64,000 bases of DNA, taken from contig NZ_CP160631.1 in assembly GCF_040783975.1 (NCBI RefSeq), positions 2,914,001 through 2,978,000 of the forward strand. Direction: 5' to 3'. Below the pieces are notes generated by a model that searched no databases, was not told where the DNA came from, and worked only from the letters and a program-made list of their open reading frames with translations. Both the position numbers and the translations under genes were made by a program. The stretch is from Pantoea sp. Ep11b (GTDB lineage: Bacteria > Pseudomonadota > Gammaproteobacteria > Enterobacterales > Enterobacteriaceae). This document shows positions 1 to 64,000 of this stretch, one piece after another (the first letter of the stretch is position 1; every line of letters starts with the position of its first letter).

Positions 1-1
1 G

Positions 2-307
2 ATGGTCGATTTCGCGCTGGAAGCGGAGCGCAACGGCCAGCTCAGCGCGCGCGAGGCGATCTTCCAGGCCTGCCTGCTGCGCTTCCGGCCGATTATGATG
101 ACCACGCTGGCTGCCCTGTTTGGTGCGCTGCCGCTGGTGCTGAGCAGCGGCGATGGCGCGGAGCTGCGTCAGCCGCTGGGGATTACCATCGCAGGCGGTC
201 TGGTGATGAGCCAGCTGCTGACGCTCTACACGACGCCGGTGGTCTATCTGATGATGGATAAACTGCGGCGCAAAAAACGTCCGCTGGTCGCCACGCCGCA
301 GCCGTAA
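2..307 (+). CDS. mdtC: MdtC, C-terminal end of the RND efflux pump subunit (partial)
   Basis: This is the last 101 codons of an inner-membrane RND drug-proton antiporter subunit. The gene begins left of the window, so the listed start is only the first in-frame codon. The visible part ends transmembrane segments 11-12 with the RND-typical stretch [17 protein letters not shown] and the end [15 protein letters not shown]. In E. coli MdtB and MdtC form a heteromultimer with adaptor MdtA and TolC and export bile salts and novobiocin. The choice of MdtC over MdtB rests on position: mdtD, baeS and baeR follow directly on the same strand, as in mdtABCD-baeSR. Confidence 0.93.
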
Positions 308-358
308 TGGCGGCAGTGGCGTGAGACATCGGGGGTAAGGCCGTTATCGGGGGGAGCG

Positions 359-1765
359 ATGAGTACGCAAAGCACTAACGTCCGCTGGCAGTTATGGATC
401 GTTGCCATCGGCTTCTTTATGCAGACGCTGGATACCACCATCGTGAACACGGCGATCCCCGCTATGGCGCACGATCTGGGCGTCAGCCCGCTGCACATGC
501 ACGCGGTCATCGTCTACTACGTGCTGACGGTGGCGGTGATGCTGCCGGTCAGCGGCTGGCTGGCGGATCGCTTTGGCGTGCGCAACATCTTCTTCAGCGC
601 GATTCTGCTGTTCAGTCTGGGATCGCTGCTGTGCGCCCTCTCCGCCACGCTGGATCAGCTGGTGCTGTCGCGGGTGGTTCAGGGGATTGGCGGCGCGATG
701 ATGGTGCCGGTGGGCCGCCTGACGGTGATGAAGATCGTGCCGCGTGAGCAGTACATGTCCGCGATGACCTTTGTCACCCTGCCCGGTCAGATCGGCCCGC
801 TGCTCGGCCCGGCGCTGGGCGGCGTGCTGGTGGAGTACGCCAGCTGGCACTGGATCTTCCTGATCAATATTCCGGTCGGCATCGCGGGCGCTATCGCCAC
901 CCTGATGCTGATGCCCAACTACCGTATGCAGACGCGGCGCTTTGACTTTGCCGGTTTTATCCTGCTGGCCGCCGGCATGGCGACCCTGACCCTGGCGCTG
1001 GATGGTCAGCGCAGCAGCGGCGGCTCTCCCCTGCTGCTGGGCGGCATGATTCTGGCGGGCACCTTCTCGCTGCTCTTCTATCTGCTGCATGCGCGCGACA
1101 ATGATAATGCGCTGTTCAGCCTGAAGCTGTTCGATAACCCGATTTACGCCATCGGCCTGCTCGGCAGCTTCACCGGCCGCATCGGCAGTGGCATGCTGCC
1201 CTTTATGACGCCGATATTTCTGCAGCTCGGCATGGGCTACAGCCCGTTCCACGCTGGTCTGATGATGATTCCGATGGTGCTGGGCAATATGGGGATGAAG
1301 CGCATCGTGGTGCGCATCGTTAATCTTTATGGCTATCGCCGGGTGCTGGTGATGTCGACCGTGGCGCTGGCGCTGGTGGTGCTGCTCTTCCCGCTGGTGG
1401 CGATGCTGGGCTGGGTCTGGCTGCTGCCGCTGGTGCTGTTTCTGCAGGGGATGGTGAACGCCATTCGCTTCTCGTCGATGAATACCCTGACGCTGAAGGA
1501 GCTGCCCGATGAGCTGGCCTCCAGCGGCAACAGCCTGCTGTCGATGATCATGCAGCTGTCGATGAGTATTGGCGTCACCGTGGCCGGGCTGCTGCTGGGG
1601 GCGTTTGCGCAGGAGAGCGTGGCGGGCAGCGCCGCAGAGCACCAGATGTTTATTTATACCTACCTTTGCATGTCGCTGATTATCATCCTGCCCGCGCTGG
1701 TATTCTGGCGCGTTCCCTCCCAGGTGAGTACCAACGTCGATCTGCGACGCCGGAGAAAAAAATGA
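359..1765 (+). CDS. mdtD: MdtD, MFS (DHA2-type) transporter of the mdtABCD-baeSR operon
   Basis: A 468-residue major facilitator with about 14 predicted membrane helices. The motif [14 protein letters not shown], in the loop after helix 2, is the MFS motif A. The N-terminus [20 protein letters not shown] is typical of MdtD. MdtD is not needed for MdtABC multidrug efflux in E. coli; the Salmonella homologue has been described as an iron-citrate exporter (IceT) controlled by BaeSR. The ATG follows a GGGGGGAG ribosome-binding stretch. Its stop codon overlaps the baeS start in an ATGA arrangement, implying translational coupling. Confidence 0.94.
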
Positions 1766-3150
1766 GAGTGAACCTGCGCCTGGGTATCGGGGCGAAACTG
1801 TTTATGGCGATCTTCGCCACCTGTATGCTGGTGCTGATCACCATGCACTGGGGCGTGCGGCTCAGCTTCGAGCATGGCTTCGTCGACTACATCAAGCGCG
1901 GCAATCAGCAGCGCCTGAACCTGCTCAGCGATGCGCTGGCTGACCAGTATGAGCAGCACGGCAACTGGGATTTTTTGCGTCACAACGATCGGCTGATTTT
2001 CACCATGCTGCGTTCGCTGGAGCAGAACCCGGACAGCAGCAGTCAGCTGCCGCCCCACGGCTGGCGTACCCAGTTCTGGGTGCTCGATCAGCAGTACAAG
2101 GTGATGGTCGGCCCGCCGGGGCCGGTGCCGCCGGAAGGCACGCGGCGCAATATCACCACCAGCACGGGCAGGATAGTCGGCTGGGTGATCGGCTCTCCAC
2201 CGGAGCGGCTGACGCGCAGTACCGATATTAACTTTGATCTTCAGCAGCGGCGCACCAGCTGGATCATCGTCGGCCTCTCGACCCTGCTGGCGGCGCTGGC
2301 GACCTGGCTGATGGCGCGCGGTCTGCTGGCCCCGGTTAAGCGGCTGGTCGACGGCACCCATCATCTGGCGGCCGGTAACTTCGCCACCCGCGTCGAGGTC
2401 AGCAGCCGGGATGAACTGGGTCAGCTGGCGGGCGACTTCAACCTTCTCGCCCGCTCGCTGGAGAAAAACGAAAGCATGCGTCGCGCCTTTATGGCCGATA
2501 TCTCCCACGAGCTGCGCACCCCGCTGGCGATTCTGCGGGGTGAGCTGGAAGCGATGCAGGATGGGGTGCGCAAGCTGACGCCGGAAGCGATCGCCTCGTT
2601 ACAGAGTGAAGTGGTGGTACTGACCAAGCTGGTGGATGACCTGCATCAGCTGTCGCTCTCTGACGTGGGAGCCCTCGCCTACCGCAAACAGGCGACCGAT
2701 CTGGTACAGCTGCTGGAGGTGACGGCGGGCAGCTTTGCCGAACGCTATCGCGCGCACCAGCTGACGCTGAAACTGAATCTGCCCGACCAGGCCCCCTTCT
2801 TTGGCGATCCCGACCGCCTGATGCAACTCTTCACCAACCTGCTGGAGAACAGCCTGCGCTACACCGACAGCGGAGGCCGGGTAGAGGTGACGCTCCGCTA
2901 TGAGGCTCCCGACTGGCATATCGAATTTGATGACAGTGCGCCCGGCGTGGACAAGGCGTATCAGGCGCAGATTTTTGAGCGTTTCTTCCGCACCGAGGGG
3001 TCACGCAACCGTGCCAGCGGCGGCTCAGGCCTCGGCCTCGCGATCTGCAAAAATATTGCGGCCGCGCATGGTGGCGACCTTCATGCGGCGCACTCTGATT
3101 TAGGTGGACTGAAAATCGCGCTACACTTGCGCTATGTTCCCCCTGTGTAG
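1762..3150 (+). CDS. baeS: BaeS, envelope-stress sensor histidine kinase
   Basis: A 462-residue inner-membrane sensor kinase. An N-terminal membrane helix (residues about 10-35) is followed by a periplasmic sensor region, a second helix near residues 170-195 and a HAMP linker. The HisKA motif [12 protein letters not shown] holds the phospho-accepting His at about residue 249. The ATPase domain has an N box ([16 protein letters not shown]) and a G box ([11 protein letters not shown]). I chose the ATG that overlaps the mdtD stop; an upstream in-frame ATG lies deep inside mdtD and adds non-family sequence. BaeS phosphorylates BaeR in response to indole, tannin, zinc and other envelope stresses. 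Confidence 0.95.
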
Positions 3151-3156
3151 ACGCTT

Positions 3157-3864
3157 ATGAGCCAGGAAACCCCCGATCCGCTGATTCTGGTGGTCGAAGA
3201 TGAGCCGAAACTGGCGCAGCTGATGATCGATTATCTGCTCGCCTCAAATTACCGTACCCATCACATTGCCGACGGCAGTGCGGTGCTGGAGTATGTCCGC
3301 CAGACGCCACCCGATCTGATGCTGCTGGATTTAATGCTGCCCGGCACAGACGGCCTGACGCTGTGCCGCGAAATCCGCCGCCATTCCGACCTGCCGATTA
3401 TTATGGTGACGGCGCGCACCGAAGAGATCGACCGGCTGCTGGGGCTGGAGCTGGGCGCGGATGACTACATCTGCAAACCCTTCAGTCCGCGTGAGGTGGT
3501 GGCGCGGGTGAAAACCATTCTGCGTCGGGTCAGACGTTCAGCGGAGGAGCCGCAGAGCGCCTCGCTGCTGCGGGTCGATGAAAGCCGCTTCTCCGCCAGC
3601 TGGCGCGAGAAACCACTTGATCTCACCCCGGCGGAGTTCCGCCTGCTGAAAACGCTGTCGCTGGAGCCGGGCAAGGTCTTTTCACGCGAACAGCTGCTTA
3701 ACCATCTCTATGATGACTATCGCGTGGTGACGGATCGCACAATCGACAGCCACATCAAGAATCTGCGCCGCAAGCTGGAGCTGCTCGACAGCGAGCAACC
3801 CTTTATCCGCGCCGTTTACGGCATGGGGTATCGCTGGGAGGCCGACGCCTGTCATTTGATCTAG
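3157..3864 (+). CDS. baeR: BaeR, OmpR-family response regulator
   Basis: A 235-residue regulator. The receiver domain spans residues about 8-122, with acidic pocket VVEDE, phospho-accepting Asp at about residue 58 ([10 protein letters not shown]) and conserved Lys in [15 protein letters not shown]-terminal winged helix follows ([12 protein letters not shown] to [12 protein letters not shown]). The gene starts 6 bases after baeS, so the two are surely cotranscribed. BaeR activates mdtABCD, acrD and spy in E. coli; its binding site is expected upstream of mdtA, outside this window. The stop codon sits right beside an FNR-type box that belongs to the next gene. Confidence 0.95.
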
Positions 3865-3865
3865 T

Positions 3866-3908
3866 TTGATCCTGATCAATTTACTTCCCTTTTCTCACTG
3901 CCTACAAT
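3866..3908 (+). promoter_or_regulatory. Predicted FNR-dependent promoter of trhP
   Basis: A perfect FNR-consensus palindrome, TTGATCCTGATCAA, lies at 3866-3879. It abuts a -35-like TTTACT (3880-3885), and a strong -10 TACAAT follows at 3903-3908 with a 17-base spacer. A transcription start about 7 bases beyond the -10 would place the box centre near -41.5, the class II activator position. Sequence and geometry are seen; regulation by FNR is inference. Confidence 0.65.
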
Positions 3909-3919
3909 TCCGCACCTTT

Positions 3920-3959
3920 TGCAGGGCTTAAGGCCCTGCACCTGCCGCCTGCGGCGGCA
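3920..3959 (+). other. Two tandem hairpins in the trhP 5' leader
   Basis: TGCAGGGC (3920-3927) pairs perfectly with GCCCTGCA (3933-3940) around a 5-base loop. TGCCGCC (3943-3949) pairs with GGCGGCA (3953-3959) around a 3-base loop. Both lie between the predicted transcription start and the trhP ATG. Neither has a T tract, so they look like mRNA leader structure rather than a terminator. Confidence 0.5.
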
Positions 3960-3986
3960 TGCTGACCTGACATCAGTGAGAAAAAC

Positions 3987-5369
3987 ATGAAACCTGAGCT
4001 TCTTTCCCCCGCCGGCACGCTGAAAAACATGCGTTACGCCTTTGCCTACGGTGCCGATGCCGTCTATGCCGGCCAGCCGCGCTACAGCCTGCGGGTGCGC
4101 AACAACGAATTTACCCACGAGAATCTTGCGCTGGGCATCAGCGAGGCCCACGCGCTGGGCAAAAAATTCTATGTGGTCGTCAACATTGCGCCGCACAACG
4201 CCAAGCTGAAAACCTTTATCCGCGACCTGACGCCGGTGGTGGCCATGCAGCCCGACGCGCTGATCATGTCCGATCCCGGCCTGATTATGCTGGTGCGGGA
4301 GGCCTTTCCGTCGATGCCGATTCACCTGTCGGTGCAGGCCAACGCAGTCAACTGGGCGACAGTAAAATTCTGGCAGCAGAGGGGGCTGAGCCGGGTGATC
4401 CTGTCGCGTGAGCTGTCGCTGGAGGAGATCGCCGAGATCCGCCAGCAGGTACCGGAGATGGAGCTGGAAGTCTTTGTTCACGGTGCGCTCTGCATGGCCT
4501 ATTCCGGTCGCTGTCTGCTGTCGGGCTACATGAACAAGCGCGACCCGAATCAGGGCACCTGCACCAACGCCTGCCGCTGGGAGTACAAAGTGGCCGAAGG
4601 TCAGCAGGATGAGGTGGGCAATATTGTGGGTATCCATGAGCCCATCGCGGTACAGGATGTGACCCCTACGCTGGGCGTAGGCCAGCCGACTGATAAGGTG
4701 TTTCTGCTGGAAGAGAAGATGAAACCGGGCGAGGTGATGAGCGCATTCGAAGATGAGCACGGCACTTACATTATGAATTCGCGCGATCTGCGTGCGGTCG
4801 CCCATGTGGAGCGGCTCAGCGGGATGGGCGTGCATTCGCTGAAAATTGAGGGCCGCACCAAGTCCTACTACTACTGCGCCCGGACCGCACAGGTCTATCG
4901 CCGGGCGATTGATGATGCTGCCGACGGTAAACCTTTTGATCCTTCGCTGCTGCAGACCCTGGAAGGTCTGGCCCATCGCGGTTATACCGAAGGCTTTCTG
5001 CGCCGCCACACCCATGACAGCTATCAGAACTATCAGCAGGGCTTTTCGGTTTCAGATCGCCAGCAGTTTGTCGGTGAATTTACCGGTGAGCGCCGGGGTG
5101 CGTGGGCGGAAGTGGCGGTGAAGAACAAGTTTATGCTGCATGACAGCACAGAGATCATGACACCGGCAGGGAATCTGCAGTGTCGGATCGATGCGCTGCA
5201 GAATGCGCGCGGTGAGCCCACGGAGATTGCGCCGGGCGATGGTCATCGCGTCTGGCTGCAGGTCCCTGAAGAGGTGGATCTGCAGTTTGCCCTGCTGCTG
5301 CGTAACTTCGATCACGGCGAGGATACCCGCGATCCGCACAACCGTTTACCAACGGAAACAATTTGTTGA
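3987..5369 (+). CDS. trhP: TrhP (YegQ), tRNA U34 5-hydroxylation protein, U32 peptidase family
   Basis: A 460-residue protein of the U32 family. The family signature lies at about residues 160-195: EVFVHGALCMAYSGRCLLSG followed by CTNACRWEY, supplying conserved cysteines. The C-terminal part is a beta-rich domain. In E. coli, TrhP acts in oxygen-independent 5-hydroxylation of wobble uridine in tRNA, drawing on prephenate, while TrhO is the oxygen-dependent alternative. Length and N-terminus MKPELLSPAGTLKNMRYAFA match YegQ closely. Its separate promoter, with an FNR-type box, would fit an anaerobic role. The stop codon lies just before the CRP-type site of cyaR. Confidence 0.93.
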   Translation: MKPELLSPAGTLKNMRYAFAYGADAVYAGQPRYSLRVRNNEFTHENLALGISEAHALGKKFYVVVNIAPHNAKLKTFIRDLTPVVAMQPDALIMSDPGLIMLVREAFPSMPIHLSVQANAVNWATVKFWQQRGLSRVILSRELSLEEIAEIRQQVPEMELEVFVHGALCMAYSGRCLLSGYMNKRDPNQGTCTNACRWEYKVAEGQQDEVGNIVGIHEPIAVQDVTPTLGVGQPTDKVFLLEEKMKPGEVMSAFEDEHGTYIMNSRDLRAVAHVERLSGMGVHSLKIEGRTKSYYYCARTAQVYRRAIDDAADGKPFDPSLLQTLEGLAHRGYTEGFLRRHTHDSYQNYQQGFSVSDRQQFVGEFTGERRGAWAEVAVKNKFMLHDSTEIMTPAGNLQCRIDALQNARGEPTEIAPGDGHRVWLQVPEEVDLQFALLLRNFDHGEDTRDPHNRLPTETIC

Positions 5370-5371
5370 AA

Positions 5372-5414
5372 TCAGAACAGGATCACAGACCCTTGCCAGC
5401 CACTGCTTTATAGT
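5372..5414 (+). promoter_or_regulatory. CyaR promoter with CRP-type site
   Basis: TCAGA-N6-TCACA (5372-5387) matches the CRP consensus fully in the right half and in 3 of 5 positions in the left. A -10 TATAGT follows at 5409-5414. With a start at 5421-5422 the site centre lies at about -42, the class II position. E. coli CyaR is known to be CRP-activated, so the site is as expected. Confidence 0.65.
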
Positions 5415-5421
5415 CCCGCCT

Positions 5422-5507
5422 GCTGCTAACGAGTAACAATAAACGGCAGAATTATCAGGAACCACCTCATTTACCCGCCCGGCTCCCCCGTGCGGGTTTT
5501 CTTTTTT
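5422..5507 (+). ncRNA. cyaR: CyaR small regulatory RNA
   Basis: This lies directly downstream of trhP (yegQ), the place cyaR occupies in E. coli. The predicted transcript starts GCTGCTAACGAG and contains CAGGAACCACCTC at 5456-5468, which matches the conserved single-stranded core of CyaR almost exactly. It ends in a terminator: ACCCGC-C-CGG (5473-5482) pairs with CCG-T-GCGGGT (5488-5497) with one mismatch, then a T-rich run. CyaR is an Hfq-dependent RNA that represses ompX, luxS, nadE and other mRNAs by pairing to ribosome-binding sites. The 5' third and the terminator stem differ from my memory of the E. coli sequence. The call rests on core, position and promoter. Confidence 0.85.
5473..5507 (+). 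terminator. Rho-independent terminator of cyaR
   Basis: ACCCGC and CGG pair with CCG and GCGGGT around loop CTCCC, with one internal C/T mismatch, followed by TTTTCTTTTTT. It also separates trhP/cyaR from yegS. Confidence 0.8.
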
Positions 5508-5587
5508 CTCTCTTTCTCCAATAATTTGCTGCTGGCAGCTATGTTATAAACTCCTCTCTTACTCTGTAGATCCTCAAGGAACGCAAA

Positions 5588-6487
5588 ATGGATAATAAAC
5601 CGCTTACGCTGCTCATCCTGAACGGAAAAGGCGCGGGTAATGAAGATCTGCGCGACGCGATTACTGCCCTGCGTGAACAAGGTTTCAACATTGCGGTGCG
5701 TGTCACGTTTGAAAAAGGGGACGGCGACCGTTACGTCAAAGAGGCGATTGCGCTGAGGGCGGAAACCGTAGTGGCAGGCGGTGGCGATGGCACCATCAAT
5801 GAAATCGCGACGGCGCTGGCCGCGTCTGATGCGGAATATCGTCCGGCTCTGGGCATTCTGCCGCTGGGCACCGCCAATGACTTTGCCACCAGCGTCGGTA
5901 TTCCCGAAGAGATGGAACCCGCTCTGCGGCTGGCGATCCAGGGTAAGGCGCATGCTATCGATCTGGCCCGGGTTAACCAGAGCCACTACTTCATTAATAT
6001 GGCGACCGGTGGATTTGGCACCCGTATCACGACTGAGACACCGGAAAAGCTCAAGTCCGCGCTGGGCGGCGTCTCCTACTTTATTCACGGCCTGATGCGC
6101 ATGGATACGCTCAAACCCGACACCTGTGAAATCAGCGGTCCCGATTTCGCCTGGCAGGGCGATGCGCTGGTGATCGGCATCGGTAATGGTCGCCAGGCGG
6201 GCGGCGGTCAGCGGTTATGCCCTTCTGCCCTGATCAACGATGGCCGGCTGGATGTGAGTATCGTGACCGCTCAGGAGCTGCTGCCCACGCTGCTGCACTC
6301 CCTGACCGGCGACGATGACAATCCGGGTATCGTCACCACGCAGCTCGAATCTCTGACCATCCGCTCTCCACATGAGATGACCTTTAACCTGGACGGTGAG
6401 CCGCTTTCCGGCCGCGAATTTGTTATTGAGGTTATGGCTGGGGCGCTGAGCTGCCGCCTGCCGCCGCAGTGCGCCCTGCTTTCCTGA
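5588..6487 (+). CDS. yegS: YegS, lipid (phosphatidylglycerol) kinase
   Basis: A 299-residue protein of the diacylglycerol-kinase catalytic family. The nucleotide-binding motif is [14 protein letters not shown] (residues about 61-74), and [14 protein letters not shown] matches the second family motif. YegS phosphorylates phosphatidylglycerol in vitro and binds the membrane peripherally; its physiological role is unclear. Length equals E. coli YegS. An AAGGA ribosome-binding site sits 7 bases before the ATG. The gene is monocistronic: a terminator lies upstream and a gap follows. Confidence 0.93.
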
Positions 6488-6601
6488 TTATCGTTAACGG
6501 GGGTGATAGCCCCCGTCTGCTATCTGCTTACGCCCTGTTGTCAACCCGTCCCCTGCCACGCCGCCGCCTTTCTGCCCTGTGATTTCCCCTGCACTGCACT
6601 C

Positions 6602-6646
6602 TGTGATTCCCTTCACAACTCTGCCAGCCTTACTTGTATGGTAGTA
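6602..6646 (+). promoter_or_regulatory. CRP site and possible RspR operator upstream of rspA
   Basis: TGTGATTCCCTTCACA (6602-6617) is a perfect TGTGA-N6-TCACA CRP site. Downstream, TACT (6631-6634) and AGTA (6643-6646) form an inverted pair with an 8-base spacer, a plausible GntR-type operator for RspR. The CRP call is strong by sequence; the operator is a guess. Confidence 0.6.
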
Positions 6647-6695
6647 TTATTGCGCGTATTTTTTCGTCATTAAACACTGACGGAAGGTACCCGGA

Positions 6696-7910
6696 ATGAA
6701 AATTGTTAAGGCGGAAGTCTTTGTCACCTGTGCAGGCAGGAACTTTGTCACGCTGAAGATCACCACCGATCAGGGCCTGACCGGCGTGGGTGACGCCACA
6801 CTCAACGGCCGCGAGCTGCCGGTCGCCTCCTACCTGAAAGATCATGTCTGTCCGCAACTGATCGGCCGCGATGCCCATCAGATCGAGGATATCTGGCAAT
6901 ACTTCTATAAGGGCGCTTACTGGCGTCGCGGTCCCGTAACGATGTCCGCGATCTCTGCCGTCGATATGGCGCTGTGGGATATCAAAGGCAAAGCCGCAAA
7001 TATGCCGGTTTACCAGCTGCTGGGCGGCGCTTCCCGTACCGGGGTGATGGTCTATTGCCACACCACCGGCCACTCTATCGATGAAGTCATGGATGATTAC
7101 GCCAGGCACAAAGAGCTGGGTTTTAAAGCGATTCGCGCGCAGTGCGGCGTGCCGGGAATGAAAACCACCTATGGCATGGCGAAAGGCAAAGGGCTGGCGT
7201 ATGAACCGGCGACCAAAGGCAACTGGCCGGAAGAGCAGCTCTGGTCAACCGAGAAGTATCTCGACTTCACCCCAAAACTGTTCGCCGCCATCCGCGATAA
7301 ATTTGGTTTCGATGAGCATCTGCTGCATGACATGCACCATCGCCTGACGCCGATTGAGGCGGCCCGCTTTGGCAAGAGCGTGGAGGACTATCGCCTGTTC
7401 TGGATGGAGGATCCAACGCCTGCGGAAAATCAGGCCTGCTTCCGCCTCATCCGTCAGCACACCGTGACCCCGATTGCGGTGGGCGAAGTGTTCAACAGCA
7501 TCTGGGATTGCAAGCAGCTGATTGAAGAGCAGCTGATCGACTATATCCGCACCACCATTACACACGCAGGCGGCATTACCGGCATGCGGCGTATCGCTGA
7601 TTTTGCCTCGCTTTATCAGGTACGCACCGGCTCGCACGGTCCTTCCGATCTCTCGCCGATCTGCATGGCGGCGGCGCTGCACTTTGACCTCTGGGTGCCG
7701 AATTTCGGCGTGCAGGAGTATATGGGCTTCTCTGAACAGATGATGGCGCTGTTTGATGCGAGCTGGCGCTTTGACCAGGGCTACATGCATCCTGGCGACA
7801 AGCCCGGCCTCGGCATCGACTTTAACGAAAAACTGGCGGCGAAATATCCCTATGAGCCTGCTTATCTGCCGGTCGCCCGTCTTGAAGATGGCACCCTCTG
7901 GAACTGGTAA
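6696..7910 (+). CDS. rspA: RspA, mannonate dehydratase family protein (enolase superfamily)
   Basis: A 404-residue enolase-superfamily protein of the ManD/RspA group. Metal ligands are visible in order: Asp in LLHDMHH, Glu in FWMEDPTP and Glu in AVGEVFN. Family members dehydrate D-mannonate (or D-gluconate) to 2-keto-3-deoxygluconate, many of them weakly. Here the loop reads HGPSDLSP; as I recall, the proline marks the low-activity RspA-type subgroup, while efficient ManD enzymes have alanine. So the physiological substrate may not be mannonate. First gene of a five-gene same-strand cluster; rspB starts 11 bases after its stop. Confidence 0.9.
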
Positions 7911-7920
7911 GGAGAAACGG

Positions 7921-8931
7921 ATGAAAAGCGTAGTGATTGAACAGCCGGGAAAACTGGCGATCGCGGAGCGCCCCCTGCCTCAACCGGCGTCGGGCGAAGT
8001 GCGGGTAAAAGTGGCCTGTGCCAGCATCTGCGGCTCGGATATCCATATCTGGCACGGCCACAACCCATTCGCCAGCTATCCCCGGGTCATCGGCCATGAG
8101 TTTTTTGGTGTGATCGATGCGGTGGGCGACGGGGTTGACGCGGCCCGTCTGGGTCAGCGCGTTGCGGTCGATCCGGTCATCAGCTGCGGGAGCTGCTATC
8201 CCTGCTCTGTCGGGCGACCCAATGTCTGCACCACGCTGCAGGTGATCGGCGTGCACCGCGATGGCGGCTTCAGCGACTATGCGCTGGCGCCCGCCCGCAA
8301 TGCCTGGCCGCTGCCGGAAACGATCCCCGATCGGCTCGCCAGCCTGATTGAACCATTCACTATCGCCGCCAACATCACGGCGTTTCTTCAGCCGCGTCCC
8401 GACGATATCGCCCTGATCTACGGTGCCGGTCCGATGGGACTTACCGCCGTGCAGGTGCTGAAAGGGGTCTATGGCGTGAAGAGCGTGATGGTGGCAGATC
8501 GGCTGCCGGAACGGCTGGCACTGGCCGCGCAGAGCGGTGCGGACCAGTGCTTCGATAACGGTGACATCCCGCTGGCGGAGCAGCTCAGCGGTGTGCAGCC
8601 GACGCTGATTATTGACGCCGCCTGCCAACCCGCCATTCTGGCTGAAGCGGCGGCGCTCGCCTCACCGGCCGGTCGCATCGGCCTGCTGGGCTTCTCTGGC
8701 GAACCCTGCAGCATTACGCAGCAGAGCCTGACCAGTAAAGAGCTGTCGCTGTTTACCTCGCGCCTTAACAGTAACCGCTTCCCACAGGTCATTGGCTGGA
8801 TGGAACAGGGGTTACTCCAGCCCGAAAAACTGGTGACACACGCCTTTCCGCTCAGGGAGGTGGAACGCGCGATGACCCTGTTTGAAAAAGATCCGCGCAC
8901 CTGCTGCAAAGTGATCCTGCAAATGGATTAA
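7921..8931 (+). CDS. rspB: RspB, zinc-dependent alcohol/sugar-acid dehydrogenase
   Basis: A 336-residue medium-chain dehydrogenase. Catalytic zinc ligands are Cys37 (ASICGSD) and His59-Glu60 (VIGHEFFG). A structural zinc site is formed by Cys89, Cys92, Cys95 and Cys103. The Rossmann motif GAGPMG sits near residue 168. Relatives oxidise L-gulonate, L-galactonate or similar polyols. I chose ATG 7921, preceded by AAGGAG, over an in-frame start inside rspA. The pairing with rspA matches E. coli rspAB. The exact substrate is unknown; the context says a sugar acid. Confidence 0.9.
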   Translation: MKSVVIEQPGKLAIAERPLPQPASGEVRVKVACASICGSDIHIWHGHNPFASYPRVIGHEFFGVIDAVGDGVDAARLGQRVAVDPVISCGSCYPCSVGRPNVCTTLQVIGVHRDGGFSDYALAPARNAWPLPETIPDRLASLIEPFTIAANITAFLQPRPDDIALIYGAGPMGLTAVQVLKGVYGVKSVMVADRLPERLALAAQSGADQCFDNGDIPLAEQLSGVQPTLIIDAACQPAILAEAAALASPAGRIGLLGFSGEPCSITQQSLTSKELSLFTSRLNSNRFPQVIGWMEQGLLQPEKLVTHAFPLREVERAMTLFEKDPRTCCKVILQMD

Positions 8932-9007
8932 CAGCCGCTGTGCCGAGGCGGTGCCGGTACATTTTCGCGGGCACCCTTAAAACGATAAAACAGACCCCGG
9001 AGTTTGT

Positions 9008-10291
9008 ATGTTCAAGAACCTGCGCTGGACCCTCGTTTTACTGCTGTTCCTGGTTTACATGATTAACTATCTGGACCGCGTTGCCCTGTCGCTGACGGTG
9101 CCGCTGGTTGAAAAAGATCTGGTGATTAATGCTGAGCAGTTCGGCATCATTTTCGGCAGCTTCTTCTTTGGCTACGCCCTGTTTAATTTTGTCGGCGGTC
9201 TGGCCACCGATCGCTTCGGCCCCAAAATCGTGCTGGCCGTGGCGGTGGGGGCCTGGTCCATTTTCTGCGGCATGACTGCCCTCGCGACCGGCTTCTGGTC
9301 GCTGCTGATTCTGCGCGTGCTCTTCGGCATGGCGGAGGGGCCGATCTGCTCGTCGGCTAACAAAGCGATCAACGGCTGGTTTCCCAGGAAACAGGCCGCG
9401 ACGGCTATGGGGCTGCTGAGTGCCGGTTCACCGCTGGGAGGAGCTGTCGCTGGCCCGATCATAGGCTATCTGGCGCTGGCCTTCGGCTGGCGACCGGCCT
9501 TCGTCATTGTCTGCTGCATCGGTCTGGTCTGGATGGCATTCTGGCTCTTTTTTGCTGCGGATAATCCGGAGAAAAGTAAACGGGTAACGGAGGAGGAACG
9601 TCAGCTGATCGCGCGCCTGAAGAGCGCGAACCCGAATGATGAGGTCGATCTCTCAGAGACACCGCATCCCTTTGGCTACTACCTGCGCCAGCCGATTATC
9701 CTGGTCACCGCCTTCGCCTTCTTTTGCTACAACTATATCCTGTTCTTCTTCCTGAGCTGGTTCCCGGCCTACCTGGTGCAGGCGCACGGGCTGGATATTA
9801 AATCGATGAGTATCACGACGATGATTCCGTGGATCGTGGGCTTCGTCGGCCTGGCGCTGGGCGGCTGGATCTCCGATAAAATTTTCAACCTTACCGGCAA
9901 ACTGTTGTTGTCGCGCAAAATTGTGCTGGTGGTCTCACTGCTGGCAGCCGCAATTTGTGTGGCACTGGCGGGTACGATAAAAGAGGTGGTTCCCGCCGTA
10001 ATGATGATGTCGGTGTCGATCTTCTTTCTCTATATCACCGGCGCGATCTACTGGGCCATTATTCAGGATGTGGTCCACAAGAGCCGCATCGGCAGCATCA
10101 GCGGTTTTATCCATCTGACAGGGAGTCTCTCCGGCATCATCGGGCCTGTTGTCACGGGCTTTATTGTTCAGCACACCGGTAAATTTGACAGCGCCTTCGT
10201 ACTGGCCGGGTGTGTTGCTGCGCTGGGTGCTTTCCTGGTGCTGTTTGTCATTCGCAGTCCGAAGATCCGCGATAAACCGGTTTCGGTCTGA
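9008..10291 (+). CDS. ydfJ: YdfJ-like MFS transporter (anion:cation symporter family)
   Basis: A 427-residue, 12-helix major facilitator. The N-terminus LFLVYMINYLDRVALSLTVP is typical of the hexuronate/galactonate/phthalate-type symporters (ACS family, as in ExuT, GudP and DgoT). The motif LATDRFGPKIVL is MFS motif A. It lies between rspB and a mannitol-dehydrogenase-family gene, so it most likely imports the sugar acid these enzymes handle. In E. coli ydfJ also sits beside rspA. A GC-rich hairpin follows the stop codon. Confidence 0.85.
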   Translation: MFKNLRWTLVLLLFLVYMINYLDRVALSLTVPLVEKDLVINAEQFGIIFGSFFFGYALFNFVGGLATDRFGPKIVLAVAVGAWSIFCGMTALATGFWSLLILRVLFGMAEGPICSSANKAINGWFPRKQAATAMGLLSAGSPLGGAVAGPIIGYLALAFGWRPAFVIVCCIGLVWMAFWLFFAADNPEKSKRVTEEERQLIARLKSANPNDEVDLSETPHPFGYYLRQPIILVTAFAFFCYNYILFFFLSWFPAYLVQAHGLDIKSMSITTMIPWIVGFVGLALGGWISDKIFNLTGKLLLSRKIVLVVSLLAAAICVALAGTIKEVVPAVMMMSVSIFFLYITGAIYWAIIQDVVHKSRIGSISGFIHLTGSLSGIIGPVVTGFIVQHTGKFDSAFVLAGCVAALGAFLVLFVIRSPKIRDKPVSV

Positions 10292-10317
10292 AGTTATTTC
10301 TGACAGAACCTTTATTT

Positions 10318-10334
10318 GGGGCGCTTTTCGCCCC
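10318..10334 (+). terminator. Weak hairpin between the ydfJ-like and ydfI-like genes
   Basis: GGGGCG pairs with CGCCCC around CTTTT, followed by CTTTGCC rather than a clean T run. It may attenuate the last two genes of the cluster. Confidence 0.35.
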
Positions 10335-10354
10335 CTTTGCCATAAGGACGGATT

Positions 10355-11860
10355 ATGTTACAGATCGACCGCCTGCCCCCGGCGATCAGGCGCCCCGCTT
10401 ACGATCGCAGTCAGTTAAAAACCCGCATGGTGCACATCGGTTTCGGTGCCTTTCATCGCGCCCATCAGGCCCTGTGCAGCGATAAACTGGCTGACCAGGG
10501 CAGCGACTGGGGATACTGCGAAGTGAATCTCAACAGCGGCGCACTGATTCAGGCTCTGCGCGAGCAGCATCTCCTCTATACCCTGACGGAGATGGCCGAT
10601 GACGCATTGCACACCCGGGTAATTGGCGTTATTACCCAGGCGCTGCACGGTAAAAGTGATGGAATTGAGGCGGTGATCGAGGCGATGTCTCAGCCCGATG
10701 TCGCGATTGTTTCGATGACCGTGACCGAGAAAGGCTACTGCCACCAGCCGGCCAGTGGTCACTTAAACCCGGATCACCCCGATATTGTGCATGACCTGCA
10801 GAACCCGGACGCACCGCGCTCACTGCCGGGACTGATTCTGGCCGCGATTCGCCGCCGCCGGGATCGGGATCTGCCGCCCTTCAGCGTGATGTCCTGTGAC
10901 AACATGCCGGAGAATGGCCATGTCACCCGCAACGTTATTGTGCAGCTGGCCCGGCTTCAGGATCCAACGCTGGCCGATTATATTCAGCAGCAGATCACCT
11001 TCCCGTCCACCATGGTGGATCGCATCGTTCCGGCCATGACCGATGCCGCGTTTAGCGCACTCAGCGCGCGCCTGGGTTCCTGCGATCCGGTCGCCGTGGA
11101 AGCAGAGCCGTTTTTTCAGTGGGTCATTGAAGATAACTTCGTCAGTGGTCGTCCGGCCTGGGAGAAAGCGGGCGCAGAGCTGGTCAGCGATGTCCTGCCT
11201 TATGAAGAGATGAAACTGCGCATGCTGAATGGCAGCCACTCTTTTCTGGCCTATCTCGGCTTCCTGGCGGGCTATGAGCACATCAGCGACTGCATGGCCG
11301 ATCCCCACTTTCGTGCCGCCGCCCGTTCACTGATGGTGGATGAGCAGGCCCCTACCCTGCGCACCCAGGGTGTGGACCTTAACGCCTATGCCGATTCGCT
11401 GATTGCCCGTTATGAGAATCGCGCGATCAAACACCGCACCGGACAAATCGCCACCGACGGCAGCCAGAAGCTGCCTCAGCGTCTTCTCGACAGCCTGCGC
11501 TGGCATCTGCAGCGCGGTAACGACTGCGACCTGCTGCTGCTGGGAGTGGCGGGCTGGATGCGCTACGTCGGCGGCGTGGACGAACAGGGCCAGCCGATTG
11601 AGATCCGCGATCCGATGAAGAAACAGCTGGCGGAATGTGTGGCCGCCAGCGAAGAGGGCGAGGCGCGCGTGCGCGCACTCCTTTCCCTGCGCGAGGTGTT
11701 TGGCGAGGATCTGCTGCAGAATGCTGATGTAGTCGCGCGGCTGACCGACTGGTATCAGCAACTCTCTGAACAGGGCGCGCGCGCGACGGTGCATCACTGC
11801 CTCAATCGCCGCCAGCAGCGGGTTAACAAAGGGCTGGCGCAGATGCAGCGTGCTGATTAG
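10355..11860 (+). CDS. ydfI: YdfI-like mannitol dehydrogenase family oxidoreductase
   Basis: A 501-residue polyol/sugar-acid dehydrogenase. The N-terminal nucleotide-binding motif is HIGFGAFHRAHQA. The catalytic signature KLRMLNGSH, with Lys near residue 287 and Asn and His just after, matches UxuB, UxaB and mannitol 2-dehydrogenase. The likely reaction interconverts D-mannonate and D-fructuronate, or a similar pair, with NAD. Slightly longer than UxuB-type enzymes (about 486 residues), with an extended N-terminus. Its place beside the RspA-type dehydratase and the repressor gene fits a short sugar-acid pathway. Confidence 0.86.
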   Translation: MLQIDRLPPAIRRPAYDRSQLKTRMVHIGFGAFHRAHQALCSDKLADQGSDWGYCEVNLNSGALIQALREQHLLYTLTEMADDALHTRVIGVITQALHGKSDGIEAVIEAMSQPDVAIVSMTVTEKGYCHQPASGHLNPDHPDIVHDLQNPDAPRSLPGLILAAIRRRRDRDLPPFSVMSCDNMPENGHVTRNVIVQLARLQDPTLADYIQQQITFPSTMVDRIVPAMTDAAFSALSARLGSCDPVAVEAEPFFQWVIEDNFVSGRPAWEKAGAELVSDVLPYEEMKLRMLNGSHSFLAYLGFLAGYEHISDCMADPHFRAAARSLMVDEQAPTLRTQGVDLNAYADSLIARYENRAIKHRTGQIATDGSQKLPQRLLDSLRWHLQRGNDCDLLLLGVAGWMRYVGGVDEQGQPIEIRDPMKKQLAECVAASEEGEARVRALLSLREVFGEDLLQNADVVARLTDWYQQLSEQGARATVHHCLNRRQQRVNKGLAQMQRAD

Positions 11861-11915
11861 ACTGACACTTTCCCATCGCGCTGGTCCCGGCCAGCCGTAA
11901 TATGGATATTGCTGC

Positions 11916-12602
11916 ATGTCGATCGCCTATACCATTACAACCAGCGAACCGGTGAATCAGCAGATTTACCGCTATCTGCGCAAAGATATTGTCACCTGCG
12001 CAATTGAGCCGGGTTCGCTGCTCTCAGAAAAAGAGGTTTCCGCGCGCTTTAACGTCTCGCGCCAGCCGGTGCGGGAAGCATTTATTAAGCTGGCCGAAGC
12101 GGGACTGGTACAGGTATTGCCGCAACGTGGCACCTTCGTGCGGAAAATTTCTGCCAAACGGGTCGCGGATGGCCGCTTTATCCGTGAAGCGGTGGAAATC
12201 TCGGTCGTGCGTCGTTCAGCGCAGGAGATTACGGCAGCATCGCTGATGGCACTGGAGCATAATCTGCAGCTGCAGCGCATGGCCGCATCACGTCACGACA
12301 GCCAGGCTTTTCTCAGCCTCGACGATGAGTTTCATCGCCTGATCGCGGAAAGCATTGACTGCAGGCTCGCCTGGGAAACGGTGGAGAACATCAAAGCCAC
12401 CATGGACCGGGTTCGGTTTCTGACGCTGAGTGAAGTCTCGCCGCCGGAAAAGCTGATTGAGCAGCATGAAGAGATCTTTGCCGCGCTGACGTCTCACGAT
12501 GCGGAGGCGGCCGAAACGGCCATGCGTCTGCACCTGCAGGAGATGATCTTTTCTATCACCCCGATTGCCGAGCGCAACAGCGCCTGGTTTGAAACCCCCT
12601 GA
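11916..12602 (+). CDS. rspR: RspR (YdfH)-like GntR/FCD transcriptional regulator
   Basis: A 228-residue regulator of the FadR subfamily. The N-terminal winged helix (residues about 12-80) contains SEKEVSARFNVSRQPVREAF. A C-terminal FCD ligand-binding domain follows, with the metal-type His motif DDEFHRLIAE and a late His in MRLHLQEM. In E. coli, RspR represses rspAB and lies next to ydfI. As the fifth gene of the cluster it is probably autoregulated and releases the operon when a sugar acid binds. It converges on thiD across a short hairpin. Confidence 0.86.
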   Translation: MSIAYTITTSEPVNQQIYRYLRKDIVTCAIEPGSLLSEKEVSARFNVSRQPVREAFIKLAEAGLVQVLPQRGTFVRKISAKRVADGRFIREAVEISVVRRSAQEITAASLMALEHNLQLQRMAASRHDSQAFLSLDDEFHRLIAESIDCRLAWETVENIKATMDRVRFLTLSEVSPPEKLIEQHEEIFAALTSHDAEAAETAMRLHLQEMIFSITPIAERNSAWFETP

Positions 12603-12608
12603 GCCAGG

Positions 12609-12636
12609 CCCTCACCGTCCGCCAGGACGATGAGGG
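12609..12636. terminator. Hairpin between convergent rspR and thiD
   Basis: CCCTCACCGTCC (12609-12620) pairs with GGACGATGAGGG (12625-12636) around GCCA with a single mismatched position. There is no T tract on either strand, so strength as a terminator is uncertain, but the position between convergent genes fits. Confidence 0.5.
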
Positions 12637-12645
12637 TCTGCATCA

Positions 12646-13446
12646 CTACCACCATTGATGAAAATGGTGAACCGGCCCGATGCCCTTCCCGACCTCCAGT
12701 GAATCCGCCTGCAACAGCGCCTGCTGCAGCCAGTTTTTCGCCTCTGCGAGCGTTTCCGCCCAGTCAGCATGGCGCGGACGCAGGGCCGCTAAGGCCGCCG
12801 ACAGCGTACAACCCGTGCCGTGCGTATGGCGGGTGTTGACGCGCGGCGTGCTGAATCGCTGCTCTGCGTCGGGCGCGATCAGCCAGTCCGGGCTTTCGCC
12901 CGCGGCCAGGTGACCGCCCTTCATCAGCACAGCCTGACAGCCCAGCGCCAGCAGTGCCCGCCCCTGCCTGCGCATCTCCGCCTCGTCGGTGGCGATGGCA
13001 CACTCCAGTAAGGCTGCCGCTTCCGGCAGATTAGGGGTAATCAGCGAGACCTGCGGCAATAACAGCTCACGGACACTGGCTACGGCAGCCGGTGAAAGCA
13101 GCGCATCCCCGCTTTTCGCCACCATCACCGTATCCAGCACCACAAAGGGGATGCTCGCCTGCCTGAGCCGGGCGGCCACCTGCTCCACAATAGCCGTTTC
13201 CGACAACATGCCAATTTTCGCACTATCAATGCGGACATCACTCAGCACCGAATCGAGCTGAGCGGTCACAAAGTCCGGATCAATACGGCAGACCGACTGA
13301 ACCCCGCAGGTGTTCTGTGCCACCAGCGCGGTGATCACACTGGTGCCATAGGCACCCAGCGCGGAGAACGTCTTCAGATCGGCCTGAATCCCGGCGCCGC
13401 CGCTGGGATCGGTCCCGGCAATCGTCAGGGCATTAATGCGCTTCAT
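12646..13446 (-). CDS. thiD: ThiD, hydroxymethylpyrimidine (phosphate) kinase
   Basis: A 266-residue ribokinase-fold enzyme that phosphorylates HMP to HMP-P and HMP-PP for thiamine diphosphate synthesis and salvage. The start [19 protein letters not shown] is the family N-terminus with substrate-binding residues. The C-terminal [12 protein letters not shown] motif forms the anion hole with catalytic Asp/Cys. I chose the ATG at 13446; upstream in-frame codons extend into thiM. It overlaps the end of thiM by 14 bases, so the pair is translationally coupled and under the TPP riboswitch. Confidence 0.95.
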
Positions 13447-14230
13447 GATGCGCCTCCAGCGTCCAGAGTGCATCGACAAACGCCGTGGCAAAACTGCCCG
13501 GCGCGGCGGCCTGAGATGCTGCCCTTTCTCCCGCTGACGACATCACCTGACAGGCGGCGGCCACATTTAACAGCCGATCGCCGGGCAGGCTGCTGAACCC
13601 TGCCACGACCGCAGAGAGCGCACAGCCGGTTCCCACCACCCGCGTCATCAGGGGCGAGCCGCCGCGAAGCGCAAAGATCCGCGTGCCATCGGTGGCGTAG
13701 TCCACTTCACCGCTGACAATGACCAGCGTGCGCCAGCGAATGGCGAGCTGACGGGCGGCATCGAGCGCCGCATCCGCCTGGTGCAGCGTATCCACGCCGC
13801 GTCCGCCACTGGCCTGCTTTGCCAGCGCCAGAATCTCTGAAGCGTTGCCGCGGATCACAGCCGGTTCCTGGCTCAATAACTGCTGGCAGAAGTCACTGCG
13901 CAGCGTCAGAGCACCGACGGCGACCGGGTCGAGCGTCCAGGGGGTGCCTGCCTCTCGGGCGGCGCTGACGGCGGCCTGCATCGCCTGCTGGCGCTCGCGG
14001 GTCAGGGTGCCGACATTGATGAGGAGCGCATCGGCAAAGCGGCTGAACTCAGCGGCTTCGTCAGCATCGATGACCATCGCCGGCGAGGCGTTCAGTGCAA
14101 GCAGCACGTTGGCGGTGAAGTTCTGTACCACCTCATTGGTCATACAGTGGACCAGCGGTGAGTGACGGCGAAAAGCGTGCAGACAGGGCGCGAAGTGCGC
14201 GGCAGAAAGGTGTTGAGATGGCTGTGACAT
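13433..14230 (-). CDS. thiM: ThiM, hydroxyethylthiazole kinase
   Basis: A 265-residue kinase that salvages 4-methyl-5-hydroxyethylthiazole to its phosphate. Family motifs include [20 protein letters not shown] near the N-terminus, NASPAMV, and the C-terminal [15 protein letters not shown] anion-hole loop. Two ATG codons stand in tandem; the second is best spaced from GGGAG, so I use 14230. First gene of thiMD; a TPP riboswitch lies about 50 bases upstream in the leader, so expression falls when thiamine diphosphate is plentiful. Confidence 0.94.
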
Positions 14231-14267
14231 CATAGCTCCCAACCGGCGAACAAGAAGGCGAATGCGG

Positions 14268-14360
14268 TCAGGCATCAGACTTCCCTACGCTGGCATTATC
14301 CAGATCAGGTAATACGGGTATTTCTCAGCCTTCACAAAGAAGGGCACCCCGAGTCGTTTA
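14268..14360 (-). promoter_or_regulatory. TPP riboswitch (THI element) of thiMD
   Basis: On the minus strand the conserved aptamer elements appear in order: GGGGTGCCC, GGCTGAGA, ATACCC, ACCTGATCTGGATAAT and GCCAGCGTAGGGAA. These are the pyrimidine- and pyrophosphate-sensing arms of the TPP aptamer. The boundaries given are approximate. It precedes thiM and should repress translation or transcription when thiamine diphosphate is bound. Confidence 0.95.
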
Positions 14361-14789
14361 ACTAAATTCAGTCAGTCAGGATAGTAATGTCAGCAGGCGG
14401 TCCTGTAAACGCATACCGCACGATTACGGCATCACTCCCGGACTCCGTTGGCGTCCTCACTCACCGGCAGAAACCGCGCGGGCAGTCTGCGCCGCCCCGC
14501 TTCTGCCACATCCGGATTCGCGAAGAAACCCGTAACACTTTACCAGGCGATCCCGTTTATTTCGCGCAGCTTTCACCTGTCGCGTTCCAGATTACCTATA
14601 CAGGTTAACTGTCTGATCAATCTGGGCATTTATCTTTTTCACACACTACACGCGTTGCCGCACTGGACTTTTTTCACGCAACGCAGAAAAAGAGTGCGCC
14701 AGTTTACAGGACAAACACAAAACGGTTAAAGAAAGCACCGACCTGTGCTATTCACAGTGCAGGATAAACCTGCCAGGGAGGCTGACGGA
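14361..14789. other. Intergenic region between the thiM leader and the XylR-type gene
   Basis: The region holds the promoter of thiMD (leftward) and that of the XylR-type regulator (rightward). An imperfect palindrome, ACCTATACAGGT, lies around 14593-14604. Two overlapping short open frames (14387-14608 and 14448-14729) show no recognisable protein and poor start contexts. I see no gene here. Confidence 0.5.
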
Positions 14790-15971
14790 ATGGAGAAGAC
14801 CTTTCATATCGCGCTCTTATTTAATGCGAATAAGGCGTATGACCGCCAGATAATCGAGGGCGTGGGTAAATACCTGCAGCGTTCCCGTACCCTGTGGGAT
14901 GTTTACATCGCAGACGATTTCCGCAGTAACATTGACAGCATCAATGGCTGGAACGTGGATGGTGTAATTGCTGACTGCGATGTGCTGGCGGTTGAACAGG
15001 AACTCAATAAGCTGACCATGCCTGTTGTCGGTATTGGTGGCTCCTACTCCTCCGGAAAGGCTTTTCCGAATCTGCACTATGTGGCTACTGATAACTACAG
15101 CCTGGTCGCGACCGCGCTGGAGCATCTGATTAACAAGGGTATGGAACATTTTGCCCTGTACAGCTTCCCTGTATGTCCGGATAAACGCTGGGCAACCGAA
15201 CGTGAGAACGCATTTGCTGCGATCCTGCAGCAAAAGGACCGGACCGGATTAATTTATCGCGGCCATGATATCACTATCGATAACTGGCAGACGGCGCAGA
15301 ACCAGTTGGCTGACTGGGTAACGTCTCTGCCAGAGGGCACCGGCATCGTCGCGGTGACAGATTCCCGCGCCAGACATTTACTGCAGATCTGTGAAAATAT
15401 AGGGATCCCGGTGCCGGAAAAGTTAGCCATTATTGGCATCGACAATGAAGAGTTAACGCAACATCTGTCGGGCATCAGTCTCTCCTCCGTGGTTCATGGC
15501 GCAATAAAAATGGGTTCCTGCGCGGCTGAAATTCTTCATAAACTCTTAAAGGGAGAGTCATTGCCGTTGCAGCGCGTGGTGGTTCCCCCGCTGAAACTGG
15601 TGGAACGCCGTTCGAGCAATTATCGTTCTATTGTCGATCCCTATGTTATCCGGGCAATGAACTTTATCCGCGATAATGCCTGTAAGGGTATCAAGGCTGA
15701 ACAGGTCATCAGTTTTACCGGTATTTCACGAACCAGTCTGGAAATCCGTTTTAAAGCGCATCTGGGTGCGACCATTCACACCGTCATTCATAATGAAAAA
15801 ATCGAACATGCCCGCAACTTACTCATCACCACAGATCTCCCGATGAAAGAGATCTCACTGATTGCGGGTTATCCCTCTGTTCAGTATTTCTATCTGGTCT
15901 TCAGGAAAACCTATAATCTGACCCCTAAAGCCTACCGCAGCCGTTATCAGGAGCAGAATCGTGCCAGTTAA
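14790..15971 (+). CDS. XylR-type transcriptional activator (LacI-like sensor + AraC HTH)
   Basis: A 393-residue protein strongly resembling E. coli XylR, the xylose-responsive activator. The N-terminal LacI/ribose-binding-like domain starts HIALLFNANKAYDRQIIEGV and includes VGIGGSY and RWATERE. The C-terminal AraC-type double helix-turn-helix spans residues about 290-390 (DNACKGIKAEQVISFTGISR to YPSVQYFYLVFRKTYNLTPK). I chose the ATG 8 bases after GGGAGG; an upstream in-frame start lacks a site. It sits tail-to-tail with a porin gene and beside alpha-glucuronidase genes, not beside xylAB. It may be a dedicated copy sensing xylose or an aldouronate. I cannot tell whether this is the only xylR in the genome. 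Confidence 0.87.
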   Translation: MEKTFHIALLFNANKAYDRQIIEGVGKYLQRSRTLWDVYIADDFRSNIDSINGWNVDGVIADCDVLAVEQELNKLTMPVVGIGGSYSSGKAFPNLHYVATDNYSLVATALEHLINKGMEHFALYSFPVCPDKRWATERENAFAAILQQKDRTGLIYRGHDITIDNWQTAQNQLADWVTSLPEGTGIVAVTDSRARHLLQICENIGIPVPEKLAIIGIDNEELTQHLSGISLSSVVHGAIKMGSCAAEILHKLLKGESLPLQRVVVPPLKLVERRSSNYRSIVDPYVIRAMNFIRDNACKGIKAEQVISFTGISRTSLEIRFKAHLGATIHTVIHNEKIEHARNLLITTDLPMKEISLIAGYPSVQYFYLVFRKTYNLTPKAYRSRYQEQNRAS

Positions 15972-16005
15972 CTGGCTGAATCTATCCGTCAGCGAAACCG
16001 TATTT

Positions 16006-16048
16006 TCTGGCGGGAAGGCACGTTTAAAATCTACGCCGGCCCGCCAGA
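16006..16048. terminator. Inverted repeat between convergent XylR-type and porin genes
   Basis: TCTGGCGGG (16006-16014) pairs perfectly with CCCGCCAGA (16040-16048) across a 25-base loop. There is no T tract, so this may be a weak bidirectional terminator or an mRNA-end stabilising structure. Confidence 0.4.
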
Positions 16049-16057
16049 GAGAATGCT

Positions 16058-16771
16058 TCAGAACAGATATTTCAGGCCGATACGCATCCGGTACTCTTTA
16101 TCGCCGTTTCCTGCCCGGCCCAGATCGGAAATATCACCAAAAGGTTTCCAGTGTGAGTCATACTGGTAGCTGAGATAGAGCGTATGCTGCCACATCTCTT
16201 TTTTGTTATTTCCGAAGTGAAAATCGTTCTGCTTCTGCAGATAGACCGGGTTATAGTTAACAAATAACTTATCCGTGACCTGCCAGTTCAGCCATAGATC
16301 ATATTCGTGCGAGCTGTTTCGTTGCAGACTGTCATCCAGGCAGGGTGTTTTATAGTTGTAGTGATAGTAGCGATACCCGGCCATCACGCCGAACTGAGGG
16401 CTGAGTTGATAATTAAACTTCAGGTAGGGATCGATGTGGCTGCCCTTGTGCCCCCAGCTGAAGACCATGTCGGGAATAAACGAAAACCGGTCTGTCAGCG
16501 GAATCGCGTAGGTGACCTCTACCTCTGAGTAGTTGTTCTTAAATTCAGTGTAATTACTGCCGTTGTTGATCGTGTTCTGATATGAGAAAGAAACACTGTC
16601 ATTAATCACGGTTGAAATCTGCAGTCGGGTCTGGAACATTTTACTGCCGGTGGTATAGGCTTCACGAATATCCACGCCTGTGGATGAGAAATCTAACGCA
16701 AAGGCAGAAAGTGGCATAGCAGAAATCATTACTGCACTGGCTAACGCCTGTTTTTTCATCATCGCTTTCAT
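16058..16771 (-). CDS. KdgM-family oligosaccharide porin
   Basis: A 237-residue outer-membrane protein. The signal peptide spans about residues 1-25 (KKQALASAVMISAMPLSAFA). The mature part has alternating beta-strand patterns and ends in Phe (RMRIGLKYLF), the usual C-terminal signature of outer-membrane barrels. Family resemblance is to KdgM/NanC, 12-stranded porins that admit acidic oligosaccharides such as oligogalacturonates and sialic acid. Here it neighbours glucuronoxylan-degrading genes, so uptake of aldouronates is the likely role (inference). It has its own promoter: a terminator follows the upstream GH3 gene. AGGG lies 8 bases before the chosen ATG. Confidence 0.85.
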   Translation of the reverse strand: MKAMMKKQALASAVMISAMPLSAFALDFSSTGVDIREAYTTGSKMFQTRLQISTVINDSVSFSYQNTINNGSNYTEFKNNYSEVEVTYAIPLTDRFSFIPDMVFSWGHKGSHIDPYLKFNYQLSPQFGVMAGYRYYHYNYKTPCLDDSLQRNSSHEYDLWLNWQVTDKLFVNYNPVYLQKQNDFHFGNNKKEMWQHTLYLSYQYDSHWKPFGDISDLGRAGNGDKEYRMRIGLKYLF

Positions 16772-16847
16772 CGTCTTTTCCCTTTATGGTAGTAATCCTT
16801 TTTATGGTTATAGAATAACCGAAAGCGCATGAATATAATTTTATCAT

Positions 16848-16894
16848 TTTTTACTGGCTAATTATTAAATATAGCAACTGTGACTGTGTGCAAA
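16848..16894 (-). promoter_or_regulatory. Predicted promoter of the KdgM-type porin gene
   Basis: On the minus strand, TTGCTA (plus positions 16872-16877) serves as -35. An A-rich -10 candidate (TAAAAA) lies about 18 bases downstream. A CRP half-site TCACA overlaps upstream (16879-16883); its partner half is poor. The 12 bases TAGCAACTGTGA at 16872-16883 recur exactly upstream of the alpha-glucuronidase gene. A palindrome GGTTATAGAATAACC lies in the leader at 16806-16820. Confidence 0.5.
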
Positions 16895-16933
16895 ATATAA
16901 AAAACAAGAGAGCCATTACGTTAAAGGTTCAAT

Positions 16934-16958
16934 TAAAAAAACCGCTCCGGAGAGCGGT
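16934..16958 (-). terminator. Terminator of the GH67-GPH-GH3 operon
   Basis: On the minus strand ACCGCTC pairs with GAGCGGT around TCCG, followed by six T residues. It ends the operon about 40 bases after the GH3 stop and separates it from the porin gene. Confidence 0.85.
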
Positions 16959-16997
16959 GAATAGAAAACAGAGGCAGGATAGATCTGGCTGGAATAA

Positions 16998-19391
16998 TCA
17001 GGTTGTGGATGGTGAGCGATAACTGATGGTGGCATGACTCTCCATTGACCAGTGCTCATCCAGAATGCGCAGCGGCCCTGCCAGCGTAATCGTCTGCTGA
17101 AGCACAATATTATCTGAGGCTTCACCAATCATTAAAATAAAGTCTCCCGGCTCTACCCTGCGCCTGCCCTGATTGTCCGTAAAGTTAAGCATATCTGCCG
17201 GAAGCGTAAAGCTGATTTCAGCAGACTGCGCCGGGGCCAGCCGAATACGCTGAAACGCTTTTAACTCTTTAACCGGGCGCACCAGTGAAGCCTGTATATC
17301 GCGGACATAGACCTGAATGACGGTGTCGGCCTCCCGCTCTCCGCTATTTTCCACCGTCACGGTAAAGGTCACCGCCTCATCCATAGTGAAAATCATCTTT
17401 GGTAAAGTGAGGGCCGAAAGTCTGAATAACGAGTAGCTCAGGCCGTAACCAAAGGCGTAGCGCGGTGGAAAATGAAAGGCGACCGGGGTGCCGCTGCTCT
17501 TCATTTTATGATTATAAAAATAGGGCATCGCCCCCACGTTTCCCGGCACTGAGACGACCAGTCTGCCACCGGGACTCTGCCTGCCCGTCAGAATGTCTGC
17601 AATGGCGCAGGCCCCCTCCTGCCCGGCCTGCCACGCCATCAGAAATCCCGCCAGCCGATCTTCAAGCCCCTGCAGGCTGTAGGGGCGGCCGCTGGTCATA
17701 ACCACGATAGTCGGAACGCCCGTCTCCACCACCGCCTCTAGCAATTTCTGCTGTACGCCAGGCAGGTTCAGGGTATCGCTGTCCGATCCCTCGCCTACCG
17801 TGCCACTCTGGAACAGCCCGGCCAGATCGCCCACAAAGCAGATCGCCAGCGTCGACTCTTGCGCAGCCTGAACCGCGTCGGCGATCAGCGATTCATCGCG
17901 CGACACCGGTGAGACGGCCAGCGGCCTGCCGACATCCCCCGGAAACACCGGGGTTCCTGCGGCACGCTCCGTCAGAATATGGCACCCTTTCCGATACGTG
18001 ATCCGGCACTCTGGCAGCGCCTGCTGCAGAGCAGTTAATGGCGTGGTGACCTGGCTGGTATTCGCCTCGGTATCATTCAGAATCAGGTGCACGGGAAAAC
18101 TGTATCCCGATAACAGCGCCAGTGGGTCATCCGCCGTCGGGCCGATGACCGCGACCGACTCCAGTGCTGACGCCCGCAGCGGTAAGGTGCCGTCATTCTC
18201 CAGCAGGATCATGGATTCCAGTGCCACCTGCCGGGCAACCTGACGCGCCCGCACCGACTGAAAATCGGGCCGGGCATCCGGGATAAAGGGATTGTCGAAA
18301 AGTCCCGTTCTGAATTTCTCCGTCAGGATTCTGGCGACGATCTGATCGATTTTCTCCTCCGCGATCAGCCCCCGTGCCAGCGCCTCTGTCAGGGCCGCCG
18401 CGCAGTCATCTTTCGGCAACTCCACATCGAGGCCGGCGTTAAAGGCACTGGCAGCTGATTCGGCGCGATCGGCAGTGACGCCATGATGCTGATGCAGCAG
18501 GCTGACGCCGCCATAATCGGCTACGATCAGCCCGTCGAATCCCCAGCGGTTGCGTAATATTTCGGTCAGCAGGAAGGCATCGTTATGGCAGGGCTGATTA
18601 TCGATATCATGGTAAGCGGGCATCACCGATCCCGCATTCGCCAGCTTAACCGCCATCTCAAAAGGCAGCAGAAAGATATCATTAAGTTCTTTGAACCCCA
18701 GATGAACCGGTGCGTGGTTACGTGCCCCCTCGCTGAACGAGTGCGCCGCATAGTGTTTCAGCGTCGCCAGCAGATCACGTTGCTCTCCCTGCAGCCCCCT
18801 CACATATTCTGTCGCCATAATCCCGACCAGATAGGGATCTTCGCCAAACGTCTCTTCTGTACGGCCCCAGCGCAAATCGCGCGACACATCAAGAACCGGC
18901 GCCAGCGCCTGACGACAGCCAATGCTGCGTGCCTCTCTGCCAATACAGTCCGCCATCGCCTTTATCAGCCCGGGATGCCAGGTGGAGGCCATATTCAGCG
19001 ATGACGGAAACAGGGTCGCCCCCATACACATCAATCCTGTCAGACACTCCTCATGAAACATCGCCGGAATACCGAAACGGCCTGCTGCCATAATGCGTTT
19101 TTGCAGCGCATTAAACAGAGCAATCCCGGTTTCAGCATTCAGCATCCCGGAACCAAAGGGCCGCGTAATCTGCCCCACCCCCAGCGCCATCTTCTGTTCA
19201 AACGATGCCTGCGCGTCCCGGTGGCTGAACTGGTCACTGGCATCCTGCCGTTCGGTGACCGCTCCCTCATCTGAAACCATCAGCCAGTAACCATGCATCT
19301 GCGCGATTTTCTCGTCCAGTGTCATCTGGCTGAGCAGATAGCGGGCACGCGCCTCCGCAGGCAATGAGGGATCCTGATAATGACGATCCAT
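16998..19391 (-). CDS. Glycoside hydrolase family 3, probable beta-xylosidase/beta-glucosidase
   Basis: A 797-residue enzyme without a signal peptide, so cytoplasmic. The (beta/alpha)8 domain contains DLRWGRTEETFGEDPYL and LKHYAAHS, which shape the -1 subsite, and the nucleophile Asp292 in GLIVADYGGV. A beta-sandwich domain (about residues 390-610) and a C-terminal fibronectin-like domain (about 670-780) complete the usual GH3 layout. It hydrolyses non-reducing-end beta-linked sugars. Beside an alpha-glucuronidase and a XylR-type regulator, beta-1,4-xylosidase on xylo-oligosaccharides is most likely. Last gene of the operon; 24 bases separate it from the transporter gene. Confidence 0.87.
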   Translation of the reverse strand: MDRHYQDPSLPAEARARYLLSQMTLDEKIAQMHGYWLMVSDEGAVTERQDASDQFSHRDAQASFEQKMALGVGQITRPFGSGMLNAETGIALFNALQKRIMAAGRFGIPAMFHEECLTGLMCMGATLFPSSLNMASTWHPGLIKAMADCIGREARSIGCRQALAPVLDVSRDLRWGRTEETFGEDPYLVGIMATEYVRGLQGEQRDLLATLKHYAAHSFSEGARNHAPVHLGFKELNDIFLLPFEMAVKLANAGSVMPAYHDIDNQPCHNDAFLLTEILRNRWGFDGLIVADYGGVSLLHQHHGVTADRAESAASAFNAGLDVELPKDDCAAALTEALARGLIAEEKIDQIVARILTEKFRTGLFDNPFIPDARPDFQSVRARQVARQVALESMILLENDGTLPLRASALESVAVIGPTADDPLALLSGYSFPVHLILNDTEANTSQVTTPLTALQQALPECRITYRKGCHILTERAAGTPVFPGDVGRPLAVSPVSRDESLIADAVQAAQESTLAICFVGDLAGLFQSGTVGEGSDSDTLNLPGVQQKLLEAVVETGVPTIVVMTSGRPYSLQGLEDRLAGFLMAWQAGQEGACAIADILTGRQSPGGRLVVSVPGNVGAMPYFYNHKMKSSGTPVAFHFPPRYAFGYGLSYSLFRLSALTLPKMIFTMDEAVTFTVTVENSGEREADTVIQVYVRDIQASLVRPVKELKAFQRIRLAPAQSAEISFTLPADMLNFTDNQGRRRVEPGDFILMIGEASDNIVLQQTITLAGPLRILDEHWSMESHATISYRSPSTT

Positions 19392-19415
19392 GAATAACCT
19401 CTGTGTGATTGAAAC

Positions 19416-20978
19416 TTACCGATCCGACGTAGCTGGCTCTGCGCTGTTTGCGTCTTTCCTTTCGGACGGATCAGGGCTGGAGTGAGGATGCGCGCGGCTT
19501 TCACCCTGCCAGATATTTTCATATTTAATTCCGGTCAGGCTTTCAATTACAGCGCGTGTCCCGGCAGGGCTGTTGGTGAGGTCGCCTTCTGTCTCTTTCA
19601 GGCGCGCCACTTCCTCAAGCAGGATCTGATGCGTGCGGCGATCTAACGCAAAGCGGGTAGAGACGAGAAACGCGAGAAGCAGTAACCCCAGCGTGCCCAG
19701 GCAGACAATACCCACAACCGTCTCTGTCGCTAAGGTTGTCTGCGTCGCAGCCCCTGAGACAAAGCCGTTCATTTCGAGAAGTGCGCCCACAATCAATGCG
19801 GATGCCCCCAGGGTGCTTTTTCTCGCAAAGGTCATCATGCCGGCAAAAATGCCTTCACGACGTCTTCGCGTGATCACTTCATCCACGTCGGGAATAAACG
19901 GATAGATATTCCAGGTCAGGTAGACATAGCCACCCTTAAATAACTGGTAGATAAAGGCGATGCCATAGAGCGCCGGAATCATCCAGGCAGGCTGATAAAA
20001 ATAGAAAGCGGTAAATGCCAGCATGCATAGCATCACCATCAGATAACAGAGCTGCAGTAATCTGGCGGGTTTATAGCGGATAAAAGCCCAGGCAAAAAGC
20101 GCCGTTCCCCAGCCGAAGCAGAAGATCCCTACTGACATCAGGTTCGCAGCCAGGGTCGCATCCTGATGAAGGGCAAAGATGATGAAAAAAGCAAAGACGG
20201 AACTCAGCAGATCCAGTGCGGTAAAGGAGAGAAGATACATCAGCAGAAGCTGTCTGAAGGCTTTGACCTTCAGGCTTGTGAGCATCTCTCTGATAACCGA
20301 TGAAACGACTTTCCTTCCGGATCTGCACGGTTCCGGACGCCGTGCGTCAGCCGCGTCGTCGCGCTCCCAGGTTGTCAGATAGGTAATTATCACCGCAATC
20401 ATCGTGAGCACCGTAAAGATGACACCATTAATCAGGAACGCCTGCGCAGATTGATTGCCTGATAATTTAAACAGCTGCCCCGGAATAAAGGTAGCCAGTG
20501 AGGCGGCCAGTCCGGCAAAAATAATCCTTGAAGCTGAGAGCCGGGTTCGCTCTTTATAGTCGCTGGTCATCTCCGAGGCGATCGCTTCATAGGGAATAAT
20601 GATCATGGCCGCAACCACTTCCATTAACAGATAGGTGGCGAGGTAATAAAAATAGTGCATCCCCTCCACCCACATCAGACTGAAGATAATCAGCAGCGGG
20701 CAGCAGAGTAATAAAAAAGATCGGCGACGGCCAAATCGCCGTCCGATACGGGTATTGCCGATATTATCCGTCAAATAGCCAACCAGCGGACTGATAATCG
20801 TATCCAGGATTCGGGCAATAAAGAGGATTGAACCGGCTTGCATCGGGCTTAAGCCGCAATAGGTGACATAGAAAAACATCAGCCAGGCACCCATTACGGC
20901 AAAAGCGCCACTGCCGAGTATATCGGTGACACCATAACCCATATAATTTTTTAAGGTTATCTTACGAGGTTCTTTCAT
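19416..20978 (-). CDS. GPH-family sugar:cation symporter (probable oligosaccharide/glycoside importer)
   Basis: A 520-residue membrane protein of the glycoside-pentoside-hexuronide family (MelB, XynT and YicJ relatives) with about 12 helices. Helix 1 carries GYGVTDILGSGAF, and the loop motif PLVGYLTDNIGNTRIGRRFGRRRSFLL is family-typical. It has an extended, charged C-terminal tail of about 80 residues beyond the last helix, longer than MelB. The ATG at 20978 has GGAG 6 bases upstream; the earlier ATG does not. It lies between the GH3 and GH67 genes and probably imports aldouronates or xylo-oligosaccharides intact. Confidence 0.86.
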   Translation of the reverse strand: MKEPRKITLKNYMGYGVTDILGSGAFAVMGAWLMFFYVTYCGLSPMQAGSILFIARILDTIISPLVGYLTDNIGNTRIGRRFGRRRSFLLLCCPLLIIFSLMWVEGMHYFYYLATYLLMEVVAAMIIIPYEAIASEMTSDYKERTRLSASRIIFAGLAASLATFIPGQLFKLSGNQSAQAFLINGVIFTVLTMIAVIITYLTTWERDDAADARRPEPCRSGRKVVSSVIREMLTSLKVKAFRQLLLMYLLSFTALDLLSSVFAFFIIFALHQDATLAANLMSVGIFCFGWGTALFAWAFIRYKPARLLQLCYLMVMLCMLAFTAFYFYQPAWMIPALYGIAFIYQLFKGGYVYLTWNIYPFIPDVDEVITRRRREGIFAGMMTFARKSTLGASALIVGALLEMNGFVSGAATQTTLATETVVGIVCLGTLGLLLLAFLVSTRFALDRRTHQILLEEVARLKETEGDLTNSPAGTRAVIESLTGIKYENIWQGESRAHPHSSPDPSERKDANSAEPATSDR

Positions 20979-21028
20979 AATCAGCTCCATGCAGTAGGGT
21001 GGGCACGATTGCCCACCGTCCTCAAACG

Positions 21029-23017
21029 TTATTTATATATTTTCCGTCCCTTGTTATCGTCAATTCCCGACTTGCGGTAAAAATAGGTATTAATTCTGTC
21101 ACGCCATTCGCTGGCATTCTTTTTCTGTTTCTGAAGACGCTCAGCGACGTGCTCATGAATATCAGAGGGCATTAAACCCGCCAGCGTTTGCCAGCGATGA
21201 ATAAACTCGTCTACGGCCTCAACGCCAGAAAAATGGGTGTCGTAAATATGCTGAATGACGCTGTTACCATTTTTCAGACGGTGGTCGTAACGCAGAAAAT
21301 GGAAAAAGAGGATTAATTCATCAGGGCAACGCTGCAGATCGTTATAAAGCTGGCAATTTTCTGGCGCATATAACGAGACATAGCCCGTGCCGCTTTCGAG
21401 CGTGCGATCCACGCCCAGGCCATTGCGATCGGCATAGTGATGCGTTCCCCATACGTCATATTCATAGCCGTCAATGTTTGGTCCGTAATGATGATGGGGA
21501 TTGACCATCCAGCCCACGCCCAGCGGCGCGGTGTAATCTTCGTAGATCTGACCGCTGGACAGCAGCATCTCACTGACCGTGCGGGTCACCTCTGCATCTG
21601 TCCCGAAGGTTAACTGGCTCCACTCCCTGGCGAGCCCCTCAGCTTCGATAGCTGGATCCCAGAGAAGCCGGCCATAGCCATAGAGATTGGCCTGCGCCAG
21701 CAGATGTCCGGTCCAGAAGCGGTCGTCGCCGGTATTAGCGACCGCAGTTACACCGGCATGTGGCATTCCGTTTGCCCGCCCGCAGACCAGATCTTCGATG
21801 GTGGAGGGGCCGGATGAGAGTCGGGTATCAAACGCCAGAATCGTCTTCCACTGCGGCACCAGCCAGAACAGGTCGATCTGCTGCCCGGTATACTCCTGGG
21901 TGATTTGCAGTTCGAGCACCTGATTGGTGGCAGGCATTGCCCCCAGCAGCGGCGAAACCGGTTCACGCACCTGAAAATCCATCGGGCCGTTTTTGATCTG
22001 CAGAATCACGTTTTCACGGAACTGACCATCCAGCGGCGCGAAATGTTCACAGGCGGCGCGCGCCCGGTCGGTCTGACGATCGCGCCAGTCCTGCTGGCAG
22101 TTGTAGACAAAGCAGCGCCAGAAAACCAGTCCGCCGTGGGGAGCCAGCGCCTCGCCGAGCATGTTGGCCCCGTCCGCATGGGTTCGGTGATAGGTAAAGG
22201 GGCCGGGACGATGCTCTGAGTCCGCTTTCACCACCACGCCACCGAAATCGGGAATGTCGCGATAAAGCGCATCAAAACAGTGACGCCACCAGGCTTTGAC
22301 CTGCGCATCGAGTGGATCGGCTGTCGTTAAATCCCCCAGCTCTATCGGACTGGCGTAATTCACGGATAAAAAGAGCTGAATCCCCCATCCGCGAAAAAGG
22401 TCACACAGCTCAATCAGCGCCTGCCGGTATTCCTGCGTAATCAGCCGTGTCTCTACCTGATGAACGTTGACGTTATTGATGGTCAGCGCATTGATGCCCG
22501 CGCTGGCCAGCAGGCGCGCATAGCGGCCTGTTTTCTCATGATCGCCCGTGAATCTGTTATCAGCAAAGAACAGTGACCGGCCAGCATAGCCGCGCTCGAT
22601 GGTGCCATCCATGTTATCCCAGTGATTCAGCATCCGGATAGTGATGGCGGGAGAGTCGGAGATGTACGTGCCGCAGGAAAAATCGTTCAGCCGGAGACGT
22701 TTTAACAGCTCAAACCAGCCATAGAGTAATCCGGTCATCTCACTGGCCGAGACTTCAATAACCTGTTCATCGTGACGCAGAGTAAAACTTCCGGCCCTGC
22801 GCCCATCGCCGTCTAAGCTGAAAATGAATCTTTTACCCTTTTCTGCCATCGTCGGTGAAAAAGAGAGAAACTCTTTTTTCAGATTGTCGAGCACAGGTGA
22901 CGCTATATCCGGGAAAAGGATAGCGTTAATATATAGCGCGTTGTCGTTGAATAACGATCTGATATTCTCCCGTTCGACTAACCAGCAGAAAGAGTCATTT
23001 TCTTTTACCTGTTCCAT
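21029..23017 (-). CDS. aguA: Alpha-glucuronidase, glycoside hydrolase family 67
   Basis: A 662-residue GH67 enzyme that removes (4-O-methyl)-D-glucuronic acid from the non-reducing xylose of aldouronic acids. Catalytic residues are seen in family context: acid Glu268 in [20 protein letters not shown], and bases Asp330 (PLDGQF) and Glu352 (VREPVSPLL), with the conserved [13 protein letters not shown] between them. There is no signal peptide, so it acts in the cytoplasm on imported oligosaccharides. First gene of a three-gene operon with the GPH symporter and GH3 enzyme; a CRP-type promoter precedes it. The symbol follows common use for GH67 genes. Confidence 0.93.
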
Positions 23018-23085
23018 TAATTTTTACCTCAGACTTTCCATGTCTGATTTATGCAGCACCGCCTCTGTTTGCCGCAATTACTTTT

Positions 23086-23131
23086 TTTAAAACTCCCGTT
23101 CCGTTTCTTAGCAACTGTGAATCAGATCACC
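23086..23131 (-). promoter_or_regulatory. Predicted CRP-dependent promoter of the alpha-glucuronidase operon
   Basis: A near-perfect CRP site TGTGA-ATCAGA-TCACC lies at 23116-23131. On the minus strand it runs into a -35-like TTGCTA (23109-23114), a 17-base spacer and a -10-like TTTAAA (23086-23091). The site centre would be near -44, close to class II geometry. The 12-mer TAGCAACTGTGA (23109-23120) is shared with the porin promoter. Confidence 0.6.
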
Positions 23132-23521
23132 TGAATAAAGAGATATTATGGCGGTAATGTCACCCGGGCACGCAAACAGAGACTCAAGGTTGCGAGTAAT
23201 AAAACGGAAAGCGTGACAGGTCATGATCGGTCGCCTTTGCACGCCTCCTGCTGCAATTCAGCATGGCGTCAGGCTGAGAAAACCGGGTTGCATCGCCTCT
23301 TTACTATGATCCTGATCAACACCGCGTGGTGCAAAAAGAGGCCTAATGCTGCGGGCCAGTGAAATACCTCTTTAGAGGTATCACCCGTAAAGTCATTTCC
23401 AGAACGCCTTTTTGTTGCAGTGGCCGCGATGGCTGTCGGTAAATATCGGGCTTCACATTAAGTTTTACGCACCCGGCCAGGTTATTTCAGAAACTGAACT
23501 TCATACTATTCAGGACGTATG
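23132..23521. other. Long non-coding stretch between the aguA promoter and a possible small ORF
   Basis: No recognisable gene on either strand. It contains the FNR/NarL-type sites listed separately and would serve as the leader of the possible ORF at 23522 if a rightward transcript starts near 23354. Confidence 0.5.
23295..23381. promoter_or_regulatory. FNR-like box and NarL/NarP 7-2-7 site in a gene-poor region
   Basis: ATGATCCTGATCAA (23306-23319) differs from the FNR consensus at one base. TACCTCT-TT-AGAGGTA (23365-23380) is an exact NarL/NarP 7-2-7 inverted pair of consensus heptamers. GCCTCTTT (23295-23302) and AAAGAGGC (23335-23342) form a further inverted repeat around the FNR-like box. 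A -10-like CCTAAT lies at 23342-23347, the spacing expected if FNR acted at -41.5 on rightward transcription. Regulation itself is inference. Confidence 0.5.
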
Positions 23522-23719
23522 ATGCGATTTTCAGCGATTATTCCACACTGTCATCGATGGCAGAATATTATTATCGAGCGGCGCGGTGCTATCGCTCCCA
23601 ATGGCAGATATTATCTCTCCACCTCTCTTTCCGCCTGGTGTTCAGGCTGCGGTGAAACTATCCATCGTATCTATTATCGTGATATCAGCGATCGCCAGGC
23701 GCGACGCTGGCTGGGATGA
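23522..23719 (+). CDS. Possible small protein of unknown function (65 residues)
   Basis: I do not recognise this ORF. AGGA lies 6 bases before ATG 23522; another in-frame ATG stands directly before it. The predicted protein has an early Cys-His (PHCHRW), a CSGCGE motif near residue 40 and several aromatic residues, which might suggest metal binding. There is no membrane segment. The case for it is the start context plus the FNR/NarL-type sites about 150-200 bases upstream; against it are its size and ordinary composition. It could be a decayed remnant or chance. Confidence 0.33.
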   Translation: MRFSAIIPHCHRWQNIIIERRGAIAPNGRYYLSTSLSAWCSGCGETIHRIYYRDISDRQARRWLG

Positions 23720-23975
23720 AATGGGTCAGACAGAACAACATCACGTCGCTGGCGGTCAGGTTTCGCTGTCAATGCTGCCGGGGCGTCCGGCGGGGCGCGC
23801 TTTTCAATTGATATGCTTATTACCCCGGAAGATGACAACGCCTGACTCTGCGTAATGATACAAACGGGTCAGTCTGCGCTTTTTGCGCAGAGATGCCTGC
23901 AAGCGCTTAACAGTGCGCGTCGCACACCGGCAAAGCGATACAAAGAGGCCGTCATACAGCGTGACGCTTACGGGC
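23720..23975. other. Non-coding region before the ahpF terminator
   Basis: Nothing recognisable as a gene. One hairpin, TCTGCGC (23873-23879) with GCGCAGA (23885-23891) around five T residues, has no T tract after it. Short open frames here lack credible starts. Confidence 0.45.
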
Positions 23976-24013
23976 AAAAAAAAAGCCTCCCGGTCGCGAT
24001 GACGGGAGGCTTT
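23976..24013 (-). terminator. Terminator of ahpCF
   Basis: On the minus strand a GCCTCCCG / CGGGAGGC stem with a 10-base loop is followed by a run of nine T residues. It lies just downstream of the ahpF stop. Confidence 0.92.
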
Positions 24014-24027
24014 CAGTCTGCGGCAGA

Positions 24028-25596
24028 TTACTCTGCCGACTGGGTCCGAATCAGATAGTCAAACGCACTCAGCGAGGCTTTTGCACCTTCACCGCTGGCG
24101 ATAATAATCTGCTTGTACGGTACGGTGGTGCAGTCACCTGCCGCGAATACGCCTTTCAGGCTGGTTTCGCATTTAGCATCGATGATGATCTCACCCATCT
24201 TATTGCGCTCAACCGCCCCTTCCAGCCACGGGGTATTCGGCAGCAGACCAATCTGGACGAAGATACCGGAGAGCGCCAGCTCACGGGTTGTCTGCGTGGT
24301 GCGGTCAATGTAGTTCAGACCGGTAACTTTGCTGCCGTCACCTTTGACTTCGGTGGTCTGTGCATTCAGGATCACATCGACGTTTTTCAGGCTGCGCAGT
24401 TTATCCTGCAGCACTTTGTCGGCGCGCATCTCACCGGCAAACTCCAGCAGCGTAACGTGTTCGACGATGCCCGCCAGGTCGATAGCCGCTTCCACACCGG
24501 AGTTACCGCCACCGATAACTGCCGTGCGCTTGCCTTTGAACAGCGGGCCATCGCAGTGCGGGCAGTAGGTCACGCCTTTGGTGCGGTACTCTTCTTCGCC
24601 CGGCACGCCCATGTTACGCCAGCGTGCGCCTGTCGCCAGGATGATGCTGCGCGATTTCAGCACGGCACCTGATGCCGTTTCGATGGCGTGCATGCCGCCC
24701 TCTTTCACGGCCGGGATCAGCTTAATCGCGCTCTGGCTCTCAATCACATCGACGTTGTAATCATCAACGTGAGCGCGCAGTGAACCCGCCAGTTTTGCCC
24801 CTTCAGTTTTCGGCACGGAGATATAGTTTTCGATATCGACCGTGTCCAGCACCTGGCCGCCGAAGCGTTCGCCCAGCAGGCCGGTACGGATCCCTTTACG
24901 TGCCGAGTAGATAGCAGCAGCAGCGCCCGCCGGGCCGCTGCCGACAATCAGCACGTCATAAGCGTCACGCTTGTTCAGTTCGTCGGCCGCACGTTTGTCA
25001 GCATTGGTATCGACTTTGCTGACAATCTCCGCCAGGCTCATACGGCCCTGGCCAAACTCTTTGCCGTTGAGGAAAACAGCTGGCACGCCCATAACGTTTC
25101 GTTCCTGAATCTCGTTCTGGAACAGGCCACCGTCGATCGCGGTGTGGCTGATGCGCGGGTTAATCACCGCCATCAGGTTCAGCGCCTGAACGACGTCAGG
25201 GCAGTTATGGCATGAGAGCGAATAGTAGGTTTCGAAGTGGAAGTCACTGTCCAGCGCTGCGATCTGATCCAGCAGGCTCTGTGCTTCTTTCGACGGATGC
25301 CCACCGGTCTGTAACAGGGCCAGCACCAGTGAGGTAAATTCGTGACCCAGTGGCGAACCGGCAAAACGCGGGCCACTGTTCGAACCTGGGTTCGTGATCA
25401 GGAAAGAGGGCTTGCGCACCTGACGATCGTTCTCTTCGCGGAAGCTGACTTTGTCAGACAGTTCAGCGATATCAACCAACAGTTCACGGATCTCGGTTGA
25501 TTTTGCGCCCTCATCCAGGGTGGCAATCAACTCAACAGGTTTTGTTAATTTCTCAAGGTAAGCCCTGAGCTGTGTTTTCAGATTAGTGTCGAGCAT
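24028..25596 (-). CDS. ahpF: AhpF, alkyl hydroperoxide reductase flavoprotein subunit
   Basis: A 522-residue NADH-dependent disulfide reductase that regenerates AhpC. The N-terminal tandem thioredoxin-fold domain has redox Cys129-Cys132 (SCHNCPD). The C-terminal thioredoxin-reductase-like part has the FAD motif [12 protein letters not shown], the second redox pair in TYCPHCDGP (about 345-348), the NADH motif [13 protein letters not shown] and the closing FAD motif GVFAAGDCT. Length equals the E. coli protein. It follows ahpC by about 70 bases on the same strand and ends at a strong terminator. Confidence 0.97.
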
Positions 25597-25667
25597 AGTG
25601 ATATCCTGGTCAAAAAATCGGGTGCCGCAGCACCCGATTGGAGAATGGTCGAAAGGCCGAAGCGGAA

Positions 25668-26231
25668 TTAGATTTTACCAACCAGGTCCAGAGATGGCGC
25701 CAGGGTAGCATCACCTTCTTTCCATTTTGCCGGGCATACTTCACCTGGGTGTGAAGCCACGTACTGAGCCGCTTTCACTTTACGCAGCAGGTCAGAGGCG
25801 TCACGGCCAATGCCTTCAGCGGTGATTTCGATAGCCTGGATAACGCCTTCCGGGTCAACGATGAACGTACCACGGTCAGCCAGACCTTCGTCTTCACGCA
25901 TGATTTCGAAGTTACGGGTAAGCGCGCCAGTCGGGTCACCGATCATCGCATATTTAATTTTTGCGATGGTGTCAGAAGAACCGTGCCAGGCTTTGTGGGT
26001 AAAGTGGGTATCAGTCGAAACGGAGTAGATATCTACGCCCAGTTTCTGGAACTCTTCGTAGTGATCAGCCACGTCGCCCAGTTCGGTCGGGCAGACGAAG
26101 GTGAAGTCAGCTGGATAGAAGAAGAACACACTCCATTTACCTTCAACGTCTTTCTCGGTTACGTCGATGAATTCGCCGTTTTTAAATGCTGCGTTTTTGA
26201 ACGGCTTGATTTTGGTATTGATAATAGACAT
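25668..26231 (-). CDS. ahpC: AhpC, alkyl hydroperoxide reductase peroxiredoxin
   Basis: A 187-residue typical 2-Cys peroxiredoxin that reduces hydrogen peroxide, organic peroxides and peroxynitrite. Peroxidatic Cys47 lies in FTFVCPTE and the resolving Cys near residue 166 in PGEVCPAKW. The decamer-forming family fold and length match E. coli AhpC. First gene of ahpCF; GGAGG precedes the ATG closely. The upstream region is a plausible OxyR target because it carries spaced GATAG/GATAA-like repeats (26300-26330), but I cannot define the operator confidently. Confidence 0.97.
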
Positions 26232-26467
26232 CTGGTGGCCTCCGTTAAAATATGTGATGCAGGTTACATAATTTCCGGGCCAACATCTAATATGCAGACG
26301 TTATCAATCTGATTAACGAAAGCTATCAAACGCTGAAAGCCTCATGCTCTCTGGCCCGGCAGGCAGTGTACAGCGATTTCCCTGACATGAAACCCGCTTT
26401 ATCCTCTGCAACCCTTTCCGCGAATCGCTGCTAATTTTGTAAGACCCGATGATAAAGGAGCTGACTT

Positions 26468-26923
26468 GTGGAGATTCGTCCGTTTACTGAAGCCGATCGT
26501 CCCTTTTTGCGTACGCTTTTCCTGGCGGCACGCCGGCATAACTGGCACTGGCTGGACGGCAGCGAGTGGCAACTGGAAGATTTCGATGAGGTAATCCTGG
26601 GGGAAACCGTGCTGGTCGCCGAAACGGACGGGCGGCGTACCGGCTTTGCCGGCCTGCTGGAGAACGATAATTTTCTGCACAGCCTCTATGTGGATCCTGA
26701 CTGGCAGGGGCGCGGCATCGGCAGCGCCCTGCTCAGGGCGGCCGAGGCGCATTTTACCTCCACCGGCGCGCTGAAGTGCCTGCTGAAGAACACCGCAGCG
26801 CAGGCTTTCTACCTGAAACATGGCTGGAAGAAGATTTCGCAGGGGGAAGGCGAGCACGGCGGCTATGTCTTAATGCACTACCCGCTGGCCTCGCACTCTG
26901 CCAGCGGGTCGGGTCGGACTTAG
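26468..26923 (+). CDS. GNAT family N-acetyltransferase
   Basis: A 151-residue acetyltransferase of unknown substrate. The acetyl-CoA loop is in LYVDPDWQGRGIGSALLRAA (residues about 77-96), followed by KNTAAQAFYLKHGWK, the usual end of the GNAT core. The start is GTG with AAGGAG 7 bases before it. It converges on mrp, whose stop lies within its last codons (overlap of 4 bases), leaving no room for a separate terminator. Relatives acetylate amino groups of small molecules or proteins; nothing nearby narrows that. Confidence 0.82.
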   Translation: MEIRPFTEADRPFLRTLFLAARRHNWHWLDGSEWQLEDFDEVILGETVLVAETDGRRTGFAGLLENDNFLHSLYVDPDWQGRGIGSALLRAAEAHFTSTGALKCLLKNTAAQAFYLKHGWKKISQGEGEHGGYVLMHYPLASHSASGSGRT

Positions 26924-28032
26924 AGCGCGCGGAACGCGATATCGCCCGGGATGACCTCGCCCTGCCAGTAGAGCTGTGCGGCGACCCGTCCGGCCAGCTG
27001 GCGATAGAGCGTGGTGAACTCGCTTTCCGGTCGGCGGATGACCGTCGGCTGCCCCTCATCGAGATCTTCACGCAGATCGATGTGCAGCGGTAGTTGTGCC
27101 AGAAGCTGCGCCTGATAATCCCTGACCAGTTTTTCGGCGCCGCCGGTGCCGAAAATCGGCTCGTGGAAACCACACTGGCTGCAGATATGCATGCTCATGT
27201 TTTCCACCACCCCCAGCACCGGCACGTTGACCTTTTCAAACATCACCAGCCCTTTGCGGGCATCGATCAGCGCGATGTCCTGCGGCGTCGTCACCACCAG
27301 CGCGCCCGTAACCGGCACATTCTGCGCCAGCGTCAGCTGAATGTCGCCGGTGCCCGGCGGCATATCCAGGACCAGATAATCCAGCTCCGGCCACAGGGTT
27401 TCGTTCAGCAGCTGCATCAGGGCTTTGCTGGCCATCGGCCCACGCCACACCATCGCGTTGTCATCCGTGACCAGATAGCCGATCGAGTTGGTCGCCAGTC
27501 CATGCGCCATAATCGGGGCCATATGGGTGCCATCCGGCGAGGTAGGCCGCTGGTCCTGAGTGCCGAGCATGTCCGGCACCGACGGGCCATAGATATCGGC
27601 GTCGAGAATACCGACCCGCGCCCCTTCTGCGGCCAGGGCCAGCGCCATGTTGACGGCGGTGCTGGATTTGCCGACGCCGCCTTTGCCGGAGCTGACCGCG
27701 ATGATGTTTTTGACGCCGTTCACGCCAGGCTGATTTTTTACCCGCTTCAGGGTGGCAATTTCATGGCTGAGCCGCCAGTCGATGGCGCGAGCGCCCGTCT
27801 GACGCAGCAACTCGGCGCTGACCTGCTCTTTCAGCGCGTCAAAGCCGCTGGCCCAGGCAAACGGCATCAGCAGTTCCACATGCAGCGTTCCGTCGAGCTG
27901 CGCCACATGATGCAGCGCCTTCAGGGCGGTGAGATTCTGTTTAAGGGTCGGATGCTCAAAGCTTCTTAATACGCCCGCGACAATGGCGCGCAGCCCTTCT
28001 GGCGTATGCGTTTCCCGGGATTGTGCTGTCAT
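26920..28032 (-). CDS. mrp: Mrp (ApbC), iron-sulfur cluster carrier ATPase
   Basis: A 370-residue P-loop ATPase that carries and delivers [4Fe-4S] clusters. An N-terminal MIP18-like domain spans residues about 10-95. The deviant Walker A is SSGKGGVGKSS, and the cluster-binding Cys pair is in HICSQCGFHE near residues 283-286. Divergent from metG, as in E. coli. The last codons overlap those of the convergent acetyltransferase gene. Confidence 0.94.
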   Translation of the reverse strand: MTAQSRETHTPEGLRAIVAGVLRSFEHPTLKQNLTALKALHHVAQLDGTLHVELLMPFAWASGFDALKEQVSAELLRQTGARAIDWRLSHEIATLKRVKNQPGVNGVKNIIAVSSGKGGVGKSSTAVNMALALAAEGARVGILDADIYGPSVPDMLGTQDQRPTSPDGTHMAPIMAHGLATNSIGYLVTDDNAMVWRGPMASKALMQLLNETLWPELDYLVLDMPPGTGDIQLTLAQNVPVTGALVVTTPQDIALIDARKGLVMFEKVNVPVLGVVENMSMHICSQCGFHEPIFGTGGAEKLVRDYQAQLLAQLPLHIDLREDLDEGQPTVIRRPESEFTTLYRQLAGRVAAQLYWQGEVIPGDIAFRAL

Positions 28033-28209
28033 CCCCTGCTCCTTATTTCTGCTCTGCTTACGCTGTGTCTCAGCGAGATAATCTCAATGATATCAGATGC
28101 ACGTCGGTTCGCGGCGACTGGCGGGGGTGAATCCCTTGTGTTTACGCCGGAGAAGCCTTCAGTTACCATCTAAGCCCGTTTTTTCAATCAACAGAAAGCT
28201 ACGCAAACT

Positions 28210-30243
28210 ATGACTCAAGTCGCTAAAAAAATACTGGTAACGTGCGCACTGCCTTACGCAAACGGATCAATCCATCTCGGCCACATGCTCGAGCATATCC
28301 AGGCAGACATTTGGGTGCGTTATCAGCGAATGCGTGGCAATCAGGTCTTTTTCATCTGCGCCGATGATGCGCACGGCACGCCTATCATGCTGAAAGCCCA
28401 GCAGATGGGAATTGCACCGGAGCAGATGATCGCCGAAATGAAAAGCGAGCATGAAGCGGACTTTGCCGGTTTCGATATCAGCTACGACAACTATCACTCG
28501 ACCCACGGCGACGAGAACCGTGAGCTGGCCGGGCTGATCTACGGACGTCTGAAAGAGAACGGTTTTATTAAGAACCGCACCATTTCCCAGCTCTACGATC
28601 CGGAAAAAGGGATGTTCCTGCCGGACCGTTTTGTGAAAGGCACCTGCCCGAAATGTAAAGCGGCCGATCAGTATGGCGATAACTGCGAAGTGTGCGGCGC
28701 GACCTACAGCCCGACCGAACTGATTGAGCCGAAATCGGTGGTCTCTGGCGCGACGCCGGAGATGCGTGATTCCGAGCACTTCTTCTTTGATCTGCCGTCG
28801 TTCAGCGCGATGCTGCAGGCCTGGACCCGTTCGGGTGCGCTGCAGGATCAGGTGGCGAACAAGATGCAGGAGTGGTTCGAATCCGGCCTGCAGCAGTGGG
28901 ATATCTCCCGCGATGCGCCTTACTTCGGCTTCGAAATTCCGGACGCGCCAGGCAAATATTTCTACGTCTGGCTGGATGCGCCTATCGGTTACATGGGCTC
29001 GTTCAAGAACCTGTGCGACAAACGTGGCGACATCGACTTCGACGAGTTCTGGCGCAAAGACTCCACTACCGAGCTCTATCACTTTATCGGTAAAGACATC
29101 GTCTATTTCCACAGCCTGTTCTGGCCAGCGATGCTGGAAGGCAGCAACTTCCGCAAGCCAAACAACCTGTTCGTACACGGCTATGTCACCGTCAACGGTG
29201 CCAAAATGTCGAAGTCGCGCGGCACCTTTATTAAAGCCAGCACCTGGCTGCAGCATCTGGATGCCGACAGCCTGCGTTACTACTATGCGGCGAAGCTCTC
29301 TTCCCGTATCGACGACATCGACCTTAACCTGGAAGATTTCGTGCAGCGCGTGAATGCCGACATCGTCAATAAAGTGGTTAACCTGGCGTCGCGTAACGCC
29401 GGTTTCATCACCAAACGCTTCGACGGCAAGCTGGCCTCTGAGCTGGCCGATCCGGCGCTCTATCAGACCTTTGTTGAGGCTTCTGAGAAGATTGGCGAAG
29501 CCTGGGCAAGCCGTGAGTACAGCCGCGCTATCCGCGAGATCATGACGCTGGCCGACCTGGCAAACCGTTATGTCGATGAGCAGGCTCCGTGGGTGGTGGC
29601 GAAGCAGGAAGGCCGCGATGCCGATCTGCAGGCGATCTGCTCAATGGGCATCAACCTGTTCCGCATTCTGATGACCTGGCTGAAGCCGGTGCTGCCTTCA
29701 CTGAGCGCCCGTGCAGAGAGCTTCCTGAACACCGAACTGAGCTGGGATGCGATTGCACAGCCACTGCTCGATCATCAGGTTGCGCCGTTTAAAGCACTCT
29801 ACAGTCGCATTGAGATGGCGAAGGTAGAGGGGCTGATTGAAGCGTCGAAAGAGGATGCTGCCGCCGCGAATGCGCCAGCCGTCACCGGTCCGCTGGCAGA
29901 CGCGCCAATTGGTGACACCATCACCATTGATGACTTTGCCAAAGTGGATATGCGCGTTGCCCTGATTGAGCAGGCGGAACTGGTTGAAGGGTCAGACAAA
30001 CTGCTGCGTCTGCAACTCGACCTGGGCGGTGAGAAGCGCCAGATTTTCTCCGGCATCCGCGCGGCCTACCCGGACCCGTCTGTGCTGGTCGGTAAGATGA
30101 CCATCATCGTGGCGAACCTCGCGCCGCGTAAAATGCGCTTCGGTATCTCTGAAGGTATGGTGCTCTCCGCCGGACCGGGCGGCAAAGATCTGTTTGTGCT
30201 TTCCGTAGACAGCGGTGCCGTTCCGGGCATGCCGGTTAAGTAA
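28210..30243 (+). CDS. metG: MetG, methionyl-tRNA synthetase
   Basis: A 677-residue class I synthetase that charges tRNA-Met. Signature motifs are HLGH at residues 22-25 and KMSKS in [11 protein letters not shown]. The zinc knuckle [18 protein letters not shown] is around residues 146-163. A C-terminal tRNA-binding domain (about 575-677, [13 protein letters not shown] to VLSAGPGG) supports dimerisation. Length equals E. coli MetG. A stable stem follows the stop codon. Confidence 0.97.
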
Positions 30244-30286
30244 GCCGCTGCACGCCGCCGCGTAAACCACGGTGACGTATTGTCCT

Positions 30287-30320
30287 GACCCTTTGCGTCT
30301 GCCCGCAGGCGCAAAGGGTC
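30287..30320 (+). terminator. Hairpin downstream of metG
   Basis: GACCCTTTGCG (30287-30297) pairs perfectly with CGCAAAGGGTC (30310-30320) around a 12-base loop. What follows is pyrimidine-rich but not a T run, so termination may be partial or need another factor. Confidence 0.5.
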
Positions 30321-30441
30321 ACTCTCTTCCTCTGCGCACAATCTTCGTTCTTCTGTCTGTCACCCTGCCCTGTAAATGTGATCGCTAGCACGCTAAGCGG
30401 TTAATGCGTATGATGATACGCAGTAAAAACAGGAGCCTGCC

Positions 30442-30834
30442 ATGCGCACCCTACTCTCTGTCTGCGGCCGATATCTTCGCGCCTTTATCATTATCTATCT
30501 CTGCCTGTACGCCGGCATCGGCCTCGCCGCCCTGCTGCCGATTAAACTGCCCGGCAGTATTCTGGGCATGCTGATCCTGTTCGCACTGCTGGCCTCACAG
30601 ATCCTGCCGGTAAACTGGGTTAAACCGGGCTGCCATCTGCTGATTCGCTATATGGCGCTGCTGTTTGTGCCAATCAGCGTCGGGGTGATGAGCTACACCG
30701 ATATTCTGAGCGCCCAGTTCGGGCCTATCGTCATCTCCTGCGTCGTCAGCACGTTTCTGGTGCTCTCGATTGTGGGTGTCAGCGCCCAGCATCTGCACAG
30801 CCGCCGCCCGGCAGGAGACGCCGACGATGAGTGA
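30442..30834 (+). CDS. yohJ: YohJ, LrgA/CidA-family inner-membrane protein
   Basis: A 130-residue protein with four predicted helices; [19 protein letters not shown] is the conserved LrgA/CidA motif. Family members are holin-like and, with LrgB/CidB partners, affect murein hydrolase activity or transport of small metabolites such as pyruvate. The gene overlaps yohK by 8 bases and lies upstream of cdd, as in E. coli. Confidence 0.92.
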
Positions 30835-31519
30835 AATATGGTGGTCGCTGCCGCTGACGCTGGCCGCCTTTTTCCTGGCGCGCAGGCTGGCAATCTGGCT
30901 GAAAATTTCGCTGCTTAACCCGCTGCTGGTGGCGATGGCGATTATTATTCCGATCCTGCTGCTGCTGCATCTGCCCTATTCGCGCTATTTCGCGGGCAGC
31001 CAGATTCTCAATCAGCTCCTGCAGCCCGCCGTGGTGGCGCTGGCGCTGCCGCTGTATGAGCAGATGCACCAGATTCGTGCCCGCTGGAAATCCATTATCG
31101 GCGTCTGCTTTATCGGCAGCCTCACCGCCATGACCTCCGGCACCGCCATTGCCTTGTGGCTCGGCGCGACGCCCGAAATTGCCGCCACGATTGTCCCCAA
31201 ATCAGTGACCACGCCTATCGCGATGGCCGTCTCTGGATCGCTGCATGGCATTCCCGCCATCAGTGCGATCTGCGTGCTGATCGCCGGTGTGCTGGGCGCA
31301 GTCTTCGGACATATGGTGCTGAATCTGCTCGGCGTGAAATCGAAAGCAGCACGAGGACTGGCAATCGGCAACGCCTCGCATGCGCTCGGCACGGCGCGCG
31401 CCGCCGAACTGGACTTTCAGGAAGGGGCCTTCAGCTCGCTGGCGCTGGTGATCTGCGGGATTATCACCTCACTTCTGGCACCGTTTATTTTCCCGCTGTT
31501 GCTGCACAGCTTAAGCTGA
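30827..31519 (+). CDS. yohK: YohK, LrgB/CidB-family inner-membrane protein
   Basis: A 230-residue membrane protein with about six to seven helices; the conserved stretch is [20 protein letters not shown] (residues about 124-143), and a second lies at [12 protein letters not shown]. It partners YohJ. The start [12 protein letters not shown] overlaps the yohJ stop region, so translation is coupled. A longer in-frame start inside yohJ is rejected because the extension is yohJ antiphase sequence. Confidence 0.92.
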
Positions 31520-31522
31520 AAG

Positions 31523-31590
31523 TTTGCGAGAGATCTCGCAAAGTTGAAACATGCAACGCAGGTTACATTGTCAGAGCGATGTAGATCACA
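31523..31590 (+). promoter_or_regulatory. cdd control region: inverted repeat, CytR-like and CRP-like sites
   Basis: TTTGCGAGA-GA-TCTCGCAAA (31523-31542) is a perfect hairpin just after yohK. GTTGAA-ACA-TGCAAC (31543-31557) resembles an inverted pair of CytR half-sites. AGCGA-N6-TCACA (31575-31590) has one full CRP half-site. In E. coli cdd is controlled by CytR and CRP, so these are the expected elements, but exact operators are inferred. Confidence 0.5.
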
Positions 31591-31639
31591 TATAAACCGT
31601 TGACCGGCATATCGCCCTGCTGACTTTAATGAGGCTCAC

Positions 31640-32530
31640 ATGCAATCCCGTTTCCTCTCTGCGTTTGAGGCATTGCCGTCAACGCTGCAGACCGCACTCG
31701 CTCCCCTGCTGAACGATCCCGATTTTCAGGCGGTGCTCAGCGCCGACCAGGTCGCCCTGCTGCAGCAACAGACCCGGATGGAAGCCGATGCCCTGGCGCT
31801 GGCGCTGCTGCCGCTGGCGGCCGCCTGTGCGGTTGCCACGGTCTCCCATTTCAACGTCGGCGCGATCGCCCGTGGCGTGAGCGGCAACTGGTACTTCGGG
31901 GCCAATATGGAGTTTGTCGGCACCCCTATGCAGCAGACGGTGCACGCCGAGCAGAGCGCCATTACGCACGCATGGCTGCGGGGTGAACGCCAGATAGAAA
32001 CCATCACCGTGAATTACACGCCGTGTGGCCACTGCCGTCAGTTCATGAACGAGCTGAACAGCGGCACCACCATTCGGATCAGCCTGCCGCAACGTGCGGT
32101 CAGTACGCTGGCCGACTATCTGCCGGATGCGTTTGGCCCGCGTGATCTCGATATCACCACTTTCCTGATGGATGAGGTGGATCATGGTTATAAAGCCGCA
32201 GGCGACGAGCTGGTGCAGGCGGCGGTGGCCGCAGCCAATACCAGCCACGCGCCTTACAGTCAGTCACACGCAGGCGTGGCGCTCCTGACTGAAAACGGCA
32301 CGATCGTCGCCGGTCGCTATGCCGAAAACGCGGCGTTTAACCCGAGCTTTCCCCCGCTTCAGGCGGCGCTGGTCCTGCTGAATATGCAGGGTGGCGATGT
32401 GCATCAGATAAAAAAAGCGGTACTGGCGGAAGCAGAAAATGCCACGTTAAGCCAGTTCGCCGCCACACAGGCGACGCTTGAGACATTTGGTTGCCGTGAG
32501 CTGCTACAGGTGACGCTGCACAAAGCATAA
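31640..32530 (+). CDS. cdd: Cdd, cytidine deaminase
   Basis: A 296-residue zinc enzyme that deaminates cytidine and deoxycytidine to uridine forms for pyrimidine salvage. The catalytic domain holds HAEQSA (zinc His and proton-shuttle Glu, about residues 102-104) and PCGHCRQF (zinc Cys pair, about 129-132). The second half is the degenerate repeat that makes the enzyme a dimer, as in E. coli (294 residues). CytR/CRP-like sites lie upstream. Confidence 0.96.
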
Positions 32531-32798
32531 CCCGCTGCCAGCGCGGCCACACTTTTGTGAGCTTTTATGAAAAAACGCTGTATTTCTGTGGGAAATTTCA
32601 TAGGATCTGGCGCCAGAATTCACGTCATTACAAATTACTCTGAATAATTCAGGTTGCGGGATGGCAGCACGGTCGTGAATTTTTCGGCAGCGGCACGCTG
32701 CCGTTGCCGGGCCTGCAGTCTGAACTATGAGAAGTAAAAAAACTGGCGCTACCTGTCCGGCGTGACGCCAGACAACACTGCAACCGGAGCATCACTGC
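32531..32798. other. maeA upstream region
   Basis: A 268-base gap with no gene. It contains the probable maeA promoter and a GC-rich inverted stretch (CGGCAGCGGCACGCTGCCG, about 32689-32707). No operator is assigned. Confidence 0.4.
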
Positions 32799-34496
32799 AT
32801 GGAACTCGAATACGAAAGTAAACGCCCGCTGTATATCCCTTATGCTGGCCCGATTTTGCTGGAATTTCCCCTTCTGAACAAAGGCAGCGCCTTTACCCTC
32901 GAAGAACGTAACGAATTTAACCTCAACGGTCTGCTGCCAGAAGCGGTGGAGTCGATCGAAGAGCAGGCGAAGCGCGCCTGGCGTCAGTTCCAGGACTTCA
33001 AAAACAATAACGATAAGCATGTCTACCTGCGAAACATTCAGGACACCAACGAAACGCTGTTCTACCGCCTGCTGGATAACCATCTCGAAGAGATGATGCC
33101 GATTATCTACACGCCGACCGTCGGCGCTGCCTGTGAACACTTCTCTGAAATCTACCGCCGTGCGCGTGGGGTTTTCATCTCCTACCCTAACCGCGACCGC
33201 ATCGAAGACATGCTGCAGAACGCCACCAAACAGAATGTGAAGGTGATTGTGGTCACCGACGGTGAGCGTATCCTGGGCCTCGGCGACCAGGGCATCGGCG
33301 GCATGGGTATCCCGATCGGTAAGCTCTCGCTCTATACCGCCTGTGGCGGCATCAGCCCGGCGTACACCCTGCCGGTGGTGCTGGATGTCGGCACCAATAA
33401 CCAGCAGCTGCTGAACGATCCGCTCTATATGGGATGGCGTCATCCGCGCATCACCGGCGAAGAGTATGACGCGTTCGTGAACGAGTTTATCCAGGCCGTG
33501 AAACGCCGCTGGCCGAAAGTGCTGCTGCAGTTTGAAGATTTTGCCCAGAAGAACGCCATGCCGCTGCTGAACCGCTATCGCGATGAAGTCTGCTGCTTCA
33601 ACGATGACATTCAGGGCACCGCCGCCGTGACCGTGGGAACGCTGATCGCCGCCAGTCGCGCCGCCGGAAGCCGCCTGTGTGAGCAGAAAGTGGTGTTCCT
33701 GGGAGCCGGTTCCGCCGGTTGTGGCATCGCGGAACAGATCATCGCGCAGATGAAGTCTGAAGGTCTGAGTGATGATGAAGCACGCAGCCGCGTTCTGATG
33801 GTGGACCGCTTTGGTCTGCTCACGGACAAACTGCCGAACCTGCTCGATTTCCAGAGCAAGCTGGTGCAGAAGAGCGAAAGCCTGCAGGACTGGGATGTCA
33901 CCAACGACTCTATCTCACTGCTGGATGTGGTGCGCAATGCCAGACCGGATATCCTGATTGGCGTCTCCGGCCAGCCGGGCCTGTTCACCGAAGAGATTAT
34001 CCGCGAGATGCACAAGCACTGTAGCCGCCCTATCGTGATGCCGTTGTCGAACCCGACATCACGCGTGGAAGCCACACCTGCCGATATCATTGCCTGGACC
34101 GACGGTGCTGCACTGGTTGCCACTGGCAGCCCGTTCTCACCGGTGAGCTGGAATGGTAAAACCTACCCGATTGCGCAGTGCAACAACTCCTATATCTTCC
34201 CGGGTATTGGTCTGGGCGTGATCGCCTCGGGTGCCAGCCGCGTGACTGACACCATGCTGATGACCGCCAGCCGTGCGCTCGCCGACTGCTCGCCACTGGT
34301 GAACGAAGGTGAAGGTCCGGTTCTGCCGGAGATCAAAGATATTCAGGGCGTTTCGAAGATTATTGCGATGGAAGTGGGTAAAGCCGCGCAGCTGGCCGGC
34401 GTTGCCGTCGTAACTTCTGAAGATGTCTTGTCGCAGGCTATCGCCAATAACTTCTGGCTGCCGCAGTATCGTCATTATCGCCGTACCTCGATTTAA
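32799..34496 (+). CDS. maeA: MaeA (SfcA), NAD-dependent malic enzyme
   Basis: A 565-residue oxidative decarboxylase converting malate to pyruvate with NAD. The N-terminal malic domain contains [14 protein letters not shown] (catalytic Tyr) and [15 protein letters not shown]. The metal site is [13 protein letters not shown] followed by [13 protein letters not shown]. The NAD fold is [17 protein letters not shown], and the late motif IFPGIGLGV matches the family. Length equals the E. coli enzyme. It stands alone between cdd and sanA, a position it does not occupy in E. coli. Confidence 0.96.
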
Positions 34497-34504
34497 TCTT
34501 CAGA

Positions 34505-34531
34505 CTGCCGGATCGCTTTTCGATCCGGCAG
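34505..34531 (+). terminator. Hairpin downstream of maeA
   Basis: CTGCCGGATCG (34505-34515) pairs perfectly with CGATCCGGCAG (34521-34531) around CTTTT, 8 bases after the stop. No T tract follows (TGTTCAAAA). Confidence 0.6.
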
Positions 34532-34614
34532 TGTTCAAAAAGAGCACAGCCAGCCGCCGCTAACTTGCTTCGCTGCGACAGCTCAAGTAGCCTTGTCCCA
34601 TCTCAAAATTCTGA

Positions 34615-35352
<738 letters not shown>

Positions 35353-35676
35353 CGACACAAAAGCAGAACCGGCGCTGATGCGCAGAGCCCGGTAGTTCTC
35401 ACCGCAATCAATAAGCTCAGCGCGCAGGGAACAGGGTCAGAAGAGGAAAGCGTCCCACGTCAGTGACGACGCGGGCCGAGCGTGTCACGGATGACAGGTT
35501 TAGCGTCTTTCCGATCTGACCCTGTTCCCTGCGCCTGCTCCGTCTGACAGCGTCACCGCACAGCACTCCGCATGAAATGAGCGGACCGGGCGCCTCAGGG
35601 ACTTGCTTAGCATCTTCTGAAGCCCTGCTGTTCCACTCGCTTACGCCATCTCACAGCATTACCCCCTATCTGACCC
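35353..35676. other. Gap between sanA and the mglC terminator
   Basis: Besides the inverted-repeat element there is no recognisable gene or RNA. The right part (35535-35676) shows nothing I can assign. Confidence 0.5.
35422..35534. repeat. MITE-like intergenic inverted repeat
   Basis: Twenty terminal bases on the left (35422-35441, starting GCGCAGGGAACAGGG) are exactly complementary to the last twenty on the right (35515-35534). Pairing continues imperfectly inward through GGAAAG. Inside, GTGAC and ACGC pair with GCGT and GTCAC as a second hairpin. The 113-base unit has no open frame. It resembles a non-autonomous or structural intergenic repeat; copy number cannot be judged here, as I found no second copy in the window. 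Confidence 0.55.
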
Positions 35677-35704
35677 ATAAAAAAAGCGACCCGAAGGTCG
35701 CTTT
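35677..35704 (-). terminator. Terminator of the mglBAC operon
   Basis: On the minus strand AAGCGACC pairs with GGTCGCTT around a TTCG tetraloop and runs into a T tract. A classic rho-independent terminator 19 bases after the mglC stop. Confidence 0.93.
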
Positions 35705-35722
35705 CCTGTTGTTCGATCAGCC

Positions 35723-36733
35723 TTACTTCTTGCGCGAATACTTCAGTGAATCCAGCGCCACGGCGAAAATGATGATGCCGCCTTTGATAATGTACTGCCA
35801 GTAAGGGTTAACGCCGATATAGGTCAGACCGTAGTTGATTACGGTGAAGATCAACACACCGGTAACCACACCCGCCACGCTTCCCACACCACCGGCGAAG
35901 GAGACGCCGCCGACCACGCAGGCAGCAATCGCATCCAGCTCATACATAAAGCCGAGGTTGTTAGTCGCCGAACCGATACGACCCGCTTCCAGCATCCCGC
36001 CAAAGGCATAGAACACACCTGACAGCGCATAGATCATGATCAGGTTCAACGGCACGTTCACACCTGACACTTTCGCCGCTTCCGGGTTACCGCCGATAGC
36101 AAAAATGTTTTTGCCAAAGCGGGTTTTGTTCCACAGCACCCAGACGAAAACAATGGCAATCACGGCATAGAAGGTGATGAAGGAGAGTTTAAAATCACCG
36201 AAACGCAGGAAGCCCTGGGTGAATTTAGAGAACCCGGCATCAAAACCTGCAATCGGTGATGCACCCACAAAGTCGTAATAGAGAGAGTTGATACCATAAA
36301 CGATGATCATGGTGCCCAGCGTGGTGATAAATGGCGTGACCTTCAGGTACGCGATAATCACACCGTTGACCAGACCAATCACCCCGCCGATGATGCACAC
36401 GGTCAGGATAACCAGAGGGATTGGCACCGTATCCAGCGTCGGGAAGACCTTGTTGGCGTTATCCATCGCCTGCAACAGCGTTGCCGCAACCACCGCCGCC
36501 AGACCTACCTGACGACCGGCTGACAGGTCCGTACCCTGGGTCACGATCAGCCCTGCCACACCCAGTGCAATAATAATACGCACCGACGACTGAGTCAGGA
36601 TATTACTCAGGTTCATTAAACTTAAGAATGAAGGATCCTGGAAAATAATAATAGCCAGCAATACCAGCAGAACGACATAAATGCCGCCCTCTTTTAACCA
36701 GGTTAGCGCATTCTTTTTTGTAGTCGCTTTCAT
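35723..36733 (-). CDS. mglC: MglC, galactose/methyl-galactoside ABC permease
   Basis: A 336-residue inner-membrane permease of the ribose/galactose ABC family with about ten helices. The family region is VTPFITTLGTMIIVYGINSL and the coupling stretch GNPEAAKVSGVNVPLNLIM. It imports D-galactose, D-glucose and methyl-galactosides with MglA and MglB. Last gene of mglBAC; the gap to mglA is 19 bases. Confidence 0.96.
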   Translation of the reverse strand: MKATTKKNALTWLKEGGIYVVLLVLLAIIIFQDPSFLSLMNLSNILTQSSVRIIIALGVAGLIVTQGTDLSAGRQVGLAAVVAATLLQAMDNANKVFPTLDTVPIPLVILTVCIIGGVIGLVNGVIIAYLKVTPFITTLGTMIIVYGINSLYYDFVGASPIAGFDAGFSKFTQGFLRFGDFKLSFITFYAVIAIVFVWVLWNKTRFGKNIFAIGGNPEAAKVSGVNVPLNLIMIYALSGVFYAFGGMLEAGRIGSATNNLGFMYELDAIAACVVGGVSFAGGVGSVAGVVTGVLIFTVINYGLTYIGVNPYWQYIIKGGIIIFAVALDSLKYSRKK

Positions 36734-36752
36734 GTTAACAGCCCTTGCTTCA

Positions 36753-38273
36753 TTAAAGGTGTAATGACGCTAAACGCAATATTTCGTTCTGCGTGGTCGT
36801 TTTGGTATCAACTATGCCTGCCACCAGTCCGTTACTCATTACCAGAATACGGTCGGTAATGCCTAACAGCTCCGGCATTTCGGATGAGATAATAATGATG
36901 CCCTTCTCTTTTTTCGCCAGCTCAGCAATCAACTGGTAAATTTCGAATTTTGCCCCCACGTCAATACCGCGCGTAGGTTCATCAAGCATCAGGATTTCAG
37001 GCTGGGTCAATAACCAGCGGCCAATAATCACTTTTTGCTGGTTACCGCCCGAAAGCGAACCAATCTGGGTATGGTGGCCTGGCGTTTTTACCCGCATTGA
37101 ATCGATCACCCACTGGGTATCACTCTTCATGCGTTTATTATCCAGCAGCCCCATGCTGTTTTTATATTTTTTGATATTGGAAATAAGCGAGTTAAATCCA
37201 ATGTCGAGGTAAGCATAAATACCGGTCGAACGGCGCTCTTCCGTCACCAGCGCAAAGCCGTGGTTAATGGCTTCATTGGCGCTGTGGTTATTAATCGGTT
37301 TGCCATGGAGTTTTATGGTGCCGCCCGACTTTTCGCGAATGCCAAACAGCGTTTCGACGATATCGGTACGTTTGGCGCCCACCAGCCCGGCAATGCCGAG
37401 GATCTCCCCTTTACGCAGATCAAATGAGATGTCGCGAATCGAAGGCTGACGCAGAGAGGTGAGATTACGCACCTCAAGAATCGTTTCACCCGGCACGTTG
37501 GTACGATCAGGGAAACGCTGATTCAGTGAACGGCCGACCATCATGGCGATGATCTTATCCATATCCAGCCCTTCCAGCGGCTGAGTGGCGATCCACTGAC
37601 CATCGCGCAGAATCGTGATCTCATCACACAGCTGGAAAATCTCTTCCATCTTGTGCGAAATATAAACAATGCCACAGCCGCGATCTTTCAGCTTACGGAT
37701 AATCGTGAACAGATGATTAACCTCTTTCTCGGTTAACGAGGAGGTCGGCTCATCCATAATCACAATTTTCGCGTCATAGGAGAACGCTTTGGCGATTTCA
37801 ATCATCTGCATCTGTGAGACAGACAGATTGGCCACTTTGTCGCGCGGATCGATATCGATATCCAGCTCGTCAAAAATCGCTTTGGTATCCTGGTACATTT
37901 TATCCTGATCAACAAAGAATCCTTTGCGCGGATAACGTCCCAGCCACATGTTGTCCATGACCGTACGCTGCAGAACCAGGTTTAATTCCTGATGCACCAT
38001 TGACACGCCATTTTCCAGCGCCTCTTTGGAACTTTTATAATCGATCTCATTACCCTGGAACAGAATACTGCCGGTATCTTTTTTATAAATACCAAACAGG
38101 CATTTTAATAAGGTGGATTTCCCGGCACCGTTCTCGCCCATTAATGCATGAACAGAGTGAGGCCGCACTTTTAAATTCACATTATCTAACGCTTTAACAC
38201 CGGGAAATGATTTAGAGACATTCGTCATTTCCAGCAGATATTCTCGCTGCGCGGTCGTATTATCACTGGCCAT
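36753..38273 (-). CDS. mglA: MglA, galactose ABC transporter ATPase (double domain)
   Basis: A 506-residue ATPase with two fused nucleotide-binding domains. Domain 1 has Walker [10 protein letters not shown], signature [12 protein letters not shown] and Walker [10 protein letters not shown]. Domain 2 has a degenerate Walker A (GLVGAKRTD) but an intact signature LSGGNQQKV and [12 protein letters not shown], as usual in this family. It powers the MglBAC importer. A strong hairpin with a T run separates it from mglB. Confidence 0.97.
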
Positions 38274-38303
38274 AATTTACCTGGCTAAAAAACGGTGGTG
38301 ACA

Positions 38304-38330
38304 TAAAAAAGGCGCGACAGCGGTCGCGCC
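38304..38330 (-). terminator. Intercistronic attenuator/terminator between mglB and mglA
   Basis: On the minus strand GGCGCGAC pairs perfectly with GTCGCGCC around CGCT, followed by TTTTTT. It lies just after the mglB stop and before mglA, so it should lower downstream expression and protect the mglB message from 3' decay. Confidence 0.8.
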
Positions 38331-38341
38331 CGTAATCGATC

Positions 38342-39337
38342 TTATTTCTGGAACTGAGACAGGTTTTCTTTATCAACCGGCACGTAAGGAACGCGGACGA
38401 TCTTATCAACCATCTTGAAGTTGGTTCCGTCAGTAGCGGCTTTGCCGTTTGCCAGGTTGTTGGCAATATCCAGCGTCGCTTTCGCCTGGTTTTCAGCATC
38501 GTTAAGCACGGTACCGGCCAGCGCACCGGATTTCACCAGCGCCAGGGCTTCTGGCAGGGCATCGACGCCGAAGACAGGAATAGAGGACATGTTATGCGCT
38601 TTCAGCGCTTCAACCGCACCCATCGCCATGGCGTCGTTGTTAGCAATCACCACTTCGATTTTCTTCGCGTTCGGGCCAGAGAGCCACGCATCCATCTTAT
38701 CTTTAGCCTGCGCGGTGTCCCACATCGCCGTATCCATCGCTAACTGCTGCGTTTTCAGGCCATCTTTGTTCAGGGTGTCGATCACATATTTGGTACGGGC
38801 TTCCGCATCCGGGTGGCCTGGCTCGCCTTTCAGCAGCACAAACTGGATGGTGCCATCTTTGTTCAGATCCCAGGCTGGCGTCGCTTTCCAGTGCTTCTCA
38901 ATCAGCTTGCCCTGGATAATGCCGGACTCTTTAGAGTCAGTACCCACGTAATAGGCTTTGTCGTAACCGGCCAGCACTTTGGCATTCGGCTCTTTGTTGA
39001 AGAAGACAACCGGCACGTCGTTGGCACGCGCTTTATCCACCACCACCGCAGCAGCGGCCGGGTCAACCAGGTTAATCGCCAGTGCTTTCACGCCTTTAGC
39101 CATCAGCACGTCAATCTGGTCGTTCTGTTTAGACTGGTCATTCTGCGAGTCATTCATCAGCAACTGCACGCCACCGATGGTTTTCGCTTCTTTCTCGATA
39201 TCTTTGCGCACCATTGACATGAAGTTGTCATCATATTTGTAAATGGTTACCCCGATGCGGGTATCAGCTGCGTGAGCGGTTGCGCCAAACATCATGCTGG
39301 CGACCAGGGCGGTAAGCGTGAAAACCTTCTTATTCAT
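38342..39337 (-). CDS. mglB: MglB, periplasmic galactose/glucose-binding protein
   Basis: A 331-residue periplasmic binding protein for D-galactose and D-glucose, also the chemotaxis ligand carrier for Trg. The signal peptide is about residues 1-23 ([19 protein letters not shown]). The mature start [18 protein letters not shown] is family-typical. The calcium site region DLNKDGTIQ is present. I chose the ATG with GGAG five bases upstream; an earlier in-frame start lacks a site. First gene of the operon. Confidence 0.96.
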
Positions 39338-39593
39338 GGTATCTCCGGTTTTATTATGCAGGGTCTTTTTAGCGCTGCCGCGCAACCAGGCGGCAGACCA
39401 ATCGGTAAAACAGACGGGCGCGCTGGCTAACGTAATAAGGGCGTTAAGCCTTTGAACGCCATCTCAAACCTGACTTCCCTGTGCCAGAATGCTTCCCTGA
39501 GGCGGGTGTAAACCCGATAACCGGCTACTGAGACCACAACTGATGCCGTTACACTGGCGTTACATAATGTTTCAGTCCGGTAAGACGCTGCCA
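39338..39593. other. Long mglB leader
   Basis: About 250 bases between the predicted mglB start of transcription and its ATG. I see no gene and no recognised riboregulator in it. Confidence 0.4.
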
Positions 39594-39653
39594 TCATAGT
39601 GAGGGCAATGTTAATTAACTGTGAATGTAATCACAGATTGAAAACGGTTACAT
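39594..39653 (-). promoter_or_regulatory. mglB promoter with CRP site and GalS/GalR operator
   Basis: TGTGAATGTAATCACA (39620-39635) is a perfect CRP site. TTGAAAACGGTTACAT (39638-39653) matches the 16-base GalR/GalS operator consensus except at its outermost bases, and it overlaps the galS stop codon. On the minus strand a -10-like TATGAT lies at about 39594-39599. The arrangement resembles the known E. coli mgl promoter. The leader to mglB is then about 250 bases. Confidence 0.8.
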
Positions 39654-40688
39654 GCCTGAATCGCCTGAATTAGTGACGGACTCCACATTTTGCCGCAGCG
39701 CCACCGAATGACGCCGCACCAGGGTCGGCATAAAGATGTGTGTTGCGGTGTCATCAAGCACGCCAGCCGCGCCCTGTAACGCCAGCTCAGTGGCGATTTT
39801 TGCCATAGAAATAATGGGATAGCGGACGGTGGTTAACTGCGGATCGGTGTAACGTGAGATAGGAATGTCATCAAAGCCAATGACAGAAAAATGCTGTGGC
39901 ACCTGAATGCCGTTATCTTTCAGCGCAGTGAGCGCGCCCGCCGCCATGCCGTCGTTGTAGGCAAACACGGCAGTGAGATTCAGATTTCGTCCCAGCAGCT
40001 CCACCATCGCGGCTTCCCCCCCCTGCATATCCGGCTCCGCGCTGGCGATCCAGCTCTCCTGAGGCCGGATGCCCTGCTCTGCCATCGCCTGCAGCCAGCC
40101 CTCGCGACGCTGTGCCACATCCTCGATAGGATGGCTGGAGCAGAGATAACCGATGCGGCTATGTCCCTGCTGTAACAGAGTGCGTGAGGCCATCAGTGCC
40201 CCGGTAACGTTATCAAGGCTGACGCTGCGATGTTCAAAGCCGGGGACGATGCGATTGATGACGACCATGCCCGGCACATGCTGCATAAACTCCGCCAGCT
40301 CCGCGTCCGGCAGGGTCTTGGCATGGACCACCAGGGCGCTGCAGCGCTGCCGAATCAGCACTTCGATCGCATGGCGCTCTTTCTCTTCCTGATGCCAGGA
40401 GTTGCTGATTAACACATGCTTATGGACGCGCTGCGCCACGGTATCTACCGCTTTCACCAGCGCCCCGAAGAAGGGATCGGAAACATCCATTACCACCACC
40501 CCGATTGTGTCGCTGACCTGCGTGGCCAGCGCCTGGGCGTTGGCATTGGGACGATAGCCCAGCGCTTCGACTGCCTGTAACACGGCGTCGCGGGTGTCAG
40601 AGGTCACGGCGTTGCTCTGATTAAGCACGCGCGACACGGTCGCTACGGATACGCCAGCCTGACGGGCAACATCACGGATTGTTATCAT
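39648..40688 (-). CDS. galS: GalS, LacI-family repressor of galactose transport
   Basis: A 346-residue regulator with the N-terminal helix-turn-helix [21 protein letters not shown] and hinge [11 protein letters not shown]. The C-terminal periplasmic-binding-protein-like domain binds galactose/fucose. Placement between mglB and yeiB identifies GalS rather than GalR. A GalR/GalS-type operator and a CRP site lie upstream, consistent with autoregulation. Confidence 0.93.
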
Positions 40689-40770
40689 GCAGCAGTTCCA
40701 GAAAGGAAAAAGAGGGCATCACGCCGGGTTGTACACCGGCGCTATTTTGTCAGGGGCAGGCAATGTGCAG

Positions 40771-40805
40771 CGTGAATTGCGTCACATCAATGAAAACGGT
40801 TACAT
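40771..40805 (-). promoter_or_regulatory. galS upstream CRP site and GalS/GalR operator
   Basis: CGTGA-N6-TCACA (40771-40786) is a CRP site with one mismatch. ATGAAAACGGTTACAT (40790-40805) is the same 16-base operator type as at mglB, differing only in its first base from that copy. Confidence 0.7.
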
Positions 40806-40835
40806 ACAATTATGTAACCTTTGTGATGGCGGTCA

Positions 40836-41996
40836 TTATCCTGCGCGATCGGTGAGGCGCGATTTACCGGCGGAGAACAGCGTAAGCCGCCGCCACAGCC
40901 ACTCCAGCGGACCCTGAGCGAAGAAATGTAACCAGATGAGTGAAAACAGGATATTGATGAGCCATATCAGCGGCACCATCATGACCAGTTCCAGCCGGGT
41001 AAAGTGCATATAGAGGTTAAAGCGATAAAAAAGCGTGGTGCAGATAAGTGACTGTAACAGATAGTTGGTCAGCGCCATGCGGCCAACACACTGGATGGCA
41101 TGACTGATACGCCAGCGCGCTATCTGCGGCCAGTAAGCCAGACAGAGCGCGGCATAGCCCAGGCTGATGAGCGGACTGGCGAGATCGCGCGGCGTCTGCA
41201 GATAGAAGCCGCTCCAGCGAAACTCCCAGTGTAACAGCCACTGCGCGGCCACCCCGGCAACCGCGATGGCGAATCCGGGCGTCAGCAGTCGTGCCGCCGC
41301 CTGGCGATAGTGCTGCGCGGAAAACTGACCGGTCAGCCAGCCGCTGCGTAATAGTGCGCCGCCGATCATCATCAGGCCCGCCAGCTGCCAGCCATACTGC
41401 GCCGCCAGCGCCATCAGCCCGGAAGAGAGATGGTCCAGCCGGTTCTGTACGGCTTCCCACCCGCCGGTGATTTTCCAGTACTGTTCATATTGCAGATCGG
41501 CAGCGCCTGGCAGCCAGGAACGGGTCGGTTCGGGGTCGGAGATCGACCCGAACACCAGCAGCACGCCACAGCCCACCAGATAGAGCAGAATACCGGTATT
41601 CATCAGACTGCGGGTGGATGGAACGTCGCGCAACACCCGCCAGACCACCAGCCCGATCACACCGTAATCCAGCAGGATATCGCCCTCCCACAAAAAAACC
41701 GCATGCAGGAAACCGATTATCACCAGCAGTGAGAGCCTGGCCGTCAGCCAGCGGCTGCCACGCGGCAGCTGCAGCTGCAGACCCGCGCCAAACAGCAGGG
41801 CAAACAGGGTGAGGAATTTGAGCTGGGCGAAGGTGTCAGAGAGCGCCCAGGTCCAGGCATCGCTCAGGGTGACACTGCCCTGCCAGGCGGGATTGAGATA
41901 GGCGGCCGAGGGCAAGCCAAAGCCGACGATATTAAGCAGCAGAATGCCGAGAATGGCACAGCCACGAATGAAATCCAGCGCGTGATAGCGTTGCAT
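40836..41996 (-). CDS. yeiB: YeiB, DUF418 family inner-membrane protein
   Basis: A 386-residue multi-helix membrane protein of unknown function. The start MQRYHALDFIRGCAILGILLLNI is the family N-terminus, and the C-terminal DUF418 domain includes the late stretch GRMALTNYLLQSLICT. The family is distantly related to membrane acyltransferase-like proteins. I chose ATG 41996 to match YeiB length (385 in E. coli). It lies 50 bases after folE; the gap holds an inverted pair GGCGGGC/GCCCGCC. Confidence 0.9.
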   Translation of the reverse strand: MQRYHALDFIRGCAILGILLLNIVGFGLPSAAYLNPAWQGSVTLSDAWTWALSDTFAQLKFLTLFALLFGAGLQLQLPRGSRWLTARLSLLVIIGFLHAVFLWEGDILLDYGVIGLVVWRVLRDVPSTRSLMNTGILLYLVGCGVLLVFGSISDPEPTRSWLPGAADLQYEQYWKITGGWEAVQNRLDHLSSGLMALAAQYGWQLAGLMMIGGALLRSGWLTGQFSAQHYRQAAARLLTPGFAIAVAGVAAQWLLHWEFRWSGFYLQTPRDLASPLISLGYAALCLAYWPQIARWRISHAIQCVGRMALTNYLLQSLICTTLFYRFNLYMHFTRLELVMMVPLIWLINILFSLIWLHFFAQGPLEWLWRRLTLFSAGKSRLTDRAG

Positions 41997-42046
41997 GCGG
42001 CACCCTGCCCCAATGAGGCGGGCTACGTTATGCGCCCGCCGTAAAT

Positions 42047-42712
42047 TCAACTATGGCGCACCGCGCGCAAAAATTCCTGGCGGGTATTCTGACTGGACTT
42101 AAACAGACCGCCCAGGGAGGTCGTGGTGGTGGCGCTGGTGGCATCTTTCACGCCACGCGCTTTCACACAGTAATGCACCGCATCAATGGAGACGGCGACA
42201 TTATTGGTGCCCAGCAGCGTCTGCAGCGCGACCAGAACCTGCTGCGTCAGACGCTCCTGCACCTGCGGACGCTGGGCAAAGAACTGGACGATGCGGTTGA
42301 TTTTCGACAGGCCAATCACCTTATCTTTCGGGATATAGGCGACGGTGGCTTTACCGTCGATGATCACAAAATGGTGTTCACAGGTGCTGGTCAGGGTGAT
42401 GTCGCGCACGGTCACCATCTCATCAACCTTCATCTTATTTTCGATAACGGTGATTTTCGGGAAGTTGGCGTAGTCGAGACCGGAAAAGACCTCATCCACA
42501 TACATTTTGGCGATGCGGTGTGGCGTTTCCATCAGGCTGTCATCTTCCAGATCCAGATTCAGCAGCTGCATGATCTCCGTCATGTGCCCGGCAATCAGGC
42601 TCTTACGCGTTTCGTCATCAATGTCGCGCGTCGGTGCACGTAACGGCGTTTCCAGTCCTCGCGCCAGCAGCGCTTCATGGACCAGGGCAGCTTCCTGACT
42701 TAAGGTGCTCAT
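42047..42712 (-). CDS. folE: FolE, GTP cyclohydrolase I
   Basis: A 221-residue enzyme converting GTP to 7,8-dihydroneopterin triphosphate, the first step of folate synthesis. Zinc ligands lie in TSTCEHHFV and HYCVKARGV. The substrate-binding stretch [23 protein letters not shown] is intact. ATG 42712 follows GGAGAAGAG and gives the family length; an upstream in-frame start is unsupported. Confidence 0.96.
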
Positions 42713-42837
42713 CGTACTCTTCTCCGGCTGGTGTTGCGCCCGCAAGCCTTTGCCAGCGGGCCCTGTAATCAGGCGCGTATTGTGAAACTTTCTTTGCGGG
42801 GAATCCAGCAATCAATCAGATTGGTGAAGAAAGCTTT

Positions 42838-43965
42838 TTATCCGGTTCGTCGCCAGACCAGCAGACCCGCCCAGACCAGGCTGATCCCGGCGACCCACAG
42901 GGCAGGCTCCAGCCGGTGCCAGAGGATGGCAGAGAGAAAGGAGAGCAGCGGCCCGGCCAGCTGGCCGATCGCATAGCCGGTGGTGAGCAGGCCCGCCATG
43001 TAGCGCAGATGGTCAGGTGCCAGTTCGCGGGCACAGAGCATTGAGAGCTGCACCACGCTGAGGAAGCCGCCGCCCACCAGCAACGCGCCTGCCAGCAGAC
43101 CGCTGAAGCATGGCAGCAGAGCCGCAGCAAAAACGCCCAGCGCCTGCGCCCAGAGCACCAGCGCCAGCCGGACGTGGCTGTGCCCCCATCGGCGTGTCAG
43201 GATCCCCAGCCCGATGCCGATCACCGCTGCGCCCCCAAAAACGGGCCAGACAAACTGCGCGAAGATGCCGTCAGGAAAGCGCGTGGCCGCCATCTGCGAC
43301 AAAAAGGTGGCGGGCAGAATGTAGCCGAAGCCCGCCAGCGTGTAACTCGCGACCAGACGTTTAAGGTTGCGATCCAGCACCAGCGGTACAGGCGTCTGAT
43401 CGGGGCGATGCAGTTCACCCGGACGCGGCAGATGTCGGGTGATGAGCGCGATCAGCAGCAGCGCCAGCGTACCGTAGGCGGCCCAGGCCACACCGGCAGA
43501 GACCTGCAGCGTATGCAGCAGCACGCCCAGCAGGCCGCTGACAAAAATGCCGCACCCTGGCCCGGCAAAAACGGCGGCCGACAGCCCTGCCCGCCCGTGA
43601 CGATGCAGCTGTTCATTGCTCCAGGCCGCGACCAGCACCATCGCCCAGCCGCTGGCCCAGCCAATCAGAAAGCGGATTGCGCCATGCAGCCATGGCCCGC
43701 TGGCGAAGGCGGAAAGCAGGGTCAGGATCACTGCGCCCCACACGCCCGCCTGCAGCCGCAGCTCGACCCGTCTGTGCGCCCGCATCGCATCAAACGAGCC
43801 GCACAGATAGCCCAGATAGTTAAACGCGGCGACCAGGCTGGCGCTGGTAAGCGTCAGCTGGTGTGCCTGAATCATCAGCGGCACCTGGGGCGTAAAGGCA
43901 AAGCGGCCAATCCCCATAGCCACAAATAAAGTTAAAAACGCGCTGAGCGCGACGCGTAACGCCAT
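42838..43965 (-). CDS. YbfB/YjiJ-family MFS transporter
   Basis: A 375-residue membrane protein with about 12 helices. GIGRFAFTPQVPLM near the N-terminus and NYLGYLCGS match the YbfB/YjiJ family. The substrate is unknown. I chose ATG 43965, with AGGAG just upstream; a longer in-frame start would run into the divergent promoter. It is transcribed away from a LysR-type gene that may control it. Confidence 0.83.
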   Translation of the reverse strand: MALRVALSAFLTLFVAMGIGRFAFTPQVPLMIQAHQLTLTSASLVAAFNYLGYLCGSFDAMRAHRRVELRLQAGVWGAVILTLLSAFASGPWLHGAIRFLIGWASGWAMVLVAAWSNEQLHRHGRAGLSAAVFAGPGCGIFVSGLLGVLLHTLQVSAGVAWAAYGTLALLLIALITRHLPRPGELHRPDQTPVPLVLDRNLKRLVASYTLAGFGYILPATFLSQMAATRFPDGIFAQFVWPVFGGAAVIGIGLGILTRRWGHSHVRLALVLWAQALGVFAAALLPCFSGLLAGALLVGGGFLSVVQLSMLCARELAPDHLRYMAGLLTTGYAIGQLAGPLLSFLSAILWHRLEPALWVAGISLVWAGLLVWRRTG

Positions 43966-44082
43966 TGCTGAACTCCTGCTGTGCTGCCCTGAGATCTCAT
44001 CTGACTTGCTAACAGCATGCAGGATGACTAAACTCACGGAAAGTGAATATTATTAACCAACTTGTTTACAGGAAGAGAAGAT

Positions 44083-44994
44083 ATGGATCTGGTTCAGCTG
44101 CGTATGTTCTGTTCCGTCGCCGAAACGGGTTCACTGGCTCGCGCGGCAGAGCAGCTGCATCGCGTTCCCTCTAATCTCACCACGCGGCTGCGCCAGCTGG
44201 AAGAAGAATTAGGGGTGGATCTCTTTATTCGTGAGAAGCAGCGCATTCGCCTGTCGCCGATGGGCCATAATTTTCTCAACTATGCGCAGCGCATCCTGAC
44301 ACTGAGCGAAGAAGCGATGAGCATGACCCGCACCGGTAAACCGGCGGGCAACTTTGCGCTCGGCTCCATGGAGAGCACGGCAGCGACCCGTCTGCCCGGC
44401 CTGCTCGCCGCCTATCACCAGCGTTTTCCGGCGGTGGCGCTGTCGCTGATCACCGGCACCTCGGGCGAAATTATCGATCGGGTGCGTGAAGGCACCCTGG
44501 CCGCCGCACTGGTGGATGGCCCGGTCGCCCACGACGACCTGAATGGCTGTATCGCATTTCGTGAGGAGATGGTGCTGATCACCGGGCTCGACCATGCGCC
44601 GATTACCACAGCGCGCGACGTTCAGGGCGACACCCTGTTCGCCTTCCGCAACAGCTGCTCCTACCGGGTCAAGCTGGAGAGCTGGTATCGCGACAGCCAG
44701 ACCGCGCCCGATAATGTGATGGAGATTCAGTCCTATCACGCCATGCTGGCCTGCGTGGCGGGCGGCGCCGGGGTCGCGATGATCCCGGCGTCGGTGCTGA
44801 AACAGATGGCGGATCGGTCGCGTGTGCAGGTCCACACGCTGCCTCCCGCTTACCGCGACACGGCCACCTGGCTGATGTGGCGACGCGACGCCTTTACGCC
44901 GAATGTTGAGGCGCTGAAGTATCTGATTATCGAACAGTTTGACGATCGTCCGCTCAATGATGAGCTGATGCATCCATTACAGGCGGCGGAATAA
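44083..44994 (+). CDS. LysR-family transcriptional regulator
   Basis: A 303-residue regulator. The N-terminal winged helix is MDLVQLRMFCSVAETGSLAR to LGVDLFIREKQRIRLSPMG, and the effector-binding domain spans about residues 90-295. The reading RVPSNLTTRLRQLE resembles PtrR/YneJ, but I would not name it. ATG 44083 lies after AGGAAGAG; an earlier in-frame start adds seven residues. The 117-base divergent gap to the MFS gene is the expected operator location; an AT-rich stretch around 44045-44060 may hold it. Confidence 0.86.
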   Translation: MDLVQLRMFCSVAETGSLARAAEQLHRVPSNLTTRLRQLEEELGVDLFIREKQRIRLSPMGHNFLNYAQRILTLSEEAMSMTRTGKPAGNFALGSMESTAATRLPGLLAAYHQRFPAVALSLITGTSGEIIDRVREGTLAAALVDGPVAHDDLNGCIAFREEMVLITGLDHAPITTARDVQGDTLFAFRNSCSYRVKLESWYRDSQTAPDNVMEIQSYHAMLACVAGGAGVAMIPASVLKQMADRSRVQVHTLPPAYRDTATWLMWRRDAFTPNVEALKYLIIEQFDDRPLNDELMHPLQAAE

Positions 44995-45037
44995 GCGTTC
45001 CGCGCTATGTTTAAGAGTCTGGCCCATCCGGCCCTGA

Positions 45038-46219
<1,182 letters not shown>

Positions 46220-46231
46220 TCAGGAGGCGTT

Positions 46232-47074
46232 ATGGCATCCACTCTGGAGCTACTGGAAGAACACCGTATCTTTGGCGGCTGGCAGCAGCGCTGGCGGCAT
46301 CCGTCAGCGGTGCTGAACTGCCCGATGACCTTCAGCATCTATCTGCCCGATCCGCACGGTGATGCGCCGCCACCGGTCGTCTGGTTTCTGGCCGGGCTGA
46401 CCTGCAACGATGAGAACTTTACCACCAAAGCGGGCGCGCAGCGGGTGGCGGCGGAGCTGGGTCTGGTGCTGATTATGCCGGACACCAGCCCGCGTGGCGA
46501 AGGGGTCGCAAATGATGAGGCTTACGATCTGGGCCAGGGGGCGGGGTTTTATCTCAACGCCACTCAGCAACCCTGGGCCAGCCATTTCCGCATGTTCGAC
46601 TATCTGAGCAGCGAGCTGCCCGCCCTGATTGCGGATAACTTCAAGGTCAGTGAACGTCAGTCGATTATGGGGCACTCTATGGGCGGTCACGGCGCGCTGA
46701 TGCTGGCGCTGCGTCTGGGCAACCGTTTCGCCTCGGCTTCTGCCTTTGCACCCATCGTCAATCCGATGCAGGTGCCCTGGGGGCAGAAAGCCTTTACGGC
46801 CTATCTGGGCGAGGATCGGGCGGGGTGGAGTGAGTATGACAGCTGCCAGCTGATGGCAGAGGTGTCACACCGGCTGCCGATGCTGATTGACCAGGGGGAC
46901 AACGATCAGTTCCTGGCCGATCAGCTGCAGCCGGAGCGGTTAGAGGCGGTTGCCCGCGACATGGGCTTCCCGCTGACCCTTCGTATTCAGCCGGGTTATG
47001 ACCATAGCTACTTCTTCATTGCCAGCTTTGTGGAAGATCATCTGCGTTTCCATGCCCAGCATCTGCTGGTGTAG
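46232..47074 (+). CDS. yeiG: YeiG, S-formylglutathione hydrolase
   Basis: A 280-residue esterase-D-type alpha/beta hydrolase that releases formate from S-formylglutathione. The nucleophile is Ser in [10 protein letters not shown], Asp lies in DQGDNDQFL and His in GYDHSYFFI. Sequences such as [20 protein letters not shown] N-terminus and EDHLRFHAQ at the end match YeiG better than FrmB. It follows frmA closely and ends at a strong terminator. Confidence 0.93.
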
Positions 47075-47080
47075 CTGACA

Positions 47081-47111
47081 TTCAGGGCCGCATTAGCGGC
47101 CCTGAATTTTT
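47081..47111 (+). terminator. Terminator of frmA-yeiG
   Basis: TTCAGGGCCGC (47081-47091) pairs perfectly with GCGGCCCTGAA (47096-47106) around ATTA and is followed by five T residues. Confidence 0.93.
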
Positions 47112-47167
47112 ACTGCGGGAGAGGATTAAGGTTACTGCCGCTCGCCTCATCACGGGCTTCAGCCCTG

Positions 47168-47959
47168 TCAGACCAGCGCCGGGCCGGTCAGCCCATCGAT
47201 CATCACCTGCGGAATGCCGCGTGAGCAGTGTTCGATACGGCCATTTACCCCATAGACCTTCGCCAGCGTGTCAGGCGTGATCACTTTATCCGGCTGCCCT
47301 TGCGCCACCAGCGCCCCCTGCTTCAGCATCAGGGCATGTTGCGCATGCCGCAGCGCGATATTGATATCATGCACCACCACCACCGTAACGATGTTACGCA
47401 GGGCTGTTTCGCGCCGCACCAGGTCCATGACGTGGAACTGATAGTTGAGATCCAGTGCGCTCAGCGGTTCATCCAGCAGCAGCAGTGCCGGGCGGCGGAT
47501 CAGCGACTGCGCCAGACCGACCAGCTGCTTCTGCCCCCCGGAGAGCTGATCGAGATAGCGCATTGCCAGATGCGCGATGCCAAGCTGCTCCAGCAGATGC
47601 ATGATTTCCGCTTCGCTGCTCGCGCTGTGCAGCCCGCCCGAGGCGCGCTGCGCCACGATGATGGACTCCAGGACATGCAGATGTACACCCGCAGGCAGCG
47701 ACTGCGGCAGATAGACCACATTCTTTGCACGGCGGGCAAACGGCTGGGTCATCAGATCCTCGCCGTTCAGCCACATCTCGCCCTGCCCTTTATTCAGCCC
47801 TGCCAGCGCACGCAGCAGCGTCGATTTACCACAACCATTCGGCCCCAGCAGCACCGTGATCTCGCCGCGCGGCAGTGGCGCAACGTTCAGGTTCTCAATC
47901 ACTTTATGTTTGGGATACCCGGCGCAGAAGCCGCGTAAGGTCAGACCCTGTTCCATCAT
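47168..47959 (-). CDS. Iron(III)-siderophore-type ABC transporter ATPase
   Basis: A 263-residue FecE/FepC-type ATPase: Walker A GPNGCGKSTLL, signature LSGGQKQLVGLAQ, Walker B LLLLDEPLSALD and switch His in VVVHDINIALRH. Its start overlaps the permease stop (ATGA), so both subunits are made together. A Fur-type box precedes the pair, suggesting iron-complex uptake; the ligand is unknown. Confidence 0.88.
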   Translation of the reverse strand: MMEQGLTLRGFCAGYPKHKVIENLNVAPLPRGEITVLLGPNGCGKSTLLRALAGLNKGQGEMWLNGEDLMTQPFARRAKNVVYLPQSLPAGVHLHVLESIIVAQRASGGLHSASSEAEIMHLLEQLGIAHLAMRYLDQLSGGQKQLVGLAQSLIRRPALLLLDEPLSALDLNYQFHVMDLVRRETALRNIVTVVVVHDINIALRHAQHALMLKQGALVAQGQPDKVITPDTLAKVYGVNGRIEHCSRGIPQVMIDGLTGPALV

Positions 47960-49032
47960 ACTGTCCCCCGATGACGCAAGATAATACTCAGGAAGAACGG
48001 CACACCGATCAGTGAGGTCACGATGCCGACAGGGATGATCACGCCAGGGATCAGGTTTTTCGAGGCGACCGATGCCAGCGACAGCACCAGGGCGCCGACC
48101 AGCGCACTGGCAGGCAGATAGAAACGGTGATCTTCACCAAACATCATGCGGGCAATGTGCGGCGCGACCAGGCCGATAAAGCCGATCGGCCCGACAAACG
48201 CCACGGCCAGCGCGGAGAGCACGCTGATGCGCAGTAAGGTGGTCAGGCGCAGACGACGCACGTCGATGCCAAAGCTAACCGCACGATCTTCGCCCAGACG
48301 CAGCGCCGTGAGTTTCCAGCTGCTCATCATCGAGAACGGCACCAGGATAATCAGCGCCAGGCTCAGCACCCCCAGCTTCTCCCAGGAGGCGCGCGCCAGG
48401 CTGCCCATGGTCCAGAACACCAGGCCCTGCAGGGTATCTTCGCTGGCGATGAACTGCATCATGGAGACCAGCGCGTTGAAGGTGAAGACCAGTGCAATAC
48501 CGAACAGCACCACACCCGCCGAGGAGACCTGCGTCCAGCGGGTAACGGCATCGAGCATCAGCGCGGCTAACAGCGCAAAAACAAAGGCGTTGGCCGAGAT
48601 TAACCACTGATCGGGAATGCCGGGGATCCCGATGCCAAGGATGATGGCCAGCGCCGCGCCAAAGGCTGCCGCCGAGGAAACCCCCAGGGTAAACGGACTC
48701 GCCAGCGGGTTATTGAGGATGGTCTGCATTTCCGCGCCCGCCAGGCCCAGCGACAGCCCCACCACCAGCGCCATCAGCGCATACGGCAGACGAATATCCC
48801 AGACGATAACGCGGGTGCCGGCATCGACGTTGTCAGGATTGAGCAGCGTATTCCACAGCGTATCCAGGGAGAGTCCGGCCGGACCCAGCGTGAAATCGAG
48901 GATCAGCGAGGCGACGATCGCCAGCAGCAGCACGCCAATCCAGACAAGGCGGCGGCGCAGCACCTGATGATAGTTTTGCATGGTGTGGTGAAGCGTTTCT
49001 TCCCCCGCCAGCAGCGAAGTTTCGGTAGTCAT
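47956..49032 (-). CDS. FecCD-family ABC transporter permease
   Basis: A 358-residue permease with about 9-10 helices. The family motifs RLPYALMALVVGLSLGLAGAEMQ and VGPIGFIGLVAPHIARM (coupling region) are present. A hydrophilic N-terminus of about 28 residues precedes helix 1. A single permease would act as a homodimer with the ATPase encoded next. No periplasmic binding-protein gene lies nearby. Confidence 0.88.
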   Translation of the reverse strand: MTTETSLLAGEETLHHTMQNYHQVLRRRLVWIGVLLLAIVASLILDFTLGPAGLSLDTLWNTLLNPDNVDAGTRVIVWDIRLPYALMALVVGLSLGLAGAEMQTILNNPLASPFTLGVSSAAAFGAALAIILGIGIPGIPDQWLISANAFVFALLAALMLDAVTRWTQVSSAGVVLFGIALVFTFNALVSMMQFIASEDTLQGLVFWTMGSLARASWEKLGVLSLALIILVPFSMMSSWKLTALRLGEDRAVSFGIDVRRLRLTTLLRISVLSALAVAFVGPIGFIGLVAPHIARMMFGEDHRFYLPASALVGALVLSLASVASKNLIPGVIIPVGIVTSLIGVPFFLSIILRHRGTV

Positions 49033-49085
49033 GTTTTAACCCTGTGTGGCTATCACGTCAGAAAACGCAGCCACAATAGTCCAGG

Positions 49086-49103
49086 TGATAATAATTATCA
49101 ATT
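49086..49103 (-). promoter_or_regulatory. Fur box upstream of the iron ABC transporter genes
   Basis: TGATAATAATTATCAATT lies about 55-70 bases before the permease ATG. It contains GATAATAATTATC, close to the Fur core GATAATGATAATCATTATC, and supports iron repression of the operon. Confidence 0.75.
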
Positions 49104-49164
49104 CGTTAGCACAAGCGAGACGCGAAAAAACAGTAAAAAAGGGTGTTGATATGGGCGGGAAAGT

Positions 49165-49218
49165 GCAGACACAACACATTGAAGTGGCAGAAGAGGCACC
49201 TCAACGCGCTGTGTCTGC
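49165..49218. other. Inverted repeat downstream of lysP
   Basis: GCAGACACA (49165-49173) and TGTGTCTGC (49210-49218) are complementary with a 36-base spacer. It might act in lysP transcription ending, but no T tract is present. Confidence 0.3.
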
Positions 49219-49248
49219 TCGCTGACTGAACGGCGTCAGCGTACAGCG

Positions 49249-50715
49249 TTAATCCTTATGAACCGGGAACTCCATCTCGCTGTACTTCACCAGACGGCTG
49301 CCGCGCACCAGCCTGTAGCCGAACCAGATAATCAGGAACAGCGGAATGCCGATGTAGGTCGCCGCCACGCCGTACCAGTCGATGCTCTCGTTGAGAAACG
49401 CCTGATAGTTCTGACCCAGCGTGATGATCAGGCAGAGCACGAAGGCGAAAATCGGCCCCAGCGGAAAGAAGCCGGAACGGTAAGGCAGATCGTTCAGGTC
49501 ATATCCCTGGGCGATGTAGCCCCGGCGGAAACGATAGTGGCTGATGGCAATGCCCAGCCAGGCGATGAAACCGGTCATGCCGGAGGTATTCAGCAGCCAC
49601 AGGTAGACCTCCTGATTCCCGAACTTCGAGGTCAGGAAACAGAGCCCGGCTACCACGGTAGTCGCCCAGAGTGCATTGCGCGGCACGCCGCCCTTTGAGA
49701 GCTTCGCAAAAATGCGCGGCGCTTTGCCTTCGCAGGCCAGGTTGTAAAGCATGCGCGTGGAGGCGTACATGCCGGAGTTACCCGCCGACAGCACCGCCGT
49801 CAGGATCACGGCGTTCATTACCGCCGCCGCCGAGAGCAGACCGGCATTACGGAAGACCAGAGTGAACGGGCTGACGCTGATATCGTTGATATCGTTGTGC
49901 AGCAGCTGCGGGTCGGTATAGGGCAGAATCAGGCTGATGATCAGGATAGCGAAGACATAGAACAGCAGGATACGCCAGAAGACCTGCCGGACCGCACGCG
50001 GAATGTTTTTCGCCGGATCTTCAGATTCGCCCGCCGCGATACCGATCAGCTCGGTGCCCTGGAAGGAGAATCCGACAATCATCGCCACGCCAATCATCGC
50101 GGCAAAGCCACCCGCAAACGGCGCATCCCCGACCTGCCAGTTATGCCAGCCCGCGTGCTCCGCGCCGCGCATAATCCCGGTGATCATCAGCACGCCGACC
50201 ACGATAAAGATAATCACTGTCGCCACTTTGATCAGCGAGAACCAGTATTCCGCCTCGCCAAAGCCTTTCACCGAGATGTAGTTGAGCAGGAACATCAGCC
50301 CCAGGAACAGTGCGCTCCAGATCCAGCCGGGCGTGTCGGGGAACCAGTAGTTCATCACCAGCTGTGAGGCCACCAGGTCAACCGCGATGGTCACCGCCCA
50401 GTTGTACCAGTAGTTCCAGCCGAGCGCGAAACCAAAGCCCTCTTCGACATATTTTGCGCCATAGGTGGCAAAGGAGCCTGACACCGGCATGAAGGCAGCC
50501 AGTTCGCCCAGGCTGGTCATCAGGAAGTAGACCATCAGGCCGATCAGGATATAGGAGAGAAGTGCGCCGCCGGGGCCGGCCTGGGCAATGGTGGCACCCG
50601 AGGCCACAAACAGGCCGGTACCGATGGAGCCGCCGATGGCAATCATCGTCAGATGACGGGCTTTTAACGCACGTCGTAATGCAGGTTGTTGTGTTGTTTT
50701 TGAGTCATTATGCAT
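49249..50715 (-). CDS. lysP: LysP, lysine-specific permease
   Basis: A 488-residue amino acid-polyamine-organocation transporter with 12 helices. The N-terminus LRRALKARHLTMIAIGGSIGTGLFVASG is the family motif of helix 1. In E. coli it imports lysine by proton symport and restrains CadC as a co-sensor. Length matches E. coli LysP (489). Placement beside yeiE is as in E. coli. Confidence 0.94.
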   Translation of the reverse strand: MHNDSKTTQQPALRRALKARHLTMIAIGGSIGTGLFVASGATIAQAGPGGALLSYILIGLMVYFLMTSLGELAAFMPVSGSFATYGAKYVEEGFGFALGWNYWYNWAVTIAVDLVASQLVMNYWFPDTPGWIWSALFLGLMFLLNYISVKGFGEAEYWFSLIKVATVIIFIVVGVLMITGIMRGAEHAGWHNWQVGDAPFAGGFAAMIGVAMIVGFSFQGTELIGIAAGESEDPAKNIPRAVRQVFWRILLFYVFAILIISLILPYTDPQLLHNDINDISVSPFTLVFRNAGLLSAAAVMNAVILTAVLSAGNSGMYASTRMLYNLACEGKAPRIFAKLSKGGVPRNALWATTVVAGLCFLTSKFGNQEVYLWLLNTSGMTGFIAWLGIAISHYRFRRGYIAQGYDLNDLPYRSGFFPLGPIFAFVLCLIITLGQNYQAFLNESIDWYGVAATYIGIPLFLIIWFGYRLVRGSRLVKYSEMEFPVHKD

Positions 50716-50831
50716 GTGTTAACGCTACGCTGGGTAAAAATGAGGCGCGATTGTAGCAGCCAGACCGCCTCTGTATAGCGATGCCATGCTGTTATTAGTT
50801 AAGTTCATGATCGCGCCCGGATTATTAGCAG

Positions 50832-51698
50832 TCACTCACGACAGTAGGAGAGAAAGCGCGTCAGGGCTTTTGAAACATGCTTCTGCCGGTGATGAATACG
50901 GTAGAGCGTGCGGGTCAGCCGCGGCAGCGGGATCGCCAGTTCCACCAGCGTCCCCGCTTCCAGCAGATCGGCAATCACCCGGCGTGACAGGCAGCTGATC
51001 CCCATGCCGTGCCGCACCGCATGTTTGATGGCTTCAGAATTACCCAGCTCCATTCCCAGCTGAAAACTGGGCAGATGTGACAGCAGCAGATAATCGACGA
51101 TTTCCCGCGTGCCGGAGCCGCGTTCGCGCAGGATCCACGGCGCCTCCGCCAGGGTTTTCAGCGTCACCGGCTGCTGGAGAACCGGCGCATCGGGCGCGGC
51201 AAACACCACCAGTTCATCCTCCAGCCAGGGTTCGCTGACCAGTTCGGTCATGTGGCACGGCCCTTCAATCAGCCCCACATCCACGCGGAAATCGGACACC
51301 GCCTGGATCACATCCTGACTGTTGCCGACGCTCAGCTCCAGCGGCAGGCCGGGAAAATCGCGACGATAGGCCGCCATCATGCCGGGCAGCAGATAGTTAC
51401 CGATGGTGCTGCTGGCGAAGATGCGGATCGCGCCGTTGTCCTCTTTGAACAGCTGCTCGATCTCACCCGCCTGCTCCAGCAGCCCGACCGCACGCGGATA
51501 GAGCAGCCGTCCATGTTCATTCAGCACCAGCCGTTTACCGACCCGGTCAAACAGCTGCACCCCGAGCTGACTCTCCAGATCGGCCAGCGCCGCACTGACC
51601 GCCGACTGCGACAGGGCCAGCAGCTGAGACGCCTGGGTGGTGGAACCACTCTTTAGCACTTCGGTAAACACTTCAATCTGCCGCAGCGTAATGTGCAT
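50832..51698 (-). CDS. yeiE: YeiE, LysR-family regulator
   Basis: A 288-residue LysR-type regulator: [39 protein letters not shown] at residues 3-38 and an effector domain starting [16 protein letters not shown]. In other enterobacteria YeiE has been tied to sulfite defence and iron or motility control, with yeiH as a target. In E. coli it is divergent from yeiH; here a small DUF1232 gene lies between. Confidence 0.92.
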
Positions 51699-51707
51699 GG
51701 TTGCCTC

Positions 51708-52082
51708 TTAACTCAGTGATTGCCTGACGAGATAAACGATCAGCGCCAGCCAGATCAGCCCCATCGCCACCAGCCAGCCGGCGATCTTTTTGCCGCGGCT
51801 GCGCTGCGCCTCTGCCCGGGCAAGGCTGCTGATGCGCACCTCTTTCGGCAGTAACCGCAGCAGCAGCATGACGCCCGTCGGAATAATGACCGCGTCATCC
51901 AGCAACCCCACAAAGGGGATTACGTCGGGAATGAGATCGATCGGGCTGATGCCGTACGCAACCAGCCCCAGCATCCCCAGCTTGTTCCACCAGGGCGTGC
52001 GCGGATCGCGGAAGGCGAACCCCAGCACAAACACATCTCGTTTAATCAGCGTCGCCCAGCGGCGCAGACGTGACACTATCAT
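51708..52082 (-). CDS. DUF1232 (YkvA-like) small membrane protein
   Basis: A 124-residue protein. The conserved DUF1232 core KLGMLGLVAYGISPIDLIPDVIPFVGLLDDAVI (residues about 35-67, shown here by its ends PWWNK and LDDAVI) is intact, and a C-terminal helix (GWLVAMGLIWLALIVYLV) should anchor it. Function is unknown. ATG 52082 is preferred over a TTG ten codons earlier because AAGG lies before it. It starts 9 bases ahead of yeiE's ATG on the same strand and may be cotranscribed. Confidence 0.8.
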   Translation of the reverse strand: MIVSRLRRWATLIKRDVFVLGFAFRDPRTPWWNKLGMLGLVAYGISPIDLIPDVIPFVGLLDDAVIIPTGVMLLLRLLPKEVRISSLARAEAQRSRGKKIAGWLVAMGLIWLALIVYLVRQSLS

Positions 52083-52188
52083 GACAGCAGCCTTATCGTA
52101 AATTCTGGTCAATTATAAATATATTATCAATTTCACTTTTAAGCCAGTCGCCTTCATGATCATGACTCAACCACGAGGAGTGACCACC

Positions 52189-53244
52189 ATGACCGAACTG
52201 AGCATCGCTAAACCACACCACCCTCTTTCGCTCTGGTTCCCCGGCCTGCTGCTGACTGCCGCTATTGCTGCCGCCGCCAGCTGGCTGGCGCAGCAGCCTC
52301 TGATCGCCTCACTGGGGCTGGGCTCGCTGACGCTGGCGATTATGCTGGGCATCGTGGTCGGCAACAGCCTCTATCACCCGCTGGCCTCCCGCTGCGACAG
52401 CGGCGTGGTGCTGGCGAAACAGAAGCTGCTGCGGCTGGGCATTATCCTGTTTGGCTTTCGTATCACCTTACAACAGATCGCAGATGTCGGTTTTAGCGGC
52501 ATCCTGATCGATGCGCTGACGCTGAGCAGCACGTTCTTTGTGACCTGCCTGCTGGGCGTCCGGCTGCTGAAGCTGGACCGCGATACCGTCTGGCTGATTG
52601 GCGCGGGCAGCAGTATCTGTGGTGCTGCGGCCGTGCTGGCGACCGAGCCGGTGGTGAAAGCCGCGCCGTCGAAAGTCGCGGTGGCGATCGCGACCGTGGT
52701 GCTGTTCGGCACCCTGGCGATCTTTGTCTATCCGCTGCTGTGGCCGCTGGCTCACCATCTGTTGCCGGGACTGAGTGCGGCACAGTTCGGGGTCTTCACC
52801 GGATCCACCATCCATGAAGTGGCGCAGGTGGTGGCCGCCGGGCACAGCATCAGCCCGGCGGCGGAAAACAGCGCGGTGATCGCCAAAATGCTGCGGGTGA
52901 TGATGCTGGCTCCGTTCCTGCTCTGCCTGAGTGCGGTCATCCGTGGTAAACGCCACGCGGGCAATGCCCGTCAGCCGGTGACGTTCCCGTGGTTTGCGCT
53001 GCTGTTTATCGCCGTTGCCCTGTTTAACTCACTGCAACTGCTGCCTGCGGCGCTGGTGGCCACGCTGAATGCGCTGGCGGGGCTGCTGCTGGCGATGGCG
53101 ATGGCCGCGCTGGGCGTCACCACCCGTTTCGGGGCGCTGCGCGAGGCGGGCGTCAGGCCGCTCCTGCTGGGCGCGCTGGTCTCTGGCTGGTTAATCGCGG
53201 GGGGCGGCACGATCAATCTGCTGGTGCAACATTTCATGGGCTGA
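52189..53244 (+). CDS. yeiH: YeiH, UPF0324 family putative anion (sulfite/sulfate) exporter
   Basis: A 351-residue membrane protein with about ten helices; GAGSSICGAAAVLATEPVVKA and GSTIHEVAQVVAAG are the family's conserved stretches. The family is suggested to export sulfur oxyanions, though this is not proven. ATG 52189 has AGGAG 8 bases upstream and gives the E. coli length; an earlier start is in frame but unsupported. YeiE is the likely regulator. Confidence 0.9.
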   Translation: MTELSIAKPHHPLSLWFPGLLLTAAIAAAASWLAQQPLIASLGLGSLTLAIMLGIVVGNSLYHPLASRCDSGVVLAKQKLLRLGIILFGFRITLQQIADVGFSGILIDALTLSSTFFVTCLLGVRLLKLDRDTVWLIGAGSSICGAAAVLATEPVVKAAPSKVAVAIATVVLFGTLAIFVYPLLWPLAHHLLPGLSAAQFGVFTGSTIHEVAQVVAAGHSISPAAENSAVIAKMLRVMMLAPFLLCLSAVIRGKRHAGNARQPVTFPWFALLFIAVALFNSLQLLPAALVATLNALAGLLLAMAMAALGVTTRFGALREAGVRPLLLGALVSGWLIAGGGTINLLVQHFMG

Positions 53245-53295
53245 CGCCATCAGGTATCATGCCGTTTCATCCGTGCATAGCCCCAGGAGAAAGGC

Positions 53296-54141
53296 ATGAA
53301 ATATATCGGCGCACATGTGAGTGCGGCAGGGGGCGTGGATCAGGCAGTGATTCGCGCCCATGAACTGGAAGCCACCGCCTTCGCGCTCTTTACCAAGAAT
53401 CAGCGTCAGTGGAAGGCCGCCCCGCTCTCCACAGAGATGATTGATGCTTTTCGCGCCGCCTGCGAGACCTATAAATACAGCCCGCAGCAAATCCTGCCGC
53501 ACGACAGTTTCCTGATTAACCTCGGCCATCCGGTTGAGGAGGCGCTGGAGAAATCCCGTGCGGCCTTTATCGACGAACTGCGCCGGGCCGATCAGCTGGG
53601 CCTGACGCTGCTGAATTTCCATCCCGGCAGCCATCTGCATCAGATTGAGGAAGAAGCCTGCCTGAAGCGGATCGCCGAGTCGATTAACGTTGCGCTCGAC
53701 CAGACCCAGAACGTCACCGCCGTGATTGAAAACACCGCAGGCCAGGGCAGTAACCTGGGCTTCCGCTTCGAGCATCTCGCGACCATCATTGAGCATGTCG
53801 AAGATAAGTCGCGCGTCGGCGTCTGCATTGACACCTGCCATGCGTTTGCCGGCGGTTATGACCTCCGTACCGAAGCGGACTGCGAAGCGACATTCAGAGA
53901 GTTTGAGCGCGTCGTCGGTTTCAATTATCTGCGCGGTATGCATCTCAACGATGCCAAAAGCGCGTTTGACAGCCGCGTTGACCGCCATCACAGCCTGGGG
54001 GAAGGCAACATCGGCCGGACGGTGTTCAGCTGGCTGATGAAAGATCCCCGCTTTGACGGGATCCCGCTGATTCTGGAGACCATCAATCCCGATATCTGGA
54101 AAGATGAGATCGCCTGGCTGAAAGCCGAGCAGCAGGGATAA
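53296..54141 (+). CDS. nfo: Nfo, endonuclease IV
   Basis: A 281-residue AP endonuclease that cuts 5' of abasic sites and repairs 3' blocking lesions. It has a three-zinc TIM-barrel active site: His in NFHPGSHLH, Glu in VIENTAGQG, Asp and His in CIDTCHAFA, and [12 protein letters not shown] and ILETINPD near the end. A terminator follows at once. Neighbouring fruBKA converges on it, as in E. coli. Confidence 0.97.
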
Positions 54142-54143
54142 AC

Positions 54144-54167
54144 AAAGGGAGCCATCTGGCTCCCTTT
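54144..54167 (+). terminator. Terminator of nfo
   Basis: AAAGGGAGCC pairs with GGCTCCCTTT around ATCT, two bases after the stop; the stem itself supplies the T run. Confidence 0.85.
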
Positions 54168-54240
54168 TCGCGGCTATCGCCTGCAGCTTCAGAAAATCTG
54201 TGCCCTGCCATCCCTGCCCTGCTCTGCCTGCGCCGTCTGC

Positions 54241-54271
54241 AAAAACAAACAGGGAGCCATCCGGCTCCCTG
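54241..54271 (-). terminator. Terminator of fruBKA
   Basis: On the minus strand CAGGGAGCC pairs with GGCTCCCTG around GGAT, followed by TTTGTTTTT. Its core GGGAGCC/GGCTCCC is the same as in the nfo terminator about 100 bases away. Confidence 0.88.
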
Positions 54272-54292
54272 TTATCTTCACTTCCGCGTTAA

Positions 54293-56011
54293 TCAGGCTT
54301 TCGCCAGCTGCTCTTCCGGGCGTTTCAGAACCGCATAGCTCAGACCGGCAATTGCGGTGCCGATGACAATCGCCATCAGATAACCGATCACCGGTGTAAT
54401 TGCGCCAGGGATCAGCAGTACAAAGAGTCCGCCGTGCGGGGCCATCAGTTTGGCACCAATCGCCATTGAGATCGCACCGGTCACGGCGCCACCAATGATA
54501 CAGCATGGCAGAACGCGCATCGGGTCACGGGCAGCAAACGGAATCGCCCCTTCAGAGATAAAGCAGAGCCCCAGAACCAGTGCCGCTTTACCGCCTTCCT
54601 GCTGACCTTTGTTGAATTTACGACGGGCAACCAGGGTGGCCAGACCCATCGCCAGCGGCGGCACCATACCGGCTGCCATGATGGCGGCCATCGGTGCATA
54701 GGTCTGCGAACTCAGTAAGCCGACACCAAACGCGTAGGCCACTTTGTTTACCGGGCCACCCATATCGGTACACATCATGCCGCCCAGAATCGCGCCCAGC
54801 AGGACCGCATTCGCCGTACCCATGTTTGCCAGCCAGTGCGTCAGGCCGCTCATGATACCCGCCACCGGTTTACCGACCACATAGATCATCAGCAGGCCGG
54901 TGATCAGGCTGGCGAACAGCGGAATAATCAGTATCGGTTTCAACGCTTCCATGCTCTGCGGCAGTTTCACTTTGCCGCTGATCAGCTTCGCCGCATAACC
55001 GGCAATGAAGCCCGCGATAATCCCGCCTAAGAAGCCTGCGTTGATGCTGGTGGCGATCATGCCGCCAATCAGACCCGGCGTCAGACCCGGACGGTCAGCG
55101 ATGGAGAAGGCGATAAAGCCCGCCAGCACCGGGACCATCAGGGCAAAGGCGCTACCGCCACCGATCTGCATCAGCGCGGCAGCCAGCGTACCTGGCTCTT
55201 TAAAGGCGGTGATACCAAAGGCGAACGACAGAGCGATACTCAGACCACCCGCCACCACCATCGGCAGCATGTAGGACACCCCGGTCAGCAGGTGGCGATA
55301 GGCGCCCGCGCCGCCCTGTTTCTTCTCTTCTTCGCTGTTTGCCGTGCTCTGGCCGCTGGCCGCCACTTTATAAGGCTTCGCTTCTGCGACCGCTTTATCC
55401 AGCTCCTGCGCGGTTTTCTTCAGCGCCAAACCGGTGGAGGTGCGGTACATCGGCTTACCGGCAAATTTCGCCAGATCCACTTCGATATCCGCCGCCACGA
55501 TCACCAGATCGGCCGCCGCCACTTCTTCTGGCGTAATCGCGTTTCCGGCACCTACGGAACCGCGGGTTTCAACCTTGACCCACCAGCCGCGACGGGTCGC
55601 TTCGGCCTGGATCGCCTCAGCCGCCATAAAGGTGTGCGCGACGCCGGTCGGACAGGCTGTCACGGCAACCACACGTTTTGGTGCACCCGCCTGCGCCGGG
55701 GTCGCGGCTGACGCCGCCGCCGGGGTTGCCGCCGCAGCCGGAGCCTGCCAGGTTCTGGCTTCTGCCTTCGCCCGGTTCAGGAAGTTTTCCGGCTCGCGAA
55801 CCGCCAGCTGGAGGTCGCCCAGCCAGACCGGCTTGCCGTTCAGGGCCGCATCGTCCGGCACCTTTTTGCCCAGCACAATCGCCAGTTCCGCCTCAGCAGG
55901 GTTTTCAGTCAGAGTCAGGCCTGCCGCCGCCGCAGCGGCAGCCAGACGTTGTTGCGCCATATAGGCGGAGGCCAGTCCCAGTGTAGGGTCTTTAATCAGC
56001 AGCGTTTTCAT
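54293..56011 (-). CDS. fruA: FruA, fructose PTS enzyme IIBBC
   Basis: A 572-residue fructose permease. A degenerate B' domain (residues about 1-90) is followed by an Ala-rich linker, the active EIIB domain (CPTGVAHTFMAAEAIQAEA, phospho-Cys near residue 118) and a membrane EIIC domain from about residue 235 with eight to ten helices. It imports and phosphorylates fructose to fructose-1-phosphate using FruB. Last gene of fruBKA, with 16 bases separating it from fruK. Confidence 0.96.
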   Translation of the reverse strand: MKTLLIKDPTLGLASAYMAQQRLAAAAAAAGLTLTENPAEAELAIVLGKKVPDDAALNGKPVWLGDLQLAVREPENFLNRAKAEARTWQAPAAAATPAAASAATPAQAGAPKRVVAVTACPTGVAHTFMAAEAIQAEATRRGWWVKVETRGSVGAGNAITPEEVAAADLVIVAADIEVDLAKFAGKPMYRTSTGLALKKTAQELDKAVAEAKPYKVAASGQSTANSEEEKKQGGAGAYRHLLTGVSYMLPMVVAGGLSIALSFAFGITAFKEPGTLAAALMQIGGGSAFALMVPVLAGFIAFSIADRPGLTPGLIGGMIATSINAGFLGGIIAGFIAGYAAKLISGKVKLPQSMEALKPILIIPLFASLITGLLMIYVVGKPVAGIMSGLTHWLANMGTANAVLLGAILGGMMCTDMGGPVNKVAYAFGVGLLSSQTYAPMAAIMAAGMVPPLAMGLATLVARRKFNKGQQEGGKAALVLGLCFISEGAIPFAARDPMRVLPCCIIGGAVTGAISMAIGAKLMAPHGGLFVLLIPGAITPVIGYLMAIVIGTAIAGLSYAVLKRPEEQLAKA

Positions 56012-56027
56012 TATCGCTCTCCTGCTG

Positions 56028-56966
56028 TCAGTTAACGGGTTGTAAGTCGACGCGCGCCATCATTGCGGCCAACTGAGTACGATCGGACACACCAACGTTG
56101 CTCTGGCTGACGGCCATGGCCGCCACCGCCGTCGCAAGACGCAGCGTGTGCTCGCTGGATTCACGCATCAGCAGGCCATAGATCAGCCCGCCAACCATTG
56201 AGTCACCGGCACCGACGGTGCTGACAACTTCACACACCGGCGGTTTCGCAATCCATTCGCCAGACGCGTTGACCCACAGCGCGCCTTCTGCGCCCAGCGA
56301 GATCACCACATGGGCGATGCCCTGTTCGCGCAGTTCGTGCGCCGCGCCAATCACATCCTGCAAGGTGGGCAGTTTACGACCGGCCCAGATCTCCAGCTCA
56401 CGGCGGTTAGGTTTGACCAGCCACGGCGCGGCTTTCAGTCCTGCCACCAGCGCCTCGCGGCTGCTGTCGAAGATGATGCAGGGGCAATGGGTACGCAGTT
56501 CGGTCATCCAGCGGGTAAAGGCTTCGTGATCCACACCTTCTGGCAGGCTGCCACTGACGCAGACCATATCGAACTGGCCCAGCCAGGTCAGTGAATCGCT
56601 GGTAAAACGATCCCAGTCCTGCGCCGTCACCTGAAAACCGGAGAAGTTCAGATCGGTCACATCACCGGTCTGTTCGGTCAGTTTAACGTTGATACGGGTC
56701 CGGCCCGGCACCACCTGGAAACGGTTGGCAATGCCCAGCTCGCTGAAGAGCTGCTGAAAGCCATCCTGATTCTCTTTGCCCAGGAAGCCACCGACGGTGA
56801 CATCAATACCCAGATCTTTCAGGACCCTGGCGACGTTGATCCCCTTGCCCGCCGCGTGCAGTCCGGTGGTTTTCACCAGGTTGACTTCGCCGCGTTCAAT
56901 TTCAGGGGTATATCCCACCAGGTCATACGCCGGATTCAGCGTAATGGTGGCGACACGTCTGCTCAT
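56028..56966 (-). CDS. fruK: FruK, 1-phosphofructokinase
   Basis: A 312-residue PfkB-family kinase converting fructose-1-phosphate to fructose-1,6-bisphosphate. N-terminal substrate motif [10 protein letters not shown] and [11 protein letters not shown]-terminal anion-hole motif [12 protein letters not shown] with catalytic Asp. Its start overlaps the end of fruB by 4 bases (translational coupling). Fructose-1-phosphate is also the Cra effector, which closes the control loop on this operon. Confidence 0.97.
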
Positions 56967-58093
56967 GCTGCCCCCTCACCCAGACCGCTGGTGATCGCTT
57001 CTTCAATCGCGTTCAGCGCCTGCTGTGCATCTTCACCGCTGGCGGTAAAGCGCAGGCGGTGGCCTTTCTTCACGCCCAGCGCCACGACTTTCATCAGGCT
57101 GCGACCGTTAGCCGGTTTACCGCTGCCGTCGAGGTTGGTCACGGTGATGTCGCTGTTGAACTGCTTGATCACACTGACCAGCGCCGTGCCCGGACGGGCA
57201 TGCAGGCCATGTTCGTTACGAATGGTAAATTCGGCGGTCAGCACGTCGGCCTGCTCATCGACTTCACTGGTCAGCAGGGCGTAGACACCCGCCGCATCGG
57301 CTTTCAGCAGACGATCAGCTTTGCCCTGCTGCAGCAGCGCGCTGAGGTAACCCAGCACTTCCAGCGGACGTTCATCGGTGGCTGACACGCTGATGAGCAT
57401 CGACGCCGGTTCGCCCTGATGTTCAAAGGCATGCTCGGTACGGCTGACGGCCACGCCGCTGCGCAGATTGCCCAGGCTGCTGTCGCTGAGCCAGATGCCC
57501 TGCCCCAGGCTCAGCGGCGGGGTTGAGACGACATCGGCGACGTAGCTGGCATCAACCACGCCCGCGGCTTGCAGCCGGCCGGCGTTCATCGCCTGCAGGG
57601 TAATCAGATCGCTGGCCGCGACGTTAAGCGTCACCAGTGAGGTGTCGAAGCTGAATTCGGCGGCTTGTTTCTCGCCCATCAGCAGCGCACGAAGATCTTC
57701 AGCAGAGGCGGTTTTGAGCTGTTCGGCAATGGAGTCATCGCTGAGCACATGCGTCAGCTGACGCAGCAGCGCCAGATGTTCATCTGACTTCGCGGCAATC
57801 CCGATCGCGACATAGGCGGTCTGATCGTCACCCCAGGCAATACCCTGCGGAAACTGAAACACCTGGACGCCGGTTTTCAGCACCAGGTCGCGGGTGTCGG
57901 TGGTGCCGTGCGGGATTGCGATGCCGTTGCCAAGAAAGGTGGAGGTCTGCTGTTCGCGCGCCAGCATACCGTTGACATAGCCTTCAGCCACATTGCCCGC
58001 CGCGGTTAACGCGGCAGCAACCTGACGAATGGCCTCTTCTTTATTCTGGGCGCTGGCTCCGGTGTGGATGGCCTGCAATTCGAGCTGGAACAT
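56963..58093 (-). CDS. fruB: FruB, fructose PTS diphosphoryl transfer protein (EIIA-HPr)
   Basis: A 376-residue fusion. The N-terminal EIIA domain has phospho-His62 in AIPHGTTDT; the central M domain follows; the C-terminal FPr/HPr domain has the active His in [11 protein letters not shown]. It passes phosphate from enzyme I to FruA. ATG 58093 has GAGGAG upstream and gives the E. coli length. First gene of the operon, behind two Cra operators. Confidence 0.97.
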
Positions 58094-58115
58094 AATTCTC
58101 CTCGCTTGCTGAGAT

Positions 58116-58194
58116 TGAATCGTTTCAGCTAGCAGGCAGGTTTTCACGCCTTGCTGTCTCTGTCAGCCAGCCCCGTCACCGCTGAAACGTTTCA
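58116..58194 (-). promoter_or_regulatory. Two Cra (FruR) operators of fruBKA
   Basis: TGAATCGTTTCA (58116-58127) and the perfect palindrome TGAAACGTTTCA (58183-58194) match the Cra consensus. Their centres are 67 bases apart and flank the presumed fruB promoter. E. coli fruB also carries two Cra sites. Confidence 0.9.
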
Positions 58195-58365
58195 GGAATT
58201 GTGATGCAGACGCTTTCGTCAGGCAAGAAAATGCGCAAACGGCGTAGCAGATTTTTGACGTTACGCACATTTCGGCGGCAGGAAGAGGACCAGCGGAGAG
58301 TCAGGCTGACGCAGTTGCTGTCACGTCCCACTCATCAGGCAAAAAGCGTCAGCTGTGTCAGCCTT

Positions 58366-58620
58366 TCAGGGGGCGGTATCGGCTTCAAGTTTCAGCAGCC
58401 AGGTCATCGCCTGCTGGCGCGACTGACCACACATGCTGAATGAGGGTTGCAGACTGGCGCAGACGGCAGGCCGCAGCGGCGAGCCAAACAGTTTACAGCG
58501 AAGATCGTCGTCCAGCTGAACGCAGGGCGTGTTGGCAGGCTTGCCGTCAGGCATGCCGGGGATAGGCGATGAGATAGAGGGTGCTGTGCAGCAGGCACCG
58601 CATTGGCTACGGCATTGCAT
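58366..58620 (-). CDS. yeiW: YeiW, small Cys-rich UPF0153-family protein
   Basis: An 84-residue protein with the cysteine pattern CRSQCGACC at its start, then single cysteines in NTPCVQL, LRCKLF, AVCASL and SMCGQS. This matches the YkgJ-type zinc/iron-cluster-binding family. Function is unknown. ATG 58620 has GGAG six bases upstream; the longer open frame beyond it is not family sequence. Divergent from efpL. Confidence 0.85.
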
Positions 58621-58783
58621 GCTGTGCTCCGGCAGAAAAAGAGGCGCTGACAATAGCAGCCCGTGACGACAATTACCATGAAAGCCACGGCCTGACACAA
58701 AATTTCGCACCCGCGATATTGCCAGTTTTCCCTGGCGCGGGTAACGTTGCGCGCACTTCACTCTCATGATAGCGAGAACAGCA

Positions 58784-59356
58784 ATGCCAAAAGCCAATGA
58801 AATCAAAAAAGGGATGGCCGTCACGCACAACGGCAAACTGCTGCTGGTTAAAGATATTGATGTCCAGAGCCCCAGCGCACGCGGTGCGGCGACCCTCTAC
58901 AAAATGCGCTTTACCGATGTCCGCACCGGTTTAAAAGTGGAAGAGCGCTTCAAGGGCGACGAGATTATTGATGCGATTTCGCTCAGCCGTCGCAGCGTCA
59001 CCTTCTCTTATATAGATGGTGACGAATATATCTTCATGGATGATGAGGATTACACCCCCTACGCCTTTAAGCAGGACCAGATCGAAGAAGAGCTGCTGTT
59101 TATCCCCGAAGGCGGCATTCCTGGCATTCACGTACTGACGATGGATGGCCAGGTGCTGGCGCTGGAGCTGCCACAGACGGTGGATATGGAGATCGTCGAT
59201 ACCTCGCCGGGCATCAAAGGCGCTTCCGCCAGCGCCCGCACCAAACCCGCCGGAATGAGTACCGGTCTCTCCATTCAGGTTCCGGAATACCTCAGCAACG
59301 GTGACCGCATCCGTATTCATATCGCTGAACGCCGCTATATGGGTCGTGCCGATTAA
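58784..59356 (+). CDS. yeiP: EfpL (YeiP), elongation factor P-like protein
   Basis: A 190-residue three-domain EF-P paralogue. The domain I tip loop reads [12 protein letters not shown], with Arg where EF-P has its modified Lys, so it should work without beta-lysylation. It ends in ERRYMGRAD, as YeiP does. EfpL relieves ribosome stalling on proline-containing and some other motifs. I chose the ATG of PKANEIKKG; an earlier in-frame start adds six unrelated residues. Confidence 0.95.
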
Positions 59357-59425
59357 CTGGCGCAGGCTGGAGTCTGGTAGTGTTATAATATAACATTATC
59401 AGCATTCCAGGCAGGAGCCCGCACC

Positions 59426-60394
59426 ATGACACGCGTTAATCTGATCACCGGTTTTCTGGGCAGCGGAAAAACCACGCTGCTCTGCCATCTTCTGGCCGCC
59501 CGGCCGCAGAACGAAAAGTGGGCGGTGCTGGTCAACGAATTTGGCGAGATCGGAATCGATGGTGCGCTGCTGGCCGATCGCGGCGCAACCGTTAAAGAGA
59601 TCCCCGGCGGCTGCCTGTGCTGCGTGAATGGTCTGCCGCTGCAGGTCGGGCTGAATCTGCTGCTGAAAGATAAGCCCGACCGGCTGCTGATTGAGCCTAC
59701 CGGCCTCGGTCATCCGCGCCGGGTGCTGGAAATACTGAAGTCCCCGGTCTATCAGACCTGGCTGCAGCTCAATGCCACCCTGACGCTGCTTGATCCCCGT
59801 CAGCTCACCGATCCGCGTATCGCAGCCAATGAAAACTTTCGCGATCAGCTGGCGGCCGCCGATATCATCATCGCCAGCAAGCGCGATAGCTGGGACACGC
59901 AGGATCGCCAGCGGCTGACTGAGTGGCTGCAGCAGAGCCAGCCGCCACGTCCCGTGACAGAAACAGAATTTGGCCGCATCCCCCTTCATCTGCTGGATGC
60001 GCCCCATCAGCCTCGCGCGCTTCCCCTTCCGCACCATCATTATCCGGCCGTGCCCGCCAGCGGCGTAGCGGCGCTGCGGCTGACGGGTGGCGCGCGCTGG
60101 CGCCGGTCGCTGAATCAGGGCCAGGGCTACAGCGCCTGCGGCTGGCTGTTTGATGGCGACACGCTGTTCGACAGCGCCGCCCTGCTGGCGTGGGCGCAGC
60201 AGGCGCAGGTTGATCGGATAAAAGGGGTGATGCGCACGGCCGAAGGCACAATGCGTATTAACGGCGAGGCAAAAGCGCTGCACAGTGAAACCTCTGCTGT
60301 GTCGCCACCCGATAGCCGTATTGAAGTCATTCATTCTCAGCAGGCTGACTGGAATCGACTACAATCGGCGTTGTTGAAGTGCCGTTTACGCTAG
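59426..60394 (+). CDS. yeiR: YeiR, COG0523 zinc-binding GTPase
   Basis: A 322-residue G3E GTPase. Walker A is GFLGSGKTTLL at residues 8-18, the metal motif GGCLCC lies near residues 63-68, and LIEPTGLGHP precedes the GTPase body. A CobW C-terminal domain follows about residue 225. E. coli YeiR binds zinc and is thought to act as a metallochaperone or in metal homeostasis. Same strand as efpL and lpxT. Confidence 0.92.
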   Translation: MTRVNLITGFLGSGKTTLLCHLLAARPQNEKWAVLVNEFGEIGIDGALLADRGATVKEIPGGCLCCVNGLPLQVGLNLLLKDKPDRLLIEPTGLGHPRRVLEILKSPVYQTWLQLNATLTLLDPRQLTDPRIAANENFRDQLAAADIIIASKRDSWDTQDRQRLTEWLQQSQPPRPVTETEFGRIPLHLLDAPHQPRALPLPHHHYPAVPASGVAALRLTGGARWRRSLNQGQGYSACGWLFDGDTLFDSAALLAWAQQAQVDRIKGVMRTAEGTMRINGEAKALHSETSAVSPPDSRIEVIHSQQADWNRLQSALLKCRLR

Positions 60395-60425
60395 TAAAGG
60401 TATTGTCGGCGGTTATTTTTTTGAA

Positions 60426-61145
60426 ATGAGTTTACTTATGCGCGCAACCCGCCTCGTTACCATCCTGCTGCTGAATGCACTGGGTGTAGTACTGTTTCTG
60501 TCCTGGTATCTGCCACCACAACATGGTTTCTGGTTCGGCATCGATAAAGCGATCTTTTATGGCTTCAATAACCAGATGGTGACTCATCCCCTGTTTGCCC
60601 TGATCGTCGCGATCACCAACTTCCGGGGTTTTGATGTGGTATCACTGCTGGCGATGGGCCTGCTCTATCTGTCGATCTGGCGTCAGGAGACACCGCCCGC
60701 TCGGCGCCGGATGCTGGCGATCGGCATCACCATGCTGCTGACGGCCGTTATCCTCAATCAATTGGGCCACCTGCTGCCGGTGAAGCATTCCAGCCCGACG
60801 CTGTTCTTTGAGAATGTGCATCGTGTCAGCGAACTCACCGGTATCCCGGCGAAGGATGCGTCGAAAGATAGCTTCCCTGGCGACCACGGTATGATGCTGA
60901 TTATTTTTGCCTGCTTTATCTGGCGTTATTTTGGTTTCAGCCGTTTTTTAATTGCCGCCGCCATTGTGGTGCTATTTTCGCTGCCGCGCGTTATGGCCGG
61001 TGCGCACTGGTTTACTGATATTGCCGTCGGATCGCTGTCGGTGGTATTGGTCGGGCTGAGCTGGTGGTTATTAACGCCAGCCAGCGACGTGCTGGTTAAC
61101 TGGTTTAATCGCAAATTACCGGGCAAATATAAGCCCGTGATGTAA
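60426..61145 (+). CDS. lpxT: LpxT (YeiU), lipid A 1-diphosphate synthase
   Basis: A 239-residue PAP2-superfamily inner-membrane enzyme with about six helices. It transfers phosphate from undecaprenyl diphosphate to the lipid A 1-phosphate on the periplasmic side. Catalytic motifs are KDASKDSFPGDHG and LPRVMAGAHWFTD. The annotated ATG lacks a clear ribosome-binding site; the second ATG, at 60438, is possible and would shorten the protein by four residues. Confidence 0.93.
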   Translation: MSLLMRATRLVTILLLNALGVVLFLSWYLPPQHGFWFGIDKAIFYGFNNQMVTHPLFALIVAITNFRGFDVVSLLAMGLLYLSIWRQETPPARRRMLAIGITMLLTAVILNQLGHLLPVKHSSPTLFFENVHRVSELTGIPAKDASKDSFPGDHGMMLIIFACFIWRYFGFSRFLIAAAIVVLFSLPRVMAGAHWFTDIAVGSLSVVLVGLSWWLLTPASDVLVNWFNRKLPGKYKPVM

Positions 61146-61150
61146 ATGAT

Positions 61151-61194
61151 AAGCGCGGTCGGTTTAATCATCCGCCACTGAACCGTCCGCGCTT
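61151..61194 (+). terminator. Imperfect hairpin after lpxT
   Basis: AAGCGCGG-T-CGGTT (61151-61164) pairs with AACCG-T-CCGCGCTT (61181-61194), with one T/T mismatch. No T tract follows. Confidence 0.4.
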
Positions 61195-61657
61195 ATAAGA
61201 AACACCCTCTCACTATTAGCCTGCTAATTAATATGACGAAAAGAAAAGGTTATCTTTTCCGCAGACCGGTTAAATAGTCATCATTCCCTGTTAATTCTTC
61301 AGAAAACCGCGAAAACGGGGCTATGCCCTGAATTGACGCCCGTTTCACCGCCTGTTCTCACCATCATTCGCTCACAATTGTCGCTAAATTAGTCATTGTG
61401 TTACGTTTTGATTCTCATCAAAAAAACCTATGTGAAATTGATTAAAAGCACTCGCCACGGCGTCTGTAATCAGTTAACCTCAGTCGCAGTGAGGCCACAG
61501 CGTCAGAAAAGCCAGTTTTTTTTACATTAAAATGTGTCCATTAACACATTTTAGTGATTAAGGATTTGTCTTAGTCTGTTTCGCTTATTAATCTCCCTGC
61601 TTTGTCATCTGGCTGGCGACAATTGTGTCGTAAGGAACCCGAAGGAAAACCCGAATA
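61195..61657. other. mepS upstream region with FNR-type box and palindrome
   Basis: No gene found. TTGATTCTCATCAA (61408-61421) fits the FNR consensus TTGAT-N4-ATCAA exactly. A run of eight T residues lies near 61516-61523. A 10-base perfect stem, TAAAATGTGT (61528-61537) with ACACATTTTA (61544-61553), follows. A -10-like TATTAA lies at 61586-61591. Which promoter drives mepS is not clear from sequence. Confidence 0.45.
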
Positions 61658-62233
61658 ATGGTCAAGTCTCAACCAATACTGAGATATATCTTGCGGATCG
61701 TGCCCGCACTGGCGCTGGCAACACTCCTCTCAGCATGTAGCAGTACCCATAGCAGTCAAAACGCGAATAACGAGAATCATGAAGTTAACAACCAGAATGG
61801 TTTTTTACTTCAGGCGTCTCAGGATGAGTTTGAAGAAATGGTGCGTAATGTCGACGTTAAGTCGCGCATCATGGAACAATACGCCGTCTGGAAAGGTGTG
61901 CGCTATCGCCTTGGTGGCGATACCAAACGCGGGATCGATTGTTCCGCCTTTGTTCAGCGCACCTTCCGCGATCAGTTTGGCTTAGAATTACCGCGCTCCA
62001 CCTCTGAGCAGCAGGACACCGGCAGAGAGATCACCCGCAGTAAACTGCGTCCTGGCGATCTGGTGATGTTCCGTGCTGGCTCCACCGGCCGCCATGTCGG
62101 CATCTATCTGGGCAATGACAACTTCGTTCATGCCTCCACCAGCAGTGGTGTGATGATCTCCAGCCTCAATGATGACTACTGGAAAAAGCGTTACCGTGAA
62201 GGACGCCGCGTGTTAAGCCGTAACCCGAGCTGA
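61658..62233 (+). CDS. mepS: MepS (Spr), murein DD-endopeptidase lipoprotein
   Basis: A 191-residue outer-membrane lipoprotein of the NlpC/P60 family that cuts D-Ala-mDAP crosslinks to allow cell-wall growth. Lipobox LLSAC gives lipidated Cys27. Catalytic Cys95 is in RGIDCSAF; His146 (GRHVGIY) and His158 (NFVHAS) complete the triad. The level of MepS is controlled by NlpI-Prc proteolysis in E. coli. A strong terminator follows. Confidence 0.96.
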
Positions 62234-62269
62234 CAATCACCTTCGATCTTCTCTCAGCCAGAGAACAGG

Positions 62270-62298
62270 AAACGCTGCCTATGCAGCGTTTTTTTTTG
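62270..62298 (+). terminator. Terminator of mepS
   Basis: AAACGCTGC pairs with GCAGCGTTT around CTAT, followed by a run of T residues. Confidence 0.94.
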
Positions 62299-62452
62299 CC
62301 TGTTCTGAGCGTCAGCGGTGACATAAGATAAAAGCATTGCATTTCAGATTATTAACGAGACATTACGGACGTTCTCGTTATATTCTCGGTCGCTTAAACC
62401 GAAGCAGTCGTGCGCAATAACATAATAATAATTTGATCAGGGGAAGCACCTC

Positions 62453-64000
62453 ATGCCACTGTCGGGGGCGCTGCGGCGCCACACCAACTATCCTCGCCGT
62501 ATCGCATGGAGTAGCGCGATGGCGGGCGGCTTATTTTTTCTGTTGTTTGCCGCACTGACGCTTCATCAGACCTGGCAAAAGCGCGAACGGCAGCATCAGC
62601 AGTTGCTGGAAAAAAGCCGTACGGCATTACAGCAGACGCTCTCTTCGCTGCTCAACAGTACCCTCAGCCCCCTGCTTCCGTTCACCCAGACCGCCTGCCA
62701 TACCATTAATCGTGAACTCACCTCACGCGCCGCCTTCGCCGGAAATCTCCGCGCCATCCTGCTGGTCAATAATGGCAACGCTTTCTGCTCCTCGGCGACC
62801 GGCAGCTTCAGTCTGCCGCTCAATGTGATTGCGCCGCAGAGTGATATTTCGCGCGATCTCGATCTGCGGCTGATGCCCGGCACGCCGCTGCAGCCCAATA
62901 AACCGGCGCTCGCACTGTGGATTAAAAATCCGGGCAACCTGCAGTCAGGCGTCTTCGCCACGCTGAATATCACGCTGGCGCCCTATCAGCTGATGGCGTC
63001 AACGCGGCCAGAGATCACCGGGGTGGCGCTGATCGACCCGCGCAGCGCCCTGACCAGCTGGCAGCCCGGTATCATCGAGCGTCAGAATCTGCCAGCGGCG
63101 CTGGATCAGCAGGCGCTGACAGGCTACCCGCTCCGGCTGGCGCTCTACGGCTCCACGCTGGCGTTCAGCGATTATCAGGCCATCCTGCTGAGCAGTCTGC
63201 TGCTGTCGCTGCTGGTGGCCGGGGCCTGCTGGCTGCTGCTGTCGATCTATCTGCGTCCGGGTAAAGAGCTGATTCAGGGCATGAAACGCGGCGAGTTTCA
63301 CGTTGAATATCAGCCGCTGGTGACCTCGCGCGATGGGCAGCCCTATGGGATGGAGGCATTACTCCGCTGGACCCATCCGACGAAGGGTGCGATTCCGCCC
63401 GATGTGTTTATTCACTATGCTGAGTCGCACGGCCTGATTATCCCCCTGACCCGGCATCTGTTTCAGCTGGTATCCCGCGATGCGCATCTGCTGTGCCATA
63501 CCATTCCCCGCCACGCCTGTCTCAGTCTCAACATTTCGCCTCTGCATCTGGCTGACAGCAGTTTCCGTCAGGATGTGCTGCGCTGGCTGGATACCATGCC
63601 TGCGGCTCACTTTAATTATGTGTTTGAGATCACCGAACGCGCGATGGTGCGCGACGACAATGTCGGCGAGCAGTTTGACTGGCTCCATCAGCAGCAGATC
63701 CATATCGCGATCGACGATTTCGGCACCGGTCACAGCGCGCTGATCTACCTGGAGCGTTATGCGTTTGATTACCTGAAAATCGATCGCGGCTTTGTTCAGA
63801 GTATCGGAACGGAGACGCTGACCTCACCGGTGCTGGATACCGTGCTACAGCTGGCGAAGAAACTGAACCTGAAGAGCGTGGCGGAAGGGGTCGAAACCGG
63901 CGAGCAGGCGGCCTGGCTGATCAATCGTGGTGTGACACATCTGCAGGGTTACATCTTCAGCCGTCCGCTGCGGCCGGAAACGCTGATAGACTATTTCCGG
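62453..64000 (+). CDS. pdeN: PdeN (Rtn), c-di-GMP phosphodiesterase with CSS and EAL domains (cut by window edge)
   Basis: 516 codons are open to the right edge with no stop; E. coli PdeN has 518, so only a few residues should be missing. A membrane helix (about 21-43) precedes a periplasmic CSS domain with Cys112-Ser-Ser (AFCSSATGS), then a second helix (about 240-262). The cytoplasmic EAL domain has GMEALLRW (Glu301), ITERAM, IDDFGTGHSAL and QGYIFSRPL, so it looks catalytically intact. CSS-domain enzymes are controlled by periplasmic redox and proteolysis. The ATG lies after GGGGAAG. Synteny with mepS is as in E. coli. Confidence 0.93.
   Translation, partial: MPLSGALRRHTNYPRRIAWSSAMAGGLFFLLFAALTLHQTWQKRERQHQQLLEKSRTALQQTLSSLLNSTLSPLLPFTQTACHTINRELTSRAAFAGNLRAILLVNNGNAFCSSATGSFSLPLNVIAPQSDISRDLDLRLMPGTPLQPNKPALALWIKNPGNLQSGVFATLNITLAPYQLMASTRPEITGVALIDPRSALTSWQPGIIERQNLPAALDQQALTGYPLRLALYGSTLAFSDYQAILLSSLLLSLLVAGACWLLLSIYLRPGKELIQGMKRGEFHVEYQPLVTSRDGQPYGMEALLRWTHPTKGAIPPDVFIHYAESHGLIIPLTRHLFQLVSRDAHLLCHTIPRHACLSLNISPLHLADSSFRQDVLRWLDTMPAAHFNYVFEITERAMVRDDNVGEQFDWLHQQQIHIAIDDFGTGHSALIYLERYAFDYLKIDRGFVQSIGTETLTSPVLDTVLQLAKKLNLKSVAEGVETGEQAAWLINRGVTHLQGYIFSRPLRPETLIDYFR

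What the first reader, a model, noticed from the sequence alone, without database searches (positions are those of the whole stretch)
14790..23131. Compact aldouronate (acidic xylo-oligosaccharide) uptake and degradation locus with a KdgM-type porin
Seen: a XylR-type activator, a KdgM-family porin, a GH3 glycosidase, a GPH symporter and a GH67 alpha-glucuronidase lie together. Both glycosidases lack signal peptides, and all five are inserted in a core-genome backbone. Known: GH67 acts only on short aldouronates and KdgM/NanC porins pass acidic oligosaccharides. Inference: this is a self-contained route (outer membrane to cytoplasm) for methylglucuronoxylan fragments made by other organisms or plant decay. 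A KdgM-type porin serving glucuronoxylan products is, to my knowledge, not an established role.
Basis: partly seen in the sequence, partly recalled or inferred. Interest (0 to 1): 0.75.

Follow-up and report, generated by a model that had tools for sequence, protein, structure and literature searches.

The report
Acidic xylan fragment uptake locus, Pantoea
A plant-associated bacterium carries a small gene set that looks built to take in and digest acid-decorated fragments of wood xylan, including its own outer-membrane channel of a family tied so far to other acidic sugars; the parts are ordinary, but the combination and the channel's likely cargo are unusual and easy to test.

Summary
Window 14790-23017 holds a XylR-type activator, a KdgM-family porin, a GH3 glycosidase, an MFS_2/GPH-like symporter and a GH67 alpha-glucuronidase. 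The reading is largely supported, with corrections. (1) Not one operon: gh67-symporter-gh3 ends in a terminator-like hairpin, and the porin has its own upstream region. (2) This XylR is a second copy; a canonical xylR lies beside xylA and xylFGH. (3) A XylR half-site model built only from the xylA/xylF region ranks the gh67 promoter first of 127,962 window positions. The porin promoter has a weaker tandem site and a 12-mer shared with gh67, and no KdgR-like box. (4) The porin is predicted as a NanC/KdgM-like 12-strand barrel, in a clade apart from OmpL and NanC, and was found with GH67 in three same-genus genomes. (5) Uronate catabolism sits next door (6696-12602) and elsewhere (uxaC), so the route is not self-contained. 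(6) The enterobacterial GH67 sampled form one clade grouped with Bacillota. Protein records from Klebsiella and Citrobacter show GH67 and a related symporter but no close copy of this porin. Substrate and inducer are untested. New variant of a known kind.

The parts
14790..15971 (+). XylR-type AraC-family activator, here called XylR2; paralogue of the canonical xylR at G000:C1:430396-431556 (55% identical)
16058..16771 (-). KdgM-family outer-membrane porin, predicted 12-strand barrel, signal peptide by eye
16837..16877 (-). candidate tandem XylR-type site (21-nt spacing) in the porin upstream region; overlaps the 12-mer TCACAGTTGCTA (16872-16883) shared with the gh67 promoter
   Evidence: rank 5 of 127,920
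16931..16958 (-). intrinsic-terminator-like hairpin with T run after gh3; a similar hairpin stands at the same place in G045 and G027
   Evidence: the scan is loose: 20 found, 9.3 expected
16998..19391 (-). GH3 glycosidase, beta-xylosidase-like, no signal peptide seen
19416..20990 (-). MFS_2 / GPH-like cation symporter
21029..23017 (-). GH67 alpha-glucuronidase, no signal peptide seen
23074..23114 (-). XylR-type operator-like site before gh67: strong proximal half-site 23074-23093, degenerate distal half-site 21 nt away
23116..23131 (-). CRP-like site, one mismatch, conserved in three genomes
   Evidence: 5 such matches in the window, 1.63 expected
6696..12602 (+). neighbouring hexuronate module: ManD-type mannonate dehydratase, Zn-dependent dehydrogenase, MFS transporter, fructuronate-reductase-like protein, GntR regulator; exact CRP-like match at 6602-6617

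Best explanation
This is a scavenging locus for short aldouronates (4-O-methylglucuronate- or glucuronate-decorated xylo-oligosaccharides) released from glucuronoxylan by other organisms. The porin lets the acidic oligosaccharide through the outer membrane. The symporter brings it into the cytoplasm. GH67 removes the uronic acid from the non-reducing-end xylose, and GH3 splits the rest to xylose. Xylose goes through the xyl pathway; glucuronate through UxaC, the window's fructuronate-reductase-like protein and a mannonate dehydratase. CRP and a XylR-type activator (the local XylR2, the canonical XylR, or both) switch on gh67-symporter-gh3 and probably the porin. Shown: gene content, order, conservation, operator-like sites, fold prediction, lower-pathway genes. 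Inferred: substrate, direction of transport, inducer, porin cargo.
Against: No biochemical or expression data. The three genomes share the locus by descent, so they are close to one observation. GH3 is below the cut-off of the xylosidase/arabinosidase model (741.5 of 1050) and the symporter below that of the GPH model. The porin's XylR-type site is weak alone (best half-site rank 12, other strand); in G027 the gh67 region ranks 7 in the tandem scan, at another place; promoter-like matches in the region equal chance (9 found, 9.0 expected). GH67 and symporter records from Klebsiella and Citrobacter come with no close copy of this porin.
Confidence: 0.75

Rival explanations
1. The locus is mainly for neutral xylo-oligosaccharides (symporter plus GH3); GH67 only trims occasional decorated fragments, and the porin is a general helper.
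For: The operator-like site is of xylose-regulator type; the GH3 is closest to xylosidase models.
Against: GH67 heads the operon, and the porin family with described cargo carries acidic sugars (passages).
Confidence: 0.15
2. The porin serves pectin, alginate or another acidic oligosaccharide and is only a neighbour of the xylan genes.
For: The porin looks like a separate transcription unit; relatives at about 30% sit in sulfoquinovose, GH88 and sialic-acid loci.
Against: No KdgR-like box near it; a 12-mer shared with the gh67 promoter (4 of 1000 shuffles reach that length); found with GH67 in the three same-genus genomes.
Confidence: 0.08
3. GH67 and its partners act on another alpha-glucuronide, such as a plant or exopolysaccharide fragment, not on xylan products.
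For: No activity was measured here.
Against: GH67 is narrowly known for aldouronates (recalled); catalytic residues conserved; xylose-type operator-like site.
Confidence: 0.04

Closest known systems
Bacillota GH67 loci (Geobacillus, Paenibacillus and kin)
   Different: 0 of 80 loci (flanks up to 10 kb, some cut by contig ends) hold a relative of this symporter at E <= 1e-20; 2 of 80 hold a GH3 relative. Their ABC transporters are recalled, not checked
E. coli yih (sulfoquinovose) cassette with the OmpL porin
   Same: KdgM-family porin beside GPH-type symporters and a glycosidase (passages)
   Different: Other sugar and regulator; the window's porin is 31-34% identical to the porins of the yih loci compared, lies in another clade and is below the OmpL model cut-off
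KdgM and NanC porins
   Same: Same Pfam family and predicted fold
   Different: 22% and 26% identity in the fold alignment; pectin and sialic-acid cargo
GH67 and related symporter on record from Klebsiella grimontii and Citrobacter arsenatis; GH67 also from Kluyvera sp.
   Same: Same GH67 clade; symporters 49% and 48% identical; the Citrobacter symporter and the unnamed GH67 P0137 have the same longest-contig length, 531746
   Different: No close copy of the porin found (word-limited search); neighbourhoods could not be read
Candidatus Stammera GH67 (tortoise beetle symbiont)
   Same: Stammera row falls in the enterobacterial GH67 clade, on a long branch; described as digestive (passage)
   Different: Plasmid gene; on the Stammera-like L091 it lies beside a polygalacturonase-like gene (by eye), with no porin or symporter hit

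Membership tests
KdgM porin family (PF06178, TC 1.B.35) | Pfam model over curated cut-off | tested here: met
   110.5 bits against 22
KdgM porin family (PF06178, TC 1.B.35) | 12-strand barrel like NanC/KdgM | tested here: met
KdgM porin family (PF06178, TC 1.B.35) | selectivity for acidic sugars | not testable with these tools
   needs electrophysiology or uptake
OmpL equivalog (NF007434) | score over curated cut-off | tested here: not met
   129.3 against 288
GH67 | Pfam domains over cut-off | tested here: met
   475.3 and 298.9 bits
GH67 | catalytic acid and bases (E285, D364, E392 in Geobacillus; recalled) | tested here: met
   aligned to E268, D347, E375
GH67 | activity on aldouronates | not testable with these tools
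   no assay
GPH symporter (TIGR00792) | score over curated cut-off | tested here: not met
   137.6 against 231.35; the MFS_2 Pfam model is met
GH3 beta-xylosidase/arabinosidase (NF052329) | score over curated cut-off | tested here: not met
   741.5 against 1050; GH3 domains met
XylR | XylR N-terminal domain plus AraC HTH | tested here: met
   PF22177 132.9, PF12833 65.8 bits
XylR | orthologue of the xylose-operon regulator | tested here: not met
   paralogue; the canonical copy lies beside xylA and xylFGH and is 83% identical to E. coli XylR

The most novel reading that the evidence does not exclude
A GH67-linked clade of KdgM-family porins (Pantoea/Erwinia) is a dedicated outer-membrane channel for aldouronates, and a duplicated XylR (XylR2) has been retuned to sense the acidic xylan fragments rather than xylose, giving enterobacteria an aldouronate route by porin plus symporter instead of an ABC transporter or a TonB receptor.
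Probability: 0.35. Interest if true: 0.6.

Novelty: new variant of a known kind. Interest (0 to 1): 0.45.

Why it matters
Glucuronoxylan is a major hemicellulose (recalled), and full-length GH67 is rare in enterobacteria: the own genome and one more of 392 family genomes. How Gram-negative bacteria without TonB-type xylan systems take in its acid-decorated fragments is, to my knowledge, poorly mapped. This locus names a concrete channel, symporter and regulator that can be knocked out one by one, and would extend the KdgM family to another class of acidic sugar. It also raises the question of what happens to the 4-O-methyl group of the released acid; by eye, no candidate gene stands in the locus.

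Tried and rejected
Pectin control of the porin: a KdgR-type palindrome (consensus recalled) was sought with up to 3 mismatches; 2 matches in the window, none near the locus, 1.66 expected. OmpL orthology was rejected by model cut-off and tree. Descent of GH67 with the rest of the order: of 7 matching genomes of 394 (own included, one weak), the other five fall on a long separate branch, while enterobacterial GH67 group with Bacillota; the root is a midpoint, so the direction of transfer is inferred.

Klebsiella neighbourhoods: I tried to find which unnamed genus is Klebsiella by comparing stretches with named plasmid-collection records. The closest was 89% over 3.6 kb, and I judged none to be Klebsiella, so the GH67 context there stays unread. 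A plasmid search with the Klebsiella symporter gave 96 records, all under 60% identity. The Pfam scan of relatives and the symporter structure search added little.

Literature: ten searches. KdgM plus glucuronoxylan gave one paper, whose KdgM passage is about Vibrio alginate. KdgM/porin/xylan/glucuronidase gave 26 papers, 20 listed; judged from the listing and from passages of two of them, none is on a KdgM porin for xylan. Searches on Enterobacter, Mixta, Klebsiella and Pantoea (9 of 9 listed; 10 of 2,419; 12 of 113; 12 of 60) listed nothing on this locus. Subscription papers are mostly not held.

Rows dropped: in the GH67 tree L166 was dropped because its frame breaks at 44 residues, and L091 was not included. 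The porin tree kept 37 of 37 rows. Neighbourhoods were read for 18 stretches around porins, two of them (L150, L151) outside the 30 loci that one search returned; the first 7.7 kb of L135 read as unknown bases. Eight further stretches were fetched but their gene order was not read. My notebook has slips: entry 2 counts three unnamed porin clusters (two besides the own), and says the porin and GH67 share 3 of 61 genomes although the porin was searched in 394 relatives; entry 3 gives 77-93% for a block that is 77-99%.
Full report
Observation. The five genes are present as described. Family scans give XylR N-terminal plus AraC HTH, KdgM, GH3, MFS_2 and GH67, each over its Pfam cut-off. Two curated models are not met: GPH (137.6 of 231.35) and xylosidase/arabinosidase (741.5 of 1050), though the latter is the best GH3 match. 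The closest solved structures by sequence are a xylose operon regulator, NanC then KdgM, a beta-xylosidase and an alpha-D-glucuronidase; for the symporter only distant MFS proteins. GH67 catalytic residues (Geobacillus numbering recalled) are conserved.

Layout. On the minus strand gh67, symporter and gh3 follow each other with gaps of 38 and 24 bases. After gh3 comes a hairpin with a T run, and a similar one stands at the same place in the other two genomes. The terminator scan is loose (20 found, 9.3 expected), and the promoter scan finds no more than chance (9 found, 9.0 expected). The porin starts 226 bases after the gh3 stop and has its own conserved upstream block. xylR2 is convergent with the porin. 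I read this as three transcription units, not one; transcripts were not measured.

Conservation. GH67 is in 3 of 61 same-genus genomes, own included. In a sample of 392 genomes of the family 5 match at E <= 1e-3: the own one, one 300-kb genome with a full copy (G342, Stammera-like by the gene content of its small contig, by eye), and three with matches of 62-67 positions only. In 394 genomes of the order 7 match: the own one, five at 39-41% identity and one weak. Two other same-genus genomes carry the whole set in order between ahpCF and thiM/thiMD. G045 is taken as Pantoea deleyi because its contig length, 3986422, equals that of protein P0127, and G027 as Candidatus Pantoea alvi because 4087626 equals that of P0003. 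Identities in G045 are XylR 99.5, porin 99.6, GH3 93.0, symporter 84.9, GH67 92.9; in G027 72.8, 61.3, 77.2, 72.5 and 72.8. A further record labelled Pantoea anthophila has the porin (81%) and GH67 (76%) with the same longest-contig length, 4047471.

Regulation. The genome has a second, canonical xylR beside xylA and xylFGH, 83% identical to E. coli; XylR2 is 54-55% identical to it in both halves. From the xylA-xylF intergenic region of E. coli and of this genome I took six half-sites (their role as XylR sites is recalled; their conservation is seen). The matrix ranks 23074-23093, before gh67, first of 127,962 window positions on both strands, 18.65 bits with the next at 13.52, and first also in L090 (18.65) and L089 (12.62). 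Scanning pairs at the 21-nt spacing of the xylF site ranks gh67 first and the porin upstream fifth of 127,920. In L090 they rank 1 and 2; in L089 the porin ranks 1 and the gh67 region only 7, at another place on the other strand. At spacings 19, 20, 22 and 23 the gh67 region ranks 3, 1, 7 and 41, and the porin region 19, 8, 3 and 2, partly at other places. The porin has no strong single half-site (rank 12), nor does xylR2 upstream (rank 18). The two promoters share the 12-mer TCACAGTTGCTA, which with up to one mismatch occurs only there in the window; 4 of 1000 shuffle pairs give a shared word as long; in G027 nine bases are shared. The motif was found by comparing the two promoters, so the 0.36 expectation is not an independent test. 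A CRP-like site with one mismatch lies at 23116-23131; the window has 5 such matches with 1.63 expected. No KdgR-like box is near.

Lower pathway. xylA and xylFGH (xylB and uxaB/exuT-like genes by eye), uxaC, a UxuA and, in the window at 6696-12602, a ManD-type dehydratase (733.1 bits, cut-off 550), a Zn-dependent dehydrogenase (560.2, cut-off 376), an MFS transporter closest to the galactonate-transporter model but below its cut-off (343.5 of 395), a fructuronate-reductase-like protein just below cut-off (602.3 of 603) and a GntR regulator with no model met. That reductase has two other matches in the genome at E <= 1e-20, 26% and 29% identical. The module stands beside thiMD in all three genomes, and an exact CRP-like match lies at 6602-6617. 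No GH10 xylanase was found; other xylanase families were not tested.

Origin. In a tree of 36 GH67 the sampled enterobacterial ones (Pantoea, Erwinia, Citrobacter-linked, Kluyvera, Klebsiella, one Stammera, and unnamed metagenome rows) form one clade (100/100) grouped with Bacillota, while five others of the order lie on a branch of 2.28 changes per column. A single gain from a Bacillota-like source is the simplest reading; the root is a midpoint and the Stammera row is long. In 80 Bacillota GH67 loci no symporter relative was found at E <= 1e-20. G+C is 0.50 in xylR2, 0.46 in the porin, 0.51 in the symporter, 0.54 in gh67 and 0.58 in gh3, against 0.57 for the window.

Literature. The KdgM channel is described as acidic-sugar specific (PMC4849052, passages). 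Vibrio KdgM/N are linked to alginate (PMC12125979 and PMC11493405, passages). ompL is induced with the yih genes on sulfoquinovose (PMC12608037, passages). Stammera alpha-glucuronidase is described as digestive (PMC12905250, passage). E. coli xylose operons need XylR and CRP-cAMP (PMC8534289, passages). PMC4827864 was seen in passages only. No held paper links a KdgM porin to glucuronoxylan by the searches.

Verdict. A real, conserved, plausibly co-regulated aldouronate locus: a new variant of a known design (porin, symporter, cytoplasmic glycosidases, local activator) with a probable new cargo for the porin. The substrate is inferred, not shown.

Noticed in passing
L091, L166, L182, L183, L185 against L165, L181, L184: GH67 of Candidatus Stammera plasmids (7 fetched of 34 'Candidatus' records, plus the Stammera-like L091): 5 of 8 carry 10-15 in-frame TGA codons, 51 of 61 of them where the window's GH67 has Trp; 3 of 8 have none. 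L166 and L185 give the same pattern. Looks like TGA=Trp in some Stammera lineages only. Literature was not searched for this beyond one paper.
   Followed up: partly
window 12501-26300 against L090: Mosaic divergence from the genome taken as Pantoea deleyi: the xylR2-porin block (14301-17000) is 98.0-99.7% identical in DNA, the gh67-symporter-gh3 block (17001-23000) 77-99%, the intergenic stretch before gh67 73-77%, flanks 88-99%. Suggests allelic exchange within the island.
   Followed up: partly
window 6696-12602: Hexuronate module with an exact CRP-like match upstream, probably the lower arm for released glucuronate.
   Followed up: partly
window 45095-47074: Formaldehyde-detoxification-like gene pair (by eye). 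Would matter if the 4-O-methyl group of the released acid is removed oxidatively; no demethylase candidate was seen in the locus.
   Followed up: no
L134, L136-L138, L140: OmpL-like porins beside PTS genes and GH88-like hydrolases (by eye) in several unnamed Enterobacteriaceae, perhaps glycosaminoglycan-fragment loci.
   Followed up: no
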